The notes under the pieces were generated by a model that saw only the letters and a list, made by a program, of their open reading frames with translations, had not been told where the DNA came from and did no database searches. This document shows positions 1 to 36,055 of a stretch of 36,055 bases of DNA, one piece after another; the stretch's first letter is position 1; each line of letters opens with the position of its first letter. A program made the position numbers and the translations under genes. This DNA comes from Bdellovibrionales bacterium (GTDB taxonomy: Bacteria > Bdellovibrionota > Bdellovibrionia > Bdellovibrionales > UBA1609), in assembly GCA_020435005.1 (NCBI GenBank), contig JAGRAE010000009.1, forward strand, positions 1 to 36,055, given 5' to 3'.

Positions 1-80
1 CACACGCAAGATTTAAAAGACATGAATTATTTTTCCTGCCGAGAAGTGAGAATTCCCAATCCGTAATTAACAGGAGCAGA
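1..80. repeat. right-hand part of a MITE-like 194-bp element, cut by the window edge
   Basis: These bases align without gaps to 22142-22221, the right part of the full element there. The best match is at 46-80, which ends in a GAGCAG terminus preceded by TAATTAA. The terminal sequence is the inverse of the left terminus ACTGCTCCCGTTAATT seen elsewhere in the window. The left part of the copy would lie outside the window. Confidence 0.6.
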
Positions 81-100
81 AAGAAGACCAGTGAACAAAT

Positions 101-166
101 ATTATTAATCTCAATTGTAAACTAATTAATATTATTGATCTCAATTATAAACTAATTAATATTATA
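101..166. repeat. 30-bp tandem repeat, two copies plus a start of a third
   Basis: Bases 101-130 and 131-160 are the same 30-bp AT-rich unit, differing at two positions (A/G at 107/137 and G/A at 117/147). A third copy begins with ATTAT at 161 and then diverges. No coding potential is seen. It sits between two copies of the 194-bp element. Confidence 0.8.
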
Positions 167-284
167 AATATTAAAATCATATTAAGGAAAGTGTCCCGGG
201 ACACAATTTAGCTTCTTTAAATTATTGAATAGACAATAGCTAATTGGTTTCTGCAGGCAAAATGTAAAGTTTAAAGACTGGAGA

Positions 285-478
285 ACTACTCTATTTAATT
301 GCGGATATATCTTGCTATCACGCTATAAAAATACCTTTTTTTAATCTAAAATTCAATGATTCGAGCGTTACTTCGCAAAACAAAGAATCGAGACGTCCAC
401 AACAAATGCAAAATCTACTTAATAATACGGGTTCTTTTGTTGCATGAGAATTTCTGATTTACAATTGAAAGGAGAAGT
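285..478. repeat. MITE-like 194-bp element, full-length copy A
   Basis: This stretch aligns without gaps over 194 bases to 22028-22221; I counted about 144 identities by hand (about 74%). The left end ACTACTCTATTTAATTG and right end CAATTGAAAGGAGAAGT are imperfect inverted repeats of one another. The central hairpin that is perfect in the other copy is degraded here (370-396). There is no open reading frame of note, so it would be non-autonomous. No transposase is present in the window. Confidence 0.75.
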
Positions 479-484
479 CGAGCT

Positions 485-508
485 AGACAGACAGACAGAC
501 AAACAAAC
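485..508. repeat. tetranucleotide simple repeat (AGAC)4 followed by (AAAC)2
   Basis: Four perfect AGAC units at 485-500 are followed by two AAAC units at 501-508. It lies just outside the right end of the 194-bp element. There is no gene in phase with it, so no phase-variation role is suggested. Confidence 0.85.
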
Positions 509-567
509 CAAAAGTTTTAGTGAAAAAACAGTTTAATATTAAAAAAATAGGACAAAATTGAACTATT

Positions 568-785
568 TAATCTAGGAAAAATAAAATCTCTATCGCTATA
601 TCAAATTAAAATACTAACTTGATCCATTCTTAATCTAGGAAAAATAAAATCTCTATCGCTATATCAAATTAAAATACAAACTTGTTCCATTCTTAATCTA
701 GGAAAAATAAAATCTCTATCACTATATCAAATTAAAATACTAACTTGATCCATCCTTAATCATGGAAAAATAAAAACTTCATCAC
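568..785. repeat. 63-bp tandem repeat array (three units) running into the 3' end of the L,D-transpeptidase gene
   Basis: Three units start at 568, 631 and 694, each exactly 63 bp. They differ from one another at only a few positions (for example G/A at 721, T/A at 678). A fourth, partial match begins at 757 and covers the stop codon and last codons of the gene on the minus strand. The unit therefore looks like a copy of the gene's 3' end plus about 35-40 bp of downstream sequence, with a one-base deletion that breaks the reading frame. There are no spacers between units. Confidence 0.85.
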
Positions 786-1215
786 CTAATTTGAGTGTTT
801 GATACAAATACTCAATATCTTCTTTGTACATTCTTATACATCCCTCGGACCAATTCTTAGACTCCAAATCACCATGCAAATAAATAGCACCACCAATAGG
901 AGTATTCCAAGGAGGCCCTTCACCCTTTCTATGTGCATCCATTATACAATTATAATCATCTTCAGAAATTCTTGCTTCTTTGAATGCTTTTCTAGCATCT
1001 TGTTCATTAGGATAATTTAGACCTAAACTTAAATGAAATTTAGACTTTGGATTTTTAACACATATTTTATACTGGCCCTCAGGTGTTCTTAGATCTCCTT
1101 CAAACATTTTATGTCCAAACTCTTCTTTACCAATCCCAATTGGATAAGTTTGAATCAATTTATCATTTAGCCATAATTCTAAAATTTTTGCACTTTTATA
1201 CACTCGTACTTCCAT
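760..1215 (-). CDS. L,D-transpeptidase (YkuD-domain) family protein
   Basis: The protein has 151 aa. The catalytic signature is at residues 113-128: LHGD (H114) followed by SEGCIRM, with nucleophile C126 and R128. This is the YkuD/L,D-transpeptidase pattern HGx(n)SxGCxR. Family members form 3-3 cross-links in peptidoglycan, attach lipoproteins, or cleave such links. There is no signal peptide and no transmembrane segment, which is odd for an enzyme acting on the wall. An in-frame stop lies just upstream of the ATG, so no longer form is possible, and no Shine-Dalgarno sequence is visible. It is divergent from the Nramp-like gene. A 63-bp tandem repeat derived from its own end follows the stop. 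Family is secure; substrate and location are not. Confidence 0.85.
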   Translation of the reverse strand: MEVRVYKSAKILELWLNDKLIQTYPIGIGKEEFGHKMFEGDLRTPEGQYKICVKNPKSKFHLSLGLNYPNEQDARKAFKEARISEDDYNCIMDAHRKGEGPPWNTPIGGAIYLHGDLESKNWSEGCIRMYKEDIEYLYQTLKLGDEVFIFP

Positions 1216-1276
1216 ATAAAAATATTAAATTGTGTTAAATGCTCTGGCAAATAATTTGTAAGTATCCTATGTTGAC

Positions 1277-2524
1277 ATGATGGTAAAATTTAAAAATTGG
1301 TTAAAAATAATGGGTCCAGGCTTATTAATGGCGGGTGCGGCAATCGGTGTGTCACACATTGTCCAATCGACAAGGGCTGGGGCCAGTTATGGTTTTCAGT
1401 TACTATTTGTCATAATTTTAGCTAACTTTTTAAAATATCCCTTTTTTGAGTTTGGTCACCGTTATGCCGTAGCCACAGGCCAAAACTTACTCCATGGTTA
1501 TAAAAAAATGGGTAAAGTTTTTTTAATGGGCTTTTTCTTTTTAAATCTAATTACCTCAATTGGCACAATGGCAGGAGTTAGTTTTGTAACAGGAGCATTA
1601 GCCTATAATTTATTTGGTCAAAGTCTTACTGTCACAATATGGAGTGGAATAGTATTATTTGTATGTTCACTAATTTTAATTATAGGGCATTACAAAATAT
1701 TGGATCAACTCATGAAGGCTATAATGGTTCTATTATTTGTAGCAACATTAACGGCGTTTGTTGTCGCTTTAATTAATGGACCAGTAGCACCTTCTGGTCA
1801 CATCAATCCTTCGGCCTTTGATATTAGCGTATTACCTTTCTTAATGGCATTAATGGGTTGGATGCCCGCTCCTGTAGAAACTTCTGTATGGCAATCATTG
1901 TGGGTACAGGCAAAAAATCGAACTGAACATAAAACTATGTCATGGCGTGATGCCAAATTAGATTTTAATTTTGGGTATATATCTACAGCTATTATGGCAG
2001 TAATATTTTTATCTTTAGGTGCTTTAGTTATGAACGGTAGTGGCCTAGAATTTTCAAATTCTGGGGGCGAATTTGCTGGTCAAGTTGTAAGTTTATACAC
2101 CCAAAACTTAGGAAGTTGGTCAAAACCTATAATAGCTTTTGCTGCTTTTTCTACAATGTTTTCAACTACACTTACCTGTTTTGATGCTTATCCCAGATCC
2201 TTAACGGCAGCATTTGAATTGATTTGGGACAAAGTAAAGGTCACTGATCGTCGCATTTATTATTTTTGGTTGGTGTGGACTGGTCTAGGCGCTTTTATCG
2301 TTCTGAGTTTTTATGTGAGAAATTTAAAAACTTTAGTAGATTTTGTAACTACAGCCGCCTTTTTAACAGCACCTATATTTGCCATTATGAATTACAATCT
2401 TATTTTTTCAGATCATTTACCCATTGAATTTAAGCCCAATATATTTATTCGAGTGCTGTGTTGGCTAGGTATAACTTACTTACTAAGCTTTAGTGGTTTG
2501 TATCTCTACAATTTAATTTTTTAA
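1277..2524 (+). CDS. Nramp-family (COG1914-like) transporter, non-canonical
   Basis: An integral membrane protein of 415 aa with about 10-11 hydrophobic segments. The N-terminal GPG (13-15) and overall layout resemble Nramp/MntH proton-coupled divalent metal transporters. The metal-binding motifs of the family are absent: the TM1 DPGN is replaced within residues 20-36 (GAAIGVSHIVQSTRAG), and the TM6 MPH motif region reads GWMPAPVETS (194-203). The transported ion is therefore uncertain; it could be a metal such as Mg, or something else. The start is the first of two adjacent ATGs (1277, 1280); neither has a clear ribosome binding site. It stands alone, divergent from the L,D-transpeptidase gene. 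Confidence 0.75.
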   Translation: MMVKFKNWLKIMGPGLLMAGAAIGVSHIVQSTRAGASYGFQLLFVIILANFLKYPFFEFGHRYAVATGQNLLHGYKKMGKVFLMGFFFLNLITSIGTMAGVSFVTGALAYNLFGQSLTVTIWSGIVLFVCSLILIIGHYKILDQLMKAIMVLLFVATLTAFVVALINGPVAPSGHINPSAFDISVLPFLMALMGWMPAPVETSVWQSLWVQAKNRTEHKTMSWRDAKLDFNFGYISTAIMAVIFLSLGALVMNGSGLEFSNSGGEFAGQVVSLYTQNLGSWSKPIIAFAAFSTMFSTTLTCFDAYPRSLTAAFELIWDKVKVTDRRIYYFWLVWTGLGAFIVLSFYVRNLKTLVDFVTTAAFLTAPIFAIMNYNLIFSDHLPIEFKPNIFIRVLCWLGITYLLSFSGLYLYNLIF

Positions 2525-2739
2525 AAATTCTATTCTATTTTTCTGTTGGGAAACCATTTTGATTTTCAACTCCGTCATATTTAAATTAATGAATTTATTT
2601 AGGCGGTTAAAGTAATATCTAAATGATACATCAACAGAAAATAAGCAGCTCCATAAAATCAGACCTGACTTTAGTCAAGTCCAATATATTCATTCTAATT
2701 TCCGCATTGTAGAATCTAATCATTCATTAGGGGTCGACA

Positions 2740-3384
2740 ATGCGGATATGTAATTTTATACAAATGCTCAGTACACTTTGTTTGATTTTATTTTTGATCA
2801 GTTTTCCTCAGCTTAGCGTTGCACAAGATGGAGAGACTGTCTCTACTGATGAGTCGAAAGTCATTCTACCAATGTATTTTGAGTTGAGTTCTCGTTTTGG
2901 TAAGGGAAGTGTTGGTGGCAATGATGAGCTCGAAGCCATGGATGCCAGCGAACAAAGTTTTGGTTTAGCTTTGGGCTATAGATTTTTTCAATACTTACTT
3001 TTTGCAATTAGTTACGAGTCCCTGTCTTTTGCTCAAACTTCAGAAATAGATCCCTCCGTAGGCAACATTTCTGGATCTGTTACTTCACCATTTGCGATTA
3101 ATGTTGGATTTAGTGTTTGGGATTTTACATTTAAATACACACATTTTTTATTTGGAAATTACAAATTAGAGAAAAAAACATCAGTAGGCAATGAAATTGA
3201 ATATGGTGAAATTTCAGGAAGTCGAATAGAACTATTGTATAAAGTCTGGTGGAATTTTCATGCAGGCATTTTTTCACAGAACTTAGGGTTTTCCGAACAA
3301 TTTAATTCTGGAATGGGTCTTACGTCACTCACAAGTGACTTTGAAGTTAGTCAAACAGGACTAACCATTTCTTTAATTTATTAG
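2740..3384 (+). CDS. exported protein, probable small outer-membrane beta-barrel
   Basis: The protein has 214 aa. A signal peptide covers about residues 1-28 (hydrophobic core LCLILFLISF, probable cleavage after SVA). The mature part has alternating polar/aromatic strands (for example FGLALGYRFFQYLLFAISYE) and ends in LTISLIY. These are the hallmarks of an outer-membrane barrel with an aromatic C-terminal residue. I do not recognise a named family. AGGGG lies 6 bases before the ATG. The next gene begins 9 bases after the stop, so the two are likely co-transcribed. The 215-bp region upstream (2525-2739) has no gene and presumably holds the promoter. Confidence 0.7.
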   Translation: MRICNFIQMLSTLCLILFLISFPQLSVAQDGETVSTDESKVILPMYFELSSRFGKGSVGGNDELEAMDASEQSFGLALGYRFFQYLLFAISYESLSFAQTSEIDPSVGNISGSVTSPFAINVGFSVWDFTFKYTHFLFGNYKLEKKTSVGNEIEYGEISGSRIELLYKVWWNFHAGIFSQNLGFSEQFNSGMGLTSLTSDFEVSQTGLTISLIY

Positions 3385-3393
3385 GGAGAATGA

Positions 3394-4629
3394 ATGTTGA
3401 AATTAAATTTTTTGATTTTAATAATTGCCATTATAGGTTGCGATAAAAAAGTTGATCAAGGAGTTGCACTTAAAGATTATAGCTCCACAACAACGTCGGT
3501 CACTCAAGTTTCTCCCAGTCAATTTCATACCTGTGCACTAACTGATTTAGGTCCATTGTGTTGGGGAAGTAATTGGAAAGGCCAACTAGGAGATGGAACA
3601 CTTATAAGCTCAAACTACCCAGTTGAAGCGACTTCATTTCCCAAAAATGTTTCTGTTATAGAAGCAGGCATGCAAGGGAACACATGTGTTATATATAACA
3701 GCACTGTTTACTGCATAGGAGATAATGAGTATGGGCAGTTGGGTACAGATGCGGTATCTTCTTACTATTCGACAGGCGATTGTTTAAATAATAATTGTTA
3801 TAGTACAGACAGCGTGGCGGTAAAAGGCATAGGAGGAAGCGGGAACTTAACAAATGTCACTTCGATTTCATTGGGTGGCTACTATGGATGTGCTGTTACC
3901 ACGGCTGGAGCAGCTGTTTGCTGGGGTTACAATGGCTATGGAAATTTAGGCGATGGTAGTTATATAACTCGACTCAATGCTGTTCAAGTCTCAGGCTTAA
4001 CAACAAATGTGACAAAAGTTGAAGCCTCATTTAGTCACGCATGTGCAATAGTTGACGGTGGGGTAAAATGTTGGGGTAGTAATGGAAGTGGACAACTGGG
4101 TGACGCTGAAGCCTGTGGTGTTTATTGTAATACACCACAAGATGTTAGTGGTTTAACTTCAGGGAGTGGAGTCATAGATCTCGCATTAGGATATGATTTT
4201 TCATGTGCTCTTTTAGACACTGGAGCTGTACATTGTTGGGGACATAATTTCCAGAAAGTGGTAGATGCATCGGGAACAAATCGCAATGTTCCTACCGCTA
4301 CAGCAATGACGACAGCAGTGGATATCGAAGCAGGTTCTAATAATGTTTGCGCGATTACAGACAGTGATTCTGTAGAGTGCTGGGGCGATGTTTCATCTGG
4401 GACTCTCGGTGATGGAGGAAGTACTATTGTTGATTCCCACACGCCAGTTGAAGTTTATGGGATGGGTTCGGGTGTAACAGCTTTGGGAATAAATATGGGA
4501 CTAACAGCTTGTGCAATTAAAACAGGAAACTTATTGTGTTGGGGCTTAGGCTCTCACGGGAACCTTGGCAATGGAAGCAACCAATACAAAGCTATCTCAC
4601 CATTAGAAGTATTATATTTAGCCGATTAA
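3394..4629 (+). CDS. RCC1-repeat lipoprotein
   Basis: The protein has 411 aa. A lipoprotein signal ends in the lipobox IIGC (lipidated C16). It is followed by seven tandem RCC1-type (beta-propeller) repeats. Each contains the core CA(x)nCWG or CIG followed by GxLGDG/GNG, for example CALTDLGPLCWGSN near residue 47 and CAIKTGNLLCWGLG near 370. Each blade carries a Cys pair 8-10 residues apart, consistent with disulfides in an extracytoplasmic propeller. Seven blades would close one full propeller. Bacterial proteins of this kind are usually surface or secreted and of unknown partner. GGGAG precedes the ATG by 6 bases. Its stop codon shares TTAA with the convergent msrA. Confidence 0.85.
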   Translation: MLKLNFLILIIAIIGCDKKVDQGVALKDYSSTTTSVTQVSPSQFHTCALTDLGPLCWGSNWKGQLGDGTLISSNYPVEATSFPKNVSVIEAGMQGNTCVIYNSTVYCIGDNEYGQLGTDAVSSYYSTGDCLNNNCYSTDSVAVKGIGGSGNLTNVTSISLGGYYGCAVTTAGAAVCWGYNGYGNLGDGSYITRLNAVQVSGLTTNVTKVEASFSHACAIVDGGVKCWGSNGSGQLGDAEACGVYCNTPQDVSGLTSGSGVIDLALGYDFSCALLDTGAVHCWGHNFQKVVDASGTNRNVPTATAMTTAVDIEAGSNNVCAITDSDSVECWGDVSSGTLGDGGSTIVDSHTPVEVYGMGSGVTALGINMGLTACAIKTGNLLCWGLGSHGNLGNGSNQYKAISPLEVLYLAD

Positions 4630-5081
4630 AACTGAGATTTTTTCTTTTCTAAGTAACACTGATGGTATTCTTCTGCTTTCCAGAAATCCCCAGCTTCAAG
4701 TACTTCAGTAACAATTTCTTTATTAAGGATTTGGCTTTGCTTTGTTAGTGAATCTTTAATAATAGGTTCATGCTCTTGATTGTAAAAATATATTGCGGAA
4801 CGATATTGGCTTCCTATATCAGGGCCTTGTTGATTTAAAGAAGTTGGATCGTGAATGGACCAAAAAGTTGTCAACAGATCAGATATACTTATGACTTCAG
4901 GATTATATTCAACTAAAGCCACTTCGGCGTGGCCGGTCTTGTCTGAACAAACATCTTCATAACTGGGGTGTTCTTTTGTTCCACCAGAATAGCCAACAGT
5001 AACATTTGTTACACCTTTTAATTTTCTGAAGGCAGATTCTACACCCCAGAAACAACCTGCACCAAACATGATTTTTTCCAT
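4626..5081 (-). CDS. msrA: peptide-methionine (S)-S-oxide reductase MsrA
   Basis: MsrA reduces methionine-S-sulfoxide in proteins, using thioredoxin. The 151-aa protein has the invariant GCFWG (catalytic C10) at the N-terminus, GYSGG near residue 32, the HAEV segment, and DIGSQYRS around 106-113. A further Cys is present in YHQCYLEK near the C-terminus and could resolve the sulfenic acid. It is short compared with many MsrA proteins but spans the whole catalytic domain. A perfect AGGAGG lies 7 bases before the ATG. It converges with the RCC1 lipoprotein gene with a 4-base overlap at the stops. No MsrB is in the window. Confidence 0.95.
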   Translation of the reverse strand: MEKIMFGAGCFWGVESAFRKLKGVTNVTVGYSGGTKEHPSYEDVCSDKTGHAEVALVEYNPEVISISDLLTTFWSIHDPTSLNQQGPDIGSQYRSAIYFYNQEHEPIIKDSLTKQSQILNKEIVTEVLEAGDFWKAEEYHQCYLEKKKSQF

Positions 5082-5100
5082 ACAGGGTCCTCCTCAATTT

Positions 5101-5116
5101 ATCGACCTTTGTCGAT
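5101..5116. promoter_or_regulatory. perfect 6-bp inverted repeat upstream of msrA
   Basis: ATCGAC and GTCGAT flank a CTTT loop, 20-35 bases upstream of the msrA start and within the divergent region shared with the receiver-domain gene. It could be an operator or a 5' leader hairpin. No T-tract follows, so it is not a terminator. Short repeats like this can arise by chance. Confidence 0.3.
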
Positions 5117-5217
5117 GTTTCCACAATCTATCAAATCTATAAAAAAGCGCAAGACCAAAGCACAGACTCTATAGGACCTTCATTGTGGGTTATTCAAGGC
5201 ATGAGTAAAATTTTATT

Positions 5218-7005
5218 ATGTCAAACGAACTGCCAAAAGTCCTAATAGTAGATGATGAAGAGAGCATATTAAATTCTTTAGCAAGAATTTTATCAGACAA
5301 AGGTTATGCTGTACATACTGCCAGCAATGCTATTGAAGCCATCAATTATTGTCGGATGAATTTTTATCAAGCTGTTATTTTAGACTGTTTGCTTCCTGAT
5401 AAAAGTGGATTGCAACTAGCAAAAGAAATAAAACCACTACAAGATAAATATACTCATTTTATTTTTATCAGTGGTGTTTATTCCGACCCCAGTTTTATTA
5501 ATAGTTGTTTAAGTGAAGTAGGTGGTTCTCGTTATTATGTGAAGCCATTTAATGCTAGTGAATTGGTTGATTATTTAGATCAAATTCTACTTGGCAAATT
5601 TAAACAAAATACAATTTTTGAACGACTAATTACCTTGCCAAATCCTTCTGGTGCAGAAGTTTTATCCCAACTACAAAAAGTGGAAAAAATTATTGGTTAT
5701 GAATTGCCTTTTATTTTGGCTCAATTTTCTCGATTTAAAATCTCGCGTTTTGTTAGCCTATTTCAAAATAAAGAGCTTTGTGTGCAAATACGTTTTGAAA
5801 AGGGCCGAATTGTTCAATTTTTTAATTTTCTACATTCTAAAATTAATAAGAAGTCGGAACTTTATAGTCTCAATGAAATAGTTGACGATAATGTTTATGA
5901 GATAACGATATCAAAGCCAGAAGGAGTGACAGGTCAAACCTATATTTCTGATTTAGAAGTAAAGTCTTGGGCTGAGGAGGTTGCATTTAGCTATTTGCCT
6001 TTATATTGGGTAGCCAATCAATTGCTTCCCATAATTAGTTGCAAGATATATAACACTTCAGATTTTGATATTCGTTTAAAAACTCATGAGCACTGGCCAA
6101 TTTCAAACCCGGAATTGATGGGCTTAGAACAGTTAGTGGGATGCACTCTATTGCAGAAAATGTTTTCATCAAGAAGAAAAAATGAAGATTTATTTTATTG
6201 CGTTTACAATTACTTAATGAATGGTTCAGCATGGGCTGATTCACTAAAGAAAAGTTACAGCGAAGAAGGTCTGTCGCACTTTTTTTCTTGGCACTATAAT
6301 CTCATTGCCAAAAGAAATAGGTTTGAAGTTCTTGAACTAATGATGGATGAAAAGGTTGAGAAGAGCCGAATTTTACCTATCTATAAGCGCGTATTTAAAG
6401 AAATTGAAGATTTAAATATTTCTCCTGAAATCAATCAATGGATTGAGCTAGAAGGGAATTTTATAAATGCATGTGTTAACATTTTGGAGAGGCCAAGAGA
6501 GCGAAATTTGTATCGAGAAGAAATTGAATCAAATAAGCAAGGGTGGTTAAAGTTAGTTAGAAGTCAATATGACAAACTATTCTCTGCATTCGCTGACAAT
6601 AACAGCAAATTGATGTTGGAACTTATAGCTCCATTACAACAATACTCAAGTATACCTGTTGAGTTAAAATTGTTGGGTATGTGGTCAGAGCTCAAGGAAC
6701 AAGGAAGTCAATTTAGCCAAGACAAACTAAAAGAATGGCAAGTTCAACTACTGAGATTGCCAATTCCGCAACAGTTCATTTATTTAAAGAAAATAAATGA
6801 AGGCCTAATTGCTAAGCACACCGGACAAAAACCGGTGGCCCGTAGGTTGTTTTTGGAAGCGAAAAAATACAATACAGAATGTAAAATACCTGATTTTGAG
6901 ATTCGTTATCTAAGTCACCCAGAAAAACAATGGCCACAATGGTTTAATAAAACCTCAGCGTTTATTAAAAAAATTCAAAAAAACAGAGTATATCCCAATA
7001 ATTAA
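5218..7005 (+). CDS. response-regulator receiver protein with a long unassigned C-terminal region
   Basis: The protein has 595 aa. Residues 6-122 are a receiver domain: acidic pair D12/D13, phospho-acceptor D56 in AVILDCLLPD, switch residue S85, and K109 in YVKPFN. This is intact for two-component phosphorylation. The remaining ~470 residues have no DNA-binding, GGDEF, HD-GYP or kinase signature that I can see. Residues about 140-210 (ending EKGRIVQFFN) faintly recall the PATAN/DUF4388 fold, and the rest is mixed helical, possibly TPR-like near the end. There is no signal peptide, so it is cytoplasmic. No histidine kinase is adjacent. The ATG at 5218 lacks a clear ribosome binding site. lysS follows after 78 bases. 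Confidence 0.8.
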   Translation: MSNELPKVLIVDDEESILNSLARILSDKGYAVHTASNAIEAINYCRMNFYQAVILDCLLPDKSGLQLAKEIKPLQDKYTHFIFISGVYSDPSFINSCLSEVGGSRYYVKPFNASELVDYLDQILLGKFKQNTIFERLITLPNPSGAEVLSQLQKVEKIIGYELPFILAQFSRFKISRFVSLFQNKELCVQIRFEKGRIVQFFNFLHSKINKKSELYSLNEIVDDNVYEITISKPEGVTGQTYISDLEVKSWAEEVAFSYLPLYWVANQLLPIISCKIYNTSDFDIRLKTHEHWPISNPELMGLEQLVGCTLLQKMFSSRRKNEDLFYCVYNYLMNGSAWADSLKKSYSEEGLSHFFSWHYNLIAKRNRFEVLELMMDEKVEKSRILPIYKRVFKEIEDLNISPEINQWIELEGNFINACVNILERPRERNLYREEIESNKQGWLKLVRSQYDKLFSAFADNNSKLMLELIAPLQQYSSIPVELKLLGMWSELKEQGSQFSQDKLKEWQVQLLRLPIPQQFIYLKKINEGLIAKHTGQKPVARRLFLEAKKYNTECKIPDFEIRYLSHPEKQWPQWFNKTSAFIKKIQKNRVYPNN

Positions 7006-7083
7006 TAGGTTATTTTGCCATCTTGTTAATTGTGGACAAGAGGTCTGCCTTAAAGTAAAACTCTACATCTAAGGAGTTTAATA

Positions 7084-8556
7084 ATGGCTGATCAATACCG
7101 TGAAGTGCGTTTGCAAAAGATAAATAATTGGAAAGAGCGTCAAGTGGCCTATCCCGGGCGATTTGAAAAATCACATTCTTGTGCTGAAGTAAAAAATTTA
7201 GAAGATGGTGTTAAAGAGCTCGCAGTTTCCGGTCGACTAATGGCCATGAGAATTATGGGCAAGCTCGCTTTTATGACTATTCAAGATGCCACGGCAAAAC
7301 TTCAACTATCTTTTCAGGTGGACGTTTTAGGTAAAGATGAATTTAAATTTTTAACAAAAAATCTCGATATTGGTGATCATGTAGGGGCATGGGGTCATAC
7401 ATTTACTACACAAAGAGGGGAAAAAACAATTGCTGTCGAGAAAGCCATACTTCTATCAAAAGGCTTGAGAACACTTCCCGAAAAGTTTCATGGTTTACAA
7501 GATCAAGAAATGAAAGCGCGTTTTCGTTTTCTAGATTTGATAATGAATGAAGACACTAGAAAACGGTTTGAGGTTCGGCATAAAGTCATGCATTTTATTC
7601 GCAAGTTTTTAGTTGAGAATAAATTTATAGAGGTGGAAACGCCTATTTTACAAAGTGCTTCTTGTGGTGCCTCTGCCCGTCCCTTTATCACTCACCACAA
7701 TGCTTTGGACATTCCATTGTATTTAAGAATAGCTCCGGAAACATATTTAAAAAGATTGATTGCTGGAGGCTATGAACGAGTCTTCGAAATGGGTAGATGC
7801 TTTCGTAATGAGGGTATAGACCCTTCTCATTTGCAAGAGTTCACTATGCTTGAGTTTTATGCTGCTTATTGGGACTACCGAGACAATATGCACTTTATTC
7901 AGAGTTTATTACAGAATCTACTGCAGGAAGTTTTTGGCACTCAAGTGATTGAATATCAAGGCACGCAGTTAGATTTTTCGGGAGAGTGGAAGGAGTACAC
8001 TTATCGCGAATTAGTTTTAGAGCATACGGGAATAGATCTTGATGAAAAAAGAGATCTAGAGAGTTTGCAAAATGCTGTAAAAGAAAAGGGTATAGACCTT
8101 CCCCTTGGTAAATATGTAGGCTATGCTGCTTTAGTTGATGCTCTTTATAAAAAAGCCTGTCGTCCAAATCTTGTGCAACCATGTTTTCTTACCATGCACC
8201 CGGCAGAGCTTGTACCTTTAGCTAGAAAATCTGACGATGATGGTAGAAAGTTAGACATGTTCCAGGTGCTAGTAAATGGATGGGAAATTGTAAAAGCTTA
8301 TTCTGAATTAGTTGACCCAATTGAACAACGCCTTCGTCTTGAAGAACAAGCCGAATTGGCAAAAGCGGGCGATGAAGAAGCAATGATGATGGAAGAAGAT
8401 TTCGTATTGGCAATGGAATATGGTATGCCGCCTATCTCTGGTTTAGGTTTGGGCATAGAAAGAGTAGTTGCTTTATTAACTAATAGTTTAAATATTCGTG
8501 ATGTGATTTATTTTCCATCATTGCGTCCACCAACTCTTAGTGAGATGGATGATTAA
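7084..8556 (+). CDS. lysS: lysyl-tRNA synthetase, class II
   Basis: LysS charges tRNA-Lys. The 490-aa length is normal for class II LysRS (about 490-505). An N-terminal OB-fold anticodon domain covers about residues 45-150. The catalytic core has motif 2 (FEMGRCFRNEGIDPSH, then EFTMLEFY) and motif 3 (GLGLGIERVVALL) near the C-terminus. LysRS-type features such as the KAYSEL segment are present. AGGAG lies 6 bases before the ATG. It converges with the oxidoreductase gene, leaving only 14 bases between stops and no evident terminator hairpin. Confidence 0.97.
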   Translation: MADQYREVRLQKINNWKERQVAYPGRFEKSHSCAEVKNLEDGVKELAVSGRLMAMRIMGKLAFMTIQDATAKLQLSFQVDVLGKDEFKFLTKNLDIGDHVGAWGHTFTTQRGEKTIAVEKAILLSKGLRTLPEKFHGLQDQEMKARFRFLDLIMNEDTRKRFEVRHKVMHFIRKFLVENKFIEVETPILQSASCGASARPFITHHNALDIPLYLRIAPETYLKRLIAGGYERVFEMGRCFRNEGIDPSHLQEFTMLEFYAAYWDYRDNMHFIQSLLQNLLQEVFGTQVIEYQGTQLDFSGEWKEYTYRELVLEHTGIDLDEKRDLESLQNAVKEKGIDLPLGKYVGYAALVDALYKKACRPNLVQPCFLTMHPAELVPLARKSDDDGRKLDMFQVLVNGWEIVKAYSELVDPIEQRLRLEEQAELAKAGDEEAMMMEEDFVLAMEYGMPPISGLGLGIERVVALLTNSLNIRDVIYFPSLRPPTLSEMDD

Positions 8557-8570
8557 TCAGGAAAAATTAG

Positions 8571-9554
8571 TTATTGAAATTTTACAAGAGCTCGACCGCT
8601 TTTTTTGCGTGAAAGTAATTCTTCACTGTAATTTGTTATATCATCTAGAGAGAGTTCAGAGTTTATAATGTCATTCAAATAGGACGGCTTCCAATCTGCA
8701 CCTAAATCTTGCCAAATTTCATCTCTTAAAGAATGTGGGCAATTGGCTGAACTGGCTCCCAAGAAACTAACTCCTCGAAGAATTAAAGGCATAACTGTCG
8801 TATTAAGCACAGGAGAATCTGCTAAACCTACACAGGAGATATTCCCCCAAAGGTCAATGTGTCTAGCAATTCCAGAGAGAAGCTCACCGCCAACATTGTC
8901 AATAGCGCCGGCCCATCTGGCTTTTTCTAAGGGGCGGTGACCTAAGTTTAAGTTTTCAGGTTTAACAACTTCTTTAGCGCCATATTTTTTTAGTTTTTCT
9001 ACAGAGGAATCTTTACTACTTACGGCGACGACTTCATATCCTTTTTTAGAAAGTATTTGTACAGCTATTGAGCCAACACCGCCGGAGGCTCCTGTAACTA
9101 TGATGGGACCTTGGTGGGGCTGTTGTCCATTTGTTTCCATGCGCTTTAAGCAAAGTGCTGCGGTAAAACCAGCTGTTCCAATTGTCATAGCTTCTCGAGT
9201 TGATAAACCTGAAGGTAATGAAATAACTATATCAGCAGGTACACGGACATATTCGCTAAATCCCCCGTCACGATTTTCTCCAAGGCCGCTACCATTAACA
9301 ATTACTTTGTCACCGACTTTAAATTTCGCAGAAGAAGACTCAACTATTTCCCCAGAGACATCTATTCCAGGAATAAGAGGAAATTGTCGAAGGATTTTGC
9401 CCTGTCCAGTTACGGCCAGGGCATCTTTGTAATTCACACTTGAAAATTCAGATTTTATTACAACATCACCATCGGTTAATTCGCTAATCTCTAAATCGAC
9501 AATTTTTAAGTCATTGGGTTTTTCTGAAAAAATTTTTAAGGCTTTAAAGCTCAA
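8571..9554 (-). CDS. YhdH/AcuI-family zinc-independent MDR oxidoreductase (probable acryloyl-CoA/quinone reductase)
   Basis: The protein has 327 aa, the usual length for the family. The N-terminal GroES-like fold includes SSVNYKDALAVTGQGKI and PLIPGIDVSG. The Rossmann motif GASGGVGSIAVQILSKKGYEVVA gives the NADPH site. There are no zinc-binding cysteines. These features match AcuI/YhdH, which reduces acryloyl-CoA to propionyl-CoA in characterised members; other members reduce quinones. The start is a TTG whose bases overlap the stop of the upstream phosphatase (TTGA), with AGAAG upstream, so translation is probably coupled. Confidence 0.85.
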   Translation of the reverse strand: MSFKALKIFSEKPNDLKIVDLEISELTDGDVVIKSEFSSVNYKDALAVTGQGKILRQFPLIPGIDVSGEIVESSSAKFKVGDKVIVNGSGLGENRDGGFSEYVRVPADIVISLPSGLSTREAMTIGTAGFTAALCLKRMETNGQQPHQGPIIVTGASGGVGSIAVQILSKKGYEVVAVSSKDSSVEKLKKYGAKEVVKPENLNLGHRPLEKARWAGAIDNVGGELLSGIARHIDLWGNISCVGLADSPVLNTTVMPLILRGVSFLGASSANCPHSLRDEIWQDLGADWKPSYLNDIINSELSLDDITNYSEELLSRKKSGRALVKFQ

Positions 9555-10033
9555 AGTATCACTCTTCTTTCTTTAATTAAAAAATCTATAAAACCCTTAC
9601 AGCCGTCTTCGACAATATCCATAACTAAATTAAAACCATCAACGTTGCCATAATAGGGATCGGGGACAGCTTGTATGTCATGAACGCTACAAAAATCGGT
9701 AAAGGCTTTAATTTTATCTGCGTATTTATTTTTATAGTCCATAGCTTTAACATCATTAAGATTTTTGTGATCCATTGTTAGAATATAATCAAATTCATGA
9801 AAATCACTTTCAATGAGTTGGCGAGAAATGCTTCTGAGTTCAATGCCCCGCTCACGAGCTGTTTCCTGCATACGAATATCTGCAGGTTCACCACAATGGT
9901 AAGCGGATGTGCCCGCTGAATCACAAAAAATTTGATCTGTTAATTGTCGTTCTTCCAATAGCCATTGCATGGTGCCCTCGGCTGCTGGTGAGCGACAAAT
10001 ATTACCTAAACAAACAAATAAAACTTTAACCAT
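9551..10033 (-). CDS. low-molecular-weight protein-tyrosine-phosphatase family
   Basis: The protein has 160 aa. The P-loop CLGNICRS (C8, R14) lies at the N-terminus and the general-acid loop PDPYYG (D125) near residue 125. Together they are the complete LMW-PTP catalytic set, and length is typical (about 155-160). Members dephosphorylate tyrosine on kinases or envelope proteins; related arsenate reductases share the fold, but the DPYYG loop favours phosphatase activity. No tyrosine kinase is nearby. It overlaps the oxidoreductase gene by 4 bases. A short fragment resembling its 5' part is found at 12191-12232, suggesting a former second copy. Confidence 0.92.
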   Translation of the reverse strand: MVKVLFVCLGNICRSPAAEGTMQWLLEERQLTDQIFCDSAGTSAYHCGEPADIRMQETARERGIELRSISRQLIESDFHEFDYILTMDHKNLNDVKAMDYKNKYADKIKAFTDFCSVHDIQAVPDPYYGNVDGFNLVMDIVEDGCKGFIDFLIKERRVIL

Positions 10034-10121
10034 GTTGGTAGTCTAAAAAATAATAATCAAGGGTACAATATGTAAAATTATTTATTTTATATCAAGGTAA
10101 TTCAAAAATTATAATCCCATG

Positions 10122-10562
10122 CTATTTTTTTAAAAATAGTTTTTGTCCAAAATCTGAACGACCAATGAGCATGCCTACTGCCATAGTTGCAACAAATACT
10201 ATAGAGTGAGAGCTGCCAGATATCAATGTTACAATCCCCGGTCCCGGGCAGAGTCCGGTAATACCCCAGCCTAAACCAAACATTAACGAACCAATTATTA
10301 GCCGAAGATCAAGGTTTTTAATTGTTGGCAGAGAAAATTGTCCCTCAAAAAGAGGCTTTCCTCTTTTAATTATAAGTTTATAAAGTATACTGTTTACTAA
10401 TAAAGCTCCAACCATTACAAAGATGAGGTCGGGCTTCCAATCGCCGAGGAAGTTTAAAAAGCCGATGATATTTTTTGCCTCCGTCATTCCGCCGACGCCT
10501 AAACCAAAGCTAAAAATTATTCCACCAAAGAATGGACCAATACAAAAATGAACAGCCTTCAT
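10122..10562 (-). CDS. YeeE/YedE-type sulfur transport half-protein, second of a split pair (DUF6691-like)
   Basis: A membrane protein of 146 aa with about four hydrophobic segments. It carries the conserved GLCPGPG motif (C105) of the YeeE/YedE (TsuA-like) thiosulfate/sulfur-compound transporters. It corresponds to one half of a full-length YeeE. The start ATG overlaps the stop of the upstream half (ATGA). In other bacteria such pairs sit next to persulfide dioxygenase genes, as here, and are thought to move sulfur compounds across the inner membrane. Function is inferred from family and context. Confidence 0.85.
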   Translation of the reverse strand: MKAVHFCIGPFFGGIIFSFGLGVGGMTEAKNIIGFLNFLGDWKPDLIFVMVGALLVNSILYKLIIKRGKPLFEGQFSLPTIKNLDLRLIIGSLMFGLGWGITGLCPGPGIVTLISGSSHSIVFVATMAVGMLIGRSDFGQKLFLKK

Positions 10563-10984
10563 AATTTACCTCCAAAGAAAATATTTATAAAGGTCACGGC
10601 TAAAATACCTGTTGCAATAAAACATGATGTAGCAACAATAGATCTTGGAGAAAGACGGCTGATCCCACAAATACCATGCCCACTAGTACAACCATTAGAA
10701 ATTGTAGTGCCAAAGCCTACAAGCAAGCCGCCAACGGCTACCCCGACTAGGGAACGGTCTACACTCTCAGACATGACTGAAAAACCTGAAGGTTGAATAA
10801 GTAAAGCACCGACAATCATTCCTAAAATAAAAGCTATCCGCCAAAATAAATCCCAAGATTTCGCCCGCAGGGCTCCGCCAACTATACCACTGACTCCTAA
10901 AACTTTTCCATTAGACCAAAGCATTCCGGCAGCTGATAAGCCAATTAAAACACCACCTAATATAGGGTATAAAAACTGAGTCAT
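10559..10984 (-). CDS. YeeE/YedE-type sulfur transport half-protein, first of a split pair
   Basis: A membrane protein of 141 aa with about four hydrophobic segments. Residues 97-108 contain the YeeE/YedE signature NGCTSGHGICG with two cysteines (C99, C106), which in TsuA-type proteins line the sulfur-compound pathway. GGAAG precedes the ATG. It follows the ETHE1-rhodanese gene by 27 bases and overlaps the next half-transporter by 4 bases, so the three genes form one operon. It resembles the PmpA/PmpB pair of BigR-controlled sulfide-detoxification operons, but no BigR-like gene is present here. Confidence 0.85.
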   Translation of the reverse strand: MTQFLYPILGGVLIGLSAAGMLWSNGKVLGVSGIVGGALRAKSWDLFWRIAFILGMIVGALLIQPSGFSVMSESVDRSLVGVAVGGLLVGFGTTISNGCTSGHGICGISRLSPRSIVATSCFIATGILAVTFINIFFGGKL

Positions 10985-11011
10985 ATTTTTCTTCCTTTAA
11001 TGTTTTTTGTT

Positions 11012-12022
11012 TTAGGTATTACCTTTATGAAAGCCGCCATCTAAGTGTCCTACTTTTTCCAACTTATTTTCCTTTGCAATTTTTATTGCAAGTGCTGATC
11101 TTTCACCATAAGCACAATAAAAAATAATCATATCGCCTTTATTGTAAGCTTGCATAAGACTACTGTTAGGATCACCGATGGCGTGAATTAAATCTTTGTA
11201 GGGAATATGTACAGCACCAGGCAACATCCCAGTTTTCCCTATTTCCGCAGCCTCCCTTAAATCAACTAGTAAAAAAGAATGTTTGATATTTTCTAGGTCT
11301 GATCTGTTAAAAATAATTGATTTATGTAAGCTTTCCTTCAAACCAGTACCAGTTTTTAGATTTGCGGGAACAGCCACATCCATTAACTTAGGGTTAGGCA
11401 AATTTAGATTATTCATAATTTCTATGAATTCTTCACAAGTTTTACCAGCAAGTCGTGGATTTTGCTCTATTTCCCTACCTATAGTAGAGAAGTTCTCACC
11501 TTTATAATCATGGCCAGGACAAACAACTGTATCAGCAGGTAAGATAAATAATTTTTGAGTTATAGATTCATAAAGTTGTTTGGCACTTCCATTTTGAAAA
11601 TCTGTACGCCCGTTGCCACGAATAAAAAGAGTGTCACCAGTAAATATAAAACCTTGAGTGTAAAAGCAGTAAGATTCTATGGTATGTCCAGGGGTATAAA
11701 TGGCTTTTAACTCAAAACCATCTACTTCAAGGCTGTCGCCATCTTTAATTCTTTGACTGGCTAATTCAACGGCAGACTCTTGACTCGCAATAATCATACA
11801 TTTGGTTAATTCCCGCAGTCGACTTAAACCTGTAAAATGATCGGCATGAATGTGTGTATCTAAGGCTTTTATTAACCTTAGGTTATGACTGCCTAAAAAT
11901 TGCAAATAGTCATCTACCCCCTCAAGTACTGGATCAATAATAATTGCATCTTTGCCCTCAGCTGCCGCCAAAATGTATGTAAATGTCTTCGAAGTATCAT
12001 CAAGAAATTGTTTTAGTATCAC
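11012..12022 (-). CDS. ETHE1-like persulfide dioxygenase fused to a rhodanese domain
   Basis: The protein has 336 aa. Residues 1-235 are a metallo-beta-lactamase fold with metal ligands H57, H59, D61, H62 (THIHADH), H113 (PGHT), D130 (TGDTLF) and H171 (CPGHDY). That spacing is typical of ETHE1 persulfide dioxygenase rather than glyoxalase II. Residues about 250-336 are a rhodanese domain with active-site C303 in CAYGERSA. The fusion is the Blh-type enzyme that oxidises glutathione persulfide to sulfite and can transfer sulfane sulfur. The GTG start has AGGAG 7 bases upstream. It is the first gene of the operon with the split YeeE pair, and its upstream region contains AT-rich palindromes. Confidence 0.93.
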   Translation of the reverse strand: MILKQFLDDTSKTFTYILAAAEGKDAIIIDPVLEGVDDYLQFLGSHNLRLIKALDTHIHADHFTGLSRLRELTKCMIIASQESAVELASQRIKDGDSLEVDGFELKAIYTPGHTIESYCFYTQGFIFTGDTLFIRGNGRTDFQNGSAKQLYESITQKLFILPADTVVCPGHDYKGENFSTIGREIEQNPRLAGKTCEEFIEIMNNLNLPNPKLMDVAVPANLKTGTGLKESLHKSIIFNRSDLENIKHSFLLVDLREAAEIGKTGMLPGAVHIPYKDLIHAIGDPNSSLMQAYNKGDMIIFYCAYGERSALAIKIAKENKLEKVGHLDGGFHKGNT

Positions 12023-12073
12023 GGGCTTTCTCCTTTTAAACTAAAAACCCCTCTTAGAAATTTATAATTTATT

Positions 12074-12110
12074 GATATATAGGTTACTTAATATATAGCT
12101 AGAAATCTAG
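12074..12110. promoter_or_regulatory. two AT-rich palindromes upstream of the persulfide dioxygenase operon
   Basis: ATATAT at 12075-12080 and 12091-12096 form a spaced inverted repeat. The perfect palindrome CTAGA-AA-TCTAG lies at 12099-12110. Both are 50-90 bases upstream of the GTG start on the minus strand. They could be operator sites for a sulfide-responsive repressor of the ArsR type encoded elsewhere. This is inference from position; in AT-rich DNA the first repeat could be chance. Confidence 0.3.
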
Positions 12111-12124
12111 ACGGATTAGACTTT

Positions 12125-12232
12125 CAGCAGATGTGTTTTTTCATAAATTTTTAAAAAATGGGCTTTCTTAATGGCAACTTAACAAAACATTTGGTTGGTT
12201 AGCTGACGTTCTTCCAGTAGCCATTGCACCCT
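12125..12232 (-). pseudogene. remnant of a low-molecular-weight phosphatase gene
   Basis: About 40 bases at 12191-12232 match the intact phosphatase gene near 9940-9980 at roughly nine in ten positions, apart from a short deletion. The shared core is GTTCTTCCARTAGCCATTGC, which encodes part of QWLLEERQL on the minus strand. A second short match (AGCAGATGTG at 12127-12136 versus AGCGGATGTG in the gene) suggests a longer, decayed copy. The rest of 12023-12349 contains only the promoter palindromes and the terminator of the following gene. Confidence 0.6.
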
Positions 12233-12286
12233 TATTAAATTATTTAGATTTATTGAGACAATTATTGATTTTTTACTTACGGTCTA

Positions 12287-12320
12287 AAATAAAAAAAGCA
12301 CTCCTGGAGGGCAGTGCTTT
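12287..12320 (-). terminator. Rho-independent terminator after the collagen-like lipoprotein gene
   Basis: Perfect 8-bp arms AAAGCACT (12295-12302) and AGTGCTTT (12313-12320) surround a GC-rich loop, extended by CC/GG pairing. On the minus strand the stem is followed by a run of seven or more T. It lies 30 bases after the stop of the minus-strand gene at 12350. A shorter T-run on the other side could give weak termination in the plus direction too. Confidence 0.85.
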
Positions 12321-12349
12321 TGATTTATTGATTTTCTACATTTTTTATC

Positions 12350-14032
12350 TCAATCTACATTTTGATATTCAAACTCAATGGGCTCACTCATCGGTTGACA
12401 AGTCATCTCGTATTCTCCTTCCAGGGAGATGAGTCCATAGAAGGTGAAAAATTCATTTAGTGTTTGTGCATGTCCTTCATATATTTCATAAGCGTAATTG
12501 TCTTCTATTTTGTCATAGATTCCATAGTAACTAGTTGAAAAGCTAATAGATATTTTATTAATATCCTGATGGTTGTTCATGTAAAAATTTATTTTATTAG
12601 TTTCTCCGGTATTAAGTAATTGATCACTTTCAATACTTCCTATAGATGTTTTTAGTTTTTCTAAAGCAAATTGCGGCGCAAAAAGTATTTGGGAAACACT
12701 TGGAAAAAAGTTGTCTTTAGCTATTTTTTCTTGAGTTGACTTTCTGTAAATATCTACTAGCTCTTGATTGTTTGTAGATTTCTCTGAGCTTATAAATTCA
12801 ACATTGTTTATGTTTATAGTATTATATAAATCCAAATATAGATTTTTATTACTGTGGAGGTAAGTAATTTTATTTTTATTAAAATCATTTGGCCCATTTT
12901 TGTTTTCTAGTTGAAGATTATTCTCAAAAGCTTCAAGATATCCTCCGTATGGTACAGCTGCTCCCATTGGGTAGCTTCCATCAATTCCAAAGTAAGAAGC
13001 TAGAGTCTGTGTAGTTTGTGATTTTAATTCGCTTTGACTCATAGTTTCCCTACTTGAATTTAAACCGTCTCTAGTAAAGTAGTTCAACGTCAATTCATTA
13101 GTATGATTATCTGAGTTTATTTTATATGAATACTTATCTTCTTCTTCGTTTATAGCTGATAAAATAAACTTTTGATAAGGCATATTAAAAATTAGAAATT
13201 CGTAGTAATTTAAGCCAATACTTCTTTGTTCATTATCTAGAGTCAATTTTGCGTTCCAAAATCTTTCGGGTCGAGTGCTTTCACATTTTACAAAGTCTCT
13301 CTCCAAAGCACTAATCACTGAGTAGGCAAAGGCTCTGGCTTCGTTATCTAAGACTTCATCAGATCGCTGATCTTTTTGCTCTAAATGTCTAAAGACCAAG
13401 TGTGCAGTTTCGTGCAGCATACTGATCATAAGTTCGTTAATTTGCTTTCTCTCGTATTCACTAAACATTTCTAGGATGTCTTTCTTGAGGTTTTGTGCCA
13501 TTCGCTCTGTGTCCCTGAAGGGAAAAGTTGTGAAGGTGAGGTAGTAATTTCTAGTGGCTAAAATTTTTCCGGTTTTTGTATTTACATCGTATTCATAGTC
13601 AAACATAAGGTCTTTGTTAGTCCGAGTGGGCTTGCCTTTTTGTTCTTCGATGTTTTCAATGACATCAGCTATCTTATTTTTATTCCAGCCATTGGGTAAA
13701 TTTTTGTAGAGGATACTTGAAGACAGGCGGATTCTTTGACTCAATTTGTCTTTAACATATTCGAGGAGTGGCCCCGAAGTGTCTTTTGTTGCACCACCTC
13801 CACCACTATAGCCACCATCAACTTCGGAAGGGGGAAGGTTTACAGTTTGTCCTGGTTCGCCCTTTTCGCCAGGCATTCCTTGAGGACCTATTGTACCAGG
13901 TAAGCCATTTGATCCAGTCGCCCCCTGTGGTCCTTGAGAACCTTGTTTACCTGTAGGTCCACGACAACCAATAAAGCATATGCTTGAAAATGTAAGTATT
14001 AATATTAAATTTTTTATTTTTGAAAGTTTCAT
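12350..14032 (-). CDS. lipoprotein with collagen-like stalk and a HExxH metalloprotease motif
   Basis: The protein has 560 aa. The lipoprotein signal ends in the lipobox FIGC (C23). A collagen-like tract follows at residues 25-61: twelve uninterrupted Gly-X-Y triplets, including GPQG and GEKGEPG. A Gly-rich linker (73-80) leads into a large domain of unknown family. In it, H207-E208-T-A-H211 (SMLHETAHLVFRHLE) is a zinc-protease HExxH motif. NEARAFA with E231, 20 residues later, is a plausible gluzincin-type third ligand. I infer a surface-anchored zinc peptidase or a relic of one; the rest of the domain (about 250-560) is unassigned. AGGAG precedes the ATG. A strong terminator follows. The small exported protein gene lies 48 bases upstream on the same strand. 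Confidence 0.8.
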   Translation of the reverse strand: MKLSKIKNLILILTFSSICFIGCRGPTGKQGSQGPQGATGSNGLPGTIGPQGMPGEKGEPGQTVNLPPSEVDGGYSGGGGATKDTSGPLLEYVKDKLSQRIRLSSSILYKNLPNGWNKNKIADVIENIEEQKGKPTRTNKDLMFDYEYDVNTKTGKILATRNYYLTFTTFPFRDTERMAQNLKKDILEMFSEYERKQINELMISMLHETAHLVFRHLEQKDQRSDEVLDNEARAFAYSVISALERDFVKCESTRPERFWNAKLTLDNEQRSIGLNYYEFLIFNMPYQKFILSAINEEEDKYSYKINSDNHTNELTLNYFTRDGLNSSRETMSQSELKSQTTQTLASYFGIDGSYPMGAAVPYGGYLEAFENNLQLENKNGPNDFNKNKITYLHSNKNLYLDLYNTININNVEFISSEKSTNNQELVDIYRKSTQEKIAKDNFFPSVSQILFAPQFALEKLKTSIGSIESDQLLNTGETNKINFYMNNHQDINKISISFSTSYYGIYDKIEDNYAYEIYEGHAQTLNEFFTFYGLISLEGEYEMTCQPMSEPIEFEYQNVD

Positions 14033-14080
14033 TTTAGTCTCCTATGTTTCAATTTTTATTCCAGCTAATTGTTTAAATTA

Positions 14081-14320
14081 TTAATTTACATTGGCTAAGG
14101 TGATGGATTTGCGCCTAGATTTGTCACTTGGGTTTTTGCTCAGCAACAATGGGGCAACATTTCGGCTTTCTTTGAGGAACTCTTGTTCCCACTTTTTTTG
14201 CTCCCAATTTGCAACTTTAATTTTTTGAATTAATTTTTTTTGACTAGAAGGTTTAGCGGCAAATGCAGAGTTTGAGCCTAAGACGCTTCCAATAAGTAAA
14301 ACCATAATCAACGTTTTCAT
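14081..14320 (-). CDS. small exported protein of unknown function
   Basis: About 79 aa from the ATG at 14320, which is preceded by AAAGGAG at correct spacing. A start 8 codons upstream exists but has no ribosome site. The signal peptide is MKTLIMVLLIGSVLGSNSAFA, with likely cleavage after AFA. The mature part of about 58 residues is basic, with repeated KK/WEQ segments (KVANWEQKKWEQEFLKES). I recognise no family. The ribosome-site context (GGAGAtaaaaATG) is nearly the same as that of the downstream collagen-like lipoprotein gene (GGAGActaaaATG), and both are probably co-transcribed. Confidence 0.65.
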   Translation of the reverse strand: MKTLIMVLLIGSVLGSNSAFAAKPSSQKKLIQKIKVANWEQKKWEQEFLKESRNVAPLLLSKNPSDKSRRKSITLANVN

Positions 14321-14450
14321 TTTTATCTCCTTTATTAAGTACAAGACAAAAATAACGCACAGAGATATAAAGTTATAGATAAAATTAATTAATTATGAGA
14401 TAATTTAGGTATTAAAAATTAATAAAACAAATTAACTATATGATATTGTT

Positions 14451-15248
14451 ATGAAAAACGTATTTTCTTACTCGAGCTATAATACCTATTTATCCTTTCG
14501 ATTTAAGGCTGAAAGGGGCCTAAAGGCCAAGGCATCTAAGGTCATGGGCATACAAACTTCTTATCTATCTAGGGTTCTCAATCATCAGGCCGATTTGAGT
14601 CTTGAACAAGCATTTACCTTAAATGATTTTTTTTATCACGACTCCCAGGAAGCTGAATTCTTCTTGTTATTAGTTCAAAAAGATAGGGCGGGAACAAAAG
14701 CTCTAAAGGATTACTTTTTTGAGAAGATAAATAAAGTTATCGAGCAACGATCTCAGCTAAAAAGCCGTTTAGAAATAAAAGAGGAACTCTCACCTCTTGA
14801 ACAAGCTAAATACTATAGTCATTGGATTTATAGTGCTATTCACATGGTTTGTTCGGTTCCAGGATTAAATAAAAAAGAAAGTTTGCATAAGGTTTTTAAT
14901 TTGCCTCCTCATGTAATAAATGAGGTTATAGATTTTTTAACAAAGGCGGGCCTACTAATAGAAAATAAAGATGGTTACGAGTTAGGTTCATCACATATTC
15001 ACTTACCCAGTGATTCTCCATTTATTCTACAGCATCACGCAAACTGGCGACAAAAGTGCATTAGAGAATTTGATTACCACAAGCCCGATGATTTCCATTA
15101 TTCTGCTGTATTTAGTCTTTCTGAAGTAGATGCAAAAATAATTAGGGAAAGAATTCTAGAGGTTGTACAACAAAATATTAAGACGGTGATACCATCGAAA
15201 GAGGAAGTTGTATATTGTAGTCTCATCGATTTTTTTAAACTGGCCTAA
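14451..15248 (+). CDS. TIGR02147/DUF4423-type regulatory protein
   Basis: The protein has 265 aa, normal for the TIGR02147 family. The N-terminal YSSYNTYLSFRF and the helix-turn-helix-like segment MGIQTSYLSRVLNHQADLSLEQAFTL fit the family pattern, as does the central winged-helix-like SVPGLNKKESLHKVFNLPPHVINEVIDFLTKAGLL. Such proteins are expanded in Bdellovibrio and Fibrobacter and often lie beside genes for secreted proteins. It is divergent from the small exported protein and collagen-like lipoprotein genes. The shared region holds palindromes TATAA-AG-TTATA (14366-14377) and AATTAATTAATT (14383-14394). A role in controlling those genes is inferred. No Shine-Dalgarno sequence precedes the ATG. 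Confidence 0.85.
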   Translation: MKNVFSYSSYNTYLSFRFKAERGLKAKASKVMGIQTSYLSRVLNHQADLSLEQAFTLNDFFYHDSQEAEFFLLLVQKDRAGTKALKDYFFEKINKVIEQRSQLKSRLEIKEELSPLEQAKYYSHWIYSAIHMVCSVPGLNKKESLHKVFNLPPHVINEVIDFLTKAGLLIENKDGYELGSSHIHLPSDSPFILQHHANWRQKCIREFDYHKPDDFHYSAVFSLSEVDAKIIRERILEVVQQNIKTVIPSKEEVVYCSLIDFFKLA

Positions 15249-15300
15249 AAATTATTTAAAGGGTCATTTTCTTTGTCGCTTCAGTTACTTTAGAATTTAA

Positions 15301-16329
15301 TTACAATTTAATTTCTAACTCAATAGAACCACCAACAGTGACTTTAATATGGTAGTGCTCACTTTTATGCTTATTGAGTTGAATAGTAGGGCTTGAATAA
15401 ATTTTGGTTTTATTTTTATAGGTAACTTCCCATTCATATATTAAATCAGAATCTTCGTCCTCAACAAATTCAGTTTGCACGGAAAGTTGCCATTTATTTT
15501 TACGATCTTGAATTTGAATAGAAGATTGACTTTGAGCGAGTTCTTTTAAGTTTATAAACTTTTGATTTTTTACAGGCCCTTCATAAAATCCCTCGTTGAG
15601 GGGGGTGTTGCGCCAATCACAATGGATATGAGTTTTATAAATCTGATAAAAGGCGGCGCCATGCTCAGTACAATATTCAGCGAGTTCCTTTATACTAACT
15701 TCATTTACGTGAAAGTCTATGGCGTCACCATACATATGTCTTGACCAAGTAGCTCCACCAATAGATTGATTGTAAGCAGGTCCACGAAAGGCACTATGTA
15801 TATGTACTGCACGGTTTAAGTCTTCGCGCATTTTTTGAATATAAAAAAGTGCATCAGGGGAAAATAGGGCGAGATCTCCCTTGTGTAGCTGCATTAACTC
15901 CTCAACTTGGAAATTTGTTGTTAGCTTCGTGTTTTTTGGTGTCGCTTTTAAATCTAAGTAATATTTTGGAATTAAATATTGATTGATATCAAAATGGGTT
16001 GGGAAATTTATAGACTGTTGTGGATCTTTATAGTTATATTCATTTTGCTTTTGATCATCATCAGCTTCAACGACACTCAAACAATTCTCATGGTTATCAT
16101 TTGGAGAAAAATAACAAACTTTTAGTGTTTCAGAAATTGAACCTAGGTCATTGCTATCTTCTGGTATATTGTCTTCTTTTCCTGGGTTTGGATTTTGGGG
16201 CTCTGTTGGTGGGGTCTCTGGAGATTTTTTTAGGGGTTGATTTGAGTGAAATTTAGGTTGAAAGCCTTTACCACAAGCCACCATCAATGAAGCGCAGAGT
16301 AGGAGTGGAAAATATGTTTTTACATTCAT
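15301..16329 (-). CDS. lipoprotein with M15-type (D-Ala-D-Ala carboxypeptidase-like) peptidase domain
   Basis: The protein has 342 aa. The lipobox MVACG gives lipidated C19. A Pro/Glu/Asn-rich linker (about 30-65) is followed by a peptidase domain around residues 135-245. The zinc motif SRHMYGDAID (H198, D205) and HIHCDW (H236) match the M15A pattern SxHxxGxAxD...HxH. The HSAFRGPAYNQSIGG segment is also typical. The expected activity is cleavage of cell-wall peptides, of its own wall or, in a predator, of prey wall. The C-terminal ~90 residues look like an added beta domain (YEWEVTYKNKTKIYSS). It converges with the TIGR02147 gene. The 155 bases upstream separate it from the divergent nitroreductase. 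Confidence 0.88.
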   Translation of the reverse strand: MNVKTYFPLLLCASLMVACGKGFQPKFHSNQPLKKSPETPPTEPQNPNPGKEDNIPEDSNDLGSISETLKVCYFSPNDNHENCLSVVEADDDQKQNEYNYKDPQQSINFPTHFDINQYLIPKYYLDLKATPKNTKLTTNFQVEELMQLHKGDLALFSPDALFYIQKMREDLNRAVHIHSAFRGPAYNQSIGGATWSRHMYGDAIDFHVNEVSIKELAEYCTEHGAAFYQIYKTHIHCDWRNTPLNEGFYEGPVKNQKFINLKELAQSQSSIQIQDRKNKWQLSVQTEFVEDEDSDLIYEWEVTYKNKTKIYSSPTIQLNKHKSEHYHIKVTVGGSIELEIKL

Positions 16330-16407
16330 ATTTTTTATTATATCTTGTCGACTCTCAACTTTGGTGAAACCATAATGAAAAGGAAATAAACTGACCCTTC
16401 GATCAGC

Positions 16408-16446
16408 GACTAAAGTGTTAATTTTTATTTGATTTAAACTTTAGTC
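16408..16446. promoter_or_regulatory. inverted repeat upstream of the nitroreductase gene, candidate operator
   Basis: GACTAAAGT (16408-16416) and ACTTTAGTC (16438-16446) are perfect 9-bp inverted arms separated by 21 bases. They end about 38 bases before the nitroreductase ATG, where a promoter would lie. A 9+9 perfect match is unlikely by chance at this position. No T-tract follows, so it is not a terminator. Confidence 0.5.
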
Positions 16447-16484
16447 TTAATACAAAGGTCGAAAATTGTTATAGGAGATAATAA

Positions 16485-17045
16485 ATGGAGCTGGTGGAGC
16501 TTATCAGATCGAGACGAACTATTCACAATTATAAAGCCGAGTCTATTGCGGAAAATGTAATTGAAGAATCAATAGAGATGGCTATTTGGGCTCCCAACCA
16601 TAAACATACACAGCCATGGCTTTTTTATAGATTGGGTCCAAACGCTAGAGAAGCATTGACAGAATTAGCAATTCGAGTGAATCAAAAAAATTTAGGGGAA
16701 GACTTTAATGAACAAAAGGCAGCTGCAATAGCTAAAAAATTTAATTCACCAGCAGAAATTTTTGTAGTTGGTATGAAAACAGAGTCCAATCCGCAAAGAG
16801 CTCATGAAGACTATGCAAGCTTATCTTGTGCCATACAAAATATTTCACTTTATTTATGGGAAAAGGGTATTGGTACTAAGTGGAGTACTGGAGATATAAC
16901 ACGTCATAAAGAAATTTATAAAATCATTGATGTAGCTCCAGATTCAATTGTATTGGAAGGGTTTTTATGGATGGGAATTGCAGAGTTTGTACCTAAAGCT
17001 CCACCTAAAACGACATTGGACAAAATTTATTTTCAAACAAAGTAG
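16485..17045 (+). CDS. nitroreductase-family FMN oxidoreductase (YdjA-like)
   Basis: The protein has 186 aa, the short YdjA/TdsD-like form of the nitroreductase family. Flavin-binding features: the N-terminal RSRRTIHNYK, the WAPNHKHTQPWLF segment, and GIGTKWSTGD (about 131-140). Such enzymes reduce nitro or quinone compounds with NAD(P)H; the physiological substrate is unknown. AGGAG stands 8 bases before the ATG. The carboxylesterase gene begins 6 bases after its stop, so both are in one transcript. A 9-bp inverted repeat upstream may be its operator. Confidence 0.9.
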   Translation: MELVELIRSRRTIHNYKAESIAENVIEESIEMAIWAPNHKHTQPWLFYRLGPNAREALTELAIRVNQKNLGEDFNEQKAAAIAKKFNSPAEIFVVGMKTESNPQRAHEDYASLSCAIQNISLYLWEKGIGTKWSTGDITRHKEIYKIIDVAPDSIVLEGFLWMGIAEFVPKAPPKTTLDKIYFQTK

Positions 17046-17051
17046 GTTAAA

Positions 17052-17750
17052 ATGGCACATTGGCAAAGTATAGCTGGAATAGATTGTATAACTAATATTG
17101 TGGATGACTCAGAAACCTGTGTAGTATTGTTTCATGGCTATGGTGCTGATGCCAATGACTTAGCTCCACTAGAAGGATTTTTAGATCGAGAGCAAAAGGC
17201 AAGTTGGATTTTCCCCCAAGGCCCAATGGAAGTTATAATTGGTCCTCATATGACCGGTCGAGCATGGTTTGATATAGATATTCAAGCTTTAGAACAAGCT
17301 ATGATGAGGGGAGAGTATAGGGATTTAACACAAGCTCAGCCTCCAGGGTTAGATGCTATGTCAGAGCAAGGAGAAGAGTTCCTAAGGCAATTACAAAAGA
17401 ACCATAGTAACGTGATTATAGGTGGTTTTAGTCAAGGGGCAATGTTGGCCACAGCAATCACTTTGAGAGCAGAGAAAAAGCCAGAAGCCTTAGTTGTCTT
17501 ATCGGGTGCCTTAGTCAATGAATCACAATGGAAAATATGGGCACAAATGGAAAATCTACAAGGAATACCTCTTTTCCAGAGCCATGGCGAGAATGATGCT
17601 TTATTAGATCCGAAGCAAGCTGTTCAACTTTTTCAACTTTTAAAAAAAGCAGGAATGAAGGGGAAAATGTATCAGTTTAAGGGGGGGCATGAAATTCCAC
17701 CCACTATTCTTACCCAACTCAATGAGTTTTTAAAAAATATTATTTTATAA
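17052..17750 (+). CDS. phospholipase/carboxylesterase-family alpha/beta hydrolase
   Basis: The protein has 232 aa. VVLFHGYGADANDLAP forms the oxyanion region. GGFSQGAMLA contains the nucleophile serine, SHGENDALLD the acid, and GGHEIPP the histidine, giving a complete catalytic triad of the Abhydrolase_2 (EstA/YpfH-like) family. There is no signal peptide, so it is cytoplasmic. Substrate is unknown; members hydrolyse short acyl esters or deacylate lipids or proteins. It is probably co-transcribed with the nitroreductase 6 bases upstream. An AGGAG at 17769-17774 downstream has no gene after it. Confidence 0.9.
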   Translation: MAHWQSIAGIDCITNIVDDSETCVVLFHGYGADANDLAPLEGFLDREQKASWIFPQGPMEVIIGPHMTGRAWFDIDIQALEQAMMRGEYRDLTQAQPPGLDAMSEQGEEFLRQLQKNHSNVIIGGFSQGAMLATAITLRAEKKPEALVVLSGALVNESQWKIWAQMENLQGIPLFQSHGENDALLDPKQAVQLFQLLKKAGMKGKMYQFKGGHEIPPTILTQLNEFLKNIIL

Positions 17751-17913
17751 TTTATCAACAAGAAAATAGAGGAGAAGATACTATTAACCTGAAAAGTTTA
17801 TATCTGGCAATTTAACGTTTCATTTGGTATAGACTGTGCAGCATTCCTTAATTGTAATATTATTTTGTTTTTAAGGTGTATTTTATTCTAGAAAGTGCCA
17901 AATAAAGGCCGTT

Positions 17914-18864
17914 ATGTCATTTTTTATACATTTTTTTTTGCTACTATATCCATTTTATTTGTTTGCTAATCCGTGTAGTTACCAATTAGAAGCTAGTGAT
18001 ACTCTGTATTTCGAGGGGATAGATCTGCGTAATATTTCACAAGAGCAAGAAAGATTAATTACACAACTAGGTTTTGGCTCAAACTTGTTTTCAGCAGCAG
18101 ATTTAAAACATCCGTTATTGCGCAATATAGATCATACGAATATGAATTTATCATTAGTCAAAGTCGATGCAATGACTCAAGCAAATGATATTTTAATTAA
18201 TTTGTGGCCAGATCAAGGAAAGTCATCTCCTGTAGTCTACTCTGGCGATCAGTTTTATAGTGAAGTTTTATCTAAAAATTTATTATCTGAACTGCAAGCT
18301 AAAAATAGAATTGGCAACTTCCTATTCTCCACAAATTTTTCAGAACATGTTCAATATATACCAAGACAGTTTCATGATAAAATTAACAAAAATTATTTTA
18401 ATCTACCGGCGGATGTATTTGTAAGTGCCGCAATAAAAGTTTTAGCTGAGGATTACAATATAAGCGATGAAAATAAAAATTATTTATTAAATGTTATAGC
18501 TAATATGCTCGATCCACTGAGAGTTGAAGAAAGTAAATCTCTTGATAAAAATTTGTGGTTAAATCAAATTATTCTACGATGGAAAGATTGCGGTGTCGGT
18601 CGAGACTTTAAAGATTTTCATAAAGATGGCGGTTCAATGACAAGTACAACCACCTTAATCGGTCAAGGTACTGAAATTTTGAAACCAATTGACGGGGGAG
18701 TTGAAATTTCAATAGTTCCTACAGGAGATGTTTCTTATTTTTTAGGTACAAATAATGAAAGTAAATATTTGTATGATTCCAGTGTTCACCGAGCGAGTTC
18801 CTGCCAGTCAGGCCCCCGTTTAGTTATCCTCTTATTTTTCCACTTGGATCAGGTTTCTAAATAG
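17914..18864 (+). CDS. exported protein of unknown function
   Basis: The protein has 316 aa. A signal peptide covers residues 1-18 (MSFFIHFFLLLYPFYLFA, cleavage near FANP). I recognise no family in the mature part. It has two early and late Cys (C21; C229 in KDCGVG) and is otherwise mixed alpha/beta. The last ~28 residues (from SSVHRASSCQ) differ in character from the rest and follow a point where a frame change near the CCCCC run at 18812-18816 would give a different C-terminus, so a frameshift there cannot be excluded. The ribosome site is weak (AAGG). It converges with the ferredoxin gene. Confidence 0.6.
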   Translation: MSFFIHFFLLLYPFYLFANPCSYQLEASDTLYFEGIDLRNISQEQERLITQLGFGSNLFSAADLKHPLLRNIDHTNMNLSLVKVDAMTQANDILINLWPDQGKSSPVVYSGDQFYSEVLSKNLLSELQAKNRIGNFLFSTNFSEHVQYIPRQFHDKINKNYFNLPADVFVSAAIKVLAEDYNISDENKNYLLNVIANMLDPLRVEESKSLDKNLWLNQIILRWKDCGVGRDFKDFHKDGGSMTSTTTLIGQGTEILKPIDGGVEISIVPTGDVSYFLGTNNESKYLYDSSVHRASSCQSGPRLVILLFFHLDQVSK

Positions 18865-18906
18865 TAGAAAGCAGTATAAATTAATAACTAAAACAGAAAA
18901 ATAAGC

Positions 18907-19233
18907 TTAAACATCGTCGTAATTGACTTCAACTTCTTTTGAAGCGGGATAGGATTGGCAAGTGAGACATTCACCAGCTTGGACATTGCTTTCAGATAAA
19001 ATATATAAGTCATCCATATAAACTCGCCCTTTGGTGACTTTTGCTAAACAAGCCATGCAGGAACCTGACTGACAAGAGTAAGGAACATCTACGCCTTTTT
19101 CTAGAAACATATCAAGGATTGAGCTTTTTCCATCATAATCAACCTCAAAAGTATCATTGCCAATAGTAGCGCTTAGTTTTTCACAAGTTTGTTCTTCTAA
19201 ATTTTTGTCTCCAACCCAAACTTTCTCACTCAT
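18907..19233 (-). CDS. [2Fe-2S] ferredoxin (plant/FdxB-like)
   Basis: The protein has 108 aa. Cluster ligands are C54, C59 and C62 in CQSGSCMAC and C92 in LTCQSYP, the CX4CX2C...C pattern of plant-type ferredoxins. It acts as a one-electron carrier; its partner is not evident. The start lies inside dapF: the two overlap by 8 bases, so translation is likely coupled and the pair is one transcript. An N-terminal stretch of about 20 residues precedes the normal beta-grasp start. Confidence 0.9.
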   Translation of the reverse strand: MSEKVWVGDKNLEEQTCEKLSATIGNDTFEVDYDGKSSILDMFLEKGVDVPYSCQSGSCMACLAKVTKGRVYMDDLYILSESNVQAGECLTCQSYPASKEVEVNYDDV

Positions 19234-20062
19234 CTTCTTTCGCTCCCTTTAATTCTTCTAGTTGAATTTCACCTAAATAATTAACAGCTCCACCCAAATA
19301 TGGAAAGTTTTCTTTGAATTCGACATACAATTCTCCTCCAGGCACTGAGACCTGAACGCGTGAGATATTTTTATTTTCATTTATGTGTGCATATGCCGCT
19401 GCAACTGCACCTGTACCACAAGCTTCGGTAAAATCCTCAACACCACGCTCAAAGGTCACAGATTCAATATGTTCTTTGTTGATGGGCACGCGAAATGTAA
19501 TATTAGCACCCTTTGGCTTAAAATATTTGGGTTTTCTTAATTGCTCAGCAAGTGGTCGGTGCTCTTCAAGATTTTCAAAACTATTTACTTTAATAACACA
19601 ATGTGGAACGCCTGAATCAACAAAATCATATTTAGTGAAAACTCGATCATCATTAATGACTTGGGCCATATTAATATCTTTTAATTGAGGCATCCGTACT
19701 CTTACTTCTTTTTTACTAATGACTTCACCAATGATCGTTCCCGCTAAAGTTTCAAATTCACAATGGTTCTTGACTATATCTTCATCATGAGCAAAGAGTG
19801 TTGCGCATCTTGCTGCGTTGCCACACATTTCGGCCTCACTGCCATCATTATTATAAAAAAGCCAGTTAAAATCATATTTTTGTGAAGGAGTAATAAAAAC
19901 GGCACCATCTGTTTCTGTTAGTGGATGTTGACACAGTAACTGGGCAATCATACTAAAATTTTTTTTTGGAAAACAAGAAAGTAACTCTTCTTTATTTTTT
20001 TCATCCATTAAATTGGCAAAAACAAAAGTGTTTCCTGTTCCAGACATAATTTTTAATGTCAT
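19226..20062 (-). CDS. dapF: diaminopimelate epimerase
   Basis: DapF converts LL- to meso-diaminopimelate for lysine and peptidoglycan synthesis. The 278-aa length is standard. The two active-site cysteines are C80 in EMCGNAARC and C215 in EACGTGAV, each in the family motif. SGTGNTFVFANL at the N-terminus corresponds to the usual (H)GxGNDF segment. AGGAAAG lies before the ATG at 20062. It overlaps the ferredoxin gene by 8 bases. No other lysine gene is in the window. Confidence 0.97.
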   Translation of the reverse strand: MTLKIMSGTGNTFVFANLMDEKNKEELLSCFPKKNFSMIAQLLCQHPLTETDGAVFITPSQKYDFNWLFYNNDGSEAEMCGNAARCATLFAHDEDIVKNHCEFETLAGTIIGEVISKKEVRVRMPQLKDINMAQVINDDRVFTKYDFVDSGVPHCVIKVNSFENLEEHRPLAEQLRKPKYFKPKGANITFRVPINKEHIESVTFERGVEDFTEACGTGAVAAAYAHINENKNISRVQVSVPGGELYVEFKENFPYLGGAVNYLGEIQLEELKGAKEDE

Positions 20063-20211
20063 AAATCTTTCCTAACGCACCGCTATCGTGCCTTTATTAT
20101 ATGCAAGTGTAAAGCTTTTGTAGATAATTTTTTCTAAACTCGTTAAGATTTAAACCAATTGATGGGGAAACTTTGACTCTATGGGGCGGAGTCTTTGTGG
20201 AGGGGGACTAT

Positions 20212-20667
20212 ATGCCGTTTAGTCGTTTGTTATTTTGCATTTTAATTTCTTATTTTACACTTACTCATGATGTTTTGGCCAATGAGTGTTCACATGAAGA
20301 AAACAATTTTAAATGCGTTAATTTTATAGAAAATTATGATGGTGACACCATCACTGTAAATATACCAAGAGTGCACCATTTTTTTGGTAAAAAGGTTCCA
20401 ATCCGCGTATTTGGCATAGATACCCCTGAAAAAAAATCAAAAGATCCCTGTGAAAAAAGCAAAGCACAAGAAGCTGCAAAACTAACTTATGAATTATTGT
20501 CTCTAGCACAAAATATTGAACTTAGAAATGCCGAAAGAGGTAAGTATTTTCGAATAGTTGCCGATGTATATTTTGATGGTAACAGTCTAGCTGAAGAGCT
20601 AATGGATAGGGGATTAGCAGTGCCTTATTTTGGAGAAGAAAAACCAATTGTAAATTGGTGCAGATAA
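20212..20667 (+). CDS. secreted thermonuclease (SNase-like) family nuclease
   Basis: About 151 aa from the ATG at 20212, which is 5 bases after GGAGGGGG. An upstream in-frame start at 20173 would bury the signal peptide. The signal peptide is residues 1-24 (core LLFCILISYF, cleavage near VLA). The SNase core contains YDGDTITV, IRVFGIDTPE with the Arg, Asp, Thr and Glu of the active site, and KYFRIVADVYFDG with the second catalytic Arg. The enzyme degrades DNA or RNA outside the cytoplasm with calcium. Four cysteines could form disulfides. Its 5' leader is G-rich and shares a 17-base stretch with that of the next gene. Confidence 0.9.
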   Translation: MPFSRLLFCILISYFTLTHDVLANECSHEENNFKCVNFIENYDGDTITVNIPRVHHFFGKKVPIRVFGIDTPEKKSKDPCEKSKAQEAAKLTYELLSLAQNIELRNAERGKYFRIVADVYFDGNSLAEELMDRGLAVPYFGEEKPIVNWCR

Positions 20668-20746
20668 ATTTACCTAAACTTGTAATATCTATATATTGTC
20701 AAATAGACACAAACTAGCTGAGACTCTCTTTGTGTAGGGGGAGGTT

Positions 20747-22003
20747 TTGAGTTTTATGAGTAAGTTACTAAGTATCATCTTAGTGTCGACTCTTTTTGTC
20801 CATTGTTCTGTTAATGATGATATGGACGATATGAAAGAAACGACAAATAAGATGGAAAAGACAACTAAAAAAGTAAGTAGCTCAACTGAGCAGCTTAAAA
20901 ACAGAACTGAAGACCTTTACAAGGGAGCTCGGGAAGTTATTTCTATTCTAAATCAGAATATTAACTTTGATGACGTTATAGAAATAGAAAATAGTAATAT
21001 TAGTGACAAATTACTAACGGCAAGTATCTTTTTTGCCAGTATGGAATTTCAACATTGGCAGGGTGATTACGAAGATAGTCTTGAAGTCCGCCAAGAGTTA
21101 ATGCGTAAAGCAATTCAATACTTTTTTTGGAAAATTGACGGACTTATAGATGATAGTATGCCAGTGGATACACCCAAATATACAAAAGTTATACCTTGGT
21201 TAGGGGAAAATTATAAAAATTGGCTTAATTTGAGTGTATTTGCCGTCGCAATGAGTAAAATTCATGAGCAACAAATTCAAGTTGCCTTCAAAAAGTCAGT
21301 ACCTGTTTACTCTATTTATAGCATTATAAAAGAAGCATTGGATTCAAAGGAAAAGCTTTTAAAAGGCGAAGTCCTTCCAGCATATATTGAAGAAGTTTTA
21401 AAAAATGAGCAAGTAGCTATATATCTATTGCAACTTCGCCACAATTTTTATCCTTTAATTTTAGCTAGTAAAATAAGTGATATTGAAGATGGATTCTGGA
21501 ATAGCTTAATGAAAACCTATTTTAGATGGGAAGTTAATCCAGGGCAATTTAACAAAGCTCAGTATGCTCATTTTGAAGAACTATTAGAGCGCGGTTTTGA
21601 AACTCGCAATTTTTTAAAAGAACAAAAAGTAGAAGTTGCATATAATTCAGTTGTAAAAGATATTTTTAAAAATCTGATGTGGGTTGTGCATGATTTGAAC
21701 CCTTATCAATCTATTATTACTAAAATGGGAATGAGGCCACATTTTGATGAAGTTGAGAAGTTTCAAGTTCAATATGATTATAAAATTGAAGTTAAGACCG
21801 AACCAGAAAAACTGATTGTACTTTTAAATGAGTACACAGGCTCAACTTTGTTTGTTTTTTACCCCGAAGGGGCAAAAAAGGCTGAAGCAGAAGAAGAAGC
21901 TCGCATTGAAAGAGTAAAACAAGAAAGAAAAAGAAAAAAATCTCTTCACAATCAACAACGCTTGAGAGAATGGCTGAGTAAGTGGCCAGAAGAAAACTAT
22001 TAA
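20747..22003 (+). CDS. probable lipoprotein with N-terminal coiled coil, unknown function
   Basis: The protein has 418 aa from a TTG at 20747, or 415 from an ATG at 20756. AGGGG/GGAGG upstream does not settle the choice. The N-terminus SKLLSIILVSTLFVHC resembles a lipoprotein signal, but His at -1 makes the lipobox atypical. Residues about 24-60 are a polar heptad-like coiled coil (KETTNKMEKTTKKVSSSTEQL). The middle is helical, and the C-terminus is strongly charged (AEEEARIERVKQERKRKK). I recognise no family. The stop-codon region is duplicated (21995-22024), and a 194-bp element follows. Confidence 0.65.
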   Translation: MSFMSKLLSIILVSTLFVHCSVNDDMDDMKETTNKMEKTTKKVSSSTEQLKNRTEDLYKGAREVISILNQNINFDDVIEIENSNISDKLLTASIFFASMEFQHWQGDYEDSLEVRQELMRKAIQYFFWKIDGLIDDSMPVDTPKYTKVIPWLGENYKNWLNLSVFAVAMSKIHEQQIQVAFKKSVPVYSIYSIIKEALDSKEKLLKGEVLPAYIEEVLKNEQVAIYLLQLRHNFYPLILASKISDIEDGFWNSLMKTYFRWEVNPGQFNKAQYAHFEELLERGFETRNFLKEQKVEVAYNSVVKDIFKNLMWVVHDLNPYQSIITKMGMRPHFDEVEKFQVQYDYKIEVKTEPEKLIVLLNEYTGSTLFVFYPEGAKKAEAEEEARIERVKQERKRKKSLHNQQRLREWLSKWPEENY

Positions 22004-22024
22004 AACTGAACTATTAAAAAACTG
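21995..22024. repeat. short tandem duplication of a stop-codon region
   Basis: AACTATTAAAACTG (21995-22008) contains the last two codons and stop of the upstream gene. It is followed at once by AACTATTAAAAACTG (22009-22024), with extra A residues. This looks like slippage or a footprint of the adjacent 194-bp element, whose left end begins at 22028. Confidence 0.6.
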
Positions 22025-22027
22025 CTA

Positions 22028-22221
22028 ACTGCTCCCGTTAATTGCTGATATATCTTGCTATCGCGCTCTCTAAATACCTTTTTTAAATTTGTAATTTGAT
22101 GATTCGAGCGTTACTTCTCAAAACAATGTTTTGAGAAGTCCACAACGAGCTAAAAATCTACTTTATATGACAGGTTTTAACGAGGCGTGAGAAGTCCCAA
22201 TCCTTAATTAATGAGAGCAGT
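22028..22221. repeat. MITE-like 194-bp element, full-length copy B
   Basis: Terminal inverted repeats ACTGCTCCCGTTAATT (left) and AATTAATGAGAGCAGT (right) match at 14 of 16 positions. A central perfect hairpin lies at 22113-22139: ACTTCTCAAAAC, loop AAT, GTTTTGAGAAGT. It has the same length as copy A (285-478) and aligns without gaps at about 74%. TA lies directly outside the left end and one base outside the right end, a possible TA target duplication. There is no coding capacity. It fills the gap between two convergent genes. Confidence 0.8.
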
Positions 22222-22230
22222 TTATAATAA

Positions 22231-23520
22231 TCATAGGTCTCCCACTTTAAAATATTTTTGTTCTAATTGATCGAAACAAATACAAACTTTTTGATATTTG
22301 TTATCAAGAGCTAGGTAATAATGTTGTCCACGGTCAACAGAGCCATAAGCAGTTTCTATTAGACTCCTTTCAAGTGGAGTTATCATCTGATAATGGTTTA
22401 TATTTTCAATTTCCAACTGATGTTCGTAGTGGTCAGATAAATCATAAGTGAAAAATCTTTGTGGGCTGACACTGGCCAATGGATATTTAATGCCGTTAAT
22501 GTCAACCTTGTCCAGATTCAAAGAATCGAATAAATCGAAATAAGAATCTTGTTCATGCTCAAAATTAATTTGCGCCGGAAGAAAACCACTGATGACGTCT
22601 TGTCCGCGATCCAAATTCGTTTTGTTATTCGCTTTTCTTTTTTCTGCTTGTTGATGCCAAAGAGTATATTTAGAAGGTTTTGCTCTACAAGCAAAAGCTT
22701 CCAAATCGAATTTCTTAATGGGATTCGAAAAATCTATATTCAACAATTTTTTATCTAATTGTTCATAAACATATATAAGATTTAAAAAATTGGCTTCAGG
22801 CAATATTTCAATGACATGAACGTCGTAGTTATATTCGCAATGCAAGTACACCATAAGTTTATTGGTTTCTTTATTATGACTTTTAACATTGTTTAATAGT
22901 TTACGAATGTGATTTTCAAGCTGGAGTAGTAAATAAGGTTTTAATGAAATTGGCATTTGCAAGTCAACATGATCTACAAAATTAAACTCATTTTTAAGAG
23001 GAGTGATAATTTGCTTTTCATAACCGTGGAGTCTTTTCCACATTAATTCACCGGTTTTTCCCCATCGCTGTTGAAAAGAGTGAAGTTCAAAGCTTTTAAT
23101 ATCACCGAGCGTTTGGAAACCCAACACTCTAAAAAAAGTAATGATATCTTCTACTTCTTCTTGTGAACTCCAAGCCACCAAACCTTCCAACTGATGTAGA
23201 CAAGATAATGGTAGCTGGTGAAGAATTTCACTTTCTTTACTGGGGTCACAATAAAAATAATTATTATCAGTTTGAGTAAAAACTTGGGCATGTATGGGTG
23301 TTGTAGCAATAGCAGCTTTTGCCTTGGGATAAAATTCTTTATTAAAACTTTTAAGCTCTTTTAAAAAATGCTCTTCACTATCAAAATCTTTTACAGCCTC
23401 AGTTATGTCAGCAAATAGATAGCCTGGATTTCTAAACTTCAAGCGGCTACTAAAAGCCATAAAACTATCAATTGTAGAATCTATATTTTGATCATTTAAG
23501 TCTAAGCAAAGTGTGCGCAT
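22231..23520 (-). CDS. imuB: divergent ImuB-like (catalytically inactive Y-family polymerase-like) protein
   Basis: About 429 aa from the ATG at 23520, which has GGAGG 5 bases upstream; an in-frame ATG at 23532 lacks one. Order of segments fits ImuB: FADITEAVKDFDSEEHF (as DVTGCAHLFGGE), then AKAAIATTPIHAQ (as ARAAIADT), then the helix-hairpin segment FFRVLGFQTLGDI...ELHSFQQRWG, a little-finger-like region, and a C-terminal HYYLALDNKYQKVCICFD (as DYYRVE...LWLF). ImuB bridges ImuA, the clamp and DnaE2 in SOS mutagenesis. The acidic polymerase residues are not evident, as expected for ImuB. It lies 63 bases downstream of lexA on the same strand. Similarity is distant, and I compared it from memory. 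Confidence 0.65.
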   Translation of the reverse strand: MRTLCLDLNDQNIDSTIDSFMAFSSRLKFRNPGYLFADITEAVKDFDSEEHFLKELKSFNKEFYPKAKAAIATTPIHAQVFTQTDNNYFYCDPSKESEILHQLPLSCLHQLEGLVAWSSQEEVEDIITFFRVLGFQTLGDIKSFELHSFQQRWGKTGELMWKRLHGYEKQIITPLKNEFNFVDHVDLQMPISLKPYLLLQLENHIRKLLNNVKSHNKETNKLMVYLHCEYNYDVHVIEILPEANFLNLIYVYEQLDKKLLNIDFSNPIKKFDLEAFACRAKPSKYTLWHQQAEKRKANNKTNLDRGQDVISGFLPAQINFEHEQDSYFDLFDSLNLDKVDINGIKYPLASVSPQRFFTYDLSDHYEHQLEIENINHYQMITPLERSLIETAYGSVDRGQHYYLALDNKYQKVCICFDQLEQKYFKVGDL

Positions 23521-23583
23521 AGAGTCCTCCATTGACTTTAAAAAAGCTAAAAAAAGATAAGCTAAATTATCTCAATTAAAAAA

Positions 23584-24366
23584 TTAAAACTTACGAATTA
23601 ACCCTACAACTTTTCCACGTATATGGACGTCCTTAGGTGAAAACCACATGGATTGCATAGTCGAGTTAGCAGGCCGTAGCTCGACAAGGGCTTTATGGTC
23701 TTCATTTAAATGTACAAAAAATCTTTTAACAGTGGCTTCATTTTCCACTGAGGCAACAATTAGCTCTCCATTGTCAGCTCGTGCCTTTTGTTCTACCAAA
23801 ATAATGTCGCCATCCAAAATACCATCTTCAATCATTGATTCGCCTTCGACTTTTAAGGCAAAAGTTTTTGAGAAATTATTAACTAATGAAGAAGGAACAT
23901 CGATAAATTCATCGTGTTCGATGGCTTCGAGTGGTAGTCCTGCAGCGACTCCGCCGAGTAAAGGGAGGGAAAGAGACTCCGGCCTTTTTCCATTAAAGGA
24001 TGAACTCGCAATTTCATCCTCATTGGTTAAAGAAAATCCTTGGGTGTGAGTAGGATATACCGAAGCCCCTTTCTTAGGAGATGAGCCTACGAATGGACTG
24101 TGGCTTTTGTTTTTTAAATTTTGTAAATGATTTTGAAGACTATTTGCCGAACGTAGAATATTGATAGCACGCTTTTGATTGCCACCTGGCACATGAATAT
24201 AGTTCTTCTTTTGTAGTTGCTTAAGATATCTTTGAACAGAATTAAAAGAGGCGAAGCCAAAGTGATCTTTAATTTCCTGAAAACTAGGGGCAACCCCTTC
24301 ATTATGGAGATAACCTTCAATGTACTCTAGAACCATTTTTTCTTTTCGGGTGAGAGGTTGAAGCAT
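23584..24366 (-). CDS. lexA: LexA repressor
   Basis: The protein has 260 aa from the ATG at 24366, with AGGAG 5 bases upstream; an in-frame start at 24420 would fall inside the repeat array. The N-terminal winged-helix domain (LTRKEKMVLEYIEGYL...SFNSVQRYLKQL) binds DNA. The C-terminal S24 domain has the self-cleavage site A142-G143 (GGVAAGLP), nucleophile S177 (EGESMIEDG) and base K214 (NEATVKRF). It represses SOS genes until RecA triggers cleavage. The linker (about 72-135) is long and polar for LexA. It is probably an operon with the ImuB-like gene and divergent from ung. Unusual 11-bp direct repeats lie in its promoter. Confidence 0.95.
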   Translation of the reverse strand: MLQPLTRKEKMVLEYIEGYLHNEGVAPSFQEIKDHFGFASFNSVQRYLKQLQKKNYIHVPGGNQKRAINILRSANSLQNHLQNLKNKSHSPFVGSSPKKGASVYPTHTQGFSLTNEDEIASSSFNGKRPESLSLPLLGGVAAGLPLEAIEHDEFIDVPSSLVNNFSKTFALKVEGESMIEDGILDGDIILVEQKARADNGELIVASVENEATVKRFFVHLNEDHKALVELRPANSTMQSMWFSPKDVHIRGKVVGLIRKF

Positions 24367-24376
24367 AAAAACTCCT

Positions 24377-24448
24377 GTGTAAGTAAATAAAAGGTAATAT
24401 GTAAATAACGTGTAAGTCAAGTGTAAGTGATGTGAAAATTGTGAAAAT
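24377..24448. promoter_or_regulatory. 11-bp phased direct-repeat array in the lexA/ung divergent region
   Basis: GTGTAAG occurs at 24377, 24410 and 24421, with a related ATGTAAA at 24399 and GTGAAAA at 24432. Starts are spaced by 11 or multiples of 11 bases. TGTGAAAAT is also tandemly repeated (24431-24439, 24440-24448). The array begins 11 bases from the lexA ATG and covers its probable promoter. It is a likely autoregulatory site for LexA. I do not find the palindrome TTACN3GTAA that I recall as the Bdellovibrio LexA box; the GTAA half-site occurs instead as direct repeats. Confidence 0.6.
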
Positions 24449-24537
24449 CTAGACCTTTTTTATTTACCTACTTTGATTTCAATAAGTTAATGCAAATGGT
24501 TAATAGGATTCACATTTATAAAAGATCGAGATATTCC

Positions 24538-25248
24538 ATGTTTATGTCACAAATCAAAATACAATTAGAAAAATCGTGGAAAAAGCTTTTAGTTGGAGAA
24601 TTTGAAAAAGACTATATGAAAAATTTAAAGTCTTTTTTAAAAAAAGAATACAGCCAAAAAAAAATTATTTATCCACGCGGTATTGAATTCTTCTCAGCTC
24701 TCAATTCCACACCACTCGACAGAGTAAAAGTAGTAATCATCGGTCAAGATCCTTATCACGGTCCTAACCAAGCACATGGCTTATGTTTTTCTGTTAAACC
24801 TGGAGTGCAAATACCTCCTTCCTTACAAAATATATATAAAGAACTACAACAAGATGTTGGTTTCCAGCCACCAAATCACGGATTTCTACAGCAATGGGCC
24901 GATCAAGGTGTTCTATTGCTTAATGCCACGCTTTCTGTTGAAGCGGGTAAAGCGGGTTCACATCAAAAGAAAGGTTGGGAGGAATTCACAGATAAAGTCA
25001 TTAGCGTACTCAATGATTCTCAAGAGCACATAGTATTTATGCTCTGGGGTTCTTATGCACAAAAAAAGGGCGCACATATAAATACGAAAAAACATTGTGT
25101 GCTTAAAGCTCCACATCCATCACCCTTATCCGCCCATCGTGGGTTTTTGGGTTGCAAGCATTTTTCAAAGGCAAATAAGTACTTAGAATCAGTTGGAAAA
25201 ACACCAATTCAATGGCAGTTATCTGAGAAGCTAAAAGAGGCTAATTGA
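24538..25248 (+). CDS. ung: uracil-DNA glycosylase, family 1
   Basis: Ung removes uracil from DNA to start base-excision repair. From the ATG at 24538 the protein has 236 aa, close to the family's usual 220-230; ATGs at 24490 and 24544 are also possible, and none has a good ribosome site. The water-activating loop [10 protein letters not shown] (catalytic Asp about residue 71), the uracil-binding segment [16 protein letters not shown], and the DNA-inserting loop HPSPLSA (His about residue 193) are all intact. It is divergent from lexA and could share control through the repeat array. Confidence 0.96.
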
Positions 25249-25317
25249 CTGCCGCGTTGTATAGATATTAATTGTTAAAACTAATATAGATTAATTGGAT
25301 AGCTCAAGGGAGATACT

Positions 25318-26901
25318 ATGAAAAGTCTTATTGTGTTTTTATGCTTAGTCATGAGTTGTATGGTTGCCAATGCCGCCAAGACATTTGTGTATTGTTCTGA
25401 AGCAAGTCCTAAAATTTTTAATCCACAATTGGGGACGGATGGCCCGACTTTTAATGCCAGCTCTCGACCCATATACAATAGATTGCTAGAATTTAAAGCA
25501 GGTACTACCGAAGTCATTCCTTCTCTGGCAGAATCTTGGACCGTAAATGACAAAGGAACACTTTATACATTTAAACTGCGCAAAAATGTAAAGTTTCATA
25601 CCACAACATTTTTTAAACCAACTAGATCATTCAATGCTGATGATGTGTTGTTTTCTTTTGATCGCATGCGTTTAAAAGAACATCCCTATCACAAAGTGAA
25701 CGGTGGTCTTTATCAATATTTTGATGGAATGAATATGGGTGCACTCCTTAAAAATATTAAAAAGCTAGACGATTACACTATAAGCTTTGAACTTACTAAA
25801 CCAGAAGCTCCGTTTCTCGCCAATTTAGCCATGGATTTTGCGAGTATTTTATCGAAAGAATATGGAGACTTTTTGGCAAAAAAAAATCAAAAAGACAAAA
25901 TTGATTTAGAACCTGTAGGAACAGGTCCTTTTATATTTAAAAAATATGTAAAAGATAATGTAATACGTTATACCGCCAATAAGGAATACTTCCTTGGAGC
26001 TCCTAATTTAGATAATCTTATCTTCTCAATCACTCCTGATGCCAATGTGCGCTTTCAGAAGTTAAAAGCGGGTGAGTGTCACTTTATTGCCGAGCCCTCT
26101 CCAGCCGACATACCAAAAATTGAGAGCGATAAAAAGTTTAAAGTTGAAAGCGCTGACGGTCTTAATGTAGGTTATTTGGCTTTCAATACAAGAAAGAAGC
26201 CTTTTGATAATGTCTTAGTGAGACAGGCTATAAATTTAGCTTTAAATCGTGATGCCTACATTGAGGCTATTTATTTGGGAAAAGCTAAAAAAGCAAAAAA
26301 TCCAATTCCACCCACAATGTGGAGTTACAATAAAAATGTTAAAGCCTATGAATACAATCCTGAAAAAGCCAAAAAACTCTTAGCTCAGGCTGGTTATAAA
26401 AATGGATTTTCTGCTGAGTTGTGGACATTGCCTGTTTCAAGACCTTACAACCCCAACGGCAAACGTATGGGAGAAATGATGCAAGCGGATTTAGCCAAAA
26501 TTGGCATCAAAATAAAGTTAGTCACCTACAAGTGGGCGGAGTATTTAAAGCGCGCTGCCAACGGTGAACATACATTGCTGCAATTGGGATGGACTGGTGA
26601 CAATGGAGATCCCGATAATTTTCTAAATACGCTATTAGGTTGTGATGCTGTAGAAAACGGAAGTAATTTTGCAAAGTGGTGTGATAAAAAGTTTCAGTAT
26701 CACATTGAACAAGCTAAAATTGTGACTCAACTTGATCAACGCATAAAACATTATATGAAGGCTCAGGAAATATTTAAAAATCAAGCTCCTTGGGTGACAC
26801 TTGCTCACTCGACAGTATTTAAAGCTATGTCTAAAAAAGTAAAAGGTTACAAAGCGAGTCCTTTTGGTGCGGAATCTTTTTATGGAGTTGTATTAGAATA
26901 G
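25318..26901 (+). CDS. dppA: dipeptide ABC transporter periplasmic binding protein
   Basis: The protein has 527 aa. The signal peptide MKSLIVFLCLVMSCMVANA has a likely cleavage after ANA. The mature protein is a family 5 solute-binding protein that closely follows Escherichia coli DppA as I remember it: TFVYCSEASP, the GTTEVIPSLAE block, NADDVLFSFDRM, APFLANLAMDFASILSKEY, IPPTMWSYN, and GWTGDNGDPDNF. It delivers dipeptides (and in some species haem) to the DppBC pore. AAGGGAG precedes the ATG. It is the first gene of a plus-strand run through dppC into aroB. The ATPase genes dppD/dppF are not in the window. Confidence 0.95.
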   Translation: MKSLIVFLCLVMSCMVANAAKTFVYCSEASPKIFNPQLGTDGPTFNASSRPIYNRLLEFKAGTTEVIPSLAESWTVNDKGTLYTFKLRKNVKFHTTTFFKPTRSFNADDVLFSFDRMRLKEHPYHKVNGGLYQYFDGMNMGALLKNIKKLDDYTISFELTKPEAPFLANLAMDFASILSKEYGDFLAKKNQKDKIDLEPVGTGPFIFKKYVKDNVIRYTANKEYFLGAPNLDNLIFSITPDANVRFQKLKAGECHFIAEPSPADIPKIESDKKFKVESADGLNVGYLAFNTRKKPFDNVLVRQAINLALNRDAYIEAIYLGKAKKAKNPIPPTMWSYNKNVKAYEYNPEKAKKLLAQAGYKNGFSAELWTLPVSRPYNPNGKRMGEMMQADLAKIGIKIKLVTYKWAEYLKRAANGEHTLLQLGWTGDNGDPDNFLNTLLGCDAVENGSNFAKWCDKKFQYHIEQAKIVTQLDQRIKHYMKAQEIFKNQAPWVTLAHSTVFKAMSKKVKGYKASPFGAESFYGVVLE

Positions 26902-27914
26902 TGATAAAAATTTTAAGACAGCGTTTCTTTGCTTTTTTTCCAACTTTATTAGGCGTTTCTCTATTGGCCTTTTCTTTGATTCGCTTAGCACCAGGTGATC
27001 CCGTAATGCTCATGTTGGGAGAGCGTGGTGGGACACCTGAAGTTTATGAAAAAATGCGCACTAGTTTAGGTTTGGATCAACCCATCCTATGGCAATACCT
27101 AAAGTATATTGGGCAAGTTTTAACTGGAGATTTTGGCACTTCCATAGTTTCTCAACGACCGGTTTTAGAAGAATTTTTCGATCGTTTTCCCGCTACTGTT
27201 GAACTGGGTTTGAGTGGGATGATTTTTGCTATTTTACTAGGTGTACCTTTTGGGTTGATATCTGCTGCCAAAAGAAAAAGCCCAGTTGATTACACACTTA
27301 TGGGTGGAGCCTTGTTGGGTTATTCCATGCCTATTTTTTGGTGGGCATTAGTGCTTATCATGTTCTTTTCAGTAAACTTGGGTTGGACACCTGTCTCGGG
27401 TAGAGTCAGCGTTATGTACGATGTTGAAGCTGTAACTGGTTTTTTATTTATAGATTCGTGGTTCAGTGAGGATTCCTGGGAAATATTTAAAAGTGGTTTG
27501 CACCACCTATTATTGCCGGCTCTTGTATTGGGCACGATCCCATTGGCCGTCGTTGCCAGAATGACCCGTTCTAGTTTACTCGAAGTTTTAAGAGAAGATT
27601 ATATTAGAACGGCAAGAGCTAAGGGTTTAAATGAAAAACGTGTAATTGTAACTCATGCTTTGAAAAACGCATTAATTCCAATTGTTACTGTGATAGGTTT
27701 GATGTTGGGTACAGTTTTAACAGGGGCTATTTTAACAGAAACCATTTTTTCATGGCCTGGAATTGGCCGTTGGTTTGTTGCCAGTGTGGAGGCCAGAGAT
27801 TACCCCGTAATTCAAGGAGGGATTATTCTCATTGCTCTCACCATTATGCTGGTAAATTTAATAGTTGATTTGATTTATGTGTGGGTCAATCCCTTACTTA
27901 GGGAGCACTCATGA
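26901..27914 (+). CDS. dppB: dipeptide ABC transporter permease
   Basis: An inner-membrane protein of 337 aa, the usual DppB length, with about six transmembrane segments. The N-terminal RLAPGDPVMLMLGERGG and the permease EAA region near DYIRTARAKGLNEKRVIVTHALKNALIP are typical of the family, as are TGYSMPIFWW-like YSMPIFWWALV and ILTETIFSWPGIGRW. The GTG start shares a base with the dppA stop (TAGTG), and the stop overlaps dppC (ATGA), indicating tight translational coupling. Confidence 0.95.
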   Translation: MIKILRQRFFAFFPTLLGVSLLAFSLIRLAPGDPVMLMLGERGGTPEVYEKMRTSLGLDQPILWQYLKYIGQVLTGDFGTSIVSQRPVLEEFFDRFPATVELGLSGMIFAILLGVPFGLISAAKRKSPVDYTLMGGALLGYSMPIFWWALVLIMFFSVNLGWTPVSGRVSVMYDVEAVTGFLFIDSWFSEDSWEIFKSGLHHLLLPALVLGTIPLAVVARMTRSSLLEVLREDYIRTARAKGLNEKRVIVTHALKNALIPIVTVIGLMLGTVLTGAILTETIFSWPGIGRWFVASVEARDYPVIQGGIILIALTIMLVNLIVDLIYVWVNPLLREHS

Positions 27915-28759
27915 AAAAATTTTGGCGAAGACTAAACCAAAATAAAGGTGCTGTAGTTGGACTAGTTGTATTAGCCATTTTTATTTTGATTTCTATTTTG
28001 TCACCACTACTGGCACCTTATGACCCACATCAAATTTTTGATGGAAAATTTAATCTTCCACCACTGTGGAGTGGGGGCGACAATGCTCATGTCATGGGAA
28101 CCGACGATATTGGTCGAGATGTATTAAGCCGTTTGATTTATGGAGCGAGAATTTCATTAACTGTGGGTTTTTTAGTGGTAACTATCTCATTAGTTGTCGG
28201 TGTTAGTTTGGGTCTTCTTGCTGGCTATTTTGGAGGATGGGTCGATCAAATTATTATGAGAGGCGTAGATATTTTAATGGCATTGCCAAGTATATTATTG
28301 GCCATTGTCATTGTCGCCATTTTAGGACCTAGCCTACAAAATGGAATTATTGCTGTTAGCATTGTTTACTTACCTAATTATATAAGAGTGGTAAGGGGAG
28401 CGGCCATGGCCGAAAAAAAGAAAGCTTACGTAGACGCTACAAAATGCTTTGGTGCAACTCACTGGCGACAAGCGGTCATTAACATTTTACCCAATTGCAT
28501 GGCTCCCATAATTGTTTTAGCTAGCTTGGGTTTTAGTGAAGGAATTCTCAATGTTGCGGCTTTGGGATTTTTAGGTTTGGGAGCTCAGCCGCCCATTCCT
28601 GAATGGGGAGTGATGTTGGCCGATGCAAAGGCTTTTATCGAAACTTCACCCTGGTTGGTGAGCTTGCCAGGAATTTGTATTTTATTAGTTGTATTGTCTT
28701 TTAATTTGCTTGGCGATGGTTTAAGAGATGCCTTGGATCCAAAATTAAAGGGTCAATAA
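27911..28759 (+). CDS. dppC: dipeptide ABC transporter permease
   Basis: An inner-membrane protein of 282 aa with about six transmembrane segments. It matches DppC through NKGAVVGLVVL, VMGTDDIGRDVLSRLIYGAR, AGYFGGWVDQIIMRGVDI, the EAA-loop region around KCFGATHWRQAVINILPNC, and the end GDGLRDALDPKLKGQ. It forms the pore with DppB. It starts in an ATGA overlap with dppB. aroB begins only 2 bases after its stop, so a transport operon runs directly into a shikimate gene. Confidence 0.95.
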   Translation: MKKFWRRLNQNKGAVVGLVVLAIFILISILSPLLAPYDPHQIFDGKFNLPPLWSGGDNAHVMGTDDIGRDVLSRLIYGARISLTVGFLVVTISLVVGVSLGLLAGYFGGWVDQIIMRGVDILMALPSILLAIVIVAILGPSLQNGIIAVSIVYLPNYIRVVRGAAMAEKKKAYVDATKCFGATHWRQAVINILPNCMAPIIVLASLGFSEGILNVAALGFLGLGAQPPIPEWGVMLADAKAFIETSPWLVSLPGICILLVVLSFNLLGDGLRDALDPKLKGQ

Positions 28760-28761
28760 AT

Positions 28762-29823
28762 ATGAATTTTGATGCCGTCACAAAATTTTACGATTACTTA
28801 CCAAAGTTAGAAGATTTAAAAAATATTTTATATCCTCAACAACAACGTGAATTTGTACTTTTATTTGCTGAGGAATTATTAGAAGTAGAAACGGCTAATA
28901 AATGGATTCAACAATTTTCCTTAAAGTATCAAGTTCAAAGTGGTGAGAAATTAAAATCCATTGAAGAATTCCCCCATCATATTGCTAACATCACAAATTT
29001 ACTCTCAACTCAATCCCACAAAAATTTAACTCTCGTAGTTTTAGGGGGAGGAACAGTTGGTGATTTTGGTGGATTTGTGGCCAGCATTTACAAAAGAGGC
29101 ATTGACCTCATCCATATTCCGAGCACTTGGTTGGCCGCAATAGACTCCGCTCACGGTGGTAAGAATGCATTAAATGTAGGTTCTGTTAAAAATCAGGTAG
29201 GTACCTTCTATCCGGCAAAAGCAGTTATTTTAGTTAAAGAACTTTTTGCTTCTTTAAGCCAAGATCCAGTGAGGTCTTCGTTGGGGGAGCTAATAAAAAT
29301 TGGCATTGTAAATTCACCAAGTTTAATTGAGTTTATGAAAGACACAGAAGCCAAGCCAGAAGATTATTTGTGGGAACTCTTACCACAGGCCATTATGGCA
29401 AAAATGAATATTGCCCTGCAAGACCCTTATGAGAAAACAGGTCTTCGCCAACAATTAAATTTAGGTCACAGCTTAGGTCATGTACTTGAAACCCTTTGTG
29501 GTTGGCCTCACGGCTGGGCAGTAGCTCAGGGACTTTATTTTTCTCTGCACTGGAGTTTAGAAAAAAAAATAATCAATAAGGAAAGCCACAGTGACATTTA
29601 CAATTTTTTGCAGCGTTTTTTTGCAGAAAAACAAAGTCCACAAGGCGAGTCACTACCGAAGTTAACAGAAGTGGATTTCTTAAAAGTGCTAGCTGGTGAT
29701 AAGAAAAAAATGGGCAATAACACCATTAATTTTGTGTTTATCCAGCAACTTGGCAAAGTCGTAATTGAAGCCGTTACAGAACAAGAAATGATGAGCGAAG
29801 CTCGCCGTCAAGGTTGGCTTTAA
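28762..29823 (+). CDS. aroB: 3-dehydroquinate synthase
   Basis: AroB makes 3-dehydroquinate from DAHP (step 2 of the shikimate pathway). The 353-aa protein has the NAD site GGGTVGDFGGFVASIYKRG (95-113), the substrate loop PSTWLAAIDSAHGGK (120-134), and metal ligands E176 (SLGELIK), H236 (LNLGHSLGH) and H250 (GWPHGW). The family's usual HGE is HGW here, and DSSVGGK is DSAHGGK, so it is divergent. The related cyclitol synthases share the fold, but the linked aroA, fusion gene and aroC support AroB. It begins 2 bases after dppC, and its stop shares TTAA with the convergent Cys-rich protein gene. Confidence 0.88.
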   Translation: MNFDAVTKFYDYLPKLEDLKNILYPQQQREFVLLFAEELLEVETANKWIQQFSLKYQVQSGEKLKSIEEFPHHIANITNLLSTQSHKNLTLVVLGGGTVGDFGGFVASIYKRGIDLIHIPSTWLAAIDSAHGGKNALNVGSVKNQVGTFYPAKAVILVKELFASLSQDPVRSSLGELIKIGIVNSPSLIEFMKDTEAKPEDYLWELLPQAIMAKMNIALQDPYEKTGLRQQLNLGHSLGHVLETLCGWPHGWAVAQGLYFSLHWSLEKKIINKESHSDIYNFLQRFFAEKQSPQGESLPKLTEVDFLKVLAGDKKKMGNNTINFVFIQQLGKVVIEAVTEQEMMSEARRQGWL

Positions 29824-31844
29824 TCTGTAACTCTTAGGTCGCCACCTTTGTCGTTTGTAATATTAGTGGGGCTATAGTCTTGTGCATAAACCTGAGCGAG
29901 ACCACACTTGGCCGATGGCAACTGATAATCCATGCCATTAATTTCAAAAATATTTGCTGTTATTTTACTTGGGTCGCAGGTCCCACTATTAGGTCTTTCA
30001 CAAATTTTATTTTTAACATACAACTGTCCGTTAGTAGGCGCATCTTTGCTTTCGTGGGAGGCAAATATTCGACCTTGATCACTGAACTGGACGGTTAAAC
30101 TAGCCTGTGCAGGGTTTGTAGATTCAAAAGTGAGAGTTTTGTCAGTTTGGTTAACTTTTATATTAGCGATAGTTTCTCCATTGCCAGATAGTAAAGTAAT
30201 GGGCGAGTATACATCCTTTGTATTAGAAATTAATCGACGTCTTTGGTTAAATTCGTTATGGCAAACACTTTTAAAGCTTTTAATTGTATCAGAAGATGAA
30301 TAAGCAACTTTATTTTCAATGACTTTAATACACTTATCTAGTTCTGAGTAGCAATGTCTAGGTACATTTGCTATTGCTCTTTGATTAAAAATTAAAGTTT
30401 CTAGGTTTTGGTAAAAAGGTTCATTAATAGTTATTTGTTCCTCAAATTCTTTGATCATATTTTTAACCATATCTGCATAATCTAAATTGTCACAGTAACT
30501 TTCTAAATTTGGGGTCACAAATTTTCTTTGGAAGATTCTATGGCAAACTTTTGTGTACTTAGTCTTTGTAGTTTCATCTGCTTGATTGATCTCTTCGTCA
30601 TCTAATTCTTTAATTTTATTTTTCAAAATATTAATATTTGTATTGAGTACCTTTGCTTCATATCCTGGGCAAGGATCTTCTGCATTTTTATTCCAATGCT
30701 CAAATGCCGTCTGACAAATTTGGATGGCCTCATCTTCAGGGCAACGATTACCGCTACACAGCTTTGCTTTTTTAGATAGACTTGTTTGTTTTAATTGTTT
30801 TAATCGCGGTTCAATAACATCTTTGTATACATCACAGCTGGCTTTGTCTTTACAGCTTTCTTTTAAATTATCATTTAAAATTTCTTGAGATTTCTTTTCC
30901 AAACTTTGCCAAACACTGCTGGGTACATTGATGTCAGCGCAAATTTCTTTTTTTTCCGGGTCAAAATAAAATTTTCTTTCAACTCCCTTACCGTCAACAA
31001 CCGTAAATTGATTGGTAAATTTTTCTACTCCAGTCTCTTGATAGCATTGATGCGTGGTGAATTTAACGTGTTCTGAAAAAGTAGCGCCATCAATTTGAAT
31101 TTGTGGCTCTAATAAGTGTGGATTTTTATTGCATCCCTCTTTGTAAATGTCATGACATTTACCTTGTGTGGTAGATGATATGACAGTTGACCTGGTAGGT
31201 GTTCTAAATTGATCGTTAATTTTTGCAACTCTTTTATTTAAAAAATCACAAGGACTCCCATCAGTTACATCACCACCACAAAGTTCTTGCTGATAAGCGG
31301 TGACAATATCATGAGTAGCTTGAGTATAATTTGGGGGATCGAGTTCAACGTCCTTGCCGGCTTCATGACACCTGGCTGATAATGTTCGTCTATCCTCAAT
31401 GGGCACACAAACATTGCCATAAATAGCTCCACACTTGTAGTTTTCTTTGGCATCAGTTCCATCAATTGAGCAAGGGTAGCCAAAAATGGGACACTTGCCA
31501 TTATCCCTAATTCGAGCCCGGCCACCCACTACACACCATTCTTCAGATTTGTATTCAGCAAAGGCGTGGGGGAATAAGTGTTCAAATAGATTTCCATAGT
31601 AACTTTTTTTACCTTTGAAGCCTTTTTTTTGCATTTTTAACTCAAAATCCAATAAAGTTTTGCGAAGTGCTTGCAAGTAATTGAGCTTGTTGACGCGAGT
31701 TAATAGATTGTATTCAAAAGAATTTAAAAGAGGAGTAAAACCTTTTGTATGGTTATTTAGATTTTTATTTCCCCAAGAGGACCAAGAAGCCAATAGGATA
31801 AAACAAAATAAAATAGGCGACAAAAGTCGGGCCATCGTAAACAT
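29820..31844 (-). CDS. large Cys-rich secreted protein, unknown function
   Basis: The protein has 674 aa. A signal peptide covers about residues 1-25 (core LLSPILFCFILLASW). The mature protein has about 26 cysteines, which implies many disulfides and an extracytoplasmic site. An N-terminal Cys-dense module (about 103-160: EWCVVGGRAR, KCPIFGYPC, YKCGAIYGNVCV) precedes long helical stretches and a C-terminal beta-rich part (about 545-674). I cannot name the family; modules of this type are, to my memory, common in secreted Bdellovibrio proteins. AAGGATG precedes the ATG. It interrupts the aro cluster: convergent with aroB (4-base overlap), divergent from aroA. Confidence 0.8.
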   Translation of the reverse strand: MFTMARLLSPILFCFILLASWSSWGNKNLNNHTKGFTPLLNSFEYNLLTRVNKLNYLQALRKTLLDFELKMQKKGFKGKKSYYGNLFEHLFPHAFAEYKSEEWCVVGGRARIRDNGKCPIFGYPCSIDGTDAKENYKCGAIYGNVCVPIEDRRTLSARCHEAGKDVELDPPNYTQATHDIVTAYQQELCGGDVTDGSPCDFLNKRVAKINDQFRTPTRSTVISSTTQGKCHDIYKEGCNKNPHLLEPQIQIDGATFSEHVKFTTHQCYQETGVEKFTNQFTVVDGKGVERKFYFDPEKKEICADINVPSSVWQSLEKKSQEILNDNLKESCKDKASCDVYKDVIEPRLKQLKQTSLSKKAKLCSGNRCPEDEAIQICQTAFEHWNKNAEDPCPGYEAKVLNTNINILKNKIKELDDEEINQADETTKTKYTKVCHRIFQRKFVTPNLESYCDNLDYADMVKNMIKEFEEQITINEPFYQNLETLIFNQRAIANVPRHCYSELDKCIKVIENKVAYSSSDTIKSFKSVCHNEFNQRRRLISNTKDVYSPITLLSGNGETIANIKVNQTDKTLTFESTNPAQASLTVQFSDQGRIFASHESKDAPTNGQLYVKNKICERPNSGTCDPSKITANIFEINGMDYQLPSAKCGLAQVYAQDYSPTNITNDKGGDLRVTD

Positions 31845-31877
31845 AAATCATCCTTGACATAAATTTATAACATTATT

Positions 31878-31938
31878 TTACAATTCCTAATAACGGGGTC
31901 AACTGTTAGATGGATACAATAAATTGTTAGGATTGTAA
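31878..31938. promoter_or_regulatory. long imperfect inverted repeat between aroA and the Cys-rich protein gene
   Basis: TTACAATTCCTAATAA at 31878-31893 and TTGTTAGGATTGTAA at 31924-31938 are inverted copies differing by one inserted base and one mismatch. The symmetry lies in the only intergenic region between two divergent genes, so it is a good operator candidate. No regulator gene is adjacent. Confidence 0.45.
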
Positions 31939-31985
31939 TAATATTATAATTATACATTTTTTAACCAAAGTGATATCGTAAAATT

Positions 31986-33155
31986 GTGAAAGAATTAAAT
32001 TTTATTGGTTGTTTACCGGCATCTAAATCACTTTTTAATCGATTATTAATAGTGCAAAGTTTTTTTCCAGAATTGATTCTCGAAGGCGATAGCGATTGTG
32101 AAGATGTAAAAATGATGCAACAAGCTCTTGCTCATCTCGGTGGGGAAGATAGGTATGATTGCGGACATGCCGGAACAGTGCTTAGATTTTTGAGTTTTCG
32201 TTTATCGCGTGAACCAGGGGAACATTTGCTAATCGGATCTGAGAGGCTTTTTGCAAGACCACAAGATGAGCTCATAGTAGCTCTACGCCAATTGGGGTGC
32301 CAGGTAGAATTGGGAAAAAATCAATTAAAGATTCTAAGCACGGGTTGGCAACTCATGGGTGATAGCTTACACGTCAGTGCTAAACGCTCTAGTCAGTTTA
32401 TTAGTGGTATTTTATTGAGCTCATGGAAATATGACAAGCCCATTCATATTTCGCCGGGACGAACAATAATTTCACCGGATTATTGGCAAATGACAGTTTC
32501 ATTAATGAAAAAATTAGGCCTACAAGTAGAAAAGTGGGAAAGTGATTACGTAGTTAAACCAACACAAAATTTAACTTTAAAAAAAATAAAAGTGGAACAA
32601 GATTTGAGTAGTGCTTTTGCCATTGCTGCTATTGCAGCAGTTAGGGGCAAGGCTATATTTCAAGAATTCCCAACGAGTTCTTTGCAGCCCGACTCTATTT
32701 TTCCGAGAGTTCTTTCAGAAATGGGAGTTGCAACGAGTTTTGAGAACAATACCTTAAAAATTGAGGCCAATGATTTAAGAGCCATTGATTTTGATATTAA
32801 TTTAGCGCCAGATATGTTTCCCGTGCTTGCCGTGTTAACCGCTCAAGCAAAAGGAAAAAGTCGATTTATACACGGTGAACAACTTCGCTTTAAAGAATCT
32901 GATCGTTTAAAAAATATTTTAAGTCTAATACAAAAAATGAATAAAAGATTTGAGCTCAGGGAAAATATGTTAGAAATTATAGGCAATCCTGAAGTGCACA
33001 AAAATAAAATAACATTCGACTGTCTTCAAGATCATAGATTAGCAATGGCTGCTGGTCTGGCGAAGTATATGGGTTATGATATTGAAATATTAAATCCACA
33101 TGTTGTTACAAAAAGTTTTCCCGATTATTGGGATATTATAGGTACGGCTTTATGA
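31986..33155 (+). CDS. aroA: 3-phosphoshikimate 1-carboxyvinyltransferase (EPSP synthase)
   Basis: AroA joins shikimate-3-phosphate and PEP. The 389-aa protein is shorter than the usual ~430. It starts at GTG, directly before the conserved PASKSLFNR (K14, S15, R19). Other signatures are HAGTVLRFL (usually NAGT), KRSSQFISG, LAPDMFP with the catalytic Asp, and RFKESDRLKN. N-to-H at the NAGT motif is a notable change, but the phosphate- and PEP-binding basic residues remain. Its stop overlaps the start of the fused aroK-D-E gene (ATGA), so translation is coupled. An inverted repeat lies 50-110 bases upstream. Confidence 0.93.
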   Translation: MKELNFIGCLPASKSLFNRLLIVQSFFPELILEGDSDCEDVKMMQQALAHLGGEDRYDCGHAGTVLRFLSFRLSREPGEHLLIGSERLFARPQDELIVALRQLGCQVELGKNQLKILSTGWQLMGDSLHVSAKRSSQFISGILLSSWKYDKPIHISPGRTIISPDYWQMTVSLMKKLGLQVEKWESDYVVKPTQNLTLKKIKVEQDLSSAFAIAAIAAVRGKAIFQEFPTSSLQPDSIFPRVLSEMGVATSFENNTLKIEANDLRAIDFDINLAPDMFPVLAVLTAQAKGKSRFIHGEQLRFKESDRLKNILSLIQKMNKRFELRENMLEIIGNPEVHKNKITFDCLQDHRLAMAAGLAKYMGYDIEILNPHVVTKSFPDYWDIIGTAL

Positions 33156-34978
33156 TTTATATTTTTGTAGGTCATAGAGGAACGGGTAAAAGTCGATTTT
33201 TAAAGCATTTACAAACTTTACTAGAAAAATATCACCAGGAAGTTATTGCTGTCGATTTGGATCAATTGATAGAAATTTATACTCAAAAGAATATAAAAGA
33301 TTTTTTTGAAGAAGTGGGTGAAAGAGTCTTTCGAGATGTTGAACAAAAAGCCCTGTTTAGTTTTTTTAATGATCAAATTGTTGAAGATAAGATCTATCTT
33401 GTAGCCTTAGGAGCAGGTTATAAAGGGGCCTTACCAGAAAATGCCCACATTATCTGGTTGCAAAGGTCTACTGATCACTTGGGACGAATTTTTTTAGATC
33501 GTCCACGTTTGGAAGGACAAGTTTCCCCTCTAGAGGAATACTTTATTCGTTATAAAAAAAGAAATATTCATTATCAAAATCTAGCTGATGAGTCTTTACA
33601 TTTACCTGAGAACTATAAAGAGGTTGATCCATGGCTACCAATATTTTGGGGACTAAAGCCAGGTGAAATAGGTGGTTGTTTAACTTTACTGCCATGGTAT
33701 TTAGAAAGCAAAGATCATGTTAAAAGTTATTTAAGTAAGAGATTGCAATGGGGCGTACAATTTTTTGAGTTGCGATCTGACTTATTAAGTTTACAGCAAA
33801 TACATTGGTTAAAAGAATTAATTCCAGATTCAATGATTTTACTTAGTATTCGTGGCAATAAAGAAATTCCATTTTCAACAATTTATACAGATTGGGCTTT
33901 AGAATTAGGAGCACCCTCGGAAAAAGCTAATATAGTTTCTCTTCATGAACGTAAAGACAGCTTTACTAAAACCGTTGAGACCTTTAAAGACTATAAAGGA
34001 TTACATTGGAAATTAGCAGTAGAAGTCAAGAATTGGCAAGAATTGCAAGAGGGATATGAGTGGTGGCAGGAAGATACTCAAAATCGGAGCTTTTTACCGC
34101 GTTCAACGAATGGCAGATGGAGTTGGTTTCGTCTCTTGCATAAATATAATATGAAGTTAAACTTTTTTCGCGAAGACATTGGTAGCTCTTTAGATCAACC
34201 TTATCTTGTGGATTGGTGCAATTTTAATGAATTTGATCAGAATCAGTTTGGTGCTGTTTTAGGCGATCCCATTCTCCACAGTTGGACGCCAGAAGAACAG
34301 AGACGATTTTGGTCTAAAGACCAATGTAATTCATTAAAGATAAGTCTGAGTGAGGAGGATTGGACACCGCAAAATCTAGGTTTTCTTAAGAGGCTAGGCA
34401 TGAAGTATGCTGCAGTAACCACGCCTTTAAAAAGTAAAGCTTATGAAATTTGTGATGTACAAGATGAATTATCTAATGAGCTTCAAAGTGTAAATACATT
34501 GTTATTTAATAATAATGAAATCTTAGGCATGAATACTGATTTTGAAGGCTTAAAAACCGTTTGTGAGTCACAATTATTACCGCGTCTCAATAAGCCCCTT
34601 GAACAGTGGAAGGTGGGAGTATGGGGAGGTGGCGGTACTCTTGCTATGATTAAAAAATTATTTCCACAGGTTGTGCATTTTTCCGCTAGAACAGGAAAGA
34701 CAGATGTAGAAAAGACTTTTTTTGAGAAACTAAAGCGATCTAATAAATATCACTTTGATGTTTTTATCTGGGCTGTGGGCAGGGAGCGGATTGATCAAGG
34801 TGCCGTAATGCCCTCACAAGATCTCAGTTTTGAATATATTTTAGATCTCAATTATGCAGAAAACTCACCGGGAAAAGAACTTGCTCTCATGCAAGGCACT
34901 CAATATATTAGTGGAGAAGCCATGTTCCTGGCACAAGCTGATCTGCAAAGAAAATTCTGGAGTTCAAGTCTTACTTAG
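33152..34978 (+). CDS. aroKDE: trifunctional shikimate kinase / 3-dehydroquinate dehydratase (type I) / shikimate dehydrogenase fusion
   Basis: The protein has 608 aa from the ATG at 33152; a TTG 24 bases upstream is in frame but lacks support. Residues 1-160 are shikimate kinase: Walker A GHRGTGKS (7-14), D35/D37, GERVFRDVE (R61) and R117 in DRPRL. Residues about 174-355 are type I dehydroquinate dehydratase: FFELRSD (E206), SIRG (R234), H265 in VSLHE, and Schiff-base K287 in HWKLAV. Residues about 366-608 are shikimate dehydrogenase: GDPILHSWTP (S377), TTPLKSKA (K427), GMNTDFEG (D463), glycine loop GGGG (492-495), and the GEAMFLAQA end. Domain order K-D-E equals the last three domains of eukaryotic AROM. 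The dehydratase part is shorter than a free enzyme. It is translationally coupled to aroA; aroC follows 18 bases after. Confidence 0.88.
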   Translation: MIYIFVGHRGTGKSRFLKHLQTLLEKYHQEVIAVDLDQLIEIYTQKNIKDFFEEVGERVFRDVEQKALFSFFNDQIVEDKIYLVALGAGYKGALPENAHIIWLQRSTDHLGRIFLDRPRLEGQVSPLEEYFIRYKKRNIHYQNLADESLHLPENYKEVDPWLPIFWGLKPGEIGGCLTLLPWYLESKDHVKSYLSKRLQWGVQFFELRSDLLSLQQIHWLKELIPDSMILLSIRGNKEIPFSTIYTDWALELGAPSEKANIVSLHERKDSFTKTVETFKDYKGLHWKLAVEVKNWQELQEGYEWWQEDTQNRSFLPRSTNGRWSWFRLLHKYNMKLNFFREDIGSSLDQPYLVDWCNFNEFDQNQFGAVLGDPILHSWTPEEQRRFWSKDQCNSLKISLSEEDWTPQNLGFLKRLGMKYAAVTTPLKSKAYEICDVQDELSNELQSVNTLLFNNNEILGMNTDFEGLKTVCESQLLPRLNKPLEQWKVGVWGGGGTLAMIKKLFPQVVHFSARTGKTDVEKTFFEKLKRSNKYHFDVFIWAVGRERIDQGAVMPSQDLSFEYILDLNYAENSPGKELALMQGTQYISGEAMFLAQADLQRKFWSSSLT

Positions 34979-34996
34979 TGTAGCATCCGTCATCAT

Positions 34997-36004
34997 ATGA
35001 ATAGTTTTGGACAAATCTTTAAAATTCATACATTTGGCGAAAGTCATGGCCCGGCTATGGGTGTAGTTATTGATGGTTGTCCTGCCGGATTAGAGTGGCA
35101 GGAAGATATTCTTAGAAATAATTTGCAAAAAAGACGACCAGGACAGTCTGAAATTGTTTCTGGTCGAAATGAAAGTGATGACTTTGAAATTCTAAGCGGG
35201 GTTTTTCAAGCTAAGACTTTGGGGACTCCAATTGCTATAGTTGTAAAAAATAGAGATGCACAATCTCAAGATTATATAGATAAAAATGGATTGCAAAAAT
35301 TTTCTAATAGAGTTGGTCATGCTGATGATCTTTGGTTTGAAAAGTTTGGACATGCTGATTTTAGAGGTGGAGGCCGTGCCTCGGGAAGAGAAACACTCTC
35401 GCGTGTGATTGCGGGAAGTGTGGCTGAAATGTTAGTTAAACAACTTTCGCCAGAGACTAGCGTTAAAAGTTATGTTCATGCTATAGCAGATTTTACAGTT
35501 GATGATAATAAAAGCACACCATTGGAAAAGCAGGAACCTGTCGTTAATTTTTTAATGAAAGCCAAAGAACAGGGAAAGAGTTATGGTGGTATTGCTGCTA
35601 TCGAAGTAGAAGCGCCTCCAAAATATTTAGGGGAACCTGTATTTAAAAAAATAAAATCAGAACTAACAGCTGCATATATGAGTGTGGGAGCGAGTTGTGG
35701 AGTGGAGTTAGGTGCGGGTTTTAAATCTACAATGGCCGAGGGCAGTGAGTTTCACAATCGAAATCAACAAGAAGTTTATGGTGGCATTCGTGGTGGTATG
35801 TCCACAGGAGAAAACATTTTATTTAAAATTGCATTTAAGCCGACTTCTAGCGTAAACGATGTAGCAAAAAAGGGTCGTCATGATCCTTGTATTGTTCCTC
35901 GCGCTGTACCCGTTTTGGAAGCCATGACTTATTTAGTTTTAGCAGATTTACTTTTATTAAGACGGTTGAACCGAATTCAAACTGCTCCCTTTAATTGCGG
36001 ATAA
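34997..36004 (+). CDS. aroC: chorismate synthase
   Basis: AroC converts EPSP to chorismate with reduced FMN. The 335-aa protein has the first signature HTFGESHGPAMG (12-23), RRPGQSEIVSGR, FRGGGRASGRET (about 119-130), GGIRGGMSTGE, KPTSSV, and GRHDPC near the end. All catalytic motifs are present. The natural end of the domain is near LLLLRRLNRI; the last eight residues and stop (QTAPFNCG) are encoded by sequence matching the end of the 194-bp dispersed repeat. No ribosome site is obvious. It closes the aro cluster. Confidence 0.96.
   Translation: MNSFGQIFKIHTFGESHGPAMGVVIDGCPAGLEWQEDILRNNLQKRRPGQSEIVSGRNESDDFEILSGVFQAKTLGTPIAIVVKNRDAQSQDYIDKNGLQKFSNRVGHADDLWFEKFGHADFRGGGRASGRETLSRVIAGSVAEMLVKQLSPETSVKSYVHAIADFTVDDNKSTPLEKQEPVVNFLMKAKEQGKSYGGIAAIEVEAPPKYLGEPVFKKIKSELTAAYMSVGASCGVELGAGFKSTMAEGSEFHNRNQQEVYGGIRGGMSTGENILFKIAFKPTSSVNDVAKKGRHDPCIVPRAVPVLEAMTYLVLADLLLLRRLNRIQTAPFNCG
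35981..36003. repeat. end fragment of the 194-bp element overlapping the aroC stop
   Basis: The 23 bases starting ACTGCTCCCTTTAATTGCGG match the left end of copy B at 21 of 23 positions and copy A at 20 of 23, by hand count. Similarity stops at 36003. It is either a solitary terminal repeat left by an excised or deleted copy, or the start of a different element sharing the terminus. The remaining bases to 36055 hold only the palindrome ATCAATAA-T-TTATTGAT. Confidence 0.6.
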
Positions 36005-36055
36005 TCATCAATAATTTATTGATAAGGCTTAGACTTTGCTAATTAGCTTAGCATG

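Follow-up and report, generated by a model that had tools for sequence, protein, structure and literature searches.

In bacteria of the phylum Bdellovibrionota, the genes that lead from DAHP to chorismate are arranged in the domain order of the eukaryotic AROM protein. Shikimate kinase (K), a predicted 3-dehydroquinate dehydratase (D) and shikimate dehydrogenase (E) are fused into one protein, and in some lineages this K-D-E module is further joined to EPSP synthase (A), while DHQ synthase (B) remains separate. AROM itself contains DHQ synthase, EPSP synthase, shikimate kinase, a type I dehydroquinase, and shikimate dehydrogenase, in that order (PMC6851490). Taken as a whole, the following explanation is considered probable: the cluster forms the operon for chorismate synthesis in a Bdellovibrionota-like bacterium, with its enzymatic activities and co-transcription predicted from sequence, and its match to the AROM order is the product of convergent stepwise assembly, through repeated loss of stop codons in an overlapping operon. 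Most of an AROM seems to have been assembled independently in these bacteria.

The window, meaning the whole 36,055-nucleotide stretch of DNA that was analysed, is an entire contig of a 3.39 Mb draft genome that contains a single shikimate kinase. The first-pass annotation had described aroB, aroA, a K-D-E fusion, and aroC on the plus strand in the order of AROM, with aroA and the fusion coupled by an ATGA overlap, and each of these features was found in place (Table 1). The window aroB scored 236 bits against TIGR01357, under the equivalog cut-off of 305 bits, and aroA scored 240 bits against TIGR01356, under the cut-off of 287 bits (NCBIfam). The K domain is matched by PF01202 in all 19 of the relatives' fusion proteins. 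In the E domain the TPLK lysine and the NTD aspartate are conserved, and the score was 77.6 bits for TIGR00507 versus 19.8 bits for the AROM-type model TIGR01809. Beyond aroC, 51 bp remain before the contig end. Upstream of aroB, genes for a peptide ABC transporter (a binding protein and two permeases) occupy positions 25318-28759. The gap between the stop of the last permease and the start of aroB is 2 bp, and aroB may be transcribed together with the transporter genes. Elsewhere in the window (12350-14032, minus strand), a 560-amino acid protein matches the collagen-like triple-helix repeat PF01391.

Table 1. Features of the aro cluster in the window.
Feature	Coordinates	Strand	Evidence or remarks
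aroB, 3-dehydroquinate synthase, 353 aa	28762..29823	+	PF01761 1.3e-30, PF24621 7.9e-21
gene X	29820..31844	-	between aroB and aroA; without Pfam or NCBIfam match
aroA, EPSP synthase, 389 aa, GTG start	31986..33155	+	PF00275 3.8e-54
ATGA overlap of aroA stop and K-D-E fusion start	33152..33155	+	read in sequence
K-D-E fusion gene, 608 aa	33152..34978	+	domain matches, motifs
K domain, shikimate kinase	33161..33613	+	PF01202 4.5e-9; motifs P-loop GHRGTGKS, DLD, RPRL
D domain, predicted divergent type I 3-dehydroquinate dehydratase	33686..34219	+	profile comparisons, invariant catalytic motifs
E domain, shikimate dehydrogenase	34247..34963	+	PF08501 1.3e-7 (N-terminal domain); TIGR00507 (full domain)
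aroC, chorismate synthase, 335 aa	34997..36004	+	PF01264 8.7e-95; TIGR00033 above cut-off

A single opposite-strand gene had been reported as the only interruption of the cluster. This gene, designated gene X, does interrupt the locus, and among the loci sampled it does so in the window genome only. The distance from the aroB stop to the aroA domain is 2178 bp in the window, versus -4 to 75 bp in 31 other loci, and gene X is absent from the aro loci of the relatives. It encodes a 674-amino acid protein with a signal-peptide-like N-terminal start, and it has a paralogue of 34% elsewhere in the same genome (contig 283). Among 140 genomes searched, 11 others contain weak homologues. Gene X therefore appears to be a local insertion from outside the pathway, belonging to a lineage-restricted family with a secreted-looking product.

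The D domain of the fusion is divergent. At an E-value of 0.01, none of the 19 fusion proteins matched PF01487 (Pfam) in this segment, which spans approximately 180 residues versus 230 in the Pfam model. One reading of this is that the segment is catalytically dead and serves as a mere linker between K and E. Such a loss has precedent, as the dehydroquinase domain of Candida albicans AROM was reported to be inactive (PMC9074039). However, a family profile built from 17 proteins found dehydroquinases as its best matches in the PDB (2ocz and 2egz, E-values 0.004 and 0.007), and comparison of this profile with known type I dehydroquinases by hhalign gave a probability of 90% and an E-value of 1.7e-6. 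When the whole K-D-E fusion was used as a profile, AROM chains ranked first in the PDB. Moreover, the catalytic motifs E-R-D, S-x-H, K, R, and Q are invariant in the alignment of the 17 proteins, and the catalytic Glu, His, and Schiff-base Lys of the type I enzymes correspond to E28, H87, and K109 of that alignment, which are likewise invariant. An alternative enzyme was not found either. A PF01487 search revealed no other type I dehydroquinase in the window genome, and among the 144 genomes of the class that were searched, a type II dehydroquinase (AroQ) was found in no K-D-E genome, including that of the window. The four genomes that carry AroQ are three members of family f7 and G123, which has no K-D-E match. 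Based on profile-profile similarity, the invariant catalytic residues, and elimination of the type II enzyme in K-D-E genomes, it is very likely that the D domain serves as the dehydroquinase of the pathway, and a dead linker is highly improbable. The domain is classed here as a divergent relative of type I dehydroquinase rather than a certified member.

Further genomic analysis revealed that the arrangement is widespread. Of 99 relatives, 88 have the K-D-E fusion. Within the class, 131 of the 144 genomes gave K-D-E matches, a count that falls to about 128 once three f7 genomes with separate K and E are removed. In the rest of the phylum the fusion was confined to isolated genomes, or a handful, of families f23, f26, and f29. 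Across the class the commonest arrangement is B-A-[KDE]-C, and the B-A-K-D-E order is common to all 32 loci compared for junction distances. Exceptions to the gene order were G055, with B-KDE-C-A, and G349, G350, and G023, in which A does not adjoin K-D-E. Family f7 has an unfused A-E-C-K-B arrangement followed by the type II dehydroquinase; its genomes G058, G052, and G063 (L083-L085) belong to the same taxonomic order as the window but carry a different aro gene lineage from the K-D-E genomes. The possibility raised at the outset that no related genome would share the order thus does not hold. The AROM order has a chance of 1 in 120 if five genes are free to assort; with A-K and D-E counted as ready-made pairs the chance rises to about 1 in 6. 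As an isolated coincidence the order is modest evidence. Because the K-D-E fusion, and for the most part the gene order, has been kept throughout the taxonomic order, the cluster is beyond chance.

The first-pass annotation had also proposed a search for four- and five-domain versions. Fusions were counted only if the HMM matches of all domains fell in one frame. Four-domain versions were found: in nine genomes from three groups, a single open frame encodes A-K-D-E and aroB lies immediately before it. Five of these belong to family f10 (1027-1138 amino acids from stop to stop, with a sixth genome interrupted by a contig end), two to f8 (978 amino acids), and two to f26, where the frames of 1149 and 1366 amino acids from stop to stop lie partly upstream of the domains. 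AroB is separate in all of them, the aroB stop lying 8-42 bp from the A domain, and no five-domain frame was found in the 369 genomes of the phylum. Several long frames were rejected as fusions. In G068 (1073 amino acids) A lies in another frame, in G814 (1202 amino acids) a long open frame runs beside another gene, and in the upstream part of the 1366-amino acid frame of G333 B lies in another frame. The lengths in G000 (972 amino acids) and G084 (962 amino acids) correspond to a K-D-E frame continued past its stop codon into aroC. The phylum contains another type of aro fusion as well: in G304 (L285, family f21), E and A domains share one 912-amino acid frame.

The junctions suggest how such proteins may form. 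In unfused genomes the aroA stop mostly lies 5-22 bp before the first residues of K, and sometimes inside them, and in fused proteins the linker between A and K is just 6-15 residues. Because neighbouring genes in the series aroB, aroA, and K-D-E overlap or lie only a few bases apart, a small change at an ATGA-type junction would join two enzymes; loss of the stop codon at the overlap, or a frameshift there, would suffice. It is proposed that a single fusion event produced K-D-E in the lineage ancestral to the distinctive aro gene set of this group. Several later lineages would then have lost the stop codon that separates aroA from K-D-E, leaving a tetrafunctional A-K-D-E protein next to an unfused AroB. 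The A-K-D-E proteins fall in three groups in the A, E, and five-domain concatenated trees, and well-supported branches of the A and concatenated trees require at least two changes. Three separate origins are favoured by the trees, the number of events being our reading of them; a single origin was not rejected (AU p = 0.16).

Since the cluster looks like a half-assembled AROM, the first-pass annotation had suggested that it bears on whether AROM was built in a bacterium and transferred to eukaryotes, or whether the order is convergent. The AROM set used here was fungal only and was read off PDB alignments, with yeast Aro1 serving only as bait for the PDB search. Comparison bacteria came from a genome scan led by an AROM-based B+A alignment, which yielded 80 named bacterial loci. 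Fungal Aro1 (PDB 6HQV, 7U5S) shares with the Bdellovibrionota cluster the order of all five domains and a colinear K-D-E module, whose D domain is a type I dehydroquinase in AROM and is predicted to be one in the window. However, AROM is one polypeptide and the bacterial cluster encodes two or three, with three domains fused in the window and four at most. The D and E domains of the group are divergent, and identity over A-K-D-E is only 22-25%. For all five domains, Chaetomium thermophilum AROM had better matches in ordinary bacteria than in this group (best bits, group versus ordinary bacteria: B, 125 versus 241; A, 126 versus 267; K, 50 versus 85; D, 25 versus 86; E, 47 versus 119). The fused group is monophyletic in the domain trees, with support of 100 for A, 99 for E, 99 for D, and 100 for the five concatenated domains; AROM lies outside it, and in the free trees of the same data AROM sits among ordinary bacteria. 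Joining AROM to the A-K-D-E proteins of f10 was rejected (p = 1.7e-8). AROM is therefore excluded from within the Bdellovibrionota group, and the idea that eukaryotes acquired it by transfer of this cluster is unsupported. The description as a half-assembled AROM holds for structure, as relatives reach A-K-D-E with an adjacent aroB, but not for ancestry.

An older connection was also weighed, in which AROM and the cluster both descend from an ancient bacterial B-A-K-D-E operon, AROM having branched off the stem of the group before the genes of the group diverged rapidly. The full order is identical, and AROM placed on that stem, as sister to the whole group, was not rejected, with AU p-values of 0.355 (A), 0.765 (D), and 0.545 and 0.36 (concatenated). 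Both branches are long, however, and constrained trees can gain by long-branch attraction. In addition, every AROM domain is closer to ordinary bacteria, in agreement with the free trees, and the window E domain fits the general model rather than the AROM one. The expectation that the domains would lie far from AROM was thus largely borne out by the scores and by the rejection of nesting, while placement on the stem was accommodated at p-values from 0.36 to 0.77. Part of the low similarity could be due to fast evolution of a very divergent gene set. On balance a common origin of this kind is unlikely. The related proposal that the fungal order was inherited from a deep shared B-A-K-D-E operon, with the A-K-D-E proteins of Bdellovibrionota as parallel products, is rather unlikely as well. 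We infer convergence over very deep shared ancestry, in line with the comparison of all five domains; AROM would then have been assembled separately, from other bacterial-type genes.

A second bacterial lineage shows a similar pattern. The best match of the AROM-led scan was an acidobacterial MAG, JAJEIY010000024.1 (L169), in which positions 9671-15396 contain aroB, aroA, a K-D-E fusion, and aroC; by eye, the frame directly upstream resembles DAHP synthase. Nine genomes of that acidobacterial class carry K-D-E (the others being L311, L312, and L314-L319), and in each stretch obtained from them A, K-D-E, and C are together, as is B where the stretch is long enough. Most other acidobacteria searched have D-E only, which stood alone in the 12 regions checked. 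The gene order, the three-domain fusion, and the overlap of aroA with the fusion are as in the Bdellovibrionota cluster, but the acidobacterial D and E domains are canonical and concatenated trees separate the two groups, although a joint clade was not rejected (p = 0.117). The acidobacterial K-D-E appears to have arisen independently. It may be asked whether the operon ancestor of AROM resembled this B-A-[KDE]-C cluster instead of the Bdellovibrionota one. With the Bdellovibrionota set left out, AROM grouped with the acidobacterial K-D-E lineage and one more acidobacterium (95/93, five concatenated domains), and the B tree gave the same grouping with a Gemmatimonadales MAG added (95). The consistent clustering of A, K-D-E, and C in the stretches obtained from these genomes, with B where it is reached, points the same way. 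However, the signal comes mainly from B, is weakly supported by D, and finds no support in the A and E trees; the sister acidobacterium (G381) has a D-E fusion only, and the data neither favour nor reject a grouping of AROM with only the acidobacterial K-D-E lineage (p = 0.475). An ancestor of this type is quite improbable.

Other aro fusions were also encountered. The plant dehydroquinase-shikimate dehydrogenase (PDB 2GPT) has D followed by E in one chain, as in K-D-E, and gave a single continuous profile match over D and E. Unlike K-D-E, both the plant protein and the acidobacterial D-E fusions are without an N-terminal kinase. An Oscillospiraceae MAG, JAITGH010000006.1 (L119), contains a B-A fusion in a 738-amino acid open frame (885-3098). 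Fusions of shikimate dehydrogenase and shikimate kinase (E-K), in frames of approximately 410-530 amino acids beside aro genes, were seen in Clostridia (L113, L118) and also within the same phylum as the window (L108/L245 and L248/L276, families f17 and f22).

AROM is usually said to have originated in one fusion event in eukaryotes, as Richards et al. reportedly described in 2006. In a literature search that did not include that work, no published K-D-E or A-K-D-E fusion from bacteria came to light, and the novelty of these proteins is provisional. The finding is larger than first reported. Separate overlapping genes, three-domain proteins, and four-domain proteins, all in the AROM order, exist side by side in bacteria, so that the reason why this order is favoured becomes testable without eukaryotes. 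Natural three- and four-domain proteins are available for comparison of packing and flux with AROM, which is a homodimer formed through its B and D domains. Bacterial kin of AROM are better sought in the acidobacterial lineage, where the pattern recurs.
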